Positions 1 to 64,000 of a DNA stretch of 64,000 bases are shown here, piece after piece. The DNA is taken from NCBI GenBank assembly GCA_021740645.1, contig JAIOZL010000028.1, positions 1 to 64,000 of the forward strand, in the 5' to 3' direction. The stretch's first letter is position 1; every line of letters starts with the position of its first letter. The notes beneath the pieces were generated by a model. That model saw nothing but the letters and a program-made list of their open reading frames with translations, did not search any database and was not told the origin of the DNA. The position numbers and the translations under genes are program-made. Source of the DNA: Bacteroidales bacterium (lineage in GTDB: Bacteria > Bacteroidota > Bacteroidia > Bacteroidales > JAADJA01).

Positions 1-263
1 TACCTATGCCTGGTTATTAGGATTTTAAGGAAAAATCAACAGATGTTATCATCTCTTGTCCAATTTTAAAGAACAATACCTTGAAATTGTTTAACAAAGT
101 CGATAAAAATCAATTTAAGGTCAATTTAGCGAAAGGGCCAATATATGTCAATATAATATTTTTATATACAATATCGAAAAATTACCATCGTTATCTTAGC
201 AGGATAAATTGGTAATTTTTTTCATCCGGAAAGCGCTTACACATTGTTAGCGCTTTTCGGTTT
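1..263. other. Intergenic left edge, no complete gene
   Basis: No complete gene is visible. The first 25 bases could be the 3' end of a plus-strand gene: one frame reads TYAWLLGF then stop, and a terminal Phe would suit an outer-membrane protein, but this is too short to assign. The rest is AT-rich and holds two hairpins, listed separately. Confidence 0.5.
178..222. terminator. Hairpin with T-tract
   Basis: AATTACCA (180-187) pairs with TGGTAATT (210-217), with an inner TATC/GATA pairing. On the plus strand the stem is followed by a run of T. It probably terminates whatever lies left of the window. Confidence 0.6.
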
Positions 264-264
264 T
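226..264. terminator. Strong 12-bp hairpin after zinc-ribbon gene
   Basis: CCGGAAAGCGCT (226-237) pairs with AGCGCTTTTCGG (249-260), with one G:U pair and an 11-base loop. It lies immediately downstream of the minus-strand gene ending at 264. The plus side is followed by TTTT; the minus side lacks a clear T run. It could act as a terminator or be an element end. Confidence 0.5.
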
Positions 265-719
265 CACAGGGTCAGGCTTTTTTTCAGGCCCTCTTTTTCC
301 AAAACATTAATATCACCCCTCGAATCAATGCACTCCATTATTTTCTTTTTGAATTTCCAACAGGTCATTTGCCTGAGATTGATCATTTCTGAAATTTTAT
401 AGGAGGAAATGTCGGGAGTATGACACACCAGATAGGTGATCTTGAACGCCTCTTTAATGGGGAACTTGCATTTATGAAAGATGGTATTGGCAGTGGCCGA
501 TTCTTCCGTTTTACATTTTGTACACCGACGCGAATGTGGTTTTTTCCCCTTACAATAATTAGTATGACCGCATTTCCTGCACGCAAATCCATCCTTCCAC
601 TTTTCATCTGCCAAATAGGCAAAGCACTTTTCGTCTGTGTCGAAATGCGAGTCAAATTCAATAATACCAATGTTCTTAAAGATTTGCTCCATGCGAATTC
701 TATTCAAATTCCCTGACAT
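264..719 (-). CDS. Stand-alone IS1595-type zinc-ribbon protein (transposase N-terminus-like)
   Basis: A 151-residue protein with two CxxC pairs (C47/C50 and C66/C69), spaced as in the zinc-ribbon domain that opens IS1595-family (ISXO2-type) transposases. After the ribbon comes a helical region, but the DDE catalytic domain is absent: the frame stops at 264 and the next gene starts on the other strand. No terminal inverted repeats or target duplications were seen. An in-frame TTG start at 749 overlaps a good promoter -7 box, so the ATG at 719 was chosen (692 is also possible). It could be a truncated transposase or a domesticated DNA-binding protein. The zinc ribbon is clear; the role is unknown. 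Confidence 0.6.
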   Translation of the reverse strand: MSGNLNRIRMEQIFKNIGIIEFDSHFDTDEKCFAYLADEKWKDGFACRKCGHTNYCKGKKPHSRRCTKCKTEESATANTIFHKCKFPIKEAFKITYLVCHTPDISSYKISEMINLRQMTCWKFKKKIMECIDSRGDINVLEKEGLKKSLTL

Positions 720-746
720 GCTGTCAATTGGAATAAATTTTGACTG

Positions 747-754
747 CAAAGTTA
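747..754 (-). promoter_or_regulatory. Bacteroidota -7 box for zinc-ribbon gene
   Basis: The minus strand reads TAACTTTG, matching TAnnTTTG. It lies 28 bases upstream of the chosen ATG. No convincing -33 TTTG at normal spacing was found. Confidence 0.45.
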
Positions 755-795
755 CAAAAAGTGATAATTAAGCGATACATATTTCAAAATTTTTT

Positions 796-803
796 TATTT
801 TTG
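796..803 (+). promoter_or_regulatory. Bacteroidota -7 box for thioredoxin operon
   Basis: TATTTTTG matches TAnnTTTG and leaves a leader of about 28 bases before the ATG at 838. Confidence 0.6.
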
Positions 804-837
804 CAGCGTTTTACTCTAACATTTTAAATTAACAAAC

Positions 838-1290
838 ATGAAAATTATCAAACTCTTACTGATAACGCTTATAGCCTTAAATGTTTCTGCGATAAAGGCA
901 CAGGAAGATAAAAAGGTAAAGCCGGAGCACCTTACTGTAGAAACCTTTAAACAAAAAGTTTTTGATTACGAAAAAAATACGGATCAATGGGTATTTGAAG
1001 GGGATTTACCCTGCATAGTTGATTTTTATGCGGATTGGTGCAAGCCATGTAAAATGGTGGCCCCTATTATGGACGAGCTGGCAGAAGAGTATAAAGGCAA
1101 GATTAATATTTATAAGGTAAATACCGAACAACAAAGAGAACTATCGAGGGTTTTTGGTATCAGAAGTATTCCTGCCGTATTGTTTATTCCTATGGAAGGT
1201 AAGCCACAAATGTCGCAGGGAGCCTTACCTAAAGAAAACTTTAAGCAAGCCATAGATGAATTTTTACTCGGACAGAAAAAAGATCAGTAA
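838..1290 (+). CDS. Exported thioredoxin-like protein (WCKPC)
   Basis: A 150-residue thioredoxin-fold protein with an N-terminal signal peptide (residues 1-21, ending in a KAQ-like site), so it probably acts in the periplasm as a thiol-disulfide oxidoreductase. The active site is WCKPC, preceded by VDFYAD, and the cis-proline loop RSIPA is present. It is the first of three tandem thioredoxin genes with 4-base spacings (838-1290, 1295-1831, 1836-2189), which share a distinctive block from an FDYEKN-like segment through the active site to a QGALPKE-like segment. The gene is surely a thioredoxin; which partner proteins it reduces cannot be told. Confidence 0.93.
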   Translation: MKIIKLLLITLIALNVSAIKAQEDKKVKPEHLTVETFKQKVFDYEKNTDQWVFEGDLPCIVDFYADWCKPCKMVAPIMDELAEEYKGKINIYKVNTEQQRELSRVFGIRSIPAVLFIPMEGKPQMSQGALPKENFKQAIDEFLLGQKKDQ

Positions 1291-1294
1291 ATCG

Positions 1295-1831
1295 ATGATA
1301 AGTTATATGTATAAGACGATAGTTTTTAGCATCTTGTTTTTAGCCATTTTTACGCTGTCATGCAGCAATGGAACTAAGGAAAACAAAATTTCAGAAGAAA
1401 TAAGTAGTGCTGAAAAGCAGGAGGTTAATAATAACCCTTTAGATTTAAAACCTATTTATCTTACTACTGCCAGTTTTAAAGAACAGGTTTGGGATTATGA
1501 GGCCAACCCGGAAGCCTGGGTTTACAAAGGAGATCTACCCTGCATTGTAGATTTTTATGCAGACTGGTGTAAACCTTGCAAAATGGTTGCTCCTATTATG
1601 GATGACCTGGCAGACTATTATAAGGATAAGCTAATAATTTACAAAGTGAATACGGATGAACAAAAGGAATTGGCTACAGTATTCCAGGTAAGGAGTATCC
1701 CGGCAATTTTATTTGCCCCGATGGAAGGAAAACCAGCTATGCAACCCGGAGCCTTATCCAAAGAGGAATACATCAAAATAATTGACGAATTTATTTTTAA
1801 AACAAAAGAAAACGAAAAAAAACAATCATAA
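1295..1831 (+). CDS. Thioredoxin-like lipoprotein (WCKPC)
   Basis: The second thioredoxin of the trio. Starting at ATG 1295, four bases after the previous stop, it has a hydrophobic N-terminus ending in a TLSC lipobox-like site, then a polar linker, then a thioredoxin domain with WCKPC and cis-Pro RSIPA. It is therefore likely a membrane-anchored periplasmic reductase. An in-frame upstream ATG at 1256 overlaps the previous gene and would bury the signal sequence; 1307 is another possible start. Its close similarity to both neighbours points to local gene duplication with different targeting. Confidence 0.9.
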   Translation: MISYMYKTIVFSILFLAIFTLSCSNGTKENKISEEISSAEKQEVNNNPLDLKPIYLTTASFKEQVWDYEANPEAWVYKGDLPCIVDFYADWCKPCKMVAPIMDDLADYYKDKLIIYKVNTDEQKELATVFQVRSIPAILFAPMEGKPAMQPGALSKEEYIKIIDEFIFKTKENEKKQS

Positions 1832-1835
1832 AATA

Positions 1836-2189
1836 ATGGAACATTTAACAAAAGAAACCTTTCTGGAAAAGGTATTTAATTACGAGCAAAACAAAGAATG
1901 GAAATATGAAGGTGAATTACCTTGTATTATTGATTTTTATGCCGACTGGTGTGGCCCATGTAAAATGGTAGCCCCGATCCTTGAAGAACTTTCAACAGAA
2001 TATGACGGAAAAATCAACATCTACAAGGTGGACACTGAAGCACAGCAGGAACTTGCAGCTGCTTTTGGAATTAGAAGTATTCCCTCGTTGCTTTTCTGCC
2101 CAATGGGACAACAGCCTCAAATGGCTCAGGGAGCATTACCAAAAGATACTTTTAAGCAGGTAATTGACGACGTACTCTTAAAAAATTAG
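1836..2189 (+). CDS. Cytosolic thioredoxin (WCGPC)
   Basis: 117 residues with no signal peptide, the canonical WCGPC active site and cis-Pro RSIPS: a classical cytosolic thioredoxin. It sits four bases after the second thioredoxin and is followed by a terminator, so it ends the operon. The ATG at 1836 was chosen because an earlier in-frame start (1782) lies within the preceding gene and adds a lysine-rich extension foreign to the family. An attractive model is that it supplies electrons, via a membrane carrier not seen here, to the two exported paralogues. Confidence 0.92.
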   Translation: MEHLTKETFLEKVFNYEQNKEWKYEGELPCIIDFYADWCGPCKMVAPILEELSTEYDGKINIYKVDTEAQQELAAAFGIRSIPSLLFCPMGQQPQMAQGALPKDTFKQVIDDVLLKN

Positions 2190-2217
2190 GCACAGGCAAT
2201 TAATTTTTTTAAGCATC

Positions 2218-2250
2218 AAAAAAGGCGGGAATATACTTCCTGCCTTTTTT
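2218..2250 (+). terminator. Rho-independent terminator of thioredoxin operon
   Basis: AAAAAAGGCGGGAA (2218-2231) pairs with TTCCTGCCTTTTTT (2237-2250) with one G:U pair, a loop of five bases and a T-rich 3' arm. Confidence 0.85.
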
Positions 2251-2279
2251 GATTTATGAGTAGTTTTGCATTTATACTT

Positions 2280-2921
2280 ATGGAGGCAATACAAACTATT
2301 ATATTACCAACTGCTTATGCCGGACAGATAATTGATTATGCCTATTATCAAAGGGCTGAGAAGGTTTTTTTTGAATCAGAAGAAAATTATATCAAACAAA
2401 CCTTTAGGAACAGGACAGTAATTATGACTGCCAACGGCCCCTTTCCTCTGATCATCCCGGTGATTAAAGTTAATGGCAACCACACTAAAATCAAGGATAT
2501 ACTGATATGCAATAAAGAAAAATGGCAGCAATTGCACTGGCGAACCCTTACTACCGCCTATAGCAATTCTCCCTTTTTCCTGTTTTACCAGGATGCCCTG
2601 CAACCTTTTTATTCCAAAAAATTTGACCGGCTTTTGGACTTCAATCTTGAACTTTTACAGCAGTTACTCAACTTGCTGAATATATCCTGCACCTTTTCAA
2701 TTAGTAAAGAATATAAAAATACCTACCCCGGGGAATGGGTAGATTTGCGGAATAAATTCACACCCAAAATTGAAGTAATCCTTGATTTCCCTGCCTATGA
2801 ACAGGTTTTCCAGGAAAAATATAACTTTGCTCCTAACCTATCTATTTTTGATCTTTTATTTAACATTGGGCCTTCATCAACTGATTACTTAAAGCAATTG
2901 AACCCACCCGTTTTCTCATAG
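2280..2921 (+). CDS. WbqC family protein
   Basis: A 213-residue cytosolic protein of the WbqC-like family, recognised from the N-terminal block leading to QIIDYAYYQRA, the NRTVIMTANGP segment and the HWRTLTTAYSNSPFF region. Family members are found in polysaccharide loci and alone; their biochemical role is not established. The ATG at 2280 fits the family start better than 2256. The gene lies directly after the thioredoxin terminator and 47 bases before valS, which has its own promoter. Confidence 0.8.
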   Translation: MEAIQTIILPTAYAGQIIDYAYYQRAEKVFFESEENYIKQTFRNRTVIMTANGPFPLIIPVIKVNGNHTKIKDILICNKEKWQQLHWRTLTTAYSNSPFFLFYQDALQPFYSKKFDRLLDFNLELLQQLLNLLNISCTFSISKEYKNTYPGEWVDLRNKFTPKIEVILDFPAYEQVFQEKYNFAPNLSIFDLLFNIGPSSTDYLKQLNPPVFS

Positions 2922-2929
2922 TTTTTTTC

Positions 2930-2937
2930 TACTTTTG
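2930..2937 (+). promoter_or_regulatory. Bacteroidota -7 box for valS
   Basis: TACTTTTG matches TAnnTTTG and gives a leader of about 25 bases before the ATG at 2969. Confidence 0.6.
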
Positions 2938-2968
2938 CGCCCTGCAAATTAATGTGTAAATTACAAAA

Positions 2969-5602
2969 ATGGATATTCCAAGTAAATATAATCCCGCACA
3001 AACAGAAGATAAGTGGTATCAGTTCTGGATGGAAAATGAGCTGTTTAAAAGCCAGCCTGATGAGCGCGAAGCCTATAGTATTGTTATCCCACCACCAAAT
3101 GTTACAGGTGTTTTGCATATGGGCCATATGCTGAATAATACCATACAGGATGTGTTGGTAAGAAGAGCAAGAATGCAAGGTAAAAATGCCCTGTGGTTAC
3201 CGGGCACTGACCATGCTTCAATCGCAACAGAAGCAAAAGTGGTAGCCAAACTGAAAGAAGAAGGCATTAAAAAATCGGAGATTACAAGAGACGAATTTTT
3301 AAAACATGCCTGGGACTGGAAAGAGAAACACGGGGGAATTATCCTTGAGCAACTCAAGAAATTAGGGGCCTCTTGCGATTGGGAGCGCACACGCTTTACC
3401 ATGGACGAAGCACTTTACGAATCAGTTATTGATGTATTTATTGATTTGTATAATAAAGGACTGATCTATCGTGGGGTGAGAATGGTGAATTGGGACCCCA
3501 AAGCTCTTACTGCCCTTTCGGACGAGGAGGTTATTCATAAAGAAATCCAATCCAAATTATATTATTTAAGGTATAAAGTAGATGGTGCAGCCAATGAATG
3601 GGTAACGATCGCTACTACGCGCCCCGAAACAATTTTAGGGGATACGGCCGTTTGTATAAATCCAAATGATGAACGCTTCCATCACCTGCGGGGGAAAAAA
3701 GTTTATGTGCCTTTAGTAAACAGACTGGTTCCCATTATTGAGGATGAATATGTGGATATGGAATTTGGTACGGGCTGCCTTAAAATAACCCCGGCTCACG
3801 ATATCAACGACTATGAAATAGGCATCAGGCATAAGCTCGATACCATTGATATATTTAATGATAACGGCACATTAAGTAAGGAAGCCCAGCTTTATATTGG
3901 TGACGATCGTTTTGAAGTACGTAAAAAAATACTTGCAGACCTTGAGAAAGCAGGTAATTTGGTTAAGATTGAAGATTATGTAAACAAAGTTGGTTTTTCT
4001 GAACGAACAGATGAAGTCATTGAGCCCAAGCTCTCCTTACAATGGTTTTTGAAAATGGAAGAGATGGCCAAACCTGCTTTAGAGGCAGTTATGAATGACA
4101 CAGTAAAATTTCATCCTTCTAAATTTAAAAATACATACCGTCACTGGATGGAGAATGTCCGCGACTGGTGTATTTCACGTCAGTTATGGTGGGGACAGCG
4201 AATTCCTGCTTATTACCTTCCAAATAAGGAAATTCTTGTCGCTAAAAGCAAGGAGGAAGCCTTTGCCATTGCAAAAGAAAAGTACAAATTGCCAGGCCTT
4301 AAAATAGAAGATATTTATCAGGATGAAGATGTACTCGACACCTGGTTTTCTTCCTGGTTATGGCCTATCTCCGTTTTTGACGGGATCAGAAATCCTGATA
4401 ATGAAGATATCAAATATTATTACCCGACCAATGACCTGATCACGGCCCCTGAAATTTTATTCTTTTGGGTAGCCCGAATGATCATGGCTGGCTTGGAATA
4501 CCGGAATGAGATACCCTTTAAAAATGTTTATCTGACGGGAATCGTCAGGGATAAATTAGGCCGGAAGATGTCTAAATCATTGGGGAATTCACCTGATCCT
4601 ATTGAGTTAATCGAAAGATACGGAGCTGACGGTGTTAGGGTTGGCATGTTACTCACCTCCCCTGCAGGCAATGACCTGCCATTTGATGAAGTGTTATGTG
4701 AGCAAGGCCGCAATTTCAGTAATAAAATATGGAATGCCCTAAGACTGGTAAAAGGCTGGGAAGTTGATAAATCATTGGAAACCTGTGAAGCTTGTAAAGT
4801 ATCCGTCAGATGGTTTGAAGCCAAATTAAATGAAGCCATTAAAACCATTGACGATCAGTATTCAAAGTACAGGATATCAGAGGCACTTATGGCCGTGTAC
4901 AAACTGATCTGGGACGATTTCTGCTCGTGGTACCTCGAGATGGTTAAACCGGCCTATCAGCAACCCATCGACAGGATAACCTATCAAAAAACGATTAGCT
5001 TTTTTGAAGACCTGATGAAAATTGCCCATCCATTTATTCCTTTCATTACGGAAGATATCTGGCATCACCTCCACGAAAGAGAGGAAAATGAATCGATAAT
5101 GGTAAGCCCGATTCCAACCGGAAAGAAATATGATAAAAAGCTATTGAAGACCTTTGTCACTGAGGAAGAGGTGATCATCGCCATCAGGAAATTACGCGCC
5201 GAAAAAAACCTGCCACAAAAAGAAGCCATCGAGCTTTACATTAAAAAGAATAACGAACAGGAAGCTGACCATACTTTCGATAGCATTATTTCGAAATTGT
5301 GCAATATTTCGGAGATCAAATACACAGATGGTAAAGTGGAGGGTGCTTCTTCTTTCATTGTTAAATCAACCGAGTTTTTTGTTCCCATAAGCAGCAATAT
5401 CGACAAAGAGGCTGAATTGGCAAAACTTTCTGAAGAACTCAAATACACTCAGGGATTTCTTGCCTCTGTTGCCAAAAAGTTGGGTAACGAACGCTTTGTA
5501 AATAATGCTCCGAAACAGGTGGTCGAAAAAGAAAAGCAAAAACAAGCGGATGCCGAAAACCGGATCAAGGTGATCAAGGAGCAGATGGCGGCTTTGAGGT
5601 AG
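2969..5602 (+). CDS. valS: Valyl-tRNA synthetase
   Basis: An 877-residue class I aminoacyl-tRNA synthetase that charges tRNA-Val. The HIGH motif appears as HMGH at residues 50-53 after PPPNVTG, the signature [11 protein letters not shown] is present, and the KMSKS loop lies at about residues 532-537. The connective editing domain is present, with the TTRPET stretch. The C-terminus carries the coiled-coil arm typical of ValS (about residue 810 to the end, rich in Lys/Glu). Length and domain order are normal for bacterial ValS. Confidence 0.98.
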
Positions 5603-5617
5603 GGTGAGTGTTGAAGA

Positions 5618-5645
5618 GTGGGCAATAGGCAGTGGGCAGTGTGCA
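5618..5645 (+). repeat. Four tandem 7-base units (GTGGGCA-like)
   Basis: Consecutive heptamers GTGGGCA, ATAGGCA, GTGGGCA and GTGTGCA follow the valS stop. It is a short, slightly degenerate tandem repeat in an otherwise empty spacer. Confidence 0.75.
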
Positions 5646-5700
5646 ATAGTTGTTGGGAAAGGCAGTGTAAAATAATTTGATACTTATGAAAGCATACGAA

Positions 5701-6183
5701 ATGAAAAATTTTAGCATCCTTATTTTCTTGATTGCAATGATAGCCTGTCAGCAGCCAAAAGTGAATATCGATATGGCTGATTCGGGTGGTGATAGTTTTG
5801 AATATGATTCTACAATGGCAGCCAAAGTTGGTGCAGATGAATACGGCATGAAACAATACGTTATGGCCTTTTTGAAAAGGGGGCCTAATCGTCCGGAGGA
5901 TTCTGCAAAATCTGTTGAACTACAGCGGGCCCATCTCGACAACATCATACGGATGGCAGAAGAAGGAACCCTTGTTTTGGCAGGGCCGTTTTTAGATAAT
6001 GGCGATATTCGCGGAATTTATATTTTTAATGTAGCTACTGTGGAAGAAGCCAAAGCCCTTACTGAATCCGATCCGGCAATTCAATATGGCAGCTTAAAAA
6101 TGGAGCTGATCCCCTGGTATGGCAGTGCCGCCCTGCTTGACCTAAATGACCTGCATAAAAAGTATGCGAAAAAGGGAATTTAA
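5701..6183 (+). CDS. YciI-like (YCII-related) lipoprotein
   Basis: 160 residues. A short hydrophobic N-terminus ends in IAC, a lipoprotein-like cleavage site, followed by a YCII-related ferredoxin-like domain: MAFLKRGPNR, then HLDNIIRMAEEGTLVLAGPF, then the EEAKALTESDPA segment. YCII domains are usually small cytosolic proteins, so membrane anchoring is a variation. The ATG at 5701 starts the signal; two earlier ATGs (5677 and 5686) only add a polar extension. The reaction is unknown. Confidence 0.8.
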   Translation: MKNFSILIFLIAMIACQQPKVNIDMADSGGDSFEYDSTMAAKVGADEYGMKQYVMAFLKRGPNRPEDSAKSVELQRAHLDNIIRMAEEGTLVLAGPFLDNGDIRGIYIFNVATVEEAKALTESDPAIQYGSLKMELIPWYGSAALLDLNDLHKKYAKKGI

Positions 6184-6208
6184 TAAGCGGGTAATTTCTC
6201 CCTAATGT

Positions 6209-7765
6209 TTATTCATATTGCCTCTTTAATTCTCCAATAACCCGGCTGTAATATTCCTTGTAAGCATCATTGGGGTATTTACAGAGATATATTTTTGTTC
6301 CGTTTTCCCTGAAAAATCTGTTATCAATGGTCGCTTCCAGACGGTATTCCTTAAATCGGGCTGATAAAAGGCTGTCGGGGTCGAAGGTATTGCCCAGGTC
6401 AGAGTGTACCCATATCATATAATCTTTGGCAAGGCTGTCGGCTGCCCAAAACACAAAACTCCCGTTAAAAGATAAAGGTTGGGGAACCCCGGCTTTTTTC
6501 CCGTAAAACATCACCGCACCGGCCTGTCCGTAATGGTAACAAAAAATATCACAGTTGTCTTTTTCGTCCCCCAGACGGGAGTATACATGAGCCACGGTTT
6601 CACCTATCTCTTTCCAACCCGTCATGTCTGACATATCCTGCGGGACATCATAATATTTTCCATCCTCCCAACGGTAGGCTTCTTTTTTCTGCACTTTTTC
6701 AAAAGTCGTAAAAGGGATCCCATCGAAGGATAGTGAGATGTATAAGGATACCAGCATTGAAATGGCAAAAAATCCTGCCACAAAAGGAAGGTACTTTTTT
6801 ATATACTTCTCAGTAAAAAAAGCTCCAAACACAAATAGAATGGGGTAAATGCCCAGAGAATAATAAGACTTCCCCCTGCCAACCAGTAACAAAACAATGA
6901 TCAATAGATAGGTCCATCCAAACAATCGAAATTGCTTTTCTTTTTTATAAAACAATAAGATGATAAGTGCCCCTAACCATATGAACAAAGCCTGCATGTT
7001 CATCAAAAACTGGTCGATGATAAAGTCGGCATAATTCACATGTACAAGCTGTGTTTCTCGTAGCTCTTCCATATGCATGGCAACTGGGAAATTATGCTGA
7101 TACTGCCATAATAGGTTTGGGCTGATAATCGCCAATCCCACCGCCAGGGCATAAAGAAAATACCTTGAGAAATATAATTTCCAGTGTGACGAAATACCCA
7201 GCGAAATAGCAAAAGCCACATAAAAAAATACGATGCTGTATTTATTCAAAAAGCCAACCCCAAAAACCAACGCTATCCAAATCCAGATTTTCGGATCATT
7301 TCTTTTGATCATCAATAAAATCAGGTAACACGATAACAACCAGAAAAGATGATTAAAGGAAACAGGCTGAAACAAGGCATTCACATGCATAAAAGTTGGG
7401 GAGAGCAGGTAGGCCAGCATGGCAAGTGCCAGAGCTATTCTCTTTCCGCCCAACTCTTTTACTGCCAAACCAATAATGACAATATTAAGTGCCCCTGCCA
7501 ATGCCGGAAAAAATTTTAATGCGAAAACTGTATTCCCAAAAATTAGGGTAGCCAGCTTACCCACCAAAGCAACAAAAGGGGGTACCGCCACATAACCCCA
7601 GGCAAGGTGTTCACTTTGTGCGTAATACAGGTAAGCATCCCTGTGCAGTTCAAAATTTTCATAGGTAAAATAATGCAGCAGCATTTTTACCACGGCAAAA
7701 AAGAGGATAATATGCCCATCCTTCAACCATGGAATTACTGATGTCAGGTTTTTAACTTGTTTCAT
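6209..7765 (-). CDS. GT39/PMT-like membrane glycosyltransferase
   Basis: A 518-residue polytopic membrane protein with roughly ten hydrophobic segments and a soluble C-terminal domain. The first periplasmic loop contains HRDAYLYYAQSEHLAWGY, matching the acidic motif of dolichyl-phosphate-mannose mannosyltransferase-like (GT39/PMT_2) and ArnT-like enzymes, which move sugars from polyprenyl phosphate carriers in the periplasm. Acceptor and sugar cannot be told. It converges with the YciI-like gene and lies downstream of katG in the same direction but separated by 125 bases with a hairpin. Confidence 0.82.
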   Translation of the reverse strand: MKQVKNLTSVIPWLKDGHIILFFAVVKMLLHYFTYENFELHRDAYLYYAQSEHLAWGYVAVPPFVALVGKLATLIFGNTVFALKFFPALAGALNIVIIGLAVKELGGKRIALALAMLAYLLSPTFMHVNALFQPVSFNHLFWLLSCYLILLMIKRNDPKIWIWIALVFGVGFLNKYSIVFFYVAFAISLGISSHWKLYFSRYFLYALAVGLAIISPNLLWQYQHNFPVAMHMEELRETQLVHVNYADFIIDQFLMNMQALFIWLGALIILLFYKKEKQFRLFGWTYLLIIVLLLVGRGKSYYSLGIYPILFVFGAFFTEKYIKKYLPFVAGFFAISMLVSLYISLSFDGIPFTTFEKVQKKEAYRWEDGKYYDVPQDMSDMTGWKEIGETVAHVYSRLGDEKDNCDIFCYHYGQAGAVMFYGKKAGVPQPLSFNGSFVFWAADSLAKDYMIWVHSDLGNTFDPDSLLSARFKEYRLEATIDNRFFRENGTKIYLCKYPNDAYKEYYSRVIGELKRQYE

Positions 7766-7781
7766 AAATAAAATATATTAA

Positions 7782-7815
7782 TCCCGCATATACAACCAAT
7801 ATTGCATATGCGGGA
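7782..7815. terminator. 13-bp hairpin between katG and glycosyltransferase gene
   Basis: CCCGCATATACAA (783-795 of the 7 kb line) pairs with TTGCATATGCGGG (7802-7814), with one wobble, a six-base loop and a flanking A/T closure. It lies between two minus-strand genes and could terminate katG transcripts or shape the 5' leader of the next gene. No long T run follows. Confidence 0.5.
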
Positions 7816-7890
7816 ACATTGTACTCAAGGCATCCGTCACCCAGCCTTGGCCCTTCTTCAGGCCCGGGCCATATAGCTTACAAATTTAAC

Positions 7891-10107
<2,217 letters not shown>

Positions 10108-10124
10108 CTATTTTTAGTTAATTT

Positions 10125-10550
10125 TTACATTTTTTCAAATGTCCCTTTAATCTGCAGGACAATGTCTTCTATTTTAAAATTCGGAAGGTTCTTTTTTTCA
10201 AAATAATCCTGCAACAGTTCATCCAGCTCTGTGTCAACATAATCTTTGATGACATCCGACTCGATGCAATACAAATGATGATGGTTCTCAATAACGCCAT
10301 CATAGCGCATAATGTCTTTTTCGGTTTTCACTTTTTTGATCAGGTGATTGTCGACCAAAACACCTAAAACTTTATAAACCGTGCCTGTGGCTATGTTTGG
10401 ATGCACCTTCTTGATGTATTCAATGATGTTCTCGGCAGTCGGGTGATTTTTCAATTGATAAATCGCCTCCAGGATCGCCATCCGCTGGGGTGTTACCTTC
10501 AAAGCTTTTCCGGTCAGCTTGTTCCTGATATCTTCAGTAGTTGTTTCCAT
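10125..10550 (-). CDS. Fur-family, PerR-like peroxide regulator
   Basis: A 141-residue Fur-superfamily repressor: winged-helix DNA-binding domain (KVTPQRMAILEAIYQ, then ATGTVYKVLGVL) followed by a dimerisation domain with the HHHLYC metal-binding stretch. Position upstream of katG supports a PerR role. Oddly, the CxxC pair usual after the histidines is Cys-Ile-Glu-Ser, and there is no second C-terminal CxxC, so the structural zinc site of B. subtilis PerR is not present. Such forms occur in the family, but which metal and sensor chemistry apply is not visible. Confidence 0.88.
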   Translation of the reverse strand: METTTEDIRNKLTGKALKVTPQRMAILEAIYQLKNHPTAENIIEYIKKVHPNIATGTVYKVLGVLVDNHLIKKVKTEKDIMRYDGVIENHHHLYCIESDVIKDYVDTELDELLQDYFEKKNLPNFKIEDIVLQIKGTFEKM

Positions 10551-10568
10551 GTGAATAATACTCTTTGG

Positions 10569-10579
10569 AGAATAATTCT
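10569..10579. promoter_or_regulatory. Possible PerR-type operator
   Basis: AGAAT-A-ATTCT is an interrupted palindrome with the 1-base centre seen in PerR boxes (7-1-7); extension to seven bases is imperfect. It lies between the -7 box and the start codon of the perR-like gene, where it could support autoregulation. Confidence 0.4.
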
Positions 10580-10593
10580 TATTTAAGAAAAAA

Positions 10594-10601
10594 CAAATTT
10601 A
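10594..10601 (-). promoter_or_regulatory. Bacteroidota -7 box for perR-katG
   Basis: The minus strand reads TAAATTTG, matching TAnnTTTG, 43 bases upstream of the regulator ATG. Confidence 0.55.
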
Positions 10602-10743
10602 CGAATTTTTTTATAGCAAGGAATCTTTTTGGAAATTATTTCGGGAAGCTTATTTAATGGCATAAGGGTTGCTTTTTTGCGGTGGCACTTTACAGGCTTT
10701 TGCTTTGTGTGTACTAATATTTTTAGCATGTTTTTAATATTTG
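10602..10743. other. Spacer without a gene
   Basis: Part of a 416-base stretch between the perR-like gene and the remnant at 10967. No coding or RNA feature was recognised before the palindromic element that starts at 10744. Confidence 0.5.
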
Positions 10744-10878
10744 CTAACGTCGTTCCGCTGGTATGGTGTAGTTGGTGTTGCAACGCACTGTTTTTGCCAT
10801 GAAAGATAAGAAAAAGCGGCTTGCCTTCCTATCTCACCCGGTACGGCTTAACCAATTCGCTATACCAGCTGTTGTAAG
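10744..10878 (-). repeat. attC-like palindrome A (downstream of NTF2-like gene)
   Basis: The plus-strand arm GCTGGTATGGTG...TTGGT (10757-10776) pairs imperfectly with ACCAATTCGCTATACCAGC (10851-10869). Outer boxes are TAACG (10745-10749) and GTTGTAA (10871-10877). Read on the minus strand, the direction of the neighbouring genes, the element opens with an AAC box and closes with CGTTAGCA, resembling the R'' and R' boxes of integron attC sites. Elements B and C have the same design with different arm sequences, as attC sites do. Not a proven recombination site. Confidence 0.5.
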
Positions 10879-10966
10879 CCGTTTTACTGGATTCTTCCAG
10901 GTTCATCTTCTTCAGTTTGTAACTAAATCTCGTATTCCGATTTTAGTCTTTTACCTATCTTAAATT

Positions 10967-11083
10967 TTATAGTATACTTTTTGTTTCAATTATATCAAAA
11001 TCAGTAGCTCCATATCCATCATTTTCAAGATTCTCCAAAAGATTCTTCAATTCAACGGCAAACTTTGAATTATCATAATCGCA
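10967..11083 (-). pseudogene. Coding-like remnant after the NTF2-like stop
   Basis: In the same frame as the preceding gene, immediately after its stop codon, 38 codons stay open and read as a protein-like C-terminus (FAVELKNLLENLENDGYG, then TDFDIIETKSIL) before a stop at 10967. There is no start codon. It looks like the tail of a lost gene joined here by deletion or cassette exchange; read-through of the TAA is less likely. Identity is unknown. Confidence 0.4.
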
Positions 11084-11611
11084 TTATTCTTCTACTGGCT
11101 CTGGTTCATAATGAGATCCATGATAATGCACAATCTTCCAAACGCCATCTTCGTCTCGGCAAGTGAGGGTAATTGCCCCGGCAATACGTGCATGAACGCC
11201 TTCTTTTGTAATACTGTCCCACATGTAGACTATTGTTACTACCCCGGATTTAGGAGACAGAACAACTGTTTCAATGTTTTTTATCTCATGAATATAGGAA
11301 CTGTAGGCATGTTCATCATACGCCATCCATTTTGGCACAAGATGTGCCCAATCCACGTAATCGCTAGTCTCATGACCATCACTAATTAGATGAAAATCTT
11401 CAGTTTCAGTAAAAAGTGATAAAGCTTTTTCAGGATTGAAAGGAGGCTCCCAGCTTCTTAAGAATTCAGTAGCGATTGTTTCCAAATTCTTCTTGATTGC
11501 GTCATGTTCCAAAACTTCAGGGGAATCCTTTGGAATTAGGTGATTACAGCTGCATAGCAGAATTAATGTAAAAAGGGAATAGATCAATTTTGTTCTCATC
11601 ATAAAATTCAT
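11084..11611 (-). CDS. NTF2/SnoaL-like lipoprotein
   Basis: 175 residues. A short hydrophobic N-terminus ends in LLCSC, a lipobox, so the protein is probably lipid-anchored. The remainder resembles the NTF2/SnoaL fold: EFLRSWEPPFNPEKALSLF, SDGHETSDYVDW, then a C-terminal strand-rich part ending in VWKIVHYHGSHYEPEP. Function within that fold is highly variable and is not assigned. Starts at 11602 or 11599 are also possible. The gene is one of three minus-strand, AT-rich genes each followed by an attC-like palindrome. Confidence 0.7.
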   Translation of the reverse strand: MNFMMRTKLIYSLFTLILLCSCNHLIPKDSPEVLEHDAIKKNLETIATEFLRSWEPPFNPEKALSLFTETEDFHLISDGHETSDYVDWAHLVPKWMAYDEHAYSSYIHEIKNIETVVLSPKSGVVTIVYMWDSITKEGVHARIAGAITLTCRDEDGVWKIVHYHGSHYEPEPVEE

Positions 11612-11713
11612 TATTAGGTGTTATTAAAGTATAGATGACTTGATATCCAAAAATCTATAAACTAAATTTTCTTGGTAGACTTTGAATGCAAGTAGTTGGT
11701 CTCTTAATTAAAC

Positions 11714-11836
11714 ATAACGGTCCTCAGCTATGGCATGTAGCGGATTCCCTTGTTTTATGTTCTTTTGTAAAAGTAATTCCAATTTCGTTTTATTGTTAAA
11801 TATTACGCCACTAAATGCTATAGGTGATGTTAGGCA
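11714..11836 (-). repeat. attC-like palindrome B (downstream of HEPN gene)
   Basis: The plus-strand arm GCTATGGCATGTAGCGG (11727-11743) pairs imperfectly with CGCCACTAAATGCTATAGG (11806-11824). The outer boxes are ATAACG (11714-11719) and GTTAGGC (11829-11835). On the minus strand the first box is GCCTAAC, an exact match to the attC R'' consensus RYYYAAC, and it contains the stop codon of the HEPN gene. The far box is GTTATGT, close to GTTRRRY. Confidence 0.55.
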
Positions 11837-12507
11837 CCGATTTTTAATTCATTCATTAGTTTTTCAATATCGAAACTTCTAAATCTCGATTGATTTTTTA
11901 TCGTGTGATCTCCATTAAATCCATAAATATTGTTAAGGTACAACCATCCAATAATTTTAACAAATTCCCAACCTAGATTATATATATCTTGAAGTTCAAT
12001 GATTTTCACACTGATTTCTTTTGAAATTGCTTCATTATGAGCTAATATTTTGTCTCTCCAGATCTTAACTTTTTTTATTTTGGATGAAAGTGAATCAATT
12101 TTCTCTTGATAGTAAATTGCTAACTTTAAATTAAAACAATGTGAATTTTCTTGTTCAAGTAATTTTAATAGGTTCTCTGGAATTCCACATTTATTAAGTT
12201 GTTCAAATACATTTTGTGCTCTTGATGGAATTAAACTTTCATGATTCTTAGTTACAAAATTTAAAGCTGATTCTAAGCACCTAGTTTTATTTCTATCTGA
12301 ATGTTTGTCTAGTACCCTAGCAAGTGATATTATTGATTCATTTTTGGATATCTGTTGTATGTAACTGAAAGTCTTCTTAATAAAGTCTTCTTTGGAGTTA
12401 ATGTTTTTGGATTTTCTAGCTATAAGGTTGTAAACTAACAATGATTGTTCTGATTTGTACAAATCAGAAATTATTCCTTTCTCAATTATTTCTATTAGGT
12501 CTTTCAT
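11830..12507 (-). CDS. AbiU2-like HEPN protein
   Basis: A 225-residue, largely helical cytosolic protein. The stretch KIWRDKILAHNE contains R151 and H157 in an R-x5-H arrangement, the catalytic signature of HEPN RNases, and the RDKxLAH context matches the AbiU2-like branch of HEPN domains. Such proteins are often RNA-cleaving toxins or abortive-infection effectors, which is the likely but unproven role. No antitoxin-like partner is adjacent; each neighbour is separated by a palindrome. The N-terminal 120 residues were not recognised. The stop codon lies inside palindrome B. Confidence 0.65.
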   Translation of the reverse strand: MKDLIEIIEKGIISDLYKSEQSLLVYNLIARKSKNINSKEDFIKKTFSYIQQISKNESIISLARVLDKHSDRNKTRCLESALNFVTKNHESLIPSRAQNVFEQLNKCGIPENLLKLLEQENSHCFNLKLAIYYQEKIDSLSSKIKKVKIWRDKILAHNEAISKEISVKIIELQDIYNLGWEFVKIIGWLYLNNIYGFNGDHTIKNQSRFRSFDIEKLMNELKIGA

Positions 12508-12512
12508 AATTT

Positions 12513-12647
12513 CTGACTAACGTTTTATGGTATGGTGTCGTGCGGGATTACGAGGCGATTTCCTATCAGTTTACACCGACTTTTTTTACGTGCCACTAAC
12601 GTTCGAAAACCTCTGAAACCCGCATGCACTATACCATGTGTTGGCAG
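12513..12647 (-). repeat. attC-like palindrome C (between nuclease and HEPN genes)
   Basis: The plus-strand arm at 12527-12546 (begins ATGGTATGG, ends GTGCGGG) pairs with the arm at 12619-12637 (begins CCCGCATGC, ends ATACCAT), with bulges. Outer boxes are CTGACTAACG (12513-12522) and GTTGGCAG (12640-12647), which are themselves near-complementary. It fills nearly the whole gap between the two genes. On the minus strand it runs from a GCCAAC box to CGTTAGTC. Confidence 0.6.
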
Positions 12648-12654
12648 CTGGTTT

Positions 12655-14610
12655 TTATTCATCTTCAGGTTTTTTTTCAATATAAACTACTCTTTCCGCT
12701 ATTGTTTTTGGTTCAGTTCCATTTAGTGTTACCTCATATTCTTCTATTTTCTGTCTTGAAATTAGTTCTTCTATCGGAACTGGGTTTTTAAAGAACTGGT
12801 TAAAATTTTCTTCGAATGATTGAATAGAATTGTAATACTTAATTTCATTTACAGTCATTCCTTTATTTTTTTCTATTTTCACATTAGTCAATTTCCCTGA
12901 CTTGAAATATGATAGAAAAAGATAAAAGTCAGCAATAGGTATTTCATCAATTATTCTACCTGCAAAATGAGGGAAATTGAGAATTATTATTCTTTGAATT
13001 TTTGTCTGTCCTTTTTTACCAAGTATATGTTCAAATTTACCCCAGTTGTCCTCTATGAATTTTGCTTTTCGTGCAACTTGATTTTTTGCTTTTTTTATTG
13101 TTTGGTATGCACTATAAAAATCATCTGGGTCTAATGGATACATTGAACATTTAATTTCACCAATTACTATAGTGCTTTCTGTTTTAATTAATAAGTCTAT
13201 TTCTTCTTCAATACTAACGTTATTTTCATCCAAAAATGAAAATTTAGATTGTTCAATAACCTTGAATTTGGCAAATTCATTCGGCTTTTCATTTCTTAAA
13301 AAGTTTTTAATATAATCTTCAAATTTAAAGCCTCGTTCTGCTAAATCACATTTGCCTACTTCTAACCACTTGTCCACCAAATAGAGCATATTAGCTCTTT
13401 TTATGGATGAATGCGAAAAGAAATAATAATCATCTGCTTCATAAATTGAATAAAGAAATAAGTTATGTTTCTTATCTTTTTGAGTTAAAAGATTCAAAAA
13501 GATTGAGATTTGTTTTTCTGAATACTTAGATGTCTTTTTGAAGTAGTCTTTAAGTGTTGCTTTTTTTACTTTCGGATTGAAGCGTCTAAACTTGGCCAAA
13601 TCTTTAACTTCTGTATCATTGTATGTTGGCATTGGTAAAACCATAACAAAATCGCACAATGAAGAAAAGAGATTAACAAGGTCTAAAATTGACAAGTTAT
13701 CAAACTCAGAAATTTTTTCCGAGTGATAGAATGGATAATATGTGAGTATTGGTGCAGTATAATTAATGAAAGTATCGCTCGGATTTTTTGGCTTTGCTTG
13801 ATATAGTAATTTCAACTCACCGTCCTTTTCTTCAATTGATTTTATTATTTGAAAATGACGTGTCGTGTGATAGATTTTTTTGATTGATTTGTATTCTGCT
13901 GAATCAGTTTGTAATTCCATTTGAACAGCCCCAATATTCCTTATTAATCTTGTCAAAGCAGTATTGTCTAACATCAAATGGCGTTGATTAGATTTTAATT
14001 TAACCACTGAATTTTCATCCTTAATAATACCGCCTCGCCAAATTATTCTATCATAAGATTGTTTAATGGCGTTAAAAGTTGAGCCAACAAGAGTAATGTT
14101 TTTAATAACGTCTACTTGGGAAAGCTCATTTGTTGTTACTGCGTTTTCTTTGAACTTTACATAATTTAAATAGTTTAGATTAAGTGTTGCCGTTTCCATT
14201 GCACTGTCTATTAAGCCCCATACAGGTTCAGTGTTATTTTGAAATTCAGGTTTTTGAATATAGACATTTGCAGGCATATTACTGTCAAACGAACTACCGG
14301 AAAACAAGCTTTTCTTACTTTCTTCAGAAATAAGTAGTTCTGTTCTATTTAAGTCAGAAATTATTAAGTCAATAAAGTTCGATTTTGTTAAAGTAGATTG
14401 ACCAATAACTGTGTCAAGTGCTTTACAGATGTCTTTGAAGTAAGAATTGAAATAGTTTGAGTATTTAAAAATTGAATTGGAAATTTCATCAACTTCTAAA
14501 GTTTCTAATTCTTGTTTGTGTGTTTCAATCGCTTTTTCAAGGTCGTATTTTAAGGAGAATGGGTAAAAGCCTTCTATCCATAGAATTTTATCAATGATTT
14601 TTTCTGCCAT
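12655..14610 (-). CDS. PD-(D/E)XK nuclease-like protein
   Basis: A 651-residue AT-rich protein with no signal peptide. The C-terminal third shows a PD-(D/E)XK-type core: an upstream Glu in GFKFEDYI, then D472 in EEEIDLL, a hydrophobic strand, and E485/K487 in IGEIKCS, followed by a helix with QVARKAKF. This is the restriction-endonuclease-like fold arrangement. The N-terminal 430 residues are helical and were not recognised; they could be a sensor or DNA-binding region. Its setting next to a HEPN protein in an array of exchangeable cassettes suggests defence, but that is inference. Confidence 0.6.
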   Translation of the reverse strand: MAEKIIDKILWIEGFYPFSLKYDLEKAIETHKQELETLEVDEISNSIFKYSNYFNSYFKDICKALDTVIGQSTLTKSNFIDLIISDLNRTELLISEESKKSLFSGSSFDSNMPANVYIQKPEFQNNTEPVWGLIDSAMETATLNLNYLNYVKFKENAVTTNELSQVDVIKNITLVGSTFNAIKQSYDRIIWRGGIIKDENSVVKLKSNQRHLMLDNTALTRLIRNIGAVQMELQTDSAEYKSIKKIYHTTRHFQIIKSIEEKDGELKLLYQAKPKNPSDTFINYTAPILTYYPFYHSEKISEFDNLSILDLVNLFSSLCDFVMVLPMPTYNDTEVKDLAKFRRFNPKVKKATLKDYFKKTSKYSEKQISIFLNLLTQKDKKHNLFLYSIYEADDYYFFSHSSIKRANMLYLVDKWLEVGKCDLAERGFKFEDYIKNFLRNEKPNEFAKFKVIEQSKFSFLDENNVSIEEEIDLLIKTESTIVIGEIKCSMYPLDPDDFYSAYQTIKKAKNQVARKAKFIEDNWGKFEHILGKKGQTKIQRIIILNFPHFAGRIIDEIPIADFYLFLSYFKSGKLTNVKIEKNKGMTVNEIKYYNSIQSFEENFNQFFKNPVPIEELISRQKIEEYEVTLNGTEPKTIAERVVYIEKKPEDE

Positions 14611-14933
14611 ATTTTAATCAGGTTTCTCTTTGATTATTTGGGTCTGTCTAACTTGCTGCCAACTTATGTATATCGCTAAATATCCCAAATTTTTCATCGC
14701 TTTAACAATTCTATTAATCATCCACCAAACAAAACAATCGTTACCCCCTTTGTTATATATTGCTAATATTTGCAAAAAGTTTTGTGGTTTATATTATCCT
14801 ATAACAATAGCCACAGCGCCTGTTCATAGTATTTTCTATTTGGTCTGATGTGATTTTGTTTTTGTGCCTTACAAATCTAAAAAATATTTTCATTCGGGTG
14901 AGGCATCAAATAAAATTTTATTAAGGTTGCCAA
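14611..14933. other. Spacer right of the cassette array
   Basis: An AT-rich stretch with no credible gene. At 14641-14680 it contains two half-site boxes, GTCTAAC (14646-14652) and TGCCAAC (14657-14663); on the minus strand the first is GTTAGAC, an exact GTTRRRY. No partner arm was found, so this may be the array boundary or a decayed palindrome. No integrase gene lies here. Confidence 0.5.
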
Positions 14934-15023
14934 AGATTCACAGGTTATTCATTAAAATTAAAACAACCTCTTGTTTGCCATATGGCGGGCCACAGCTTAA
15001 TCTGTGAATCTGTGGCCATTTTT
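14934..15023 (+). promoter_or_regulatory. Mutually exclusive hairpins, attenuator-like
   Basis: AGATTCACAG (14934-14943) can pair perfectly with CTGTGAATCT (15002-15011). Alternatively GGCCACAG (14988-14995) pairs with CTGTGGCC (15010-15017), which is followed by ATTTTT. The two 3' arms overlap, so forming one hairpin blocks the other: the logic of a transcription attenuator upstream of the 55-residue protein and DUF302 genes. A GGTTATTCATT direct repeat (14943-14953 and 15043-15053) brackets most of it, so a mobile-repeat origin is also possible. Confidence 0.4.
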
Positions 15024-15066
15024 AAAGCCAAAATATCTTCCTGGTTATTCATTCAGGATATATGAT

Positions 15067-15074
15067 TAATTTTG
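15067..15074 (+). promoter_or_regulatory. Bacteroidota -7 box
   Basis: TAATTTTG matches TAnnTTTG only four bases before the ATG at 15079. If used, the transcript would be leaderless or nearly so. Confidence 0.4.
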
Positions 15075-15078
15075 TGGC

Positions 15079-15246
15079 ATGAAAAAAGCGGATAAACTGA
15101 AACGGCAACGTTACGAGATCAGTATGAAGATCATTGAACTGGAAGCCAAAGCCAATATAAAAAAACTGCACACCAACGAGCTAAAAGAACTGGAAATTCT
15201 CAAGCAAAAAAAGGCGGAATTAACGGAACGATTAACCCAATTATAA
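15079..15246 (+). CDS. Small basic coiled-coil protein
   Basis: 55 residues, almost entirely helical and Lys/Glu/Leu-rich, with heptad-like leucines (KIIELEAKANIKKL, ELKELEILKQKKAEL). It lies 16 bases before the DUF302 gene in the same direction, suggesting an operon. Initiation at 15079 is right beside a -7 box; an internal ATG at 15124 is an alternative. No family was recognised. A short coiled coil beside DUF302 could be a partner or a spurious frame; codon composition resembles that of the next gene. Confidence 0.55.
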   Translation: MKKADKLKRQRYEISMKIIELEAKANIKKLHTNELKELEILKQKKAELTERLTQL

Positions 15247-15262
15247 ATTAAATTTTAAAGCC

Positions 15263-15649
15263 ATGGAATACTACATCAGCAAAACCATTTCAGAAGACTT
15301 TGAAAAAGCTATTGAGCATGTTACCGAACTTCTGGCGGAAGAAGGTTTCGGCATCATGACCGAAATTGATGTCCGCGCAACCCTCAAGAAAAAACTGGAT
15401 GTGGATTTTAAAAAATACATCATCCTTGGGGCCTGCAATCCGAACCTGGCCCTACGGGCATTCCAGGCAGATGATAAAATTGGCACCCTCCTGCCCTGCA
15501 ATGTGATTGTGATCGACCAGGGCGATGGCCAAACGGAGGTGGCTGCCATGAATGCCTCCACCCTCATGAACCAGATTGGCAATCCTGAATTAAATGTACT
15601 GGCCCTCGAAGCGACCAAACGATTGAAACGGGTAATGGATAAACTTTAA
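15263..15649 (+). CDS. DUF302 domain protein
   Basis: A 128-residue cytosolic protein matching DUF302 over its whole length: EYYISKTISEDFEKAIEHV, then AEEGFGIMTEIDV, the LGACNPNLA motif, LLPCNVIVI, and a C-terminal helix. DUF302 proteins are small alpha/beta proteins of unknown biochemical role; the conserved Cys in GACNP and LLPCN suggest redox or metal/sulfur chemistry. It converges with the MEMO-AMMECR1 gene with five bases between stops. Confidence 0.9.
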   Translation: MEYYISKTISEDFEKAIEHVTELLAEEGFGIMTEIDVRATLKKKLDVDFKKYIILGACNPNLALRAFQADDKIGTLLPCNVIVIDQGDGQTEVAAMNASTLMNQIGNPELNVLALEATKRLKRVMDKL

Positions 15650-15654
15650 GCTGC

Positions 15655-17169
15655 CTATTCACCAAAGACCAGGGCTTCGTAGGTAAAGAGGTCGGCTTCT
15701 TTCCATCCGTACCAGCCAATGCCAGCCTTATCGCGGGCACAATGCCCCAGGAATTCTTCCAGCCCCCAGCCGGTCTCCGTGGCCACCTGCGGTAAAAACG
15801 TGCCGGTCCGGTATCCCTTTTTGATGTATATCCCATGTTTACCCAATTCAATCTCAGCCACATCTTTAATTTGTTTTAATGGGGTAAGTATGGATATTTC
15901 GAGGATGAGCCCCGGCAGTTCCTTTGAGGTTACGGGCGGAAAGCGGCTGTCCTGGGTGGCAGCAGCAATGGCCATATGTTGAATAACTTTAACAAGTGGC
16001 TCTTCGGATGAAAACAGACCAATACAACCCCTCAACTGATGATTCTTTTTGAGGGTAACAAAAGCACCGCATGGGGTTTGAAGATTTTTTGAATAATCTC
16101 CGGCATTGAGCATAGGGATATCGCCCGTCTTGAGGTAGGCCTCGATAGTGTTTCGGGCGATTTTAAGAAGTTGGCCTTTCTCTTCGGCATTTAGTTTAAA
16201 GCCTGTCTTTTCGTTTTGTGCCCGAAAAACAGCGATGGAGTGATAACCCACTACCCTCGTTTTATCTCCCATGGCCTTATCCCCTGAATTTTCGTACAGG
16301 ATCTTATTATAAGTATATTCCGGCTGATCGTAGGTTAAATATAAAAGCGTAAGCAGGGAGGTCCAACCGCAAGCCCTTGTGGAAAGATTATCAATGTTGT
16401 TGTTTTTGGTATCATTGATTATCTGCATCAGCGACTCAGGTGAATTTGAAACCACCGCCATTGCCGTTAAGGAATCCAAAAGTTGCGCATCGTTACAGGC
16501 GGGGTAATGAGAGAAATCGGAACTGATCACGAATAAATTCCTTTCATTAAAATAGGGCAAAAGGGCCTGGGCTATCTTTTTGCATTCAGTGGCGGTTTGG
16601 GTACCAATGACAATGGGAACAATTTTTAGTCCTTCCCCTGCCAGGTATTGCAAAAAAGGGAGTTGTACTTCGATGCTGTGCTCGTTAATGTGCGCCTTCG
16701 GGACATAAGAGAATTCTTTATGCTTGCGGATCAGGTCGCGGGTTATTTCCTGGTTTACTTCCACCCTGCCCAAAGGTGTGATGTAATCACCCAGGCTGTA
16801 TATGGAGGCTCCTCGATAATAGGCCCGGTGGCTCGAGGCGAGAATAAAAACATTGTCGTATCCCCGGGAGAAATCAACCTGGCTGTAAGCCGAAGTAGCC
16901 ACATTCCCTGAATACACATAACCGGCATGGGGCGCAATGATGGCGGCTACTTTATTTTTGTTCACCGAACGGTAGGGGGCAAATAAGGCGGCTAAATCCT
17001 TTTTTAGCTGGATTGGGTCAGCGGCATAAAACTGGCCAGCAACGGCTGCCTGGCGGTCAATTTTATCTAAAGCAGCACTTTGTTCTGGTACATATTTTTG
17101 GGCCTGCCCATTAGAATAAAAGGCATTGATAAAAAAAATTATACTAAGGACATAGTTAAAACCAGTCAT
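15655..17169 (-). CDS. Exported MEMO1-AMMECR1 fusion (AmmeMemoRadiSam proteins B and A)
   Basis: 504 residues from the ATG at 17169. Residues 1-23 form a signal peptide (ending GQAQ). Residues about 38-300 are a Memo domain, related to class III non-haem iron dioxygenases: VAGQFYAADP, H81 in APHAGYVYSG, H114 in SSHRAYY, EHSIEVQLPF, SSDFSHYP and C267 in RACGW. H81, H114 and C267 correspond in context to the iron ligands reported for human MEMO1. Residues about 325-504 are an AMMECR1 domain with its hallmark LRGCIG (379-384). A longer reading frame to 17289 overlaps the divergent gene and was rejected. Role unknown. Confidence 0.88.
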   Translation of the reverse strand: MTGFNYVLSIIFFINAFYSNGQAQKYVPEQSAALDKIDRQAAVAGQFYAADPIQLKKDLAALFAPYRSVNKNKVAAIIAPHAGYVYSGNVATSAYSQVDFSRGYDNVFILASSHRAYYRGASIYSLGDYITPLGRVEVNQEITRDLIRKHKEFSYVPKAHINEHSIEVQLPFLQYLAGEGLKIVPIVIGTQTATECKKIAQALLPYFNERNLFVISSDFSHYPACNDAQLLDSLTAMAVVSNSPESLMQIINDTKNNNIDNLSTRACGWTSLLTLLYLTYDQPEYTYNKILYENSGDKAMGDKTRVVGYHSIAVFRAQNEKTGFKLNAEEKGQLLKIARNTIEAYLKTGDIPMLNAGDYSKNLQTPCGAFVTLKKNHQLRGCIGLFSSEEPLVKVIQHMAIAAATQDSRFPPVTSKELPGLILEISILTPLKQIKDVAEIELGKHGIYIKKGYRTGTFLPQVATETGWGLEEFLGHCARDKAGIGWYGWKEADLFTYEALVFGE

Positions 17170-17205
17170 ATTATTTAATTTCGTAGAATTCAAATTTGAT
17201 TTTAA

Positions 17206-17213
17206 CAAATTTA
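17206..17213 (-). promoter_or_regulatory. Bacteroidota -7 box for MEMO-AMMECR1 gene
   Basis: The minus strand reads TAAATTTG, 37 bases upstream of the ATG at 17169; this supports the shorter start. The divergent gene starts only five bases away at 17218. Confidence 0.5.
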
Positions 17214-17217
17214 GTAA

Positions 17218-19356
17218 ATGTCGCTTAAAAACGAAAACAATATTAAGTTTTCCATCTTCCTCGTAGGCTTTACTACGCTTGTTACTCAAATCATCCTCCT
17301 GAGGTATTTCCTGATGATTTTTAGTGGCAACGAACTGGTGATAGGTATTATACTGTCGAACTGGATGCTGATCACTGCATTGGGAGCCTATCTTGGAAAA
17401 AAGATAAATCTCTATCCAAACAAGACCGGTACGCTGGTTTTATCCCATCTTCTGCTGGGAATACTACCCCTGTTAATGGCCCTGGCTATATTTTACCTGC
17501 GAAACATTGTTTTTCCACCAGGCAGGACCATTAATCTTATAGAAATTTATGTAAGCTCCCTGTTTCTTTTATTGCCCTTTTGTTTGGTTTCCGGAGCCTT
17601 ATTCACTTTGTTAAGCTATCACTTATCAGAAATTTTTAAAACAGATAAAATAAACCAGGTATATGCCCTGGAAGCTATTGGTGGCATAGTAGGGGGACTT
17701 CTCTTTAACTTTTTTTTCATTTTTGTTTTTAGCCCTTTCTTTGCCCTGAAGCTTTTATTGGTGCTTAACTTTATTGCAGCGGTGGTCATTTCTTTCGGAC
17801 TGAACAATAATTTAACACCCCGCGTGCTGGGATTACTGGCGATTATCTCTGCAGGGTTTATCCTTACCCTTGACTTAAATGATGCGGCTTTCGAAAAGCT
17901 ATTTATCAATCAGCGGGTAATGGAAGCGGAGGATACGCCCTATGGGAATATTGTGGTGACTGAATCGGGAGGACAGTATAATTTTTTTGAAAACGGGATT
18001 TTCCTGTTCTCGACAGATAATGTAATAGCTAATGAAGAGAATGTTCATTATGCTATGTTGCAACATCCCTCCCCTGAAAATGTATTGTTGATATCCGGCG
18101 GAATATCAGGGACAATAGAAGAAATTTTAAAGTATAATGTCAAATCGGTTGATTACCTTGAGTTGGATCCCGCGTTGGTCAGTCTTGGAAACAAATATTC
18201 GCTTAATACCACCAGCTTTAAGAAAGTTCAGATCGTTAACCAGGATGCCCGTTTATTTTTAAAAACAATTGACAAAACCTATGATGTGGTGCTGATCAAT
18301 CTTCCAGACCCTGCAGGGGCACAAATAAACAGGTATTATACCATTGAATTTTTCGAGGAGCTTAAGCAAAAATGTTCAGGGTCTGCGGTGGTCTCAATTA
18401 GTTTATCATCCTCAGGAAATTACCTGAGTTCGATTGACCTGCAAGTACACCGTGCAATTTTTTCTACTTTAAAATTTATGTTTGAAAATGTGATTATCGT
18501 ACCGGGCATGCGAAATTACTTTATCGCTTCAGATGGCATGGTTACTTCAGATATAGAAAGCCTTACACGGATTAAAAAAATATCTACTGCCTATGTCAAC
18601 CAGTATTACCTGGAAGATGAGCTGATATCGGAAAGGAGGCAAAAAATAGAAAAGGAAATTGGGGATGAAGTGTTGATCAATTATGATTTTTACCCCGTGG
18701 TTTACTACCTTGAAATGAAACAATGGATAAGTAAATTTAATATCAACCTCTTACTCACAGCAGGGATTTTCCTGCTCCTTCTCGTCGTGGTTTTACCACG
18801 ACTAAACATTATCAATATAGGCCTATTCACTACAGGCTTTAGTTCTACTTCAATGGAATTGATCCTCATTTTTGCCTTCCAGGTGGTTTATGGCTACGCC
18901 TATTTTATGGTTGGCGTATTTATTATGATATTTATGATTGGCCTGGCATTGGGTTCGCTGATTGTGTATAAGAGGGTAATTATACATCCAAGAAATTATA
19001 GTTTTATCCAGTATCTCATTGGAATACTTTCGGTATTCACCCCTTTGATATTAGTAAGTATAAAAAACAACCAGCCCCTTGCCATCGTAATTCATATTAT
19101 TTTCATTGTATTGATCATGGCCTTTGGGCTTTTAACCGGATTGCAATTTACACTGGGAACCCGGCTACAAAATTTGTCAGTTACTAAAGTTGCATCCACT
19201 GCGTATAGTTCAGATCTGCTTGGTGCTGCCATTGGAGCATTATTGGTTTCGGCAGTCCTGGTGCCATTTTTTGGATTGATTAAAGTTTGTTTAATTATAG
19301 GAATATTAAATTTTATTGTGGGGTTAGTTATTCTGGTGAGGGTAAGAAACAGATAA
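17218..19356 (+). CDS. Membrane protein with spermidine-synthase-like domain
   Basis: 712 residues. An N-terminal block of about seven hydrophobic segments (residues 10-215), a soluble Rossmann domain (about 225-480) and a C-terminal membrane block (about 500-710). The soluble domain has the spermidine/spermine synthase layout: LLISGGISGTIEEIL, the acidic YLELDP, the NQDARLFL segment, and NLPDPAGAQ. It is a known but uncharacterised fusion class, often called fused MFS/spermidine synthase. The substrate may be a membrane-embedded or periplasmic acceptor. It is 25 bases upstream of the radical SAM gene and divergent from MEMO-AMMECR1, a frequent companion set. Confidence 0.85.
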   Translation: MSLKNENNIKFSIFLVGFTTLVTQIILLRYFLMIFSGNELVIGIILSNWMLITALGAYLGKKINLYPNKTGTLVLSHLLLGILPLLMALAIFYLRNIVFPPGRTINLIEIYVSSLFLLLPFCLVSGALFTLLSYHLSEIFKTDKINQVYALEAIGGIVGGLLFNFFFIFVFSPFFALKLLLVLNFIAAVVISFGLNNNLTPRVLGLLAIISAGFILTLDLNDAAFEKLFINQRVMEAEDTPYGNIVVTESGGQYNFFENGIFLFSTDNVIANEENVHYAMLQHPSPENVLLISGGISGTIEEILKYNVKSVDYLELDPALVSLGNKYSLNTTSFKKVQIVNQDARLFLKTIDKTYDVVLINLPDPAGAQINRYYTIEFFEELKQKCSGSAVVSISLSSSGNYLSSIDLQVHRAIFSTLKFMFENVIIVPGMRNYFIASDGMVTSDIESLTRIKKISTAYVNQYYLEDELISERRQKIEKEIGDEVLINYDFYPVVYYLEMKQWISKFNINLLLTAGIFLLLLVVVLPRLNIINIGLFTTGFSSTSMELILIFAFQVVYGYAYFMVGVFIMIFMIGLALGSLIVYKRVIIHPRNYSFIQYLIGILSVFTPLILVSIKNNQPLAIVIHIIFIVLIMAFGLLTGLQFTLGTRLQNLSVTKVASTAYSSDLLGAAIGALLVSAVLVPFFGLIKVCLIIGILNFIVGLVILVRVRNR

Positions 19357-19381
19357 CGCATATTCATCCTTTTATTATTAC

Positions 19382-20539
19382 ATGAGGCCTGATATCCCAA
19401 AAAGGAAATTCATTAAAAACAGCCTGATGGCAGCAGGAGCAGTCTATTGTGGGATAAATAATAAGTTCGCCGGGGCGGTTGCTTTTCCATCCGGTATTCA
19501 GGCTAATATTCATCCTTCCGGATATACTTCAGATTTAAAATACGAAGCCCGTTTTTATACCCATACACCAAAAGGGATCAAATGCCTGATTTGCCCAAGT
19601 GAGTGCAAGATAAAAGAAGGGGAATCAGGAGAGTGCAGAACAAGGACTAACAGTGATAATATTTTGTTTACCAAAGCCTATGGGAACCCTTGTGCAGTGC
19701 ATGTAGATCCCATCGAAAAAAAACCTTTGTACCATTTTCTTCCTTCCAGTAAAACTTTTTCAATAGCCACTGCCGGATGCAACCTAGCCTGCCTGAATTG
19801 TCAGAATTGGGAAATATCTCAGACCAGTCCGGATAAAACAAGGAATTATGACCTGATGCCGGAACAGGTGGTGGAAGAATGCATTATTAAGGGTTGTAAA
19901 TCAATTGCATATACATACTCCGACCCGGTCGCATTTTATGAATACACCTATGACACAGCAAAAATAGCCAGGTCGAAAGGGATTAAAAATGTACTTGTTT
20001 CTGCGGGCTACATAAACGAAGAACCCCTGAATGAATGGTGCCAATATATTGATGCGGCAAATATTGATCTGAAATCGTTCAGCAATGAAACTTATGAAGC
20101 ACTTAATGGGGCAACCCTTGAACCTGTACTTAAAACATTAAAAATACTCAAATCGAGAGGAGTTTGGCTTGAAATAACCAACCTGGTAATTCCGAACTGG
20201 ACGGATGACATGGGTATAATAAAGGAAATGTGTAAATGGCTTTATGATAACGGGTTTGAAAATACCCCTTTGCATTTTAGCCGGTTTCATCCTTTATACA
20301 AATTAACCGACCTTTATCCCACACCAGTTTCTACTTTGAATATGGCTTACACCCATGCAAAGGAAGCGGGATTAAACTATGTTTACATTGGCAATGTGCC
20401 TGAAATTTCGGCTGCAAACACCCATTGCCCGGAGTGCAATAAGTTGATTGTTGAACGAAAAGGATTTACTGTATTGAGCAAATCAATAGAAAATAATCAT
20501 TGCAAATATTGCAAAGCTGAAATTCAGGGTTCTTGGTAA
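19382..20539 (+). CDS. AmmeMemoRadiSam system radical SAM enzyme, Tat-like N-terminus
   Basis: 385 residues. The radical SAM CxxxCxxC is C133, C137, C140 in GCNLACLNCQNWE. Ahead of it is the family's cysteine block (CLICPSECKIKEGESGECR). The C-terminus adds a CPEC...CKYC pair, zinc-ribbon-like. The first 35 residues look like an export signal: KRKFIK followed by a hydrophobic stretch and AGAVA, close to a Tat signal but with KR in place of RR. Export would be startling for an enzyme needing SAM and reductant, although the MEMO-AMMECR1 partner also has a signal peptide. Reaction unknown. Confidence 0.88.
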   Translation: MRPDIPKRKFIKNSLMAAGAVYCGINNKFAGAVAFPSGIQANIHPSGYTSDLKYEARFYTHTPKGIKCLICPSECKIKEGESGECRTRTNSDNILFTKAYGNPCAVHVDPIEKKPLYHFLPSSKTFSIATAGCNLACLNCQNWEISQTSPDKTRNYDLMPEQVVEECIIKGCKSIAYTYSDPVAFYEYTYDTAKIARSKGIKNVLVSAGYINEEPLNEWCQYIDAANIDLKSFSNETYEALNGATLEPVLKTLKILKSRGVWLEITNLVIPNWTDDMGIIKEMCKWLYDNGFENTPLHFSRFHPLYKLTDLYPTPVSTLNMAYTHAKEAGLNYVYIGNVPEISAANTHCPECNKLIVERKGFTVLSKSIENNHCKYCKAEIQGSW

Positions 20540-20830
20540 AATAATTCAGGTTATTTATAATTTTGAATAAATAACAAAAATAAGTTTGATTTTTTATAAC
20601 CATATTGCAATTAATAGCGTAATAGGAGATATAGAACTATAATAAGATAACGAGGTATTTAAAAGACAGGGTCGAGCAATAATTTCCAAATCGATATGAA
20701 AATATTGGAGCTTTATTAACACTAAAGCAAGGTATTTTTAAGCTAGCCCGGTTAAATTTTACTAAAGTTATAAAATGAAAGAAAAAAATAGGGTAACCTT
20801 TTGTTTAAATAAAGAATAAAGAATCAAATA
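20540..20830. promoter_or_regulatory. Sigma-gene upstream region with GGGTAACC motif
   Basis: A 291-base AT-rich leader without a recognisable gene. GGGTAACCTTTTGT (20791-20804) followed by TAAAGAATA (20810-20818) closely resembles the sequence upstream of the kinase gene (26431-26458), with 18-19 bases between the starts of the two parts. This may be a promoter recognised by the ECF sigma factor encoded next. Confidence 0.45.
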
Positions 20831-21421
20831 GTGCAGGATTTTTCAGCAATTGAAATATTAGAGGGCATAAAAAACAGAGACACTAAAGTTCTTGATTTTA
20901 TTTACGAAAACTTTTTTCATCCGGTAAAGTTATTTGTGATGAAAAATAGTGGAAGTTTGGAAGATGCTCAGGATATTTACCAGGACGCAGTTTTGGTAAT
21001 ATATCAAAAGGTATTGCACGAAAATCTAACACTAACATGTTCTTTTAAAACTTATTTATACTCGGTTTGCAGGCTTCTATGGCTCAAGCAACTTGAAAAA
21101 CGGCGAATAAACAACAGAACGGCAGAAGAGGCAGGATTATTCATCGAACTGGCTGAAGACATTTTCAGCATTAATGAAAAAAATGACCGGTACAAACTGT
21201 ACCAGGATCATTTCAAGAAGCTAAGCTTCAGTTGTCAGAAAGTACTTGAACTTTTTCTTGCTAAAATACCGCTCAAAGAAATTGCCCGGATACTAGGGTT
21301 TAAAAGTGAGCAATACGTTAAAAAGAGAAAGTTTCAATGCAAAGAGAAACTGATACAAAGCATTAAAAGTGATCCGAATTTTTTAGAAAATAGTAAAATA
21401 TACACGATAAAAAACTCTTAA
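20831..21421 (+). CDS. ECF-type RNA polymerase sigma factor
   Basis: 196 residues with a GTG start (no ATG fits the family's beginning). Region 2 is visible in EDAQDIYQDAVLVIYQK and the following tryptophan-containing helix; region 4 in LSFSCQKVLELFLAKIPLKEIARILG, a helix-turn-helix. It would direct RNA polymerase to a small regulon. The stop codon is one base from the start of a membrane protein gene that looks like its anti-sigma factor. Nothing suggests an iron-starvation FecI partner set: no FecR or TonB receptor is present. Confidence 0.9.
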   Translation: MQDFSAIEILEGIKNRDTKVLDFIYENFFHPVKLFVMKNSGSLEDAQDIYQDAVLVIYQKVLHENLTLTCSFKTYLYSVCRLLWLKQLEKRRINNRTAEEAGLFIELAEDIFSINEKNDRYKLYQDHFKKLSFSCQKVLELFLAKIPLKEIARILGFKSEQYVKKRKFQCKEKLIQSIKSDPNFLENSKIYTIKNS

Positions 21422-21422
21422 G

Positions 21423-22160
21423 ATGGACAAGGTAAACAATATTGAAGAATACATTGACGGAAACTTAAGCGGCAAAGAATTGAAAGAATTCGAGCAGGAA
21501 AGGATTAGCGATCCACAATTGTCAGAAGACATTGAATTAAGTATTGAAGTCAATGATGCCCTAAAGGATAAAAACTTTATTGATTTAAGGCAAAAACTCG
21601 ATAATCAGATCCAGACAAGTATGTCTCCGGCTTCTGTATTAAGTATTCAACGGGATTTATTTAAAACCTGGCATCTGGCAGCGGCTTCCTTCGCATTAAT
21701 ACTTGTTGTTGGAGGATTGTGGTATATTTTGTCGAATAAACCTTTTTCAACTGAAAGGCTTGTGACCAAGTATTATAAACCCGCACATCCTATACTGCAG
21801 GTTCGTTCTATTGAAATTAATTCAGATGATGCCTTTAAAGAAGCTTTTAATTTTTATCAGCAAAACGACTACAAAAACGCACTTAAATATTTTAATACGC
21901 TTGAAAATCAAATTACTGCAAAATTCTATAGTGGAATATGCTATATAGAATTGGAGCAATTTGATAAAGCGATTAGCTCTTTTGAATATGTGATTAACGA
22001 CAAAGACAATTTGTTTGTTGAACAGGCTGAATGGTACATGGGGCTCATATTCCTTATGAACAATCATAAAAATGAAGCCGTTGTTCAATTCGAGAACATT
22101 TCAAAAAGTGACAGCTATTATGCCGAACAAGCAAAAGAAATCCTAAAATACCTTAATTAA
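21423..22160 (+). CDS. Membrane anti-sigma-like protein with periplasmic TPRs
   Basis: 245 residues. The N-terminus (1-75) has the IEEYIDGNLSGKELKEFE start shared by many Bacteroidota anti-sigma proteins, then one membrane segment (84-104), then tetratricopeptide-like repeats (about 130-240: FNFYQQNDYKNALKYF, CYIELEQFDKAISSF). The likely topology is sigma binding in the cytosol and TPR sensing in the periplasm. Its place one base after the sigma gene supports this. Family assignment is by architecture, not by a diagnostic motif. Confidence 0.75.
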   Translation: MDKVNNIEEYIDGNLSGKELKEFEQERISDPQLSEDIELSIEVNDALKDKNFIDLRQKLDNQIQTSMSPASVLSIQRDLFKTWHLAAASFALILVVGGLWYILSNKPFSTERLVTKYYKPAHPILQVRSIEINSDDAFKEAFNFYQQNDYKNALKYFNTLENQITAKFYSGICYIELEQFDKAISSFEYVINDKDNLFVEQAEWYMGLIFLMNNHKNEAVVQFENISKSDSYYAEQAKEILKYLN

Positions 22161-22186
22161 GTTTTATGAATAAAAATTCATAATTG

Positions 22187-22216
22187 CAAGCCGGAGAGAT
22201 CCGGCTTGTTTTTTTT
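22187..22216 (+). terminator. Rho-independent terminator of sigma/anti-sigma operon
   Basis: CAAGCCGGA (22187-22195) pairs perfectly with TCCGGCTTG (22200-22208), loop GAGA, followed by eight T. Confidence 0.92.
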
Positions 22217-22488
22217 GCCCTTTCCAAAACGGACTTATTTTTCATTTGGATTCATAAGGAACTAATCATACACCAAATTTGGTTGCTTTATAAATGATGA
22301 TTAGGTAAGAAGATAATCTTTGGTTGGCAATCGCCTGTTCTGTTCATTCGGACAAGGAATATCGGAATATTGTCTCTTTTCAAATGATCATTTTTCCAAT
22401 TAATCCCTCTCAAAGCGATTTGGAAAATTTCAGGAGTATAAACTCACCTCTGGGACCCGATCCTGCTTATTACACTTAAATGTATTGC
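22217..22488. other. Spacer between convergent genes with a small open frame
   Basis: No recognised gene. One plus-strand frame (22324-22479, TTG start, 51 codons) ends in SPLGPDPAYYT just before the convergent TPR-CHAT stop. It contains an AIAC lipobox-like stretch but lacks a proper signal sequence or ATG; an internal ATG at 22384 would give 31 residues. It is kept only as a possibility. Confidence 0.3.
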
Positions 22489-25400
22489 TTATGCTAATTT
22501 TTTTCTTCGCCTTCTAATCCAGAATAAAATGAGGATCACCATAATTAAGATTCCTCCACCAAGGTAATATATAAATGAGACCATGCCCGGAGTAGAAATT
22601 GGACTATTGTTTCCTATCTGAACAAAGGCTGCCCAAAAATAAGGATGCGATTCCAATTGATTCGCGCTGTTTAAATATTCTAGTTTGGCCTGCTGTAAAG
22701 AAACATCCTTGGATAATCCCAGTTTTAAATTGCTATAAAATGCCGAAATGATTTCAGCACTTGAAATATCCTCAATAGCCCACAAAGTCATTACAATACC
22801 GGGAACTCCGGCATATAGAAAACCTCGGGCTAAACTCATTATCCCTTCACCTTTGCTTATTTTGCCAACACCAGTCTTGCAAGCACTAAGCACTGCAAGT
22901 TCCGCATCCAGGTTCAGGTTATATATTTCATAAATATTCAGAAACCCATCTTCCAGGGTATCTCCATTTAAATAAAAAACCAGTTTCGAGTTTAATGGAT
23001 CTTCATCGTTGACCAAAGTATGCATTGCAAAATGAAGGAGCTGACTGTTTTGGCTATTCGCTTTAAAGTTACCTTCAGTGGCCTCTTCCCCGGTAAAAAC
23101 CTCGCCTTTAAATATGTGGCTAATGTCTAATACTTCTTTTTGGCTATATTCTAACGGGTATAATTTACTGCCTATATCTAATGCATTTCTGTTATTTGTA
23201 TTTAAACTATTTGGATTAGCTTGATAATCAGGAGCCATTGCCAGGAGCCCTTTCCCTCTTTTCCTGTTATTTTCCCTGTTGAAAAAGAGTGTCCCTGAAT
23301 AACCATATGATATGGAATGCTTTCTAATTAAATATTCAAGGTTCCGATAGCCTGAGTTCTCGCCCGTTGGCTTTTCAGTTATTAAAGCATCGAAACTGAG
23401 ATACCCAAGAATATCATCAGAAACTATGATCAAATGAGGACTGTGTGCAACAACTTCATTGTTAAGAGAGAGGTTTAAAAACAACTCATAACCTTTATTA
23501 ATAAATTCCAAACTATTTTTTTTAACATTATCTACATCGGGCAGAATATTCATTTTACCAACAAAATTACCCACTTCGGTGTTAAAGTCCGGTCCTACAT
23601 TTTTCTTGATCAGTAAGGAAGTATCGGAAGTAATGATAAATGTATATAAAATTGTGTCGACAAGTTTATATTCGATAAAAGTTTGATCCTTATTCAACTT
23701 TTCAGCTATTGCCTGCCTGTCGATAACATTGAGGTTAAATTTCAGATTATAATATTCCGGATATTCTTGCTCAAGACGTGAAACTAAGCTATCATATTCA
23801 AGCCTTATTTTAAACAGATTTTTACGAATTCGACCTACTTTATTTGAATCTAAAGGGATTTGCTGGCTTTCTTCTAAAATCAGATTTTCATACTGTGTAA
23901 TATTTTGTTTTAGATTTTTTTCAAGTGCTTTCACAGAATCAGGAATATTTCCTACCTGTAATGCCTCCATTTTTCTTATTGTTGATAAAAGAACCGCAGC
24001 TTTACTTTTTTCCGCATATTCAAAGCACTTATTGTAATATTCTTCCTTATTTGTAATTTGGTAAAGCTCGGATGAAATCAGAATGGCCAGGTCATATATG
24101 CTACTTGCTTCTTCAGTAATCCTGAGCTTTGTTTTATCCATCCCCATCGAAGATTTAATACTTTCAAATAATTCAATAGCCAATCCAGCAGTTTGCAAAC
24201 TAATTTTTAAGTTGTCAACATCTTGTACATCCTTGTACTTTTTGTATATGGCATCTGCTTTTAAGTACAAAATAGTAGATACATTAAAATCCTTTTCCAG
24301 CACAGCCAGCTTTGGGTTATGACTGATATCTTTATCATTAAAATCATCGATAATAGAAATAAGGGCTTGCTGAGAATAGGATATTGCATTGGTATAGTCT
24401 CCCTCTCTGTTATAATGTTTGCTTATATTAGTTAATGCTGAAGCTACATCCCTGTTTTTATCTCCAAAAGTTGATTTTAAAATCTTATACGCTTGTTCAA
24501 AGTATTCAAAAGACTTATTGTAATTTTCATGTTTATTATAAAATACACCAAATCGCAATTGCGTATAGGCAAGTTCAAACATTTTTTCAGAGCCCAAATT
24601 TTTGGCGATCTCAATTGCATTTTGGAAATATTGCTCTGCAGCTTCCATATCCTCCAGATCATCATAACACTCCGCTAAACTACGAACACACTTCAGATTA
24701 TATACTGGATCTTTATTAACCCCACGGCTTTTAATTAAGTGTTCAATGGCCTCTTCCGGTTTTCCAAGGTTTCTGTATAAAATACCTAAATTCAATCGTA
24801 TAGTTGAAAGTAAAGTAGGATCATTATCTAATTGATTTTTATATAGTTCAAAAGCTAACAATTGGTAATTTAAAGCTTCGTCATAATTTCGGAGTAAGGT
24901 CAGCAATGCACCTTTATTTATATATATCGGGGCCAATCCCTCGTAGTTATGCCCAAAAATTCGAAGGTACATTTCTTCGGCTTTGTTCATATAATTAAGT
25001 GCTGCTTCCGGTTCACCCATATACAATAAAAACAATCCAAAATTTGTAAGACCATTGGCAAGTTTGGGATCATTCTCCGATAATATCTCTTCTTTTATTT
25101 TTAAGGATTCAAAAAAGTAATACCTCGCGCTATCAAATTCACTTTGATTATAAAAGATTATTCCTGTATTCTGATAGATCGAGGCCATATTAACCTGGGA
25201 AGGATTATCCAGGGTTTTTTCGATATGTAATGATTTTTGATAACACGACAATGCCTCCTTATAATTTCCCTTAAAAAGATTGAGGTTTCCCTTTAGTTTA
25301 TAAACCAATACAAGTAAGCTATCGTAATTATTATCGCAAAGATTAATGGTTACATTTGAAAAATACGTAGCACTATCAACATTTCGATGATTGTAATAAT

Positions 25401-25773
25401 ATAATCCATTGAGGTAATAAATCTCACTGAGAATGTTATTATCTGTCAATTCATATTCATTAAATGTACTTAAAGCAATTTGATTATAATATTTTAAAGA
25501 ATCAATATTACCCTTCATATAATTTGCATACGAAGCATAGATCAAAGATTTTGTTAATACATTCCATTCCTTGGCATTAGCAGATTTATTAATTTTACTC
25601 CAAATAGTTATCAGAGCCGAATCATAGTTTGATTTTGTAAAATCTGCTTTAATCGACTTAAAGCTTCGTAATGAATCTATTTCCTGCGAGTAAAGGTTTG
25701 ATGGTATGGAAAAAATAATAAAGCATAGGAATACCCATAATGCAGCAGCCGTATACTTTAACATAATTCTCAT
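22489..25773 (-). CDS. Exported TPR-CHAT protein (caspase-like protease candidate)
   Basis: 1094 residues from the ATG at 25773 (25764 also possible). A signal peptide (ends SNLYSQ) is followed by about ten tetratricopeptide repeats (residues 45-480), a helical linker and a CHAT domain (about 790-1055). The CHAT catalytic pair is visible: H918 in HFAMH and C965 in LSACKTG, 47 residues apart, followed by GEGIMSLARGFLYAG. One membrane segment near the C-terminus is followed by RRRRKK, predicting a periplasmic enzyme anchored by its tail. CHAT domains are caspase-clan peptidases. Convergent with an ECF sigma/anti-sigma pair. Substrate unknown. Confidence 0.88.
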   Translation of the reverse strand: MRIMLKYTAAALWVFLCFIIFSIPSNLYSQEIDSLRSFKSIKADFTKSNYDSALITIWSKINKSANAKEWNVLTKSLIYASYANYMKGNIDSLKYYNQIALSTFNEYELTDNNILSEIYYLNGLYYYNHRNVDSATYFSNVTINLCDNNYDSLLVLVYKLKGNLNLFKGNYKEALSCYQKSLHIEKTLDNPSQVNMASIYQNTGIIFYNQSEFDSARYYFFESLKIKEEILSENDPKLANGLTNFGLFLLYMGEPEAALNYMNKAEEMYLRIFGHNYEGLAPIYINKGALLTLLRNYDEALNYQLLAFELYKNQLDNDPTLLSTIRLNLGILYRNLGKPEEAIEHLIKSRGVNKDPVYNLKCVRSLAECYDDLEDMEAAEQYFQNAIEIAKNLGSEKMFELAYTQLRFGVFYNKHENYNKSFEYFEQAYKILKSTFGDKNRDVASALTNISKHYNREGDYTNAISYSQQALISIIDDFNDKDISHNPKLAVLEKDFNVSTILYLKADAIYKKYKDVQDVDNLKISLQTAGLAIELFESIKSSMGMDKTKLRITEEASSIYDLAILISSELYQITNKEEYYNKCFEYAEKSKAAVLLSTIRKMEALQVGNIPDSVKALEKNLKQNITQYENLILEESQQIPLDSNKVGRIRKNLFKIRLEYDSLVSRLEQEYPEYYNLKFNLNVIDRQAIAEKLNKDQTFIEYKLVDTILYTFIITSDTSLLIKKNVGPDFNTEVGNFVGKMNILPDVDNVKKNSLEFINKGYELFLNLSLNNEVVAHSPHLIIVSDDILGYLSFDALITEKPTGENSGYRNLEYLIRKHSISYGYSGTLFFNRENNRKRGKGLLAMAPDYQANPNSLNTNNRNALDIGSKLYPLEYSQKEVLDISHIFKGEVFTGEEATEGNFKANSQNSQLLHFAMHTLVNDEDPLNSKLVFYLNGDTLEDGFLNIYEIYNLNLDAELAVLSACKTGVGKISKGEGIMSLARGFLYAGVPGIVMTLWAIEDISSAEIISAFYSNLKLGLSKDVSLQQAKLEYLNSANQLESHPYFWAAFVQIGNNSPISTPGMVSFIYYLGGGILIMVILILFWIRRRRKKLA

Positions 25774-25860
25774 TTTATAAATATTATTACCTATTATTAA
25801 TATAAGTGTAGGCAATTTACTTATACCTAAAATAGATTAAATAGTTATAATAATTATTAA

Positions 25861-25908
25861 TTTTTTTATTGAAAAATGAAAAAAGGAAAGCCATTGAGGC
25901 TTTCCTTT
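25861..25908 (-). terminator. Terminator of small peptide gene
   Basis: An 11-bp perfect stem: AAAGGAAAGCC (25882-25892) with GGCTTTCCTTT (25898-25908), loop ATTGA. On the minus strand TTTTCATTTTT follows. It lies between the peptide gene and the TPR-CHAT gene, so the peptide can be expressed alone. Confidence 0.85.
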
Positions 25909-25989
25909 AAGAATTTTCGAATAATTGATGTTCTGGATTAATAAAACACTCAGAAAATCAATCCATCTGCTGCACTATTAAAAGGGATA

Positions 25990-26154
25990 TTAATCCGGAA
26001 TAAAAATTCCTTGAACATCGCTTGTGTGTCCACCACCACCAACTGTTCCTTCAGACTGGTCAACACTAGTGTTGTCATCTTGAGAAATAAGCTGGGAGGA
26101 GAAAAATAGCGCAAACGCTACCACTAAAATGGTAATTAAGCTTCTCATTTTCAT
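25990..26154 (-). CDS. Small secreted peptide precursor
   Basis: 54 residues from the ATG at 26154 (26148 is an alternative). Residues 1-23 form a clear signal peptide (MRSLITILVVAFALFFSSQ). The predicted mature part is about 30 residues, acidic, with a GGGG run and the end HTSDVQGIFIPD. It has its own well-formed promoter and terminator, which argues that it is real. No homologue was recognised. Possible roles: signal, ligand for the neighbouring TPR proteins, or precursor of a modified peptide. Confidence 0.65.
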   Translation of the reverse strand: MKMRSLITILVVAFALFFSSQLISQDDNTSVDQSEGTVGGGGHTSDVQGIFIPD

Positions 26155-26179
26155 AAAACTCTTTATTAATAATTCAATA

Positions 26180-26209
26180 CAAAAATAAAAATATTTTTCA
26201 AAAATCAAA
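26180..26209 (-). promoter_or_regulatory. Promoter of small peptide gene
   Basis: On the minus strand, TTTG (26209-26206), 18-base spacer, TATTTTTG (26187-26180): both halves of the Bacteroidota housekeeping promoter at standard spacing, 26 bases from the ATG at 26154. Confidence 0.65.
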
Positions 26210-26430
26210 CTTTTTTTTCATTTTGGGAAAGATTCCTTATTTGGAAATATCAATTCATAAACCTTAATCCTTCAATATAATCCCCATAGATATTGAAATA
26301 GCAAGCAGTTTAAAACCCTCTGACAGAAGGCCTGAGTATCCAAAACTGCCTTTTTTGTCTATAATAATTTTCCCAAAAAAAATTAAGCTCTGAAATAATT
26401 TAGAAAAAATATAAATTATTGAATGTTTTG

Positions 26431-26458
26431 GGGTAACCTTTTTGTCGTTAAAGGAATA
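26431..26458 (+). promoter_or_regulatory. GGGTAACC motif upstream of kinase gene
   Basis: GGGTAACCTTTTTGT (26431-26445) then TAAAGGAATA (from 26449), nearly the same as upstream of the ECF sigma gene. It lies 46 bases before the kinase ATG and may be an ECF promoter. The rest of 26210-26503 shows nothing else. Confidence 0.45.
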
Positions 26459-26503
26459 TATAAATAATGCAATAAAAGGTCTGCGCGGGATAATATAACT
26501 TGT

Positions 26504-27295
26504 ATGAATAAAAACAACTTCAATAAAGATTCTGATATAGAAATTCAAAAAATGAAAGAGGAGTTAGCCAGGAAAGCAGAACAACTGAATTCTTTGCAAT
26601 CATCATTCCTTTCTAATATTTCTCATGAGATCAGAACTCCGATGAATGTTATTGTAGGTTTCTCAAATTTACTATCCGACAACTCTTATACACTGGAACA
26701 ACGCGACTTTTTTATTGAGGAAATAAATAAAAACAGCCGGGAACTTCTTAGAATTATTGACAATATTATTATCACCTCAAAAATTGACACGGAAAATATT
26801 AAGCCCGAAATGGATCATTTTAGTATTGATCTTATCATGAATGAACTTCATTCTCAGGTAAAAAAATTTATCTCCGATTTTTCTTTTAATGATATAAAAA
26901 TCATATTATCAAGACATAAAGAACACAAGAACCTCATAATATTTACGGATAAGGATAAACTTAAAAGGGCTCTGCTTAATTTAATTGAAAATGCAATTAA
27001 ATTTACCATCAATGGTACCGTAGAATATGGATACAAAGTTGAAGATAAAAAGGTGGAATTCTATGTAAATGACACAGGAATAGGCATTGAGAGAAAAAAT
27101 CTTAAGAAGGTTCTTGAGAAGTTTTATAAAATAGATGAGAGCAATGAAAGCGGTAAAAAGGGACTTGGTGTAGGCCTTTCTGTTTCAGATAAATTGATTA
27201 AAATCCTTGGCGGTAAACTAAGCATGAAATCTACATTGGGTAAGGGATCAACGTTCTCTTTTAAATTACCTGTCATGGTGGAAAAATCAGTTTAA
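26504..27295 (+). CDS. Soluble histidine kinase (HisKA-HATPase)
   Basis: 263 residues without membrane segments or PAS/GAF sensor. A short coiled coil leads into the HisKA box with H41 in SNISHEIRTPMN, then the HATPase domain with NLIENAIKFT (N box), DTGIGI (G1) and GLGVGLSVS (G2). It is therefore a minimal catalytic kinase, which would need a separate sensor. No response regulator is adjacent. A GGGTAACC motif shared with the ECF sigma gene precedes it, hinting at common control with the sigma/CHAT module. Confidence 0.9.
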   Translation: MNKNNFNKDSDIEIQKMKEELARKAEQLNSLQSSFLSNISHEIRTPMNVIVGFSNLLSDNSYTLEQRDFFIEEINKNSRELLRIIDNIIITSKIDTENIKPEMDHFSIDLIMNELHSQVKKFISDFSFNDIKIILSRHKEHKNLIIFTDKDKLKRALLNLIENAIKFTINGTVEYGYKVEDKKVEFYVNDTGIGIERKNLKKVLEKFYKIDESNESGKKGLGVGLSVSDKLIKILGGKLSMKSTLGKGSTFSFKLPVMVEKSV

Positions 27296-27427
27296 AATAT
27301 ACCTCCTACAAGCAATTCCATTTTCCCTGATTATAATCACTCCAATTCTAACACTTGAAATAAACAAGGGAATTCGTTAAAAAATTAAAAGCCTTGCAAA
27401 TGCTTATTTACAAGGCCTTAAATGAGG

Positions 27428-27502
27428 TGGGGCGTACTGGATTCGAACCAGTGACCTCTTGCCTGTCAAGCAAGCGCTCTAAACCAACTGAGCTAACGTC
27501 CC
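27428..27502 (-). tRNA. tRNA-Val (GAC)
   Basis: 75 bases. D-arm GCTC/GAGC, anticodon stem CTTGC/GCAAG with loop TTGACAG giving anticodon GAC, T-arm ACTGG/CCAGT, discriminator A. CCA is not encoded. The acceptor stem GGGACGT/ACGCCCC has one A-C mismatch at the fourth pair. It lies alone between two plus-strand genes. Confidence 0.88.
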
Positions 27503-27626
27503 TTATTACAGCGCTCTATGCCTCCCGGCTCCTATCAGCATGAGAAAATACCCCAAGAATTTAATTAATATAAATGAACTGCAAATTTATAAAATACTTT
27601 CAATTTTCTACTGTCCGGATGTTTAT

Positions 27627-27634
27627 TAATTTTG
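27627..27634 (+). promoter_or_regulatory. Bacteroidota -7 box for DPP IV-like gene
   Basis: TAATTTTG matches TAnnTTTG 15 bases before the ATG at 27649, and it lies inside a longer possible reading frame, which favours the shorter start. Confidence 0.5.
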
Positions 27635-27648
27635 GAAAAAATTTAACC

Positions 27649-29838
27649 ATGAGAAATACCGTCTATTATATCCTCGCATTTTCAATGCTTTTGTTCCAGG
27701 GAGCACAAGCCCAAATCCACTCAAAATCCATATCACTCGATGATATTTTTAAAAAAGGAACCTTCAATATGGCCCGGGTCAAAACGATGAAATCCATGAA
27801 TGATGGCGAAACATTTTGCCTGTTGAACGGAGATAGTCTGAATTTATATGCTTATAAAACAGGAAAGTATATTTCAACAATAGTCGAGGCACAACAACTT
27901 ATCCCAGAAGAAGACTCATTGCCGATTTCAATGAGCAATTATTCATTTAGCTCTGATGAGAAAAGGATATTGTTTGCCACCAATACTGAAATGATCTATC
28001 GCCGGTCCAGCAAGTCTAAATATTACATATTTAATATTGAAACAAACAAGTTAGTCCCTCTTTCTGAAAACGGCAAGCAACAACTAGCAGATTTTTCCCC
28101 TGATGGATATCAAATAGCTTTTGTTAGGGGGAATAATATTTTTATCAAGGATCTTAATGCCAACACCGAAACTCAAATTACTTTTAATGGCGAATTGAAC
28201 AAAATTATTAATGGAGCTCCTGACTGGGTTTACGAGGAAGAATTTGGTTTTTCAAAAGGGTTCTATTGGTCACCGGATAGTAAAAAAATTGCTTTTTACC
28301 GTTTTGATGAATCCTACGTCAAAGAATTTAATATGATGATTTGGGGCAAGCTATACCCGGAATTAAGTTCATTCAAATACCCAAAGGCGGGTGAGGACAA
28401 TTCATTGGTTAGCATTCATGTGTATAACCTGGAAGATGGAAAAACAATCAAAATGGACATCGGTGATGAACCTGATATTTATATTCCCAGAATAAAATGG
28501 ACAAAAGATCCAGATATCCTTTCGATACAATGGATGAACAGGCTACAAAATGAATTAAAGATATTACTAACAAATTTCCTTTCAGGGGAATCCCAAACTA
28601 TTTACCATGAAAAAAATAAATATTATATTGACATTTCAGATAATCTGACTTTCCTGAGTGATAAAGAACATTTCATTTTTTCTAATGAAGAGAATGGCTT
28701 TCATCATTTGTACCTTTATGATATGCTTGGCAACCTCGAAAATCAAATTACTTCAGGCAATTTCGATGTCCAGGAATTTATTGGGATTGATGAGGAAAAG
28801 AACCTGGTGTATTACACATCATCAGAATCATCCCCTTTAAACCGCGAATTATACACGACGAATACTGACGGCTCTGGGAAAAAACTGCTTTCAGAAAAAC
28901 TAGGGAATAATTCCGTGCAGTTTAGTAAAAATTATAAATATTATTTGAATTCGTTCTCCAACTCCAATACTCCCCCACATACTGCTTTGTATTCTCAGAA
29001 GGGTAAACAGCTTCGAGTAATTGAGAATAATGACAAACTCAAACAAATAACAGTGGATTATAATTTTCAGAAAAGGGAATTTTTCACTTTTACTACCAAT
29101 GAAAATATCGAATTAAATGCATGGATGATTAAACCACCTGGTTTTGACCCAACAAAAAAGTACCCGGTATTAATGTATGTATATGGTGGTCCTGGTTCAC
29201 AAACAGTAAGGAACAGCTGGGGAAGAAATGATGCGTGGTACCAGATGCTGGCACAAAAAGGATTGATCATTGTTTCAGTAGATAACCGGGGTACAGGAGC
29301 CAGAGGTGAAGAATTTAAAAAAATGACTTACATGCAATTGGGGAAGTACGAAACAATTGATCAAATTGAGGCAGCGAAATACCTTGGAAGTCTTGATTAT
29401 GTTGATAAAGACAGGATTGGAATATGGGGTTGGAGCTATGGCGGCTATATGTCGGCTTCCTGTCTGTTTAAAGGGGCAGAATTCTTTTCAATGGCCATAG
29501 CTGTGGCTCCGGTAACTAATTGGCGCTATTACGACAATATTTATACAGAACGTTTTATGCGCAAACCTATAGAAAACCCAGAGGGGTATGATGAAAACAG
29601 TCCCATTAACCATGTTGATAAACTCGCCGGGAAGTTATTATTGATCCATGGCACGGCAGACGATAATGTGCATTATCAGAACTCTATCGATTTAATTTCT
29701 GCACTTGTGGGTGCCAATAAACAATTTGATATGCAATTTTATCCTAATAGTAATCATGGTATTTATACCGGCAAAAATACCAGATATCACCTGTATAGCA
29801 AAATGACAGACTTCATCGAAGAAAATTTATTGAAATAA
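27649..29838 (+). CDS. Dipeptidyl peptidase IV-like serine peptidase (S9)
   Basis: 730 residues. Signal peptide 1-22 (ends AQAQ). An N-terminal eight-bladed beta-propeller is followed by an alpha/beta-hydrolase domain. The nucleophile is S596 in GWSYGGY, the acid D671/D672 in GTADDNVH and the base H703 in NHGIY. The propeller loop VYEEEFGF provides the double Glu that binds the free N-terminus in DPP IV, so it should remove X-Pro or X-Ala dipeptides from peptides in the periplasm. The ATG at 27649 gives the signal peptide; 27574 is an upstream in-frame ATG. Confidence 0.93.
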   Translation: MRNTVYYILAFSMLLFQGAQAQIHSKSISLDDIFKKGTFNMARVKTMKSMNDGETFCLLNGDSLNLYAYKTGKYISTIVEAQQLIPEEDSLPISMSNYSFSSDEKRILFATNTEMIYRRSSKSKYYIFNIETNKLVPLSENGKQQLADFSPDGYQIAFVRGNNIFIKDLNANTETQITFNGELNKIINGAPDWVYEEEFGFSKGFYWSPDSKKIAFYRFDESYVKEFNMMIWGKLYPELSSFKYPKAGEDNSLVSIHVYNLEDGKTIKMDIGDEPDIYIPRIKWTKDPDILSIQWMNRLQNELKILLTNFLSGESQTIYHEKNKYYIDISDNLTFLSDKEHFIFSNEENGFHHLYLYDMLGNLENQITSGNFDVQEFIGIDEEKNLVYYTSSESSPLNRELYTTNTDGSGKKLLSEKLGNNSVQFSKNYKYYLNSFSNSNTPPHTALYSQKGKQLRVIENNDKLKQITVDYNFQKREFFTFTTNENIELNAWMIKPPGFDPTKKYPVLMYVYGGPGSQTVRNSWGRNDAWYQMLAQKGLIIVSVDNRGTGARGEEFKKMTYMQLGKYETIDQIEAAKYLGSLDYVDKDRIGIWGWSYGGYMSASCLFKGAEFFSMAIAVAPVTNWRYYDNIYTERFMRKPIENPEGYDENSPINHVDKLAGKLLLIHGTADDNVHYQNSIDLISALVGANKQFDMQFYPNSNHGIYTGKNTRYHLYSKMTDFIEENLLK

Positions 29839-29850
29839 TTGATGATTAAT

Positions 29851-29880
29851 TTTGAATATTTGATTTTTTATGTATTTTTG
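29851..29880 (+). promoter_or_regulatory. Promoter of rpsU
   Basis: TTTG (29851-29854), 18-base spacer, TATTTTTG (29873-29880): a full Bacteroidota promoter with a leader of about 33 bases. Confidence 0.75.
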
Positions 29881-29918
29881 CACCCCATTTTAAACAACTA
29901 ATATAAAAAGGAGCAACA

Positions 29919-30113
29919 ATGATAATCGTACCTGTAAAAGAGGGAGAAAGTATCGACAGGGCCTTAAAAAAGTACAAAAGGAAATTTGAGAAAACTGGTG
30001 TAGTAAAAGAACTTCGTGAGAGGCAAAAATACACCAAACCTTCGATCATTAAGCGTCAGGAAAAACTTAAAGCAATTTACGTACAACAACTGAGGCAGCA
30101 GGAAGAAGGTTAA
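29919..30113 (+). CDS. rpsU: 30S ribosomal protein S21
   Basis: 64 residues, highly basic, beginning MIIVPVKEGESIDRALKKYK, typical S21. It is preceded by AAGGAG, one of the few good Shine-Dalgarno sequences in the window. It stands ahead of a tyrosine recombinase and an HPF-like factor, a common gene order in Bacteroidota. Confidence 0.96.
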   Translation: MIIVPVKEGESIDRALKKYKRKFEKTGVVKELRERQKYTKPSIIKRQEKLKAIYVQQLRQQEEG

Positions 30114-30171
30114 TCTAACATTCTTTTGATTTTTTAACAATTTAAAGATCTTTATTCTGAATAATTTATGT

Positions 30172-30179
30172 TATTTTTG
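30172..30179 (+). promoter_or_regulatory. Bacteroidota -7 box for tyrosine recombinase gene
   Basis: TATTTTTG matches TAnnTTTG, 20 bases before the ATG at 30200. Confidence 0.5.
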
Positions 30180-30199
30180 AGTAAAGATTTTTCTTTTAC

Positions 30200-31087
30200 A
30201 TGCATATAGATAATTTCATTCGACATCTTCACGCCGAAAAACGCTATTCAAAGCATACTATTATCGCCTATCATAACGATTTAAAACAATTCAATAAATT
30301 TTTAAAAGAGTCTTATAATATTTGTTCATTTGTTGAGGTTACTCACCAAATAGTCAGGTCATGGATATTTGAGTTAAGTTCTCATTCAATTTCTGCAAAT
30401 TCTATTAATAGAAAGCTTTCAACCTTGAAAACATTCTTTGGCTATTTGCGTAAAAACAGCATAATAATTGAGAATCCATTGAGTAAAATTTCATCCCCAA
30501 AAAAGAACAAAAGGCTTCCCGAATTTGTTATTCAGGAACAGATGGATGAGTTATTTATAAATATTGATAATGATAAATCTTTTACAGGAATTCGTAACAA
30601 GCTTATTATTCAAATCTTTTACTTTACAGGTATTCGTCTAAGTGAAATGACCCATCTACGTGATCATGACATTGATATTTCCAGGCAGCAATTAAAAGTT
30701 CTTGGTAAGCGAAACAAAGAACGATTAATCCCTTTTGGAAAAACTTTAGCCGAAACAATTGAAGAATATTTATTAGTTCGCAAAAGGGAAATTGAAAAGA
30801 AGGAAGAAGGAGATTTTCTATTAATTACTAAAAATGGAAAAAAAATTTATAACAAACTTATTTATCGTGTAGTAAATTCGTATCTTAGTAAAGTTTCAAC
30901 ATTACAGAAAACTAGTCCGCATATATTAAGACATACTTTTGCAACTCATATGCTAAATAACGGCGCTGAACTCAATGCGATAAAAGAAATACTTGGACAC
31001 GCAAACCTTGCAGCCACGCAGGTTTATACTCATAATACCATCGACAAGCTTAAAACAATATATAACCAGGCTCATCCCAGGGCCTAA
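30200..31087 (+). CDS. Tyrosine recombinase XerC-type
   Basis: A 295-residue site-specific recombinase of Xer type. The N-terminal SAM-like core-binding domain begins HIDNFIRHLHAEKRYSKHTI. The catalytic residues are visible: Arg in TGIRLSEM, His-x-x-Arg in HILRHTFATHML, His in LGHANLAATQVY with the following Tyr in VYTH. Its place in a housekeeping cluster (rpsU, recombinase, HPF) and normal length favour chromosome-dimer resolution over a mobile-element integrase. XerC versus XerD cannot be settled by eye, and it is too far away to be tied to the cassette array. Confidence 0.92.
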   Translation: MHIDNFIRHLHAEKRYSKHTIIAYHNDLKQFNKFLKESYNICSFVEVTHQIVRSWIFELSSHSISANSINRKLSTLKTFFGYLRKNSIIIENPLSKISSPKKNKRLPEFVIQEQMDELFINIDNDKSFTGIRNKLIIQIFYFTGIRLSEMTHLRDHDIDISRQQLKVLGKRNKERLIPFGKTLAETIEEYLLVRKREIEKKEEGDFLLITKNGKKIYNKLIYRVVNSYLSKVSTLQKTSPHILRHTFATHMLNNGAELNAIKEILGHANLAATQVYTHNTIDKLKTIYNQAHPRA

Positions 31088-31104
31088 TAAAAAAGGAGAA
31101 CATT

Positions 31105-31404
31105 ATGCAAGTAAACATTAATTCAGTTCGCTTTAAAGCCGACAAAAGATTAACGGCTTTTATAAATGAAAAAGTAGAGAAACTTTCAAGCTACTATGAA
31201 GGTGTTATAGGAAGCGAAATTACACTTAAAGTTGAAAATACGGAAGAGCCCGAAAACAAAGTCGCAGAAATCAGACTTATTATACCCGGAAATGACTTAT
31301 ACGCAAAGAAACAATGCAAGACTTTCGAAGAGGCTACAGACAGCGCTGTAGACGCATTACGAAGACAAATCACCAAACATAAATCTAAATTAAGAACACG
31401 ATAA
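31105..31404 (+). CDS. hpf: Ribosome hibernation factor (HPF/RaiA family, short form)
   Basis: 99 residues, basic, with the beta-alpha-beta-beta-beta-alpha pattern of HPF/RaiA: MQVNINSVRFKADKRLTAFI, then VEKLSSYYEGV, then AKKQCKTFEEATDSAVDAL. It binds the small ribosomal subunit and inactivates ribosomes in stationary phase. The long-form C-terminal domain is absent. It lies 17 bases after the recombinase gene with AAGGAG upstream. Confidence 0.93.
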   Translation: MQVNINSVRFKADKRLTAFINEKVEKLSSYYEGVIGSEITLKVENTEEPENKVAEIRLIIPGNDLYAKKQCKTFEEATDSAVDALRRQITKHKSKLRTR

Positions 31405-31422
31405 ATATTATAAATATTTTTC

Positions 31423-31454
31423 TTTGTTTATTAAAAATATGTTTTATACTTTTG
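31423..31454 (+). promoter_or_regulatory. Promoter of tRNA-tuf operon
   Basis: TTTG (31423-31426), 20-base spacer, TACTTTTG (31447-31454), followed by a C/T-rich start region, 46 bases before the first tRNA. Confidence 0.75.
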
Positions 31455-31499
31455 CAGTCCTTTTTTCAAGGACTGTTTTTTTTATACTGAAAACGAATT

Positions 31500-31573
31500 G
31501 CCAATGTAGCTCAGCTGGCCAGAGCAGCTGATTTGTAATCAGCCGGTCGGGGGTTCGAATCCCTCCATTGGCT
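31500..31573 (+). tRNA. tRNA-Thr (TGT)
   Basis: Acceptor stem GCCAATG/CATTGGC, anticodon stem GCTGA/TCAGC with loop TTTGTAA, anticodon TGT. All four arms pair. First of four tRNAs ahead of tuf. Confidence 0.96.
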
Positions 31574-31608
31574 CAGTTCTTTTAAATATTGAATAGTTTC
31601 AAAATAGC

Positions 31609-31690
31609 GGGGAGATTCCAGAGCGGTCAAATGGGGCAGACTGTAAATCTGTTGGCGAAGCCTTCGGAGGTTCGAATCCTCCTCTCCCCA
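31609..31690 (+). tRNA. tRNA-Tyr (GTA)
   Basis: 82 bases with the long variable arm of bacterial tRNA-Tyr. Acceptor GGGGAGA/TCTCCCC, anticodon loop CTGTAAA, anticodon GTA. Confidence 0.96.
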
Positions 31691-31766
31691 CAATTGGTTT
31701 TTTATACCTATATATATTAAGGTATAATTTAGTGCAGCTCAAGTCTGAAACTATGTATTGACATTT

Positions 31767-31839
31767 GCGGGAGTAGCTCATTTGGTAGAGCGACAGCCTT
31801 CCAAGCTGTAGGTGGCCGGTTCGAGCCCGGTCTCCCGCT
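31767..31839 (+). tRNA. tRNA-Gly (TCC)
   Basis: Acceptor GCGGGAG/CTCCCGC, anticodon stem ACAGC/GCTGT with loop CTTCCAA, anticodon TCC. Confidence 0.96.
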
Positions 31840-31846
31840 CATAAGT

Positions 31847-31918
31847 GCCATTGTAGCTCAGGGGTAGAGCACTTCCTTGGTAAGGAAGGGGTCATGAGTT
31901 CAATTCTCATCAATGGCT
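31847..31918 (+). tRNA. tRNA-Thr (GGT)
   Basis: Acceptor GCCATTG/CAATGGC, anticodon stem CTTCC/GGAAG with loop TTGGTAA, anticodon GGT. Only seven bases after tRNA-Gly. Confidence 0.96.
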
Positions 31919-31974
31919 CAAAAATTAAATTACAAGGAAATCAAAATTGTAAATTTTTATAAATAATAATTAAC

Positions 31975-33162
31975 ATGGCAAAAGAAAATTTTGATCGTTC
32001 AAAACCGCACGTTAATATTGGCACCATCGGCCACGTTGACCATGGTAAAACCACATTAACCGCTGCTATTACTCTCAACCTTCAAGATAAAGGTCTTGCC
32101 TCTTTCAAATCATTTGATGAGATTGACAACGCACCTGAAGAAAAAGAGAGAGGTATCACTATTAACACAGCACACGTTGAATACAATACGGATAAAAGGC
32201 ATTATGCTCACGTTGACTGTCCTGGTCACGCCGACTATGTGAAAAACATGGTAACTGGTGCGGCTCAAATGGATGGAGCTATTCTCGTTGTTGCGGCTAC
32301 CGACGGTCCCATGCCCCAAACCCGTGAGCACATCCTGCTTGCACGTCAGGTTGGTGTACCTAAACTGGTCGTTTTCATGAATAAAGTGGATATGGTTGAT
32401 GACGAAGAACTCCTCGAGTTAGTTGAAATGGAAATCAGGGAACTGTTAACTTTCTACGAATTTGATGGTGACAATACTCCCGTTATCCAGGGATCTGCTT
32501 TAGGTGGATTGAACAAAGAAGAAAAATGGGTTCCTAAAATTATGGAACTAATGGATGCTTGTGACGAGTGGATTCCATTACCTGCCCGTGATATTGATAA
32601 ACCATTCCTCATGCCAGTTGAAGACGTGTTCTCAATTACCGGACGTGGAACGGTTGCTACCGGAAGAATTGAATCTGGAGTAATTAAAGTTGGTGAGTCA
32701 GTTGATATCATTGGATTAGGCGCTGAAAAACTAAAATCAGTTTGTACTGGGGTTGAAATGTTCAGGAAAATTCTTGACAGAGGTGAAGCTGGTGATAATG
32801 CTGGTTTATTACTTCGTGGTATAGACAAGAAAGAAATTACCAGAGGTATGGTTATTGCCCATCCCGGATCAATTACTCCTCATACTAAATTTCAAGCTGA
32901 AGTTTATATTCTTAAAAAAGAAGAAGGTGGAAGACATACTCCTTTCCATAATAACTATCGTCCTCAGTTTTATTTCAGGACAACCGATGTTACTGGTGAG
33001 ATAATTCTTCCTGATGGTGTTGAAATGGTAATGCCTGGTGACAACCTAACTGTAACTGTAAAGCTTATTGCAGAGATTGCAATGAACAAAAACCTTCGTT
33101 TTGCAATCCGTGAAGGCGGTAGAACAGTAGGTGCTGGTCAGGTTACCGAGATACTTGAATAA
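31975..33162 (+). CDS. tuf: Elongation factor Tu
   Basis: A 395-residue GTPase that delivers aminoacyl-tRNA to the ribosome. G1 is [10 protein letters not shown]3 DCPGHADY, G4 NKVD, followed by domains II and III of normal length. Codon choice is more biased than in neighbouring accessory genes, as expected for a highly expressed gene. It follows four tRNAs and precedes tRNA-Trp and secE. Confidence 0.99.
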
Positions 33163-33189
33163 TATAAAAGGAATACATATCTGTACAAG

Positions 33190-33217
33190 GGTATCCTGCG
33201 AAAAGCAGGATACCTTT
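33190..33217 (+). terminator. Hairpin after tuf
   Basis: A 10-bp perfect stem GGTATCCTGC/GCAGGATACC with loop GAAAA, followed by only TTTC. It may be a partial terminator or a processing site between tuf and tRNA-Trp-secE. Confidence 0.65.
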
Positions 33218-33250
33218 CGTTGCAGTATGTAAAATTCCAGAATATAAGAT

Positions 33251-33323
33251 ACGGGTGTAGCTCAGTTGGTAGAGCTCTGGTCTCCAAAACCAGGAGTCGT
33301 GGGTTCGAGTCCTACCACCCGTG
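33251..33323 (+). tRNA. tRNA-Trp (CCA)
   Basis: Acceptor ACGGGTG/CACCCGT, anticodon stem CTGGT/ACCAG with loop CTCCAAA, anticodon CCA, discriminator G as required for tRNA-Trp. It lies 17 bases before secE. Confidence 0.97.
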
Positions 33324-33340
33324 CAAAATATAGATGTTCA

Positions 33341-33538
33341 ATGGCAAAGTTTAAATTACAGAATTACGCTAAGGAAAGCTACGATGAACTTGTTCATAAA
33401 GTTTCCTGGCCAACGTGGAGTGAACTTCAAAACAGTGCAATCGTTGTGTCAATTGCTTCCCTCATCATTGCATTGGTTGTTTACTTAATGGATTTGTCTT
33501 TTCAAAATCTGTTAAAATTATTTTACGAAAGCTTCTAA
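33341..33538 (+). CDS. secE: Preprotein translocase subunit SecE
   Basis: A 65-residue single-span SecE. The conserved amphipathic helix precedes KVSWPTWSEL, then one membrane segment. It forms SecYEG with proteins encoded elsewhere. The ATG at 33341 was chosen because the earlier in-frame start would lie inside tRNA-Trp. Confidence 0.96.
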   Translation: MAKFKLQNYAKESYDELVHKVSWPTWSELQNSAIVVSIASLIIALVVYLMDLSFQNLLKLFYESF

Positions 33539-33589
33539 TTAAAATTTTGTATTTAGAAACCTATCAGTTAAGTTTTTACGCTTCAGAGA

Positions 33590-34132
33590 ATGAGTGAAAC
33601 TACAAAAAAATGGTATGTCGTAAGGGCAATCAGTGGTAAAGAGAAAAAGGTAGTCCAGTATCTTGAAAGTGAGATCAACCGGCTTCACCTCGAAGATTAC
33701 ATCGAAAGAGTGTTGATTCCGATTGAAAAAATTTACCAGGTTAGAAATGGTAAAAAGATAAGTAAAGAGAGAAATCTTTACCCTGGCTATGTTTTAATTG
33801 AAGCCAATTTGGTTGCGGAAATACCTCATATCATTAAAAGTATTCCGAACGTAATTGGGTTTTTGGGCACCAAAGGTGAGCCAAGCCCAATGAGGAAGTC
33901 GGAAGTGAACCGCATTCTTGGAAAAGTGGATGAACTTGCTGAAAAAGGTGAAGAAGTTAACGTACCGTACATCGTTGGTGAAACCGTTACTGTAATTGAC
34001 GGGCCTTTCAACTCATTCAGTGGAATAATTGAGGAGATTAACGAGGAGAAGAAGAAGCTTAAAGTCATGGTTAAGATTTTTGGCAGGAAAACGCCACTCG
34101 AACTAGGCTTTATGCAGGTTGAAAAGGAATAA
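33590..34132 (+). CDS. nusG: Transcription termination/antitermination factor NusG
   Basis: 180 residues: an N-terminal NGN domain ([31 protein letters not shown]) and a C-terminal KOW domain ([19 protein letters not shown]). It binds RNA polymerase and links it with Rho and the ribosome. It sits between secE and rplK, its usual place. Confidence 0.98.
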
Positions 34133-34184
34133 TCTATATGGGCTGTTACGCATAGTAAACTATTCTTTAAAATGGTAAATTAAA

Positions 34185-34631
34185 ATGGCTAAAGAAGTTA
34201 GTGGATTAATCAAGTTACAAATTAAAGGAGGTGCTGCAAACCCTTCTCCACCAGTAGGACCTGCATTGGGTGCTAAAGGTGTGAATATAATGGAGTTTTG
34301 CAAGCAGTTTAATGCCAGAACACAGGATAAGGCCGGTCAGGTACTTCCCGTGATCATTACGGTATATAGAGACAAATCCTTTGATTTTATCATCAAAACT
34401 CCACCTGTTGCAGTTCAATTAATGCAAGCGGCTAAAGTTAAAAAGGGGTCTCCTGAATCAAACAGGGTAAAAGTAGCAACTGTTTCCTGGGATCAGGTTA
34501 AAACAATTGCTGAAGATAAAATGCCCGATTTAAATGCTTTTACTGTAGAATCAGCAATGAAAATGGTTGCCGGTACTGCAAGAAGTATGGGAATTAAGAT
34601 TAAAGGAACCGCACCGTTTGCAAGTAATTAA
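34185..34631 (+). CDS. rplK: 50S ribosomal protein L11
   Basis: 148 residues with the L11 N-terminal proline-rich loop ([20 protein letters not shown]) and a C-terminal rRNA-binding domain. Part of the L7/L12 stalk base. 35 bases before rplA. Confidence 0.98.
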
Positions 34632-34666
34632 CATGCTTAATTGGAGTTTTTAATAATTAGGGTAAA

Positions 34667-35362
34667 ATGGCCAAATTAACGAAAAATAAGAAAGAAGCTT
34701 TAGCAAAATTAGATAAGGATAAAATATATCCTATTTCTGATGCTATAAATCTGGTAAAGGAATTAACCTATACCAAATTTGACGCCTCTGTTGACTTAAA
34801 TGTCAGACTAGGTGTCGACCCTCGTAAAGCAAACCAGATGGTCCGTGGAACGGTAGCATTACCTCATGGAACCGGAAAAGTTGTTAGGGTTTTGGTATTA
34901 TGTAGTCCTGATAAAGAAGATGAAGCTAAAGCAGCTGGGGCTGATTTCGTTGGTCTTGATGATTACATCCAGAAAATAAAAGGTGGTTGGACAGATTTCG
35001 ACGTAGTAATAACTATGCCAAGTATTATGGGTAAAGTAGGTCCTTTGGGAAGAATTTTAGGCCCCAGGGGATTAATGCCTAATCCAAAAAGTGGTACGGT
35101 TACTATGGAAATTGGTAAAGCCGTTGAGGATGTAAAAGCTGGTAAGATTGATTTTAAAGTAGATAAAACAGGAATTATTCATGCAGCAATTGCAAAGGTG
35201 TCTTTTACACCTGAAAAAATTGCAGAGAATGCAAAAGAATTGATCCAAACTATAATAAAGTTAAAACCACCAGCTGCAAAAGGTACTTACATTAAAAGTA
35301 TCTATATATCAAGCACAATGAGCCCGGGTGTTCAAATTGAGCCCAAATCAGCAACTCTTTAA
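34667..35362 (+). CDS. rplA: 50S ribosomal protein L1
   Basis: A 231-residue L1, with the conserved [19 protein letters not shown] motif. L1 commonly represses its own operon by binding the mRNA; no L1 site was identified here. Confidence 0.98.
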
Positions 35363-35390
35363 AATTAAAAAAGGTTAAACATTTTTTACA

Positions 35391-35912
35391 ATGAGAAAAG
35401 AGGAAAAAGATCAACTTGTCACCTCACTTGTCGAACAACTAAATAATAACAATATTATTTATCTGGCTGATACTTCTGAATTAAATGCAGAACAGACCAG
35501 TGATTTACGACGTTTGTGCTTCAAGAGAGATATAAAGTTGACAGTGGTTAAAAATACATTGCTCAAAAGAGCAATGGAACAATCTGAGAAAAACCTCGAT
35601 GAACTCTATGTAGCACTTAAAGGGCCTACTTCTTTAATGTTTTCCGATACTGGAAATGTACCGGCTAAACTGATAAAGGAATTCCGCAAAAAATCGGACA
35701 GGCCTTTTGTTAAAGGAGCTTTCATAGAGGAAGTTGCTTACCTTGGCGACGACCAGCTTGAAGCATTGGTGAATATCAAATCCAGAGATGAGCTTATTGG
35801 CGATTTATTGGCATTGTTACAATCACCAGTTAAAAACGTAATGTCAGCATTACAATCAGGTAGTCAGAACCTTACAGGTGTTCTTAAAACATTATCAGAA
35901 AGAGATAATTAA
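35391..35912 (+). CDS. rplJ: 50S ribosomal protein L10
   Basis: A 173-residue stalk protein that anchors L7/L12 dimers through its C-terminal helix. The start MRKEEKDQLV and the VVKNTLLKRA segment are typical. Only 28 bases separate it from rplA, leaving no room for a long L10 leader. Confidence 0.97.
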   Translation: MRKEEKDQLVTSLVEQLNNNNIIYLADTSELNAEQTSDLRRLCFKRDIKLTVVKNTLLKRAMEQSEKNLDELYVALKGPTSLMFSDTGNVPAKLIKEFRKKSDRPFVKGAFIEEVAYLGDDQLEALVNIKSRDELIGDLLALLQSPVKNVMSALQSGSQNLTGVLKTLSERDN

Positions 35913-35953
35913 ATTTTAGTAAGTATTAAATAATCAAAAAAAATTATAGCAAA

Positions 35954-36334
35954 ATGGCAGACTTAAAGGAATTTGCAGAACAATTAGTAAACCTAACTGT
36001 TAAAGAAGTAAACGAATTAACAAAGATCTTAAAAGATGAGTACGGTATTGAGCCCGCTGCTGCTGCAGTTGCGGTTGCAGGACCTGCTGCTGGCGCTGGA
36101 GATGGTGATCAGGCAGAAGAAAAAACATCTTTTGATGTAGTTCTTACTGCTGCAGGCCAGAAAAAACTTGCAGTTGTTAAATTAGTTAAAGAATTAACAA
36201 GCTTAGGACTAAAAGAAGCTAAAGAACTCGTAGATTCTGCTCCTAAAGCAATCAAAGAAGGGGTTGCTAAGGACGAAGCCGAAGCGTTGAAAACTCAACT
36301 TGAAGAAGCTGGAGCAGAGGTTGAAATTAAATAG
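35954..36334 (+). CDS. rplL: 50S ribosomal protein L7/L12
   Basis: 126 residues: N-terminal dimerisation helices, an Ala/Gly-rich hinge (about residues 37-52) and the C-terminal factor-binding domain with [20 protein letters not shown]. Normal length. Confidence 0.98.
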
Positions 36335-36359
36335 GGATATTTAGCTTAGTGCAGGAATT

Positions 36360-36392
36360 AGACTGCTGGTGCATTATTGTGCATGGCAGTCT
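36360..36392 (+). promoter_or_regulatory. Hairpin in rplL-rpoB spacer
   Basis: AGACTGC (36360-36366) pairs with GCAGTCT (36386-36392) and an inner TGCA/TGCA pairing extends it across a small internal loop. No direct T run follows. The position matches the attenuator/processing region that separates rplL from rpoB in many bacteria. Confidence 0.55.
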
Positions 36393-36453
36393 ATTTCCGT
36401 ATTTAAATATTCATATTTTTTTGTATTTTTTTAACCCTTAAAACCTTATAACT

Positions 36454-39400
36454 TTGGCTACTACCAAAAAAAACGAAAGAATTAATTTTAGCTCTACTAA
36501 AATTAAATTCGATTACCCGGATTTCCTTGATATTCAATTAAAATCCTTTAGGGATTTCTTTCAATTAGAAACCAACCCTGAAAACAGAGCTGAAGAGGGA
36601 CTTTACAAAGTATTTAGTGAAAACTTCCCAATTACTGATGCTCGAAATAATTTTGTTCTAGAGTTTCTGGACTATTTTATTGACCCTCCCCGATACTCCA
36701 TTGAAGAATGTATTGAAAGAGGATTAACCTATAGTGTTCCGCTTAAAGCAAAATTGAAACTCTATTGTACTGACCCTGAGCACGAGGATTTTGAAACAAT
36801 TATTCAGGACGTTTACCTTGGCATGATACCCTATATGAGCCCAAAAGGCACATTTATTGTCAATGGTGCCGAACGTGTTGTAGTTTCTCAATTGCATAGA
36901 TCCCCTGGTGTATTTTTCGGCCAGCATCAACATGCTAACGGAACAACGCTCTATTCAGCAAGGATTATTCCTTTTAAGGGTTCATGGATGGAGTTTACTA
37001 CCGATATAAACAACGTGATGTATGCTTATATCGACAGAAAGAAGAAATTACCGGTAACTACTTTACTTAGAGCGATAGGTTTTGAAAGTGACAAGGACAT
37101 TCTTGAAATTTTTAACCTTGCTGAAGAAATTAAAGTTTCGAAAAGTGGACTTAAAAAGGTTATTGGTCGCCGACTTGCAGCCAGGGTTGTTAGGTCATGG
37201 CTCGAAGACTTTGTGGATGAAGATACAGGAGAAGTTGTTTCTATTGAAAGAACAGAAGTAATCATCGACAGGGAAACCATTATTGAAAATGATCATATTG
37301 ATGATATTGTAGATTCAGGCGTTAAAACTATTTTATTGCACAAAGATGAATCTACAGCCACTGATTATTCAATCATATTTAATACACTGCAGAAAGATAC
37401 TGCCAACAGTGAAAAAGAAGCAGTAGAATTTATTTACCGTCAGTTAAGAAATGCAGAACCCCCTGATGAAGAAACAGCAAGGGGAATTATTGATAAGCTT
37501 TTCTTTTCTGATAAACGTTACGACCTGGGTGATGTAGGTCGTTACAGGATCAATAAAAAATTAGGGTTAAATGTTGATTCTGAAACGAAAGTACTTACCA
37601 AAGAAGATATCATTGATATCATTAAGTACTTGATTGAACTGGTTAATTCAAAAACCGATGTGGATGATATCGACCACCTGAGTAACAGAAGGGTTAGAAC
37701 TGTTGGTGAACAATTATATGCTCAATTCGGTGTAGGTTTAGCACGCATGGCAAGAACCATTCGCGAGCGGATGAATGTGAGGGATAATGAGGTATTTACG
37801 CCTACTGATCTGATCAATGCTAAAACTCTCTCGTCAGTCATTAATTCGTTTTTTGGAACGAATCAACTTTCACAGTTTATGGATCAAACCAATCCATTGT
37901 CGGAAGTTACCCATAAACGCAGAATATCGGCACTGGGACCCGGAGGTCTGTCCAGAGAAAGAGCAGGATTTGAGGTAAGAGACGTTCACTTTACCCACTA
38001 TGGCCGTTTGTGTACCATTGAAACACCAGAGGGTCCGAATATCGGACTAATCTCATCGCTGTGTGTTTATGCAAAAATTAATAAACTTGGATTTATCGAA
38101 ACCCCGTACAGGGAAGTAATTGAAGGTAAAGTTCAGGTTAAGCAGGATCCTATTTATCTAAGTGCCGAAGAAGAAGAAGATAAGATCATTGCTCAAGCAA
38201 GCACGGAGATGCATGATGATGGTAATTTTGTAAATGATAAAATCAAAGTCCGGTACTTAGCTGATTATCCAATTGAAGATAAAAATAATGTTGACCTCAT
38301 TGACATTGCTCCAAATCAGATTGCCTCAATTGCAGCATCCTTAATCCCATTCCTCGAAAATGATGATGCCAACAGGGCATTGATGGGATCAAACATGATG
38401 AGGCAGGCTGTTCCGCTTCTCAATCCTGAAACCCCACTTGTTGGTACTGGGATTGAAGCCAATGTAGCGAGAGATTCCCGTGTTTTAATTAACGCCGAAG
38501 GAGATGGGATTGTTGAATATGTAGATGCTAATGAAATAAGAATTAGATATTTAAGGCATGAAGAAGAGAAGCTTGTAAGTTTTGAAGATGATGTAAAAAC
38601 ATATAAGCTAATTAAATTCAAACGTACGAATCAAAATACTTCAATTAACCTGAGGCCGATCGTAAGAAAAGGAGATAAAGTAGAAAGAGGGCAGGTTTTA
38701 TGTGAAGGCTATGCCACAGAAAACGGAGAATTAGCAATTGGTCGAAACCTTATGGTAGCTTTTATGCCCTGGAAGGGTTATAATTTTGAAGATGCCATTG
38801 TGATTTCAGAACGGGTAGTTAAAGAAGATATATTTACTTCTGTGCACATTGAAGAATTCACACTCGAAGTAAGGGACACCAAGCGTGGAATTGAAGAATT
38901 AACTGCTGATATTCCAAACATTAGCTCCGAGGCTACTAAGGATCTTGACGAAAACGGAATTATTCGGGTTGGAGCCGAAGTTAAGGAAGGAGATATTCTG
39001 ATTGGTAAGATCACCCCTAAAGGTGAATCTGATCCTACTCCTGAGGAAAAATTACTTCGTGCAATCTTTGGTGATAAAGCTGGTGATGTTAAAGATGCAT
39101 CCTTAAAAGCCCCTCCCTCAATGAAAGGTGTAGTAGTTGAAAAAATGCTATTTTCAAGGGCGATAAAGGACCGTAAAGCAAAATCAAAGGAAAAAGAAAT
39201 TATTCAACTTTTGGATAAGGAATATCTTACAAGCGCAGAAGAACTGAAGAATAAGCTGGTTGATAAATTAACTGTAATTGTAAGTGGCAAGACCTCGCAA
39301 GGAGTATACAACAAGTTTAAGGAAGAAATAATTCCTAAGAAAACTAAATTCACCCAGAAGTTATTACAAGGGATCGACTACCTGAATGTAAACTCCTCGA

Positions 39401-40266
39401 AGTGGACAACAGATAAAGATAAAAATGAATTGATCAAACAACTGATCAATAACTACACTATTAAATACAAAGAGATCCTGGGAATCTATAACAGGAAAAA
39501 GTTTGTAGCAAGTGTAGGAGATGATCTTCCAAACGGTATCGTAAAAATGGCCAAAGTATTTGTGGCTAAAAAACGGAAACTTACCGTTGGGGATAAAATG
39601 GCTGGACGTCATGGAAATAAAGGTATTGTAGCGAAAATTGTACGTGAAGAAGACATGCCTTTCTTAGATGATGGAACACCGGTTGATATCGTATTAAATC
39701 CTTTAGGTGTGCCTTCAAGGATGAACCTGGGTCAGATATACGAAACCATTCTTGGATGGGCTGGCCATAAACTCGGAGTTAAATTCGCAACACCAATTTT
39801 TGATGGGGCGACTTCTGACCAGATAAATGAATACATGGATAAGGCCGGACTGCCTAAGCACGGGATGGTATACCTGAATGACGGAAGTACAGGCAAGCGT
39901 TTTGATCAGCCGGCAACTGTTGGCTTTATCTACATGCTTAAACTCCATCATATGGTGGATGATAAAATGCATGCCAGATCAATTGGCCCATATTCATTAA
40001 TTACACAGCAACCCCTTGGAGGTAAAGCCCAATTTGGTGGACAGCGCTTTGGAGAGATGGAAGTTTGGGCATTGGAGGCATTTGGTGCCGCCAATGTACT
40101 CCAGGAAATCCTAACTGTTAAATCCGATGATGTTGTCGGTAGGGCAAAAGCATATGAATCTATTGTTAAAGGAGAAAATATGCCCAAGCCAAATGTTCCA
40201 GAATCATTTAATGTATTGGTTCACGAATTAAGAGGACTTTGCTTAAATGTTACTTTCGACAAATAA
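36454..40266 (+). CDS. rpoB: RNA polymerase beta subunit
   Basis: 1270 residues. The rifampicin region is visible ([20 protein letters not shown], then [13 protein letters not shown]), as are the downstream lobes and the GHKLGV and [16 protein letters not shown]-terminal blocks. The start is TTG at 36454 (then GCTACTACC); no ATG lies near, and the first residues fit the family, so a weak initiation codon is used for an essential gene. Confidence 0.98.
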
Positions 40267-40317
40267 ATAAGTCGATATTAAATTGATTTCTAGTAATCTG
40301 AAATAATAAATCTATAT

Positions 40318-43300
40318 ATGGCTTTCAGAAAAGAAGAAAAAATCCCCGGAGATTTTTCAAAAATTACAATAAGTCTTGCTTCACCTGAAATGATCCTCGA
40401 AAGATCATATGGTGAAGTAACTAAACCCGAAACAATTAACTACAGGACCTATAAACCTGAAAGAGACGGTTTGTTCTGCGAAAGGATTTTTGGTCCTGTT
40501 AAAGACTGGGAATGCCATTGCGGAAAATACAAAAGGATCCGTTATAAAGGTATTGTTTGCGACAGATGTGGTGTAGAAGTTACCGAAAAGAAGGTAAGAA
40601 GAGAGCGCATGGGCCATATTCACCTGGTTGTGCCTGTTGTTCATATTTGGTTCTTCCGTTCTTTGCCAAATAAAATCGGTGCACTTTTAGGGTTACAGAC
40701 TAAAAAACTTGATACCATCATATATTATGAAAGGTACGTAGTAATTAATCCTGGAATAAAAGAGGCAGACGGTATAAATTATCTCGATTTTCTTACAGAA
40801 GATGAATACTTTGAGGTACTTGATACCCTTCCGGCTGATAATCAATATTTGGATGACACTGACCCAAATAAATTTATCGCCAAGATGGGAGCTGAAGCAA
40901 TTCATGATCTGTTGGCAAGGTTAAATCTGGATGAAATATCTTATGAGCTCAGAAACAAAGCTAATAACGAAACATCCCAGCAGAGAAAACAAGAAGCGCT
41001 AAAAAGGCTACAGGTTTTCGAAGCTTTCAGAGAAGGCTTAACCCGAATTGATAACCGTCCTGAATGGATGGTTGTGAAGGTTGTTCCTGTTATCCCACCT
41101 GAATTAAGACCCCTTGTTCCTCTTGATGGTGGAAGGTTTGCAACTTCTGACTTAAATGACCTTTATCGTAGGGTAATCATCAGAAATAACAGGCTAAAGC
41201 GACTTATCGAAATTAAAGCTCCGGATGTGATCATGCGTAATGAAAAACGTATGCTGCAGGAAGCTGTGGATTCGTTACTTGATAACTCCAGAAAATCCAA
41301 TGCAGTTAAAACAGAGTCTAACAGGGCATTAAAATCATTGAGCGACAGCTTAAAAGGAAAGCAGGGACGTTTTCGTCAAAACCTGCTTGGTAAAAGGGTT
41401 GACTATTCAGGCCGTTCTGTAATTGTGGTAGGACCGGAACTTAAACTGAGCGAGTGTGGTTTACCGAAAGAAATGGCTTCAGAATTATTTAAGCCTTTTA
41501 TTATCCGTAAAATGCTTGAGCGCGGAATTGTTAAAACTGTAAAATCAGCCAAAAAAATTGTTGATCGCAAGGATCCTGTAGTATGGGATATTCTTGAAAA
41601 TATTTTAAAAGGCCACCCCGTAATGTTAAACAGGGCTCCTACCCTCCACCGTTTAGGTATCCAGGCTTTTCAACCGAAACTTGTCGAAGGAAAAGCGATT
41701 CAGCTTCACCCACTCGTTTGTACAGCTTTCAACGCTGACTTTGATGGTGACCAAATGGCTGTGCACGTACCTCTTGGTAATGCGGCAATTCTGGAAACCC
41801 AAATGCTTATGCTTGCTTCGCATAACATCCTGAACCCAGCCAACGGAGCACCAATTACGGTTCCCTCACAGGATATGGTACTAGGGTTATATTATATGAC
41901 CAAAGCCAAAAAGAGTACTGCAGAAGCCCCGGTTAAAGGAGAAGGATTTACATTCTATGGCCCTGAAGAAGTAATTATTGCTTACAATGAACAACGTGTT
42001 GATCTGCATGCAATAATCAATTGTAAACTCAAGGTTATTGAAGACGGTGAAATGGTTCAAAAAATAATTGAAACTACTGCGGGCCGTGTCATCTTTAATG
42101 AAGTGGTTCCTGAAGGAATTAGTTATATTAATGAATTACTTACTAAAAAAGCACTCCGTGAGATTATTAGCGATGTGCTAAAAATAACTGGAACTGCTGA
42201 AACAGCAAACTTCCTTGATAATATTAAAAACCTTGGATTTAAAATGGCCTATGAAGGGGGCCTCTCTTTCAACCTTGGAGATGTGATTATCCCTGGAATA
42301 AAAGAGGAACTCATTGAACAGGCAAATGCAGAAGTGGATGAGGTAATGAGTAACTATAATATGGGATTTATAACAAATAACGAGCGTTATAATCAGATTA
42401 TCGATATTTGGACCCATACCAACTCAAAGCTGACTCAAACATTAATGACAAAGCTATCCACGGATAAGCAAGGATTTAATGCGATCTATATGATGCTTGA
42501 TTCTGGTGCTAGGGGTTCAAAAGAGCAGATCAGGCAGTTGTCCGGAATGAGGGGATTGATGGCTAAGCCACAGAAATCCGGTGCAACTGGAGGTGAAATT
42601 ATTGAAAACCCGATTCTTTCTAACTTTAAAGAAGGCCTTTCTGTGCTAGAATACTTTATTTCTACTCACGGTGCACGTAAAGGTCTTGCTGATACCGCTT
42701 TGAAAACTGCTGATGCCGGTTACCTTACTCGAAGATTGGTGGACGTTTCACAAGATGTTGTTATTACGGAAAGAGACTGCGGAACGCTCCGGGGACTTAG
42801 AACAACAGCACTTAAGAAAAATGAGGAAGTGGTAGAAACTCTTTATGACAGAATATTAGGCCGTACTTCATTGCACGATATTTACCACCCACAGTCAGGT
42901 GAACTTATAGCTACTGCAGGCGAACAACTCATTGAACCTATATGTAGGAAAATAGAAGATTCACCTATCGAGGAAGTTGAGATCAGATCGGTACTTACCT
43001 GTGAAGCAAAAAAAGGTGTTTGTTCCCTTTGCTATGGCCGTAACCTGGCCACAGGACGAATGGTTCAAAAAGGAGAAGCAGTTGGAGTAATTGCAGCTCA
43101 ATCCATTGGGGAACCAGGAACACAGCTTACACTGCGTACATTCCACGTAGGGGGTACTGCTTCAAATATTGCCATTTCATCAAAAATTGAAGCTAAATAC
43201 GATGGTGTTATTGAAATTGATGAGTTAAGGACAGTTGAATACAAAGACGCAGAAGGCAAAAAATTTGATATCGTAATTGGCCGATCCGCTGAAATGCGAA

Positions 43301-44601
43301 TTATCGATGAAAATACCGGTATTGTTCTTATGTCGAGCAACATTCCTTATGGAGCCAGGCTTTATTATAAAGTGAGTAAAAAAGTGAAAAAAGGCGATCT
43401 GATTGCTGACTGGGATCCATACAATGCTTTAATTGTTTCAGAATTTGGGGGAAAAATTAAATATGAAAATGTTATAGAAAACGAAACCTTTAAAGTAGAA
43501 TCGGATGAACAAACCGGGTACTATGATAAGGTGGTTATAGAAACCAGGAAGAAAACCCTGAATCCAAGGATACTTGTAGTAGATAAAACTGGTGCAGAAT
43601 TACGCGGATACGATATTCCGGTAGGAGCTCACATTTCTGTTGAAGATGGTAATTCTATAAATCCTGGTGATATTCTGGTAAAAATTCCAAGAGCAGTTGG
43701 TAAATCCGGTGATATCACCGGAGGTCTTCCAAGGGTTACAGAATTATTTGAAGCCAGGAATCCTTCTGATCCTGCAAAGGTTGCCGAAATTGATGGTATT
43801 GTTACTTTTGGTAAAAAACTTAAGAGAGGTAACAGGGAAGTTATTATTACTTCCAAAACAGGAGAAGAGAAAAAATATCTTATTCCGACATCAAAGCAAA
43901 TTCTTGCCCAGGAAAATGACTATGTGAAAGCAGGAACTTCGCTGTCTGAAGGAGCTATGACTCCAGCTGATATCCTTGCGATTAAAGGGCCTATGAAAGT
44001 TCAGGAGTATATAGTAAACGAAATACAGGAAGTATACAGGCTACAGGGGGTAAAAATTAATGACAAACACTTTGAAGCTATTGTCCGTCAAATGATGCGT
44101 AAAGTTGAAGTGGCTGACCCAGGCGATACCAGATTCCTTGAAGGTGAACTTGTAAATAAAATCGACTTCCAGGATGAAAATGATGATATTTTTAATAAAA
44201 AAATCATTATTGATTCAGGAGATTCCCAGATTTATCGTGCAGGTATGATTGTTAGCGCCAGGAAACTGAGAGAAGAAAATTCACAGTTAAGACGTAAAGA
44301 TAAGAAGTTGATTGATTCCCGTGAAGCAAAACCTGCCACAGCACGTCAGGTATTACAGGGAATTACAAAAGCTTCACTACAAACCAATAGCTGGATTTCT
44401 GCTGCATCCTTCCAGGAAACTACGAAGGTTCTTACTCAAGCTTCTATCAATGCAAAATCTGACGGATTAGCAGGATTGAAAGAAAACGTTATTGTTGGAC
44501 ACTTAATTCCTGCCGGAACCGGATTGCGTGAATATGAGCATCTGATCGTGGGATCGAAAGAAGAATACGAAGCATTGATGGCATCAAAAGACGATAATTA
44601 A
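40318..44601 (+). CDS. rpoC: RNA polymerase beta' subunit
   Basis: 1427 residues. The zinc-binding motif [20 protein letters not shown] lies near the N-terminus, the catalytic [14 protein letters not shown] holds the Mg-binding aspartates, and a second cysteine cluster is [13 protein letters not shown]. The long C-terminal part includes SBHM-like insertions typical of Bacteroidota. 51 bases after rpoB. Confidence 0.99.
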
Positions 44602-44620
44602 TAGAAAAACAAAAATAATT

Positions 44621-44932
44621 ATGGCAGATCCAAAGCAACAAAAACAGATCAATATTGAATTAAGTGATGAAATTGCGGAAGGCATTTATTCTAATCTTGC
44701 CATCATCACCCATTCGCATTCTGAATTTATTGTTGATTTTGTAAAAATGATGCCTGGAAGCCCCAAGGCTAAAGTTAAATCCAGAATTATCCTTACTCCT
44801 CAACATGCGAAAAGATTGTACAGGGCATTGCTGGATAATATAACAAAGTTTGAGCGATTGCATGGTGAGATCATTGTTCCGGAAGCAGATAACCTGCCCC
44901 TAAACTTTGGCGGACCAAAAGCCCAGGCTTAG
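44621..44932 (+). CDS. DUF3467 protein
   Basis: 103 residues, matching DUF3467: QINIELSDEIAEGIYSNLA, then HSEFIVDFVKMMPGSPKA, then RIILTPQHAKRLYRAL. It is widely found directly after rpoC in this phylum; the fold is small alpha/beta and the role unknown. It lies 19 bases after rpoC and closes the operon before a terminator, so it is co-transcribed with RNA polymerase genes. Confidence 0.93.
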   Translation: MADPKQQKQINIELSDEIAEGIYSNLAIITHSHSEFIVDFVKMMPGSPKAKVKSRIILTPQHAKRLYRALLDNITKFERLHGEIIVPEADNLPLNFGGPKAQA

Positions 44933-44953
44933 TTTTACTTTTGAAAACACCCG

Positions 44954-44985
44954 AAAAGGGAGCTGCTATTTGCAACTCCCTTTTT
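44954..44985 (+). terminator. Terminator of rpoBC-DUF3467 operon
   Basis: AAAAGGGAGCTGC (44954-44966) pairs with GCAACTCCCTTTT (44972-44984), one mismatch, loop TATTT, T tail. Confidence 0.88.
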
Positions 44986-45033
44986 ATTTGCATGGCCTAA
45001 CAGGTTTTTAAATCCTGTTAGGTCTTCTTAATC

Positions 45034-45903
45034 TTACTTTAATGGAATATAAATTTCTGTTTTCAGATTTTCCGGCTTCGTTTTTTCAGGAGTGTTCAAA
45101 TACTTCTCAAAACAAGGAGCGTCTCTTAATTCCTTTTTGCTCTCAGGCAACCAAATACCATAGATAAAGTCATATGTTTTTTGAAAATTTGTATAAGGCC
45201 CTTTGTGTAAAAACATGGCATATCTACCACCTTTTATAGTTTTAACACCTACATCTCCTTCAGGTTTTACCTCTTTGGTTACTGTAACGCAGGCATCATA
45301 CCTAAGTCTTTCAGCATCTGTAACGTTTGGATCATCATGGCTAATCCCGATAAACTCTGTTTTCCAACCAAAAAGTTTATTCTTTTCAGCGAAAGCACAC
45401 ACTTTCTCCCATGCTATTTCAGTCCCCCTCCCACTATAATCACCCTTTGAATTAATGTAAATGACTTTTTTGTCTTTAAGTTCTTTGAATTTCGGTTCAA
45501 GTTTCATTTTGTTTACAATTTTTGTGGTTTCTAAATAATTTACTTTGATCCTTTCCATGTACATGGCATTAAAATCACCGGGGGCAATACCAAAGCGCTT
45601 TTTAAAAGCCTTGTTAAAAGACGATGGAACATCATATCCCATTTTATAGGCAATATCAGTAATACTCAGGTTGGTGTGTAATATCAGATTAGCTGCACTT
45701 TCCATACGTAACCTCACGATATAGGCCATTAAGGATTCATTTAAATGTGCACGCATGATCCTGTGGAAATGAAAAGATGAAAAACACGCGATTTCTGCTA
45801 AAGAATCGATTTCAAGTTTTTCGTCCAGGTGAGTATGGATGTAATGCAAAACCTTGTTCACCCGTTCCTTGTAATTCTGAATTGTTGCTACTTTGCTTGC
45901 CAT
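45034..45903 (-). CDS. AraC-family regulator with GyrI-like domain
   Basis: 289 residues. The N-terminal AraC/XylS DNA-binding pair of helix-turn-helices (IDSLAEIACFSSFHFHRIMR, ITDIAYKMGYDVPSSFNKAFKKRFG) is followed by a GyrI-like effector-binding domain (about 130-289: KVIYINSKGDYSG, KGGRYAMFLHKGPY). This Rob/BmrR-like layout usually senses small hydrophobic compounds. No obvious target gene is next to it. The -7 box leaves a leader of only about 11 bases. Confidence 0.9.
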   Translation of the reverse strand: MASKVATIQNYKERVNKVLHYIHTHLDEKLEIDSLAEIACFSSFHFHRIMRAHLNESLMAYIVRLRMESAANLILHTNLSITDIAYKMGYDVPSSFNKAFKKRFGIAPGDFNAMYMERIKVNYLETTKIVNKMKLEPKFKELKDKKVIYINSKGDYSGRGTEIAWEKVCAFAEKNKLFGWKTEFIGISHDDPNVTDAERLRYDACVTVTKEVKPEGDVGVKTIKGGRYAMFLHKGPYTNFQKTYDFIYGIWLPESKKELRDAPCFEKYLNTPEKTKPENLKTEIYIPLK

Positions 45904-45920
45904 AATTTTAATTGATGAAA

Positions 45921-45928
45921 CAAAATTA
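45921..45928 (-). promoter_or_regulatory. Bacteroidota -7 box for AraC-type regulator gene
   Basis: The minus strand reads TAATTTTG, 18 bases upstream of the ATG at 45903. Confidence 0.5.
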
Positions 45929-45998
45929 CTTCAGCTGTTTGTCGTTTACTTTTCCTAACTTGCTAAGCTCAAATTAAATTTTTGAACCAACAAAATTG

Positions 45999-46006
45999 TA
46001 CTTTTG
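45999..46006 (+). promoter_or_regulatory. Bacteroidota -7 box for OstA-like gene
   Basis: TACTTTTG matches TAnnTTTG. It overlaps the possible TTG start at 45996, so translation must begin later. Confidence 0.6.
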
Positions 46007-46025
46007 CGAAATTAACAAAGATAAA

Positions 46026-47561
46026 TTGACGCATCCTCAAATTAATAAATATATACCACGGCTTGCAGGAGTTATCATCCTACTGCTAATAAATCTTACC
46101 ATATTCTCCCAAAAACCTACCAAGGTAAAACTTATCAAAGCAAACGACCTCAAATATGATAAGAAACTCGGGGAGAAGGTGCAGCGATTAATAGGACAGG
46201 TTATATTGAAGCACGACAGTACTTACCTGTACTGTGATAGTGCCTATCTCTATGAATTAGATAATAGTTTTGATGGTTTTGGAAATGTCAGGATCAAAGC
46301 TTCGGATACTTTAAATATCTACAGTGATTTTTTAAACTACAATGGAAATACAAAAATTGCTGAACTTAAAAATAATGTCCGTTTAATTGACTCAAGGGCG
46401 ACCCTGTATACTAATCACCTTTGGTATAACAGATCCACAGAGGTATCCTACTATCTTTCGGGAGGAAAAATTGTGGATTCAACCAATACTCTCACAAGCA
46501 AAAAGGGATACTACTACACCCAATTTAAAGAAGCATTTTTTAAGGACAGTGTGGTGCTGGTTAATCCAAAATACCATATGCTTACCGATACAATGCAGTA
46601 TCATACCGAAACAGAAATTTCCTATTTCCTTGGGCCGACTACCATTACCAGTAAAGATAACCTGATATACTGTGAAAACGGATGGTATGATACCCGCCGC
46701 GACAAATCCCAATTTAATAAAAACGCATTCTTTATTTCTAAAGAACAAAAATTGGTTGGAGATAGTCTTTACTATGACCGGAAGTTAGATTTTGGACAGG
46801 CATTCCGAAACGTAATATTAACTGATACTGTTCAGGATATGCAGATTTACGGGCAATATGGTGAGTTTCAGAAAAGGAAAGGCTATTCTTTTGTAACAGA
46901 TAGCGCTATGGTTGTAATGATTGATAAAAAAGATTCCCTTTTTATGCATGCCGACACCTTGTATATAATATTTGATTCGCTCCAGAATGTTAAGTTTTTG
47001 AACGCCTATTACCATACAAAATTTTTCAGAAAAGATTTACAGGGTATGTGCGATTCGTTGGTCTATAGTTTTGGCGACTCCACTATTTTTCTTTATACAG
47101 AGCCTGTTTTATGGTCAGATCAAAACCAACTTACTGCAGATTCTATTTGGATTGCTATGGTCAATAAAAAAATTGATAGCCTGGCAATGATCAATTCTTC
47201 ATTTATAATTTCGATGGATGATACCATTAGTAAAAGTACATTTAACCAGGTGAAAGGAAAAAGTATGGTGGGCCATTTTAGGGATAATAAAATGGTGAAA
47301 GTTCAAATTTTCGGTAATGCTGAATCCGTTTTTTATGTACGTGAAGAAAACGGGGGTTTAATGGGTATAAACAAGACTTCATCGAGCGATATGAACATTT
47401 ATTTAAAAGATAATGAAGTACAGATTATTACTCCCATAAAAAGCGTTGATGCGCACATGTACCCACCAGATGGAATGCCCTCAGAGGAAAGAAAACTTAA
47501 AAACTTTATTTGGATGGAGGGAAGAAGGCCCTTGTCAAAAAAAGATATCTTTATTTGGTAG
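46026..47561 (+). CDS. OstA-like protein, LPS transport
   Basis: 511 residues from a TTG at 46026. There is no ATG before the signal-like hydrophobic segment (LAGVIILLLINLTIFSQ), and an earlier TTG at 45996 lies in the promoter. The mature part is a beta-rich repeat resembling OstA/LptA jelly-roll slices: LIGQVILKHDSTYLYCDSAYLY, then repeated DSLYYDRKLDFG-like strands. OstA-like proteins bind and pass lipopolysaccharide towards the outer membrane. It is longer than single-domain LptA. Start choice is moderately sure; family is likely. Confidence 0.82.
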   Translation: MTHPQINKYIPRLAGVIILLLINLTIFSQKPTKVKLIKANDLKYDKKLGEKVQRLIGQVILKHDSTYLYCDSAYLYELDNSFDGFGNVRIKASDTLNIYSDFLNYNGNTKIAELKNNVRLIDSRATLYTNHLWYNRSTEVSYYLSGGKIVDSTNTLTSKKGYYYTQFKEAFFKDSVVLVNPKYHMLTDTMQYHTETEISYFLGPTTITSKDNLIYCENGWYDTRRDKSQFNKNAFFISKEQKLVGDSLYYDRKLDFGQAFRNVILTDTVQDMQIYGQYGEFQKRKGYSFVTDSAMVVMIDKKDSLFMHADTLYIIFDSLQNVKFLNAYYHTKFFRKDLQGMCDSLVYSFGDSTIFLYTEPVLWSDQNQLTADSIWIAMVNKKIDSLAMINSSFIISMDDTISKSTFNQVKGKSMVGHFRDNKMVKVQIFGNAESVFYVREENGGLMGINKTSSSDMNIYLKDNEVQIITPIKSVDAHMYPPDGMPSEERKLKNFIWMEGRRPLSKKDIFIW

Positions 47562-47604
47562 ACCCTTTCGGTTTACAAATCGTGAGAATCTATACTTTTA
47601 AAAT

Positions 47605-49044
47605 TTATTGTTTAACAGGTAAAAGAAATTTATTGTACATAAATAAAAGAATTCCTGTTAACAACCCAATCCCACCAAATACCAGCCAGATTTCACCCGG
47701 ATGATAAATATTATAGAGGAGGGTATTTAATTCGTAGGCTTGTAAATCCAACGCCATACAAGTGGCAGAGAATAATTCTGCCCCATCCATTTCAGCAACT
47801 GAATCCGCCACAGTGATGTTGTTCACTACGATATAATCTCTAAGAAAAATGTACTTATCTGACATTGAGCCATAAAGCTTACCAGAGAGAAGGCCTCCTA
47901 ATATATTTCCTCCTGCAATAGGTAAAAAACTGTATCCCATATATAATCCGATTTTATCTGGTGGGGCTATTCCACTAATATACTCCTGTATCCTGGGTGA
48001 ACTTGCCATTTCTCCAAAAGCGAGGATCAGTAAGCTCAGGGCGACATACCAACCATTTAGATGGAAGTACATTGAACCCAACCCCAGCATTACTATAAAT
48101 ATTCCTCCCACCATGCTTGTAACGGGCCTCACATTCATCAAACGGTTTGAAATAAAAACCTGAAAAATAATAATGGTGAGGGCCGGAATATTAATCATCA
48201 TTTCAGGTCTGATAATTCCCAAACCTTCATCTTCAGCTCCAAAAACACGAGTTAAATATCCAATATTATCATAGATTACTGTGGTATTAATCCACTGTCC
48301 GATATAAACGGGAATAGTAAAAAACAGCTGCATATACATGGTCCAAAAACCAACAAGAATGAGTAGAAAAAGAACAAATCGGGTATCCTTCAATACAAGC
48401 AGAGTATTCGAAAAGATCTGTTTTATAGTCTGTAATAGAGGTGTGCTTTTTTTCTCTTTTTGTTTAGGTTCATGATAAAAGAAAAGGAGGATAAGGTTAA
48501 TTAATATAACCCCTGAGCACATCAGGAAAACATATGTCCAGTTAAGCTCTCTCATCTTGGATGCCGCCCAGGGGCCAATAAAACCACCAATATTTACAAT
48601 CATATAAAAAATTCCAAAACCCACGGTCTCATTGCTTTTATCAGTAGTTTTTGAAACCGTCCCTACGATGATAGGTTTAAATATTGCGCCACCTATTGCT
48701 ACCACCAGGAAGGAAATAAATACGGGTGCATAGGCATGAGATTGACCCATTGCAAAATACCCCGAAGAAAGTGTTACAAAAGCTGCCAGGAGCACCTTTC
48801 TGAAGCCATATCGATCGGCGATAGCCCCACCAAGTATAGGAAGCAGGTATAAAACACCGGTGACCACTGCCTGCATAATGCCTCGTTGCTCTTGTGAAAA
48901 ACCTAATCCACCTTTGGAAATTGGGTCGGTTAAATAAACTGAAAGAACGGCAAACATCCCATAATAAGCCCAGCGCTCAAAAAGTTCCATGGTATTTGCA
49001 ACCCAAAATGTATGCGGAAAGGATTTAAAACTAAACATATACAA
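47605..49044 (-). CDS. MFS transporter, POT/PTR-like
   Basis: A 479-residue polytopic protein with about 12-14 hydrophobic segments. The N-terminus FWVANTMELFERWAYYGM recalls the E-x-x-E-R motif of proton-coupled oligopeptide transporters, and GGAIADRYGFRKVLL is the MFS loop 2-3 motif. Substrate is not determined. It converges with the OstA-like gene with 43 bases between stops. Confidence 0.82.
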   Translation of the reverse strand: MYMFSFKSFPHTFWVANTMELFERWAYYGMFAVLSVYLTDPISKGGLGFSQEQRGIMQAVVTGVLYLLPILGGAIADRYGFRKVLLAAFVTLSSGYFAMGQSHAYAPVFISFLVVAIGGAIFKPIIVGTVSKTTDKSNETVGFGIFYMIVNIGGFIGPWAASKMRELNWTYVFLMCSGVILINLILLFFYHEPKQKEKKSTPLLQTIKQIFSNTLLVLKDTRFVLFLLILVGFWTMYMQLFFTIPVYIGQWINTTVIYDNIGYLTRVFGAEDEGLGIIRPEMMINIPALTIIIFQVFISNRLMNVRPVTSMVGGIFIVMLGLGSMYFHLNGWYVALSLLILAFGEMASSPRIQEYISGIAPPDKIGLYMGYSFLPIAGGNILGGLLSGKLYGSMSDKYIFLRDYIVVNNITVADSVAEMDGAELFSATCMALDLQAYELNTLLYNIYHPGEIWLVFGGIGLLTGILLFMYNKFLLPVKQ

Positions 49045-49211
49045 CTATATTTATTTGAAACGTAGAATCGCGAATTTAATAAAAAAGATGGCGTAATAAT
49101 ATTAATTTCCAGATCAGCCCGTAACTGATTTTTTTGGTGACCCATATGCAAATTCAACATCTATTGAAATATTTATCTATCTTTAGAGGTGATTTTTAAA
49201 TAAATCGACAC

Positions 49212-50921
49212 ATGAAGCCCAAAGAAGATCAACAATTTCAAGAACAGCAAATATTAAAACTTACCTCAAGAATAAAGGAGCTTGAAGCACAGCTCGAAAA
49301 TACAGAAAGCAAACTCGCTATAAACGAAGAAGACAAGTATAAAACCCTCTTTAATAAGATAAGCGATCTGATATTTGTAATTGATACGGAACTTAAAGTT
49401 GATTGGGTTAACAATGCAGCAGCAAAACTTCTTGGTTCAGTGCCTGATGAAATTAAAGGCCGGAAAGTTGAAGACCTTTTTCCTAGAAAGATAGCTGGAG
49501 ATTACAAAATTAATTTAATCAAAGTTTTCAAAAGTGGGAAAAACTCAGTTAGTGAAACTGAAATCAGAGTTGGTGAATACCAGATGGATATTGTTGCCAG
49601 CCTAAGTCCTGTTAAAAATGAAAAGGGAGAAGTAACCTATGTAGTAGGCTGGAGCCAGGATATCACTGCCAGAAAAAATGCAGAAAGAGCACTGAGGGTG
49701 AGCGAAGAGAAGTTCAGGCAACTATTTGATAAAATGAAATCAGGCGTTGCAATTTATCAAGCGGTAGATAATGGTCAAAATTTCAGTATAGTAAACATAA
49801 ATAACAAAGGACTTGAAATAACAAAATATAAACATGATGAAGTGGTTGGACAGTCAGTTAGTAAAGTTTTTCCGGGCGTAGAGAGTTTTGGGCTGCTTGA
49901 TGTTTTGACGTCTGTATATAAAACTGGTAAACCTCAAGTATGCCCGGTTACAAGATATAGTGACGATAGATTGGAACGTTGGTTGGAAAATTATGTATAC
50001 AAACTTTCCAGTGGAGAAATAGTTGCTGTTTTTGAAGATGTCACTGAGCGACGAATTGCAGAGCAAAAGATAAAAACCCTTAACGAAGAACTTGAAAGAG
50101 GAGTTCAAAAAAGAACCCTTGAAATTGAAAACAAAGCCCAGGATCTGATTAAATCAGAACAAGCCCTTCGCTTTTTAATCGAGGACGTCAATGAATCCAG
50201 GGAGGATCTTAAAGTTGCTAATGAAAAACTTGAGCACGCCAATACAGATCTTGAATCGTTTGCATACTCGGTATCTCATGACCTTCGTGCCCCTATCAGG
50301 CATATTACAGGGTTTACGCAATTGCTGAAAGCCAATGAAAAAACAATTTCAGAAAAAGGACAGAAGAATATTGAAAAGATTATAAGTGCTTCATACCATA
50401 TGCAGGAACTGATTGAAAACCTCCTGACATACTCACGGTTGGGACGACAAACTCTTAACATTAAAAAAATTAATGTAAACGATGTAATTACAGAAATAAT
50501 AAACAAATATGAATTAGATATCAAGGGAAGAAAAATTACATGGAAAATTAACAAATTACATCCTATTTATGGGGATCCGGATTTAATCAAAATTGTTTTT
50601 GATAATTTATTATCCAATGCATTAAAATTTACCAGTAAAAATGAAGAAACGATTATACAAATCGATGCCAAAAAAGTAGATAATAAATTTATAGAAATTT
50701 TGATCAAAGATAATGGTGTAGGTTTCGATATGGCTTTTTCCGATAAACTTTTCGGTGTTTTTCAACGGCTCCACAATAATGATGAGTTCGCAGGAACAGG
50801 AATTGGTTTAGCCAATGTTAAAAGAATTATCAGAAGTCATGAAGGAAATATTTTTGCCAAAAGTAAAGTTGGTTCTGGAGCTACTTTTTTCTTTACCCTT
50901 CCCACCAATCCGGATTTGTAA
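49212..50921 (+). CDS. PAS-domain histidine kinase
   Basis: 569 residues, no membrane segment. N-terminal coiled coil (about 5-38), first PAS (about 45-160, ends VVGWSQDITARKNAE), second PAS (about 165-280), coiled coil, then HisKA with H356 in SVSHDLRAP and a HATPase domain (NLLSNALKFT, DNGVGFD, GTGIGLANV). The pattern is that of phytochrome-like soluble kinases. No response regulator is adjacent, so its partner lies elsewhere. Confidence 0.93.
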   Translation: MKPKEDQQFQEQQILKLTSRIKELEAQLENTESKLAINEEDKYKTLFNKISDLIFVIDTELKVDWVNNAAAKLLGSVPDEIKGRKVEDLFPRKIAGDYKINLIKVFKSGKNSVSETEIRVGEYQMDIVASLSPVKNEKGEVTYVVGWSQDITARKNAERALRVSEEKFRQLFDKMKSGVAIYQAVDNGQNFSIVNINNKGLEITKYKHDEVVGQSVSKVFPGVESFGLLDVLTSVYKTGKPQVCPVTRYSDDRLERWLENYVYKLSSGEIVAVFEDVTERRIAEQKIKTLNEELERGVQKRTLEIENKAQDLIKSEQALRFLIEDVNESREDLKVANEKLEHANTDLESFAYSVSHDLRAPIRHITGFTQLLKANEKTISEKGQKNIEKIISASYHMQELIENLLTYSRLGRQTLNIKKINVNDVITEIINKYELDIKGRKITWKINKLHPIYGDPDLIKIVFDNLLSNALKFTSKNEETIIQIDAKKVDNKFIEILIKDNGVGFDMAFSDKLFGVFQRLHNNDEFAGTGIGLANVKRIIRSHEGNIFAKSKVGSGATFFFTLPTNPDL

Positions 50922-50972
50922 ATATGCGGGTTTTAGTTTGAAAGACCTGAAGGTATGAACTAAATTTACAAA

Positions 50973-51404
50973 ATGCCTCTCAAAATGGGACTATTAGATG
51001 AAATACAAAAAGCACTTTTAATTCAGGAATGTGAATTTCGGGCAACAACCAGCAGCGGGCCCGGCGGGCAGCATGTTAACAAAGTGAATACCCGAATAGA
51101 ATTGAGATTAGATATTCGTAATTCAAAAGTTTTATCAGAGGATGCAAAAATTGTTATTTTCGAAAAGCTAACCAACAGGATCAATTCAGATGGAATTCTG
51201 ATTATTACTGCACAAGATGAAAGATCACAATTAAAAAACAAAGAACATTGCACCATCCGATTGTTTGAATTGATAGCAAAAGCACTAAAACCGGTTAAAA
51301 AACGAAGACCCACAAAACCAAGCCTTTCCTCCATAAAGAAAAGGCTTGAAAATAAACGAATTATTGCTTTAAAAAAAGAACATCGCAAACCCCCTGAGAA
51401 TTGA
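50973..51404 (+). CDS. arfB: Peptidyl-tRNA hydrolase ArfB, ribosome rescue
   Basis: 143 residues with the release-factor GGQ motif (residues 31-33 in SSGPGGQHVNKVNTR) and a basic C-terminal tail (KKRRPTKPSLSSIKKRL) that enters the mRNA channel of stalled ribosomes. It lacks codon-recognition domains, so it is ArfB and not RF1/RF2. An ATG at 50985 is an alternative start. Confidence 0.95.
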   Translation: MPLKMGLLDEIQKALLIQECEFRATTSSGPGGQHVNKVNTRIELRLDIRNSKVLSEDAKIVIFEKLTNRINSDGILIITAQDERSQLKNKEHCTIRLFELIAKALKPVKKRRPTKPSLSSIKKRLENKRIIALKKEHRKPPEN

Positions 51405-51456
51405 TCCTCCCCCACTCTTTTGAATGATAAATAAAAGAAGACGAATCCTTTCTGTA

Positions 51457-51771
51457 TTATTTAGTATCAATAAGCTGTTCACAATTTTTTGCACTAATAT
51501 ATCTCTTTCTCCAGCCAATTAAAAAGAACCCGATAATATAGATACCGATGTTAAAGATTCCAAGCGAGAAAATACCCATAGAAAAAATTCCGATGGAAAA
51601 AACCCCCACTGCAAACTGACCTGCTGCAAATATTCCCATAGCAAAATCCCCTGCTGCAAAATATCCTCTTGCGAAATGGCCGGAGGCAAAAATATTATCA
51701 TAAAACTGGTTAAGGACAAATCCGAGGACAACCAGAACGAGCGCAATAATTAAAATCCAATATTTTTTCAT
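51457..51771 (-). CDS. Membrane protein of twelve F-x-x-G-x pentads
   Basis: 104 residues. A hydrophobic N-terminus (1-22) is followed by an uninterrupted run of twelve five-residue units (28-87) with an aromatic at position 1 and Gly at position 4: FASGH, FARGY, FAAGD, FAMGI, FAAGQ, FAVGV, FSIGI, FSMGI, FSLGI, FNIGI, YIIGF, FLIGW. A basic tail (RKRY) follows. The later units are hydrophobic enough to span a membrane; the register also recalls beta-helical pentapeptide repeats. No named family was recognised; function unknown. Confidence 0.75.
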   Translation of the reverse strand: MKKYWILIIALVLVVLGFVLNQFYDNIFASGHFARGYFAAGDFAMGIFAAGQFAVGVFSIGIFSMGIFSLGIFNIGIYIIGFFLIGWRKRYISAKNCEQLIDTK

Positions 51772-51907
51772 AGTTATAAGTTTTAAGATTGATTCAAAAG
51801 TAAGTGCTTAAAATCGCCTTTCATAAATTTTCATTCTGTACTGTAGAATACTCAGGATGAATTGCTCGATACTAATGACAGGAATAATTATACTTTACAC
51901 GCAAGCA
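51772..51907. other. Spacer between pentad-protein gene and sdhB terminator
   Basis: No gene or RNA was recognised in this stretch. It presumably carries the promoter of the minus-strand pentad-protein gene. Confidence 0.4.
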
Positions 51908-51938
51908 CAAAAAAAACAACTCCGCGCTGGGAGTTGTT
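51908..51938 (-). terminator. Terminator of sdhCAB operon
   Basis: AACAACTCC (51915-51923) pairs perfectly with GGAGTTGTT (51930-51938). On the minus strand the stem runs into eight T, 31 bases after the sdhB stop. Confidence 0.92.
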
Positions 51939-51969
51939 ATAAGGAGTAAATTGATAATCTAAATCCCAA

Positions 51970-52722
51970 TTATTTTTCAGCACAAACTTTGGCGGCAAAA
52001 AACTCTCTGTTCATCCTGGCAATATTGGTCACTTTTATTTCTTTTGGGCATTCAGCTTCACAGGCATAAGTATTGGTACAATTTCCAAACCCCAATTCAT
52101 CCATTTTTGATACCATATTTTGCACCCTGATCTTAGCCTCCACGCGCCCCTGTGGCAACAAAGCAAACTGTGAAACCTTGGCAGAAACAAACAACATAGC
52201 AGAAGCATTTTTACAGGCTGCCACACAAGCACCGCATCCAATACAAGATGCAGCATCCATAGCCAGGTCAGCATTTATTTTTGGAATAGGAATGGCATTT
52301 GCATCAGGTAGTGTTCCCAATGTTTTAATTGAAACATAGCCACCAGCTTGTATAATTTCATCAAAAGCGCTTCGGTCCACAATAAGGTCTTTTATAACCG
52401 GGAAAGGCCTGGCACGCCAGGGCTCAATGGTAACAGTGTCCCCATCCTTAAATTTCCGCATATGGAGCTGGCAGGTAGTTATTGCACTATCTGGCCCATG
52501 TGGCCTGCCATTGATATATAAACTACACATCCCGCAAATTCCTTCGCGGCAATCATGATCAAATGCTACTGGCTCATTACCTTCAGCAATTAGTTTTTCA
52601 TTTAAAACATCCAGCATTTCCAGGAATGAACTGTCGGGTGAAACATTCTCAACCGGATAGTTTACAAATTGTCCTTTTTCATCCGGACCTGCCTGGCGCC
52701 ATATTTTTAGTGTAAGGTTCAT
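51970..52722 (-). CDS. sdhB: Succinate dehydrogenase/fumarate reductase iron-sulfur subunit
   Basis: 250 residues from the ATG at 52722 (a TTG three codons earlier is less likely). The [2Fe-2S] ligands lie in [14 protein letters not shown]; the 4Fe/3Fe cluster cysteines in [13 protein letters not shown] and the later [15 protein letters not shown]. It carries electrons between the flavoprotein and the membrane cytochrome. Third gene of a C-A-B operon. Confidence 0.96.
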
Positions 52723-52789
52723 AATTTGCAATTTTTGATTTTCAGTAATAATTCATGAATCTCTGTTCTGATTTTTATTTCAACGCTGG

Positions 52790-54736
52790 TTATGCTTCTT
52801 TATAATTACGTGTTTTTACTTCCACAAACTCATAATCCAAAGTTTCCTTATGCAATTCTGGCTTCTTATCCACACCTTTAAATTCCCATGCCGAAACAAA
52901 CATAAATTCTTTATCATTTCTCAGTGCCTCCCCTTCTTCCGTTTGATATTCTTCACGAAAATGTCCTCCACATGATTCTTCACGGTGCAGGGCATCATAG
53001 GCCATTAATTCGGCTAATTCCAGGAAATCAGCCACACGGGTGGCTTTTTCAAGTTCCACATTCACTCCAAACATGCTTCCCGGGACCATAACATCTTTCC
53101 AAAATTCATCCCTGATCTCCTTAATTTCTTTTATCGCTTTTTCCAGGCCTTCTTTATTTCTTGCCATGCCAATATTATCCCAAACAGTCAGTCCTAATCT
53201 TTTATGGAATGAATCCACGGTTTTTGTTCCCTTATTATTCAGCAATTTATTTAGCTTTTCAACTACTTCTTTTTCAGCCTTGTCAAATTCGGCGGAATCC
53301 GTTTTAAAGAATGGAACATTAATTTGATTAGCAAGATAATTCTGCACAGTATAAGGAATCACAAAATAACCATCAGCTAAACCCTGCATCAATGCTGACG
53401 CCCCAAGCCTGTTTGCCCCATGATCTGAAAAATTGGCTTCACCGGCAGCAAATAATCCCGGTATCGTTGTTTGAAGTTCATAATCTACCCAAATCCCGCC
53501 CATAGTATAGTGAATAGCCGGGTAAATCATCATGGGTGTTTCGTAAGGATTTTCATCCACAATTTTTTCATACATCTGGAACAGGTTGCCATACCTGGCC
53601 TCTATAACATGTTTTCCCAAACGTTTTATTGCTGCCTCAAAATCAAGATAAACGGCCAGGCCGGTATTTCCCACACCATAACCTGCATCACATCTTTCTT
53701 TTGCCGCCCTTGAGGCTACATCACGCGGAACCAGGTTTCCAAAAGCGGGGTATCTTCTTTCAAGATAATAATCCCTGTTTTCTTCAGCAATTTCAGTTGG
53801 TTTCAACTGGCCTTTTTGAATTTTCTCTGCGTCATCTTTCTTTTTTGGTACCCATATGCGCCCATCATTTCTTAAACTCTCACTCATTAAGGTAAGTTTG
53901 CTCTGATAATCTCCATGCACGGGTATACAAGTAGGGTGAATCTGTACCATGCAAGGATTACCGAAAAAGGCTCCTTTTTTGTAGCATTGCCATGCTGCGC
54001 TTCCGTTGGAGTTCATCGCATTCGTAGACAGGAAAAACACATTACCATATCCACCTGTGGCAATAACAACAGCATGTGCAGCGAATCGCTCAACTTTCCC
54101 AGTGGTGGTATCCCTTGTAATAATTCCACGTGCTTTACCATCGATAACGACAAGGTCAAGCATTTCACGCCTAACATACATCTCCACAGAACCTTTACTT
54201 ATCTCTTTACTTAATGCGCTGTACGCCCCAAGTAAAAGTTGCTGTCCGGTTTGGCCCCTGGCATAAAAAGTTCTTGAAACCAAAGCACCACCAAAGGAAC
54301 GGTTATCCAACAAACCACCGTATTCTCTGGCGAACGGAACACCCTGAGCCACACATTGGTCAATAATATTATTACTCACTTCTGCTAGCCTGTAAACATT
54401 CGCCTCACGTGCACGGTAATCCCCGCCTTTGATTGTATCGTAAAACAGCCTGTAAACACTGTCACCATCATTCGGATAATTTTTTGCAGCATTTATTCCA
54501 CCCTGCGCAGCAATACTGTGCGCTCTTCTGGGACTATCCTGAATACAAAAGTTTTTCACTTTAAAGCCAAGTTCACCCAGGCTGGCAGCAGCGGCAGCCC
54601 CGGCTAAACCGGTACCTACTACTATAACCTCAAGTTTACGCTTATTTGCAGGGTTTACAAGGTTCTGATGTGCTTTATAATTTGTCCACTTTTCAGCTAA
54701 TGGTCCTTCAGGTATTTTTGAATTTAACGTAGCCAT
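52790..54736 (-). CDS. sdhA: Succinate dehydrogenase/fumarate reductase flavoprotein
   Basis: 648 residues. FAD-binding [19 protein letters not shown], the covalent-FAD region [24 protein letters not shown], catalytic-site [10 protein letters not shown] and [10 protein letters not shown] are visible. It oxidises succinate to fumarate or the reverse. The ATG at 54736 was chosen; a start at 54772 would overlap the cytochrome gene by 14 bases and adds residues foreign to the family. Confidence 0.98.
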
Positions 54737-54758
54737 ATATTTTGTTGTTTTCTTCTGA

Positions 54759-55433
54759 TTAATAATTTCCAAAATAAATACTTACCGGAATTATAATGTA
54801 ACCAGCAGCAAGAATTATCGCAATGATTGTACTTAACCATTTTAATAAAGGGGTATATTTTGAATGATTTAGTCCAAGGGACTGAAAAGCTGATTGAAAT
54901 CCATGATGCAAATGAAATCCCAGAAAAACCATCATAATGATGTAACCAAACACATAAAGAGGAATTTGAAACTTCTCTATCACAAGAGCACCAAGATCAT
55001 GGTACATTTTACCATCTATAGCAACTTCTCCTACCTGGTGTAGAAATTTCGCCTTAATGTAGAAATCACTCAGGTGAAGCACCAGAAAGATAAATATCAG
55101 CACAGCTGTATGGATCATAAACTTGGAAAAAGGAGAAGTATGTGACCATCCTTCTACCTTATACCTCTGAGGCCTGGCAATCCAGTTTTGGATTTGTATA
55201 AAAATCCCGTAAACTATGTGCACAATAAAACCTCCGAATAATACAAATTCGAAAATTTTAATTAGGATATTGGTCCCCATAAAATGTGCTGCCATATTAA
55301 ACCAATCAGTACTGGGAAGCAATACCAGCAGGTTAATCGTCATATGCACAAAAAGGAATGTTATTAAGAACAATCCAGCGAAGGCCATTACAAATTTCTT
55401 TGTTAATGAAGATTGTAATTTCGAATTACCCAT
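54759..55433 (-). CDS. sdhC: Succinate dehydrogenase cytochrome b558 subunit
   Basis: 224 residues, five membrane segments, with histidines in [32 protein letters not shown] and FHLHHGF positioned for two haems b, as in the di-haem b558/fumarate-reductase type C subunit. It anchors SdhAB to the inner membrane and exchanges electrons with menaquinone. First gene of the operon. Confidence 0.95.
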
Positions 55434-55500
55434 GATTTTTATTTTGTCTTAAACTTACGAATATTTATAATCTCTTTTTCTGTTAAATAAATAACACAGA

Positions 55501-55508
55501 CAAAAGTA
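55501..55508 (-). promoter_or_regulatory. Bacteroidota -7 box for sdhCAB
   Basis: The minus strand reads TACTTTTG, leaving a leader of about 60 bases before sdhC. It is divergent from the pepP promoter. Confidence 0.55.
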
Positions 55509-55533
55509 ATTTTTTTCTTCATGCAGAAAAACC

Positions 55534-55541
55534 TAATTTTG
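55534..55541 (+). promoter_or_regulatory. Bacteroidota -7 box for pepP-like gene
   Basis: TAATTTTG matches TAnnTTTG, 46 bases before the ATG at 55588. Confidence 0.5.
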
Positions 55542-55587
55542 AGGTTTCCATTTATTTTTACTTAGTATAAATTATCCGGGAAACGCT

Positions 55588-56874
55588 ATGAATAAAACAA
55601 GTTTAATCAGCAGCTTTTTTCAAAATAACAGGAAAAACCTTGTACAAAATCTTTTGGAAAAGTCTATTGCTATTATTAACTCAGCCAACGAATTAAACCG
55701 CAATGGAGACCAGAATTTTGCTTTTCGTCAGAATTCCGATTTTTTTTACCTGACGGGGTTGGAACAGGAAAAGTGTGTGTTGGTTTTATCTCCACAACAT
55801 CCGGATAAAAACCTTAAGGAAGTAATTTTTACTCTTCAGCCGAATGACTTGATGGAAACCTGGACGGGCCATAAATATACTGCAGATGAAATTTCTGAAA
55901 TTTCAGGAATAAAAACCGTTAAATGGCTCGATCAGTTCGACATGCTGGTAAGGGAAATGATTCTCTCTTCTGAGAACATTTACCTGAATTTGAACGAATA
56001 CACCAAATACCTTCCTGAGCTGGTATACAACGATTACAAACTAGTTTCGAAACTTAAGGAACAATTTCCCTTGCATTTATACCACAGATTGGCACCACTA
56101 ATTACCAGCCAACGATTGGTAAAAAATGAGGAGGAAATAAAGTTAATTCAAAAGGCTTGCACTATAACAAATTCAGCCTTTAAAAGGATACTTAAATTTT
56201 TACATCCCGGCGTAAAGGAATATGAAGTGGAAGCAGAAATGATTCATGAATTTATAATAAACGGGGCTCGGGGACATGCTTATCAACCCATTGTAGCTTC
56301 CGGAAAGAATGGCCTTGTTTTGCACTATACTGAAAACAAGGATGAATGCAGAGATGGGGATTTATTGTTGATGGATTTTGGTGCTGAATGTGAAAACTAC
56401 GCCGCAGATTGTTCGAGAACCATCCCTGTAAACGGAAAGTTCACTGCAAGACAAAAAGATTGCTATAACGCGGTGCTCAGGGTACAGAAAAAAGCTATTC
56501 CTTTATTCGTTCCGGGCAATACCATAGATAATATTAATAGGGAAGTCTGGAAAATGATGGAAGAAGAGATGATATCCCTAAAATTATTTTCAAAGCATGA
56601 TGTAGCCAATCAAAACCCGAAGAAACCTTTATATTCTAGTTACCTGATGCATGGTGTCGCACATTTCATTGGTTTGGATGTGCATGATGTTGGTAACAAA
56701 TATGAAAAGTTTAAACGAGGTATGGTATTGACCATTGAACCAGGATTATATATCAGGGAAGAAGGAATTGGAATAAGGATAGAAAATAATATAATGGTAG
56801 ATGATGTGCCTGTTGATCTCACTGCAGAGATTCCCCGTGAAGTGGAAGAGATTGAAGATCTGATGAAAAAATAG
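55588..56874 (+). CDS. pepP: Xaa-Pro aminopeptidase (M24B)
   Basis: 428 residues. N-terminal creatinase-like domain (FRQNSDFFYLTG) and a pita-bread catalytic domain with dinuclear-metal ligands: Asp in LLLMDFGAE, Asp in YAADCSRT, His in HGVAHFIGLDVHD, Glu in LTIEPGLY and Glu in IRIENN. It removes N-terminal residues preceding proline. Cytosolic (no signal peptide). Fits with the DPP IV-like enzyme elsewhere in the window as proline-peptide catabolism. Confidence 0.94.
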   Translation: MNKTSLISSFFQNNRKNLVQNLLEKSIAIINSANELNRNGDQNFAFRQNSDFFYLTGLEQEKCVLVLSPQHPDKNLKEVIFTLQPNDLMETWTGHKYTADEISEISGIKTVKWLDQFDMLVREMILSSENIYLNLNEYTKYLPELVYNDYKLVSKLKEQFPLHLYHRLAPLITSQRLVKNEEEIKLIQKACTITNSAFKRILKFLHPGVKEYEVEAEMIHEFIINGARGHAYQPIVASGKNGLVLHYTENKDECRDGDLLLMDFGAECENYAADCSRTIPVNGKFTARQKDCYNAVLRVQKKAIPLFVPGNTIDNINREVWKMMEEEMISLKLFSKHDVANQNPKKPLYSSYLMHGVAHFIGLDVHDVGNKYEKFKRGMVLTIEPGLYIREEGIGIRIENNIMVDDVPVDLTAEIPREVEEIEDLMKK

Positions 56875-56905
56875 GGAACAAAGAATTGCCTAAAACTGAT
56901 CCTGC

Positions 56906-57364
56906 TTAATTTGGGTTGTAAAAATCAATCAACTCAATGTCAAAGATTAGCACTGCATTTGCCGGGATACTCCCCTTTCCGGCTTCCCCATAACCCAGGC
57001 TGGACGGAATAAGAAAAGTTCCTTTTGCCCCGATATTAAGAAGTTGACAGGCTACCTGAAAACCAGGAATTAATGATGGCAAGGCAAATTCAACGGATTG
57101 TGTGGATTCATCAAAGATGGTCCCTCCGGTTAAATATCCTTTATATTTTACTACAACGGTACTGTTAATTGATGGATTATTGCCTGTTCCCGCCTGAGTA
57201 ATTAAATAATAAATTCCGGTTTCATGTTTAATTGCCTCAAGGTTATTCTGTTTTATGTAATTCTGAATTATTTCTTCATCTATTTTATCCTGTTCATTTT
57301 CATCATCTTTATTACAGGAATAAATTAAGGAGAGGGCAATTAAAAAGAAAAATACTTTTTTCAT
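56906..57364 (-). CDS. FKBP-type peptidyl-prolyl isomerase lipoprotein
   Basis: 152 residues from the ATG at 57364. A signal ending in IYSC is a lipobox; a Asp/Glu-rich linker (NKDDENEQDK) follows, then an FKBP domain: VVVKYKGYLTGGTIFDES, LIPGFQVACQLLNIGAKG, FLIPSSLGYGEAGKGSIPAN. It accelerates proline isomerisation in envelope proteins. Many of the usual active-site aromatics are conserved. Converges with pepP. Confidence 0.93.
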   Translation of the reverse strand: MKKVFFFLIALSLIYSCNKDDENEQDKIDEEIIQNYIKQNNLEAIKHETGIYYLITQAGTGNNPSINSTVVVKYKGYLTGGTIFDESTQSVEFALPSLIPGFQVACQLLNIGAKGTFLIPSSLGYGEAGKGSIPANAVLIFDIELIDFYNPN

Positions 57365-57569
57365 AATCATTAAGCTGTCGGGCAAAGATAATGGAATATT
57401 GCAAAACGTAAAAGGGAATTTGCTGCAGAAACTGCGCTGTTGATCAATTTATCAAATCCCACAGATAATTCAATTAACAGATTTATGTGAATAAAAAGAA
57501 AGTCAATCAGATAAATACCATTTACAATATATGAACTTTGTATATCGTTCGGAACAAAGAAATATTCAT

Positions 57570-58517
57570 ATGCAGAAAATCCCTTTAGTCATTTTATTTT
57601 TTCTTGTCACCGTTTTTGCAATTGCCCAGTTGCCTGGCCGTAAAATCACTAAAGAAGAATATATCGAGCTTTACAAGTCAATTGCCATTGAGGAAATGAA
57701 TATTTACCATATTCCGGCAAGCATAACTCTTGCTCAGGGAATCCTTGAATCAGCAAGCGGGAATAGCACCCTGGCCCGTACTGCCAACAATCATTTTGGG
57801 ATTAAATGTCATAAAGGCTGGAATGGCCCCACAATGCATATGGATGATGACGCAAAAAATGAATGTTTCAGGAAATATTCCGATCCGCAGGAATCATTTA
57901 AAGATCATTCAATATTTCTGGCTACCCGCTACCGTTATACCTTTTTGTTTGATCTTGAATTAACAGATTATAAAGCATGGGCAAAGGGATTGAAAAAAGC
58001 AGGATATGCTACCAATCCCAAGTACCACCAGCTCTTGATAGATATTATTGAAGACTATCAATTGCATCAATTTGACTTGCAGTTCGGAAATACAGGATTT
58101 ACACTTGCAGAGCAACATCCTAATTATTCAAAAAAGTCAGATGGAGAAGATTTTGAAGCCATTTCAATTAGTGGCTCCAATCGCAAAATTTATAAAAATA
58201 ACGGTGTAAAATTTATTTATGCGCGCAAAAACGACACCTTTTATCAAATTGCGCAAGACTTTAATATTTATACCTGGCAGGTTTATCGTTATAATGAATT
58301 GAAAAAAAACGATCAGATCAGAGAGGGCGAAGTTTTGTACCTTGAGCGCAAACAAAATAAAAGTACCAAGGCATATCATAGTGTGAACCCTGGTGAGAAT
58401 TTTAGGGATATCTCACAACTTTATGGCGTAAGACTTAAAAAACTCAGTAAATACAACAGCCTCCGAAAGGATGCAAAACTATTCCCAGGTCAGCGGATAA
58501 AGTTATCTAAAAAATAA
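57570..58517 (+). CDS. LysM-containing glucosaminidase (peptidoglycan hydrolase)
   Basis: 315 residues from the ATG at 57570, which opens a clear signal peptide (MQKIPLVILFFLVTVFAIAQ); 57531 is an earlier ATG. A FlgJ/Lyz2-type N-acetylglucosaminidase domain follows (residues about 27-160: IPASITLAQGILESASGNSTLA, NNHFGIKCHKGW), with the catalytic Glu in ILESASG. Two LysM modules (about 205-255 and 272-314) would bind peptidoglycan. Four bases before the next gene, so likely co-transcribed. Confidence 0.93.
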   Translation: MQKIPLVILFFLVTVFAIAQLPGRKITKEEYIELYKSIAIEEMNIYHIPASITLAQGILESASGNSTLARTANNHFGIKCHKGWNGPTMHMDDDAKNECFRKYSDPQESFKDHSIFLATRYRYTFLFDLELTDYKAWAKGLKKAGYATNPKYHQLLIDIIEDYQLHQFDLQFGNTGFTLAEQHPNYSKKSDGEDFEAISISGSNRKIYKNNGVKFIYARKNDTFYQIAQDFNIYTWQVYRYNELKKNDQIREGEVLYLERKQNKSTKAYHSVNPGENFRDISQLYGVRLKKLSKYNSLRKDAKLFPGQRIKLSKK

Positions 58518-58520
58518 AGT

Positions 58521-59072
58521 GTGGCTTCCAAAAGGAAAATATCTATTTTATTAATTATTGCCCTGGCATTCATAGCCTGGCTTATCCAATATAAGTCCTA
58601 CCAGGTTAAATCCCTTTATAAGCTTCAAAAATCAGAAGAAAAAGAACTCATTTTACTGGCCTCAAAATCTCTGGAAACATTAGATGTGCCTGTAGGAGCC
58701 ATTGTAATTTATAAGGATAAAATTATAGGAAAAGGATTTAATACTGTTAATAAAGATGAGGATATAACGGGCCATGCGGAAATCAATGCATTGAATGATG
58801 TAGTAAAACAAATCGGAATAAAACGATTTAATTCACTGGACAGAAACGATCTGATATTGGTGTCTACTTTTGAGCCATGTGAAATGTGTAAGGGAGCCAT
58901 GATCCACTACAATATTAAGAAAGTAGTGTTTTTAAAAGACAAAAAACTAACTCATTGGTGGAAGATAATGGCCAAATCAATAAGATTCGAATGGTTGAAG
59001 CAAAAAGCAGCAAACGAACCTGCACAGGACTCTCTTTTTAGGTTGCATCCCGAATTTCCGGGGAAAAAATAA
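58521..59072 (+). CDS. Membrane-anchored cytidine/adenosine deaminase-like protein
   Basis: 183 residues with a GTG start. An N-terminal membrane segment (7-22) precedes a CDA/TadA-type deaminase domain: PVGAIVIYKDKIIGKGFN, zinc ligands H85 and C120/C123 with proton shuttle E87 (HAE...PCEMC). Related nucleoside and tRNA deaminases are soluble; a membrane anchor is unusual. If the N-terminus faces in, the domain may be periplasmic, since a lysine-rich stretch precedes the span. Substrate unknown. Confidence 0.85.
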   Translation: MASKRKISILLIIALAFIAWLIQYKSYQVKSLYKLQKSEEKELILLASKSLETLDVPVGAIVIYKDKIIGKGFNTVNKDEDITGHAEINALNDVVKQIGIKRFNSLDRNDLILVSTFEPCEMCKGAMIHYNIKKVVFLKDKKLTHWWKIMAKSIRFEWLKQKAANEPAQDSLFRLHPEFPGKK

Positions 59073-59086
59073 AAACTCCTTGTACC

Positions 59087-59611
59087 ATGCATCATCAATG
59101 TTCATCTAAAAAGCTATTATTTACTTTCCTATATTTTTCTATTGTTCCCTTCCTATTTTCCTGTCTGACTGACCACTCGGAACAATACCTTAAAAACCGT
59201 CACTATGATAGTGATAGATCTATCCTTGGGGTCAATTTTACGGATAAACCCGAAATAGCCATCCAGCAAATTATCCTTACTTCAAACATCAGGGAAGAAG
59301 GTTACGGTATTCTGCTAATCATGGATAATTCAATTGACGAAGCACTGGCAGAAAAGATCCGGAAGAAATTCAAAAAGCAGGATATTAATGCGGTTCATTC
59401 CTACTTTGTTAATGAGCCGGCAGCTATTGAAATTGCGACGCTTATAGCCATTAATGGAGCTCGTTTTATTTGGGTATTTAATACAGATATTTCGTCAGGG
59501 ATAAACCCGCAAATATTAAAGGCCATGAATGAAGCAAGGTCCGGTGGAGGTGTAATAGTTACAGATAAAAATTATTTTGATGATTGGGTTAAATTAATAT
59601 CAGATATCTGA
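59087..59611 (+). CDS. Lipoprotein of unknown function
   Basis: 174 residues. Signal sequence ending in LFSC is a lipobox. The rest is alternating alpha/beta: IAIQQIILTSNIREEGYGILLIM, KKFKKQDINAVHSYFVNEP, AIEIATLIAINGARFIWVF, ending in RSGGGVIVTDKNYF. The pattern suggests a Rossmann-like domain with a possible conserved Asp, but no family was recognised. Its 3' end overlaps the convergent O-antigen-ligase-like gene by 40 bases. Confidence 0.65.
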   Translation: MHHQCSSKKLLFTFLYFSIVPFLFSCLTDHSEQYLKNRHYDSDRSILGVNFTDKPEIAIQQIILTSNIREEGYGILLIMDNSIDEALAEKIRKKFKKQDINAVHSYFVNEPAAIEIATLIAINGARFIWVFNTDISSGINPQILKAMNEARSGGGVIVTDKNYFDDWVKLISDI

Positions 59612-61509
59612 TTAATCTTTCCCTCAATAAACTCCCTCAAATTTCCAATTTCTTTATTCTCACTCCGGGGATCACATTTTAAAATTGCATGGTATGCAGC
59701 AACATAATCTCCCATCATATAATATGATTTTGCAAGGTTAATCAGGCCAAATTCATAGTGTGGGAAAATTGCCAGTGACATTTTATTATAATGAATGGTT
59801 TTTTCAAAATCTTTCATCTGGCCATATACAGCTCCAATATTATTCATCACTGAAATACTCGAAGGATGTTGTTTTAAGGCTTGTTCAAAATATTTCAATG
59901 CTTGAGGATAATCCTTATCTAAATGAAAATAAGCCAGGCCATTGTACATAACTATGGGAAAAGAATATTTGGGTTCGAAAGGCGCAAACCGATATTTTCC
60001 TTTCTCTGCAAAATATTTTACCCCTTTCCAGTCACCCTTCTCTTTTGCTGCCTGGGCCAAAGCTATTTGAATTTCTGAATTTACACAATTCGCACTATGG
60101 ATAAAGATGGCTAACAAAATGATGGCAATCGGGAACCTAAACCATTTAAAATAATTGGTTTGGGTTACAATTGGTTCTTCAGAACGGTTAAAATAAATAA
60201 TAAAAGATGCAATTAGTCCAATAAAAACGATTTGGTTAGGCCTTTCCATTGGAAAAGAAAAAAAAGAAATAACCATGAACCCGAATAAAGAAAAAACAAA
60301 ACCGCTTGTTAAAAGTAGCTTTTTAAAATTATCAGCACGCTTAAGAGCCATTACTCCTGAAACAATTAATAGTGTTAAAAAAGACAGGTATAGAATTAAT
60401 CCTGGAACACCTTTTTCAGCCCCAACCTGCAGATAGTCGTTATGAGGATTTCGCCAATGACGATACACAGAAGGTTGGTATTTGCTATAATAGGGATAAA
60501 TGGCAATTTTCCAATTGCCCCCTCCTACTCCAGTCAGAGGATTATCCCTGATCACTTCCGTTGTGGCATTCCACATCTCAACCCTCCACTGATTACTTGT
60601 GAAATCAGGATCGAAAACAGTAATGATCCTGGCCCTCACTTTACCGGCAAGATTATCTTTAGGTGCAAACGATATCAACCCAAAAAACAGGACAATTGTG
60701 GCTCCGGAAATAATGAATAGTCTTTTCCTGAACCTGGAATCAATTTTAATAATCTGTTTTTTTCTGTTAATTATAATAATATTAACCAGAACAAAAATTG
60801 AAGCGAAAAACAGGGCCATCCAGACTGCCCGTGTTTGCAAAATAATGATCATTGTGAGATTAACAACAAGGGCAATTATTGCAAGGCGTTTCCATATTTT
60901 TTCAAAATATACTATCGCACCAATATTAAAAGGAAGAAGCAGAAATAACGATATTGAATATTGATTTTTGTGGGCCATTAAACCTTTTATTTCATATACC
61001 TGGTTTGCCTCTTCAATCGTAAAAGTCAGATTAAGTAATTGGTATACTCCAATACACACGGCAATGAAAGAATTAATTATTACTGCTTTATAAATCAAAG
61101 GAAGCATTTTATTCGCATGGGTTACTAACATGGAGGAAAAACAAAGAATTAAAAAAAACAGGAGAATAAATTTAAAAGTATCTGCTAAACCTTCCACTGG
61201 ATTGATAGCCCCTGCCAGTGAAAAGAATGAGTAAATAATAAATGCAATTATGGCAAATAAAAATAAACGATTTGACATTCGTTTGTATAATATATGGGAA
61301 TTTTTGAAGGGATTAAATAATAGAATGGCGGCAAAAAGTAAAAAAGAGATTAAGGTAAACCGCGGATAAACTACCGGATCAATTGTGGATTGAAAAAATA
61401 CCAATGGCAGCAATAATACAAAACCAAAAGTAAAAATTATAAAAAGGGCTTTTTCCTTTAAAGAATTGCTTTTTAATTTGGGATTATATTTTTTTCCATT
61501 ACTTTTCAT
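59572..61509 (-). CDS. O-antigen ligase-like membrane protein with TPR tail
   Basis: 645 residues. About twelve membrane segments with a Wzy_C/O-antigen-ligase periplasmic loop: RHWRNPHNDYLQVGAEKGVPG, holding the conserved His. A C-terminal periplasmic part (about 480-640) carries tetratricopeptide repeats (YFEQALKQHPSSISVMNNIGAVYGQ). It joins or polymerises a glycan. It overlaps the methyltransferase start by four bases, so it is translationally coupled. Confidence 0.85.
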   Translation of the reverse strand: MKSNGKKYNPKLKSNSLKEKALFIIFTFGFVLLLPLVFFQSTIDPVVYPRFTLISFLLFAAILLFNPFKNSHILYKRMSNRLFLFAIIAFIIYSFFSLAGAINPVEGLADTFKFILLFFLILCFSSMLVTHANKMLPLIYKAVIINSFIAVCIGVYQLLNLTFTIEEANQVYEIKGLMAHKNQYSISLFLLLPFNIGAIVYFEKIWKRLAIIALVVNLTMIIILQTRAVWMALFFASIFVLVNIIIINRKKQIIKIDSRFRKRLFIISGATIVLFFGLISFAPKDNLAGKVRARIITVFDPDFTSNQWRVEMWNATTEVIRDNPLTGVGGGNWKIAIYPYYSKYQPSVYRHWRNPHNDYLQVGAEKGVPGLILYLSFLTLLIVSGVMALKRADNFKKLLLTSGFVFSLFGFMVISFFSFPMERPNQIVFIGLIASFIIYFNRSEEPIVTQTNYFKWFRFPIAIILLAIFIHSANCVNSEIQIALAQAAKEKGDWKGVKYFAEKGKYRFAPFEPKYSFPIVMYNGLAYFHLDKDYPQALKYFEQALKQHPSSISVMNNIGAVYGQMKDFEKTIHYNKMSLAIFPHYEFGLINLAKSYYMMGDYVAAYHAILKCDPRSENKEIGNLREFIEGKINQISDINLTQSSK

Positions 61510-62288
61510 ATTTTACTAATCTTTACCCATGGAAATGGTGATTCAGGCTTTAAAAAGATTTTCCTCACCTTTTGAAGGGGTGAAGGTTTGTAAAGATAAT
61601 CATGGGTGTAGGTGGCCAAAATCTCAAACGAATGATGGAAATAGAACTTTCCCATTTCTCTAAAATCTGACTTTGAATAATATTCTACGGTACGATTTCT
61701 AGCATCCTGGATTTCCTTATCCCGGTAAAAGGGAGTATCAATAATATGAATTTCACCATCTGGTTTAAGCAGGTAATTAAGCCTGTTTATCAAAAGATCA
61801 AAGTCAGGAAAATATTGTAAGGAAGCATTTAATGTAACGAAGTCAAAACTTTGTTGCGGTATTTTCAGGGAGAAAACATCGCCATATAAAAAACAAATTT
61901 TAGAAGAATGAAATACCCTGGCCGCTTGTCGTAATTCTTTTAAATTAACATCCAAACCAAAAAGGAATAAATTTCCATTTTGAGCCAAAATATTGGTAAA
62001 CCAACCATTTCCACAACCCAGATCAAGAATGCATTTTTCATCAAAATTTTTAAAATAATTATGAACTCTTTGGGCTGAAGCCTCTCTCATTTGCCATTCC
62101 AATGATCGGGGATGTTTTTTCAGTTTAGGGAGCAGCTTCACCTCCTCATCATTGTATAACCTATCCTCCTTTTTCCTTAGTTTAATATATAAATCCTCAA
62201 ACTCTGAAATTGTAGGGGCCTCACCTTCGTGATATATCCCATGATACCTGCTTAAAGATTTTAGATATTGGTTAATCGGAGAATTCAT
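61506..62288 (-). CDS. Class I SAM methyltransferase
   Basis: 260 residues. The SAM-binding motif I is CILDLGCGNGWFTNIL, followed by the motif II acid in LFGLDVNLKELRQA and FDFVTLNASLQYFPDF. Methyltransferase type 11-like. Placed between a B12-type radical SAM gene and the ligase-like gene, so the acceptor may be the same glycolipid or glycan. Start overlap ATGA with the following gene. Confidence 0.88.
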   Translation of the reverse strand: MNSPINQYLKSLSRYHGIYHEGEAPTISEFEDLYIKLRKKEDRLYNDEEVKLLPKLKKHPRSLEWQMREASAQRVHNYFKNFDEKCILDLGCGNGWFTNILAQNGNLFLFGLDVNLKELRQAARVFHSSKICFLYGDVFSLKIPQQSFDFVTLNASLQYFPDFDLLINRLNYLLKPDGEIHIIDTPFYRDKEIQDARNRTVEYYSKSDFREMGKFYFHHSFEILATYTHDYLYKPSPLQKVRKIFLKPESPFPWVKISKI

Positions 62289-62298
62289 AAAATAAACA

Positions 62299-63675
62299 TT
62301 ATTTATTTAAAATCATAAAGGTATAGGCTATGCCTGCTTTCATTTTATTCTTGAAATATCCCACCAGGTTACCCTTTTTAATTTGCCTGAAGGCCTTCAC
62401 TTCATTATAGGCCCATTTAATTGCAAAATCATAAAACCTTCTTGAATAGGTTCGTTTAAAATCCACTTCTCTGTCTGTTGCATTTTTCCAGGGGATATGG
62501 TTCGATAAACTATCTTCGATTTCCTTATATAATTTTGTTCCTTTAATCGGATAGGCAATGTTAATGGTGAAATAATCGGGTTTGCTTTTTTTCAGATGTT
62601 GGACGGTTAATTTGATATCTTCAATCTTTTCTCCCGGGTACCCAATCATGATAAATGTTCCTGTTTCTATTCCATAGCTCTTTGTCATTCTGATCATATT
62701 CTGTACCTGAGCTATATCCACTCTCCTATCCATGAGGTCGATAACTTTTTGCGAACCACTTTCAGCACCTATCCAAAGTAATTTACAGCCTGATTCTTTT
62801 AATGCTTTTATAATGCCCTCATTCAATCGATCAGCCCTGCTTATGCATTCGTAACTAATTTTTATCCCCTTCTTTTTTATTAATTCTGCAAAAGAAAAAA
62901 TCCATGATTGACTCATAGTAAATACGTCATCTACAAACCAATATGACCCAGGCTTGTAATTCTTTTCCAAATCTATTATTTCCATCACCACACTTTCAGG
63001 AGACCGTCGTCTGTAGGTGTCGCCATACACTGCATGGCTGCACCATTTGCAGGTATACGGGCAACCTCTTTGTGTATTTATTGTGACCGACCTATACCCA
63101 TGATACTTTTGCCAGGTATTGAAATATTTTTGAAAATTGATCTTTTTTCGGTTTGGGAAAGGCAATTCATCTATTTCCTTAATGTGATTTCTTTCCTGGT
63201 AAGTAATAAGTTCACCAGTTTTGTCAAGAAAGGCTATGCCATTAACAGTTTGTGGATTTTCATTTTCCAATAGTGCTTTTGAGAGTTCGTAAAAGCTTAA
63301 CTCTCCTTCCCCCAGAACCAGGAAATCAGCGCCTGCCCTTAAATATTCTTCTTTATTATAACGCACATCAGGCCCCCCCAGAATAATTTTTGTCGCGCTA
63401 AATTCTTTACTGCTTTTAATAAAATCTATGGTCTTAAGTACATTGGGCCGGGTGAGAAAATTTACATAAATCCCCAGAATTTTTGGTTTAAGTTTAGCTA
63501 ACTCTTGTTTATATGGTATAAATGAAGAAAAAGTAGTATCAATTACCTCATGCTCCAGTTTTTTACTTTCCAGATACCCGCTAATATACAATAGCCCAAG
63601 TGGTGGATAAGGTTTCATGATTTTTTTCTCCACCATGTCTTCCTCAATAAAATAGGCATGTGTTAATACTATCAT
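62299..63675 (-). CDS. B12-binding-domain radical SAM protein
   Basis: 458 residues from the ATG at 63675; a start at 63699 would overlap the upstream gene. N-terminal cobalamin-binding-like Rossmann domain (PYPPLGLLYISGYLESKKLE) and a central radical SAM domain with the cluster in CPYTCKWCSHAVYG, then GAESGSQKVIDLMDR. The family includes methylases and carbon-skeleton enzymes of lipids and pigments. Flanked on both sides by SAM methyltransferase genes; substrate unknown. Confidence 0.88.
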   Translation of the reverse strand: MIVLTHAYFIEEDMVEKKIMKPYPPLGLLYISGYLESKKLEHEVIDTTFSSFIPYKQELAKLKPKILGIYVNFLTRPNVLKTIDFIKSSKEFSATKIILGGPDVRYNKEEYLRAGADFLVLGEGELSFYELSKALLENENPQTVNGIAFLDKTGELITYQERNHIKEIDELPFPNRKKINFQKYFNTWQKYHGYRSVTINTQRGCPYTCKWCSHAVYGDTYRRRSPESVVMEIIDLEKNYKPGSYWFVDDVFTMSQSWIFSFAELIKKKGIKISYECISRADRLNEGIIKALKESGCKLLWIGAESGSQKVIDLMDRRVDIAQVQNMIRMTKSYGIETGTFIMIGYPGEKIEDIKLTVQHLKKSKPDYFTINIAYPIKGTKLYKEIEDSLSNHIPWKNATDREVDFKRTYSRRFYDFAIKWAYNEVKAFRQIKKGNLVGYFKNKMKAGIAYTFMILNK

Positions 63676-63679
63676 TAAA

Positions 63680-64000
63680 TTATCTTTTAATAAAATCAAC
63701 CAGAAAGTGATCCGATATCCAGGACAAAATAGATATTTTATTTAAAGAATTTTCAATTCTATTCAAGGTACTCAAGAGTCCCGGTTTCTGTGCAAAAAAA
63801 GGCTCCATATAGGAGGGTGGTAAAGTTATTCCGATGGGGCTTAGATGAACTAAATCAAATGATCGGCTAAAAATTTCTTTAAAATCAGCAGGGCTATAAT
63901 ACCATGTCGTTTGATTACTTTGACCCAGATCAACCTCCACCGGCTGATCTGTATTTCGGCGGAAAATCAATTCAAACTTCATTTTATATGCCATATAAAG
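63680..64000 (-). CDS. SAM methyltransferase, C-terminal part (truncated by window edge)
   Basis: The frame remains open to the right edge (CTT TAT ahead of an internal ATG at 63994), so the 5' end is outside the window. The visible 107 codons resemble the C-terminus of a class I methyltransferase: TTWYYSPADFKEIFSRSFDLVHLSPIG, then LLSTLNRIENSLNK. It ends four bases before the radical SAM start and is probably in the same operon. Confidence 0.7.
   Translation of the reverse strand, partial: LYMAYKMKFELIFRRNTDQPVEVDLGQSNQTTWYYSPADFKEIFSRSFDLVHLSPIGITLPPSYMEPFFAQKPGLLSTLNRIENSLNKISILSWISDHFLVDFIKR

Follow-up and report, generated by a model that had tools for sequence, protein, structure and literature searches.

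Gene content of the locus

The 64,000-nucleotide window (the whole stretch of DNA analyzed) carries, at 20831 to 25773, an ECF sigma factor gene, the gene of an anti-sigma candidate predicted to cross the membrane once and to have its TPRs in the periplasm, and, convergent to these, the gene of a TPR-CHAT protein that is predicted to be exported. The sigma gene (20831 to 21421, plus strand, GTG start) encodes 196 residues and is conserved with the anti-sigma gene; its product scores 47.6 bits against the NCBIfam sigma70-ECF profile TIGR02937 (cutoff, 42.9), placing it in the ECF superfamily, and 23.2 bits against Pfam Sigma70_r2, just below the cutoff of 24. The ATG of the anti-sigma candidate (21423 to 22160, plus strand, 245 residues) lies 1 base past the sigma stop codon. 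Its product has a single hydrophobic segment (19-residue windows starting at residues 79 to 87) and is predicted to comprise an N-terminal, cytosolic helical domain, a membrane span at about residues 79 to 104, a periplasmic linker, and a TPR domain at residues 136 to 244. These domains were assigned by position and shape, supported by hydropathy and a structure model, and no profile library returned a significant anti-sigma match for the protein (class I anti-sigma domain, NCBIfam NF052375, E = 0.032). In two relatives (L059 and L063), the anti-sigma part of the chain contains an HxxxCxxC motif, which we take to be the zinc anti-sigma signature. Because of the gene order, the topology, and this motif in some relatives, the one-span protein is regarded as the candidate anti-sigma factor that would hold the neighboring sigma inactive. 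A terminator-like hairpin lies 3′ of its gene (22186 to 22209, plus strand).

The convergent gene (22489 to 25773, minus strand) encodes 1,094 residues from its ATG and includes a CHAT domain (PF12770; E = 5.6e-55). Hydropathy and a structure model were used to call an N-terminal signal sequence and a C-terminal anchor (19-residue windows starting at residues 1 to 11 and 1062 to 1071), the latter followed by RRRRKK, so that the protein looks exported and membrane anchored. The candidate catalytic residues H918 (codon 23020 to 23022, minus strand) and C965 (22879 to 22881, minus strand), which form the His/Cys pair of a CHAT peptidase, are invariant in an alignment of 44/44 diverse relatives, as is D1002 (22768 to 22770, minus strand), a candidate S1-pocket acid. 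All three were retained in 117 of 118 aligned CHAT proteins, the sole exception being cut by a contig end. H918 and C965 align with the His and Cys of both DdvA and the Craspase CHAT protein, whereas the residue equivalent to D1002 is Asp in DdvA but nonacidic in the Craspase protein. H914 was also considered as the catalytic His; it is invariant here, but neither DdvA nor the Craspase protein has His at the aligned position, and H918 was preferred. A Foldseek search with the CHAT model returned separase (four entries) as the best matches, followed by DdvA at rank 5, with the Craspase TPR-CHAT protein also among the best, which supports a caspase-clan peptidase fold. The first-pass annotation had proposed that this protein is exported and anchored, that it has such a fold, and that its TPRs and those of the anti-sigma both face the periplasm. 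The predictions agree on each point, and the two outcomes it had named as contrary, a cytosolic protein or one without a peptidase fold, did not occur by hydropathy, modeling, or Foldseek.

Beyond the CHAT gene lie a gene for a 54-residue exported peptide (25990 to 26154, minus strand; C-terminal end ...GHTSDVQGIFIPD) and a gene for a 263-residue histidine kinase (26504 to 27295, plus strand), a HisKA-HATPase protein with no hydrophobic segment, classed as soluble. The peptide and CHAT genes are probably transcribed separately, since a terminator-like hairpin (25908 to 25882) separates them on their own, minus strand; the region contains eight such hairpins versus 4.4 expected. Position 20540, given earlier as the start of the region, is intergenic. 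No direct repeats of at least 22 bases within 400 bases were found in 19000 to 31000, in line with the earlier statement that no CRISPR array is present, and none of the seven proteins scanned around the module (17218 to 27292) was a Cas protein.

Conservation of the triad

The triad of sigma, anti-sigma candidate, and TPR-CHAT protein is present in two unlinked copies in this genome. Of 14 same-genus genomes with a CHAT ortholog, 12 carry all three genes on a single contig. Among 40 anti-sigma loci opened from other genomes of the order, 27 contained the triad (CHAT domain confirmed in 27/27), and the 11 that lacked a nearby CHAT sequence all had one elsewhere in the genome. The triad was also found at 32 of 80 named CHAT loci, including loci from other Bacteroidota groups. 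Over 295 genomes, approximately 9 of which had contributed rows to the search profiles, both the anti-sigma and the CHAT protein were detected in 101, the anti-sigma only in 22, CHAT only in 18, and neither in 154, at a strict CHAT cutoff of 1e-100. Eight of the 22 "anti-sigma only" genomes were opened, and five (G194, G046, G047, G055, and G125) proved to have a divergent or contig-cut CHAT gene beside the anti-sigma gene, with the domain confirmed; the counts were kept unchanged. The triad is thus a real module by its genomic distribution, and the expectation of the first-pass annotation that these genes belong together and co-occur in related genomes was borne out for them. That annotation had counted five genes as one module; the kinase does not belong to the core, as the triad was found without it in most of the loci opened from other families.

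Promoter motif and candidate regulon

The motif GGGTWACCTTT-N12-GNATWWA was found upstream of the sigma gene in 13/13 genus loci, at −40/−41, and upstream of the kinase gene in 8/8. This genome has only two exact matches, one before the sigma operon (GGGTAACCTTT-N12-GAATAAA; 20791 to 20821, plus strand) and one 5′ of the kinase gene (26431 to 26461, plus strand). Only exact matches were used because a relaxed genome scan allowing two mismatches returned 25 matches, compared to 23 in a reversed control. The sigma factor is accordingly a candidate for autoregulation through its own promoter motif, and the kinase, sharing this motif, is probably a sigma target in this genus. In other genomes of the order, the motif preceded 25 of 37 sigma genes versus 7 of 334 control genes. 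In the wider phylum, the 32 named triads include 34 sigma genes, only 4 of which have the motif upstream; this rules out a phylum-wide motif and confines the regulon claim to this part of Bacteroidota. The motif was found before the CHAT gene in none of 11 genus loci and, at threshold, in none of 30 loci of the order (three without upstream sequence); CHAT is therefore not read as a sigma target. Nor did it precede the peptide gene at any of the eight peptide promoters scored in the genus.

The secreted peptide and its exported counterparts

Homologs of the 54-residue peptide occupy the same place in nine same-genus loci, and all end in VP[DE]. The ratio pN/pS was 0.50 in the N-terminal part, 0.91 in the middle, and 0.39 in the C-terminal part (nine sequences; L013 left out), and the conserved end has no Arg nearby. 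Elsewhere, the peptide is replaced by an exported protein of about 400 residues that bears the peptide's GDVNGxYxP motif and often has a sigma promoter. Such a gene lies directly 5′ of the CHAT gene on the same strand in many loci, and sigma-type promoters precede 11 of 16 exported-protein genes. The set began as 29 candidates, from which three other large proteins (L063, L080, and L083) were dropped; of the 26 left, 25 are distinct, L074 being identical to L243. No exported partner was recognized at 13 of 27 triads, a few of which lie at contig ends. Specificity of GDVNGxYxP for CHAT loci was weakened by the occurrence of GDVNGSYLP in a large T9SS-type protein elsewhere in the genome (L184). 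In the 80 named CHAT loci (1.15 Mb), the pattern occurred in exported proteins encoded next to CHAT at two loci (twice at L072 and once at L082) and gave three further, chance-like hits. The peptide looks like a pared-down form of the exported protein, with nothing left but the signal peptide and the GDVNGxYxP end. The trigger or substrate role proposed for it in the first-pass annotation gained no support from its Arg-free conserved end or from its motif-free promoters, and a function as ligand, decoy, or status reporter is more likely than one as a cleavage substrate.

A candidate cleavage site in the anti-sigma linker

Between the membrane span and the TPRs of the anti-sigma candidate, R128 (codon 21804 to 21806, plus strand) lies in a linker that is predicted to be disordered (pLDDT below 50 at residues 128 to 130). 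R128 is the third most conserved residue of the protein; of 120 anti-sigma sequences, 93% have Arg here. Within columns 124 to 133, R followed by S, G, N, or T occurred in 108 of the 120 sequences and in 92 of 104 representatives below 60% identity; among 211 control windows, none exceeded 27 of 120. Hydropathy and models place both this linker and the CHAT domain on the periplasmic side, with the site accessible, and R128 marks a candidate place where CHAT may cut the anti-sigma. Four of the 120 sequences have no basic residue near position 128, and three of these (L119, L137, and L283) adjoin a CHAT protein that retains H918, C965, and D1002. Covariation of R128 and D1002 was thus looked for and not seen: because D1002 is kept where R128 is lost, the site and the proposed S1 acid do not vary together, informative cases being few. 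Conservation of R128 could also reflect binding rather than cutting.

Proposed mechanism and alternatives

We consider the best reading to be that CHAT acts as a site-1-type protease of the anti-sigma, forming an envelope-to-gene switch based on regulated proteolysis; we assign it a probability of about 0.5, lowered from 0.55 in view of the missing R128/D1002 covariation. The one-span anti-sigma would hold the ECF sigma inactive at the inner membrane, while the TPR-CHAT protein would be tethered in the periplasm by a C-terminal anchor of its own, made independently of sigma because no sigma-type motif precedes its gene. A signal, perhaps a cue from the envelope or from surface proteins, would be read by the TPR solenoid of the CHAT protein, and the CHAT domain (H918/C965) would then cleave the exposed linker of the anti-sigma after R128. 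By analogy with RseA/DegS, degradation of the remaining stub may release sigma, which, as the promoter motifs suggest, would activate the operon that encodes it along with a small regulon: here the neighboring histidine kinase and, in relatives, the T9SS-exported protein beside CHAT together with other exported proteins. A more specific version, which we hold to be doubtful, is that CHAT senses the exported GDVNGxYxP protein (the 54-residue peptide in this genus), cuts after R128, and thereby raises sigma and, in relatives, the partner itself. Such a system would let Bacteroidota monitor their own surface through a caspase-like protease pathway separate from CRISPR.

The alternative that fares best, itself unlikely, is that CHAT is a nonproteolytic sensor or scaffold whose TPR solenoid binds the anti-sigma TPRs and alters the grip of the anti-sigma on sigma, as a two-chain DdvA in which R128 is a contact. 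DdvA holds an anti-sigma and a CHAT domain in cis, both partners here are TPR proteins predicted to be periplasmic, and D1002 persists where R128 is lost. A pure scaffold, however, would need neither H918 nor C965, which are invariant in 44/44 relatives and retained in 117/118 of the wider set, and R128 falls in a linker predicted to be disordered.

A further possibility, which we judge to be quite improbable, is that the substrate of CHAT is the exported protein or peptide encoded beside it, cut in maturation or quality control, with sigma adjusting only the supply of that substrate and the anti-sigma being controlled otherwise. The position of the exported genes 5′ of CHAT and their 11/16 sigma-type promoters would fit; the absence of the motif from the genus peptide promoters (0/8), the Arg-free conserved peptide end, and the 13/27 triads without a recognized partner argue against it. 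We place very little weight on the idea that the module serves defense or cell death in the manner of type III-E CRISPR Craspase, CHAT being the executioner and sigma the alarm. Csx29 is indeed described as a TPR-CHAT protease acting on the inhibitor of an ECF-like sigma (PMC10028731), but a PADLOC search with four proteins matched only a TPR model and one candidate-defense model (for the kinase), no clustered repeats lie nearby, and CHAT had no match in 50,697 phage records; moreover, the protein looks exported, and the motif-bearing genes are the kinase and exported proteins. Conserved gene order without a functional link has next to no credibility: the rSAM, DPP4, and XerC flanks are also syntenic in the genus, but the triad stays together in other families without these neighbors, in other Bacteroidota groups, and in a second unlinked copy, and genomes with unlinked copies still have both anti-sigma and CHAT. 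This last reading is contradicted for the triad but may hold for the kinase outside this genus.

Relation to known systems

The proposed proteolytic switch resembles RseA/DegS in pairing a one-span anti-sigma that has a periplasmic domain with a membrane-anchored periplasmic protease as the site-1 candidate. DegS is a PDZ serine protease, whereas the candidate here belongs to the CHAT enzymes of the caspase clan and carries an extensive TPR region. TPR-CHAT proteins of the Csx29 type are not known to carry an export signal; the present protein has a hydrophobic N-terminus and a C-terminal span. Separase likewise joins a helical-repeat solenoid to a caspase-clan protease and cleaves after Arg, but it is eukaryotic and belongs to an unrelated pathway, and its global TM-scores to the CHAT model are low (0.2 to 0.3).

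Closer in sequence is DdvA of Myxococcus xanthus (PDB 8rot and 8rw5), a transmembrane anti-sigma with a CHAT domain that pairs with the ECF sigma DdvS. DdvA was the best PDB sequence match of the CHAT profile (E = 2e-6), with His and Cys aligned, and DdvS is described as active once DdvA is inactivated (PMC4374960). In this comparison, drawn from PDB titles and sequence matches, CHAT lies within the anti-sigma chain of DdvA (991 residues, 8rot), whereas here two separate genes encode an anti-sigma of 245 residues and a TPR-CHAT protein of 1,094 residues, with a secreted partner besides. In type III-E CRISPR systems (the Csx29/Csx30/CASP-sigma set), the TPR-CHAT protein Csx29 is reported to be an endopeptidase that uses a His/Cys pair and cleaves an inhibitor of a sigma; the locus contains sigma motifs of its own, and in the relative from D. 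ishimotonii the cut in the substrate falls between residues 427 and 429 (PMC10028731). Csx29 matches the CHAT model in fold but acts together with Cas7-11 and a target RNA. In the present system, CHAT and its proposed target are predicted to face the periplasm, and neither Cas7-11 nor a CRISPR array was found in the scanned intervals given above. These likenesses suggest a common theme in which CHAT proteins act on sigma inhibitors: in Craspase, in cis in DdvA, and in trans, in the periplasm, in the present system.

In the open-access literature searched, CHAT appeared together with ECF or anti-sigma factors only in CRISPR papers (PMC10028731 and PMC11417357), and two papers returned for TPR anti-sigmas in Bacteroidetes contained nothing relevant. 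CHAT proteins of a T6SS region are described in passages that make no mention of sigma (PMC11854122). The PorXY-SigP pathway of Porphyromonas type IX secretion also ties a Bacteroidota ECF sigma to T9SS and a two-component system, but its description, as excerpted, includes no CHAT protein (PMC7712824). Class I anti-sigmas are reported near 6% of ECF sigmas in Bacteroidetes versus 32% over all phyla (PMC7406223). If the more specific, surface-sensing version is correct, the system would stand across the phylum as the two-chain equivalent of DdvA and Craspase and would supply a route of ECF control hitherto missing in a phylum poor in recognized class I anti-sigmas. For the control of the other ECF sigmas, the triad is in any case a widespread candidate whose parts can be named, among them a putative cleavage residue, a catalytic pair, and a promoter motif.

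Organization of the module

The first-pass annotation described an ECF sigma factor, a TPR protein, a TPR-CHAT protein, an exported open reading frame (ORF), and a kinase across positions 20831 to 27295, and this description proved accurate. The sigma gene (20831 to 21421, plus strand) is followed after 1 base by the gene for a one-span TPR protein, the candidate anti-sigma (21423 to 22160, plus strand), and convergent to this pair lies the gene for an exported TPR-CHAT protein of 1,094 amino acids (22489 to 25773, minus strand). The 54-amino-acid exported ORF (25990 to 26154), located on the same strand as the CHAT gene, is followed by a soluble histidine kinase gene (26504 to 27295, plus strand), with a tRNA-Val gene downstream. 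Terminator-like hairpins are present 3′ of the anti-sigma gene and 3′ of the peptide gene; because the latter separates the peptide and CHAT genes, these two are probably transcribed apart. AmmeMemoRadiSam genes, syntenic across much of the genus, adjoin the module (15655 to 20539). They include the radical SAM (rSAM) enzyme and a 544-amino-acid minus-strand ORF that by eye resembles a Memo-AMMECR1 fusion, with a gene for a spermidine-synthase-like membrane protein between them.

The sigma, anti-sigma, and CHAT genes as a conserved triad

Exactly two Pfam CHAT matches were found in the window's genome. The second, on a different contig, lies tail to tail with genes for a sigma factor and a TPR anti-sigma; in this second complete module (L048, 4769 to 10720; G000:C25), the position of the peptide is occupied by a ∼400-amino-acid exported protein. 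Of the 16 same-genus genomes searched, 14 encode a clear orthologue of the window's CHAT, and the triad shares one contig in 12 of these 14, the contig being cut in the other two. Synteny in the genus extends to the neighboring rSAM, spermidine-synthase-like, DPP4, and XerC genes, so same-genus evidence alone proves little. In other families of the order, the triad occurs without those neighbors (L045, L049, L050, L053, and L056).

The genes had been proposed to form one module, and co-occurrence held up for the triad in new loci and for the anti-sigma and CHAT across genomes. The anti-sigma profile A2 was run on 295 genomes of the order, 123 of which had a match. Forty loci were opened from 40 genomes outside the building of the profile, picked from the upper listing and not drawn at random, and all three genes lie within ∼9 kb in 27 of them, each with a confirmed CHAT domain. 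At two further loci only the TPR part of the CHAT protein is visible, at a contig end; for the remaining 11, several on short contigs, CHAT is located elsewhere in the genome. Using cut-offs of E ≤ 1e-10 for the anti-sigma and E ≤ 1e-100 for CHAT, both were detected in 101 of the 295 genomes, the anti-sigma alone in 22, CHAT alone in 18, and neither in 154 (Fisher's P about 1e-37, uncorrected for relatedness). When eight of the 22 "anti-sigma only" genomes were opened, five proved to carry a CHAT, either divergent or cut, next to the anti-sigma. The named CHAT loci examined were the best 80 among 564 candidates; nearly all are from Bacteroidota, and many are on short contigs. The nearest of them are from Bacteroidales MAGs, and 32 carry the triad, including those of Fulvivirga, Kordia, Aquimarina, and Aureibaculum; the cultivated bacteria with the triad include Fulvivirga marina (L098), Kordia zhangzhouensis (L130), and Aureibaculum flavum (L151). 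The triad is almost certainly a functional unit.

At four loci (L101, 2632 to 14036; L121; L142; and L146), two or three TPR-CHAT genes surround a single sigma/anti-sigma pair, which suggests that multiple CHAT proteins feed one switch at loci of this type.

Fold and candidate catalytic residues of the CHAT protein

Hydropathy analysis places strongly hydrophobic segments only at the ends of the CHAT protein. An AlphaFold2 model built from 44 sequences has a mean pLDDT of 86. When the model was compared to the PDB with Foldseek, human separase occupied ranks 1 to 4 and the transmembrane anti-sigma DdvA rank 5, with Craspase TPR-CHAT proteins from rank 7, all at low global TM-scores.

Residues H914, H918, C965, and D1002 are invariant in the 44-row CHAT alignment, and the last three are retained in 117 of 118 CHATs of a wider set, the sole exception being cut at a contig end. 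When DdvA and the Craspase protein are aligned to a CHAT-domain profile, both have H918 and C965 but neither has H914; H918/C965 is therefore the likely catalytic pair. At the position of D1002, the candidate S1-pocket acid, the same alignment has Asp in DdvA and a non-acidic residue in the Craspase protein. In separase, an Asp downstream of its Cys holds the Arg after which the enzyme cuts. Csx29 of D. ishimotonii is reported to cut Csx30 between residues 427 and 429 (PMC10028731). The loop directly after C965 (residues 966 to 975), one of three stretches with a pLDDT below 50 in our model, would suit the role of an activation loop.

A candidate cleavage site in the anti-sigma

The anti-sigma domain went unrecognized by the profile libraries searched. 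The model of the whole anti-sigma protein (pLDDT 89) consists of an N-terminal helical part, a long helix (79 to 104), a loop (118 to 135), and TPR helices from residue 136. R128, inside the loop, is conserved in 93% of 120 anti-sigmas, ranking third in the whole protein. An R directly preceding S, G, N, or T occurs within columns 124 to 133 in 108/120 anti-sigmas and in 92/104 representatives below 60% identity; the same test on 211 other windows of equal length gave a maximum of 27/120 and a median of 5. R128 may instead be conserved for a binding role. R or K is absent near position 128 in four of the 120 anti-sigmas, three of which (at L119, L137, and L283) accompany a CHAT that retains the H918/C965 pair and D1002, so the R128 rule has exceptions; no co-variation of R128 with D1002 was seen among these three. 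R128 is the best candidate for the site at which CHAT would cut.

Genome G277 (L287 to L288) encodes several TPR anti-sigmas, one with Q in place of R128, and no CHAT at E 1e-100. At L059 (4944 to 6611) and L063 (12260 to 13959), which also carry a TPR-CHAT gene, the anti-sigma-domain part of a related TPR anti-sigma contains HxxxCxxC, the zinc anti-sigma signature, and a longer, different gene (274 to 278 amino acids) is in the sigma position; this arrangement is perhaps a sister system.

A promoter motif upstream of the sigma gene

A bipartite motif, GGGTWACCTTT-N12-GNATWWA, is located at −40/−41 of the sigma gene in 13/13 loci of the genus, tested with a slightly looser pattern. In the genus it also precedes the kinase gene (8/8) and the ∼400-amino-acid exported gene (2/2), and was found upstream of none of the CHAT (0/11), peptide (0/8, one with just 56 upstream bases), DPP4 (0/7), or rSAM (0/8) genes. 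Exact matches in the window's genome are at 20791 and 26431 only; a scan allowing two mismatches gave about as many matches as the reversed control. The strict form is present in 10/10 genus genomes, with zero matches for the reversed control, and in seven of these every site is located at the module. A weight matrix built from 12 sites and applied to other genomes of the order matched upstream of 25/37 sigma genes and 11/16 exported partner genes, compared to 0/30 CHAT, 0/41 anti-sigma, and 7/334 other genes. In the 32 named triads, the motif precedes just 4 of 34 sigma genes. The sigma factor thus appears to drive itself, the kinase in the window's genome, and exported proteins in relatives. 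CHAT appears to be made independently of it, which fits an upstream role for CHAT.

G015 has a single motif site, ahead of a tRNA-like stretch and DPP4. This is the position expected for the promoter of the kinase gene, with no kinase between. G003 and G014 (L271 to L280) have 10 extra sites, two at contig ends and eight before genes judged by eye to look exported (lipoprotein or T9SS tail), some starting up to ∼440 bases downstream; spacer sequences in this enlarged set are similar, as if the sigma-type promoter had spread by copying. At L048, a string related to the motif, GGGTTACTTTTT-N11-GGATTTTT, precedes the sigma gene; it matches with two mismatches and is weak alone. The exported gene of L048 is preceded by a string that by eye is similar.

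Proposed mechanism and comparison with known systems

The sequence itself shows that the genes are linked, and it gives the predicted topology, the catalytic pair, R128, and a promoter motif that is absent before CHAT. In the mechanism that we propose, the TPR protein would inhibit sigma and CHAT would cut this anti-sigma; we put the probability that CHAT is the protease of the anti-sigma at about one-half. A triggering signal, the fate of the remaining stub, and a role for the peptide are further steps that we infer.

DdvA of Myxococcus, a transmembrane anti-sigma with a CHAT domain in its own chain, is a natural fusion, which supports the partnership seen in the triad; as of 2015, the DdvA-inactivating trigger was unknown (PMC4374960). 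Craspase is a biochemical precedent for a TPR-CHAT protein relieving the inhibition of a sigma factor (PMC10028731). The system in the window is neither of these, but has two chains, periplasmic by prediction, plus an exported partner. In the open literature, to which the search was limited, the only papers that brought up CHAT alongside ECF or anti-sigma were on CRISPR. A class I anti-sigma is nearby for only 6% of ECFs in Bacteroidetes (PMC7406223); if the proposal is true, the triad would be a new ECF control route there, filling this known gap.

The peptide and the exported partner

The 54-amino-acid peptide (25990 to 26154, minus strand; C-terminal sequence GHTSDVQGIFIPD) has homologues at the same place in nine same-genus loci, two of them nearly identical and all ending in VP[DE]. 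The pN/pS ratio is 0.50 for the signal peptide, 0.39 for the last 12 codons, and 0.91 for the middle, from few codons with saturated synonymous sites; constraint at both ends and not between speaks for a real gene. The ∼400-amino-acid exported protein takes the place of the peptide at two loci within the genus (L041 and L042), in the second module of the window's genome, and in many other families. The signal peptides of the two proteins are alike in the genus (MKKRS...), and we take the peptide to be a reduced version of the longer protein.

By eye, a GD[VL]-type motif is found mid-protein in 23/26 exported partners (22/25 distinct); one or more large T9SS-type proteins encoded in other parts of the window's genome contain the motif as well, and hence it is not private to the system. 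All seven exported partners scanned match a CarboxypepD_reg/SdrD-like domain, six have a T9SS tail above the cut-off, four have a dockerin-type match (one above the cut-off), and one has a cohesin match. At L041 (4932 to 6170), dockerin-type and cohesin matches are combined in one T9SS-exported chain; such chains might be able to assemble head to tail at the cell surface.
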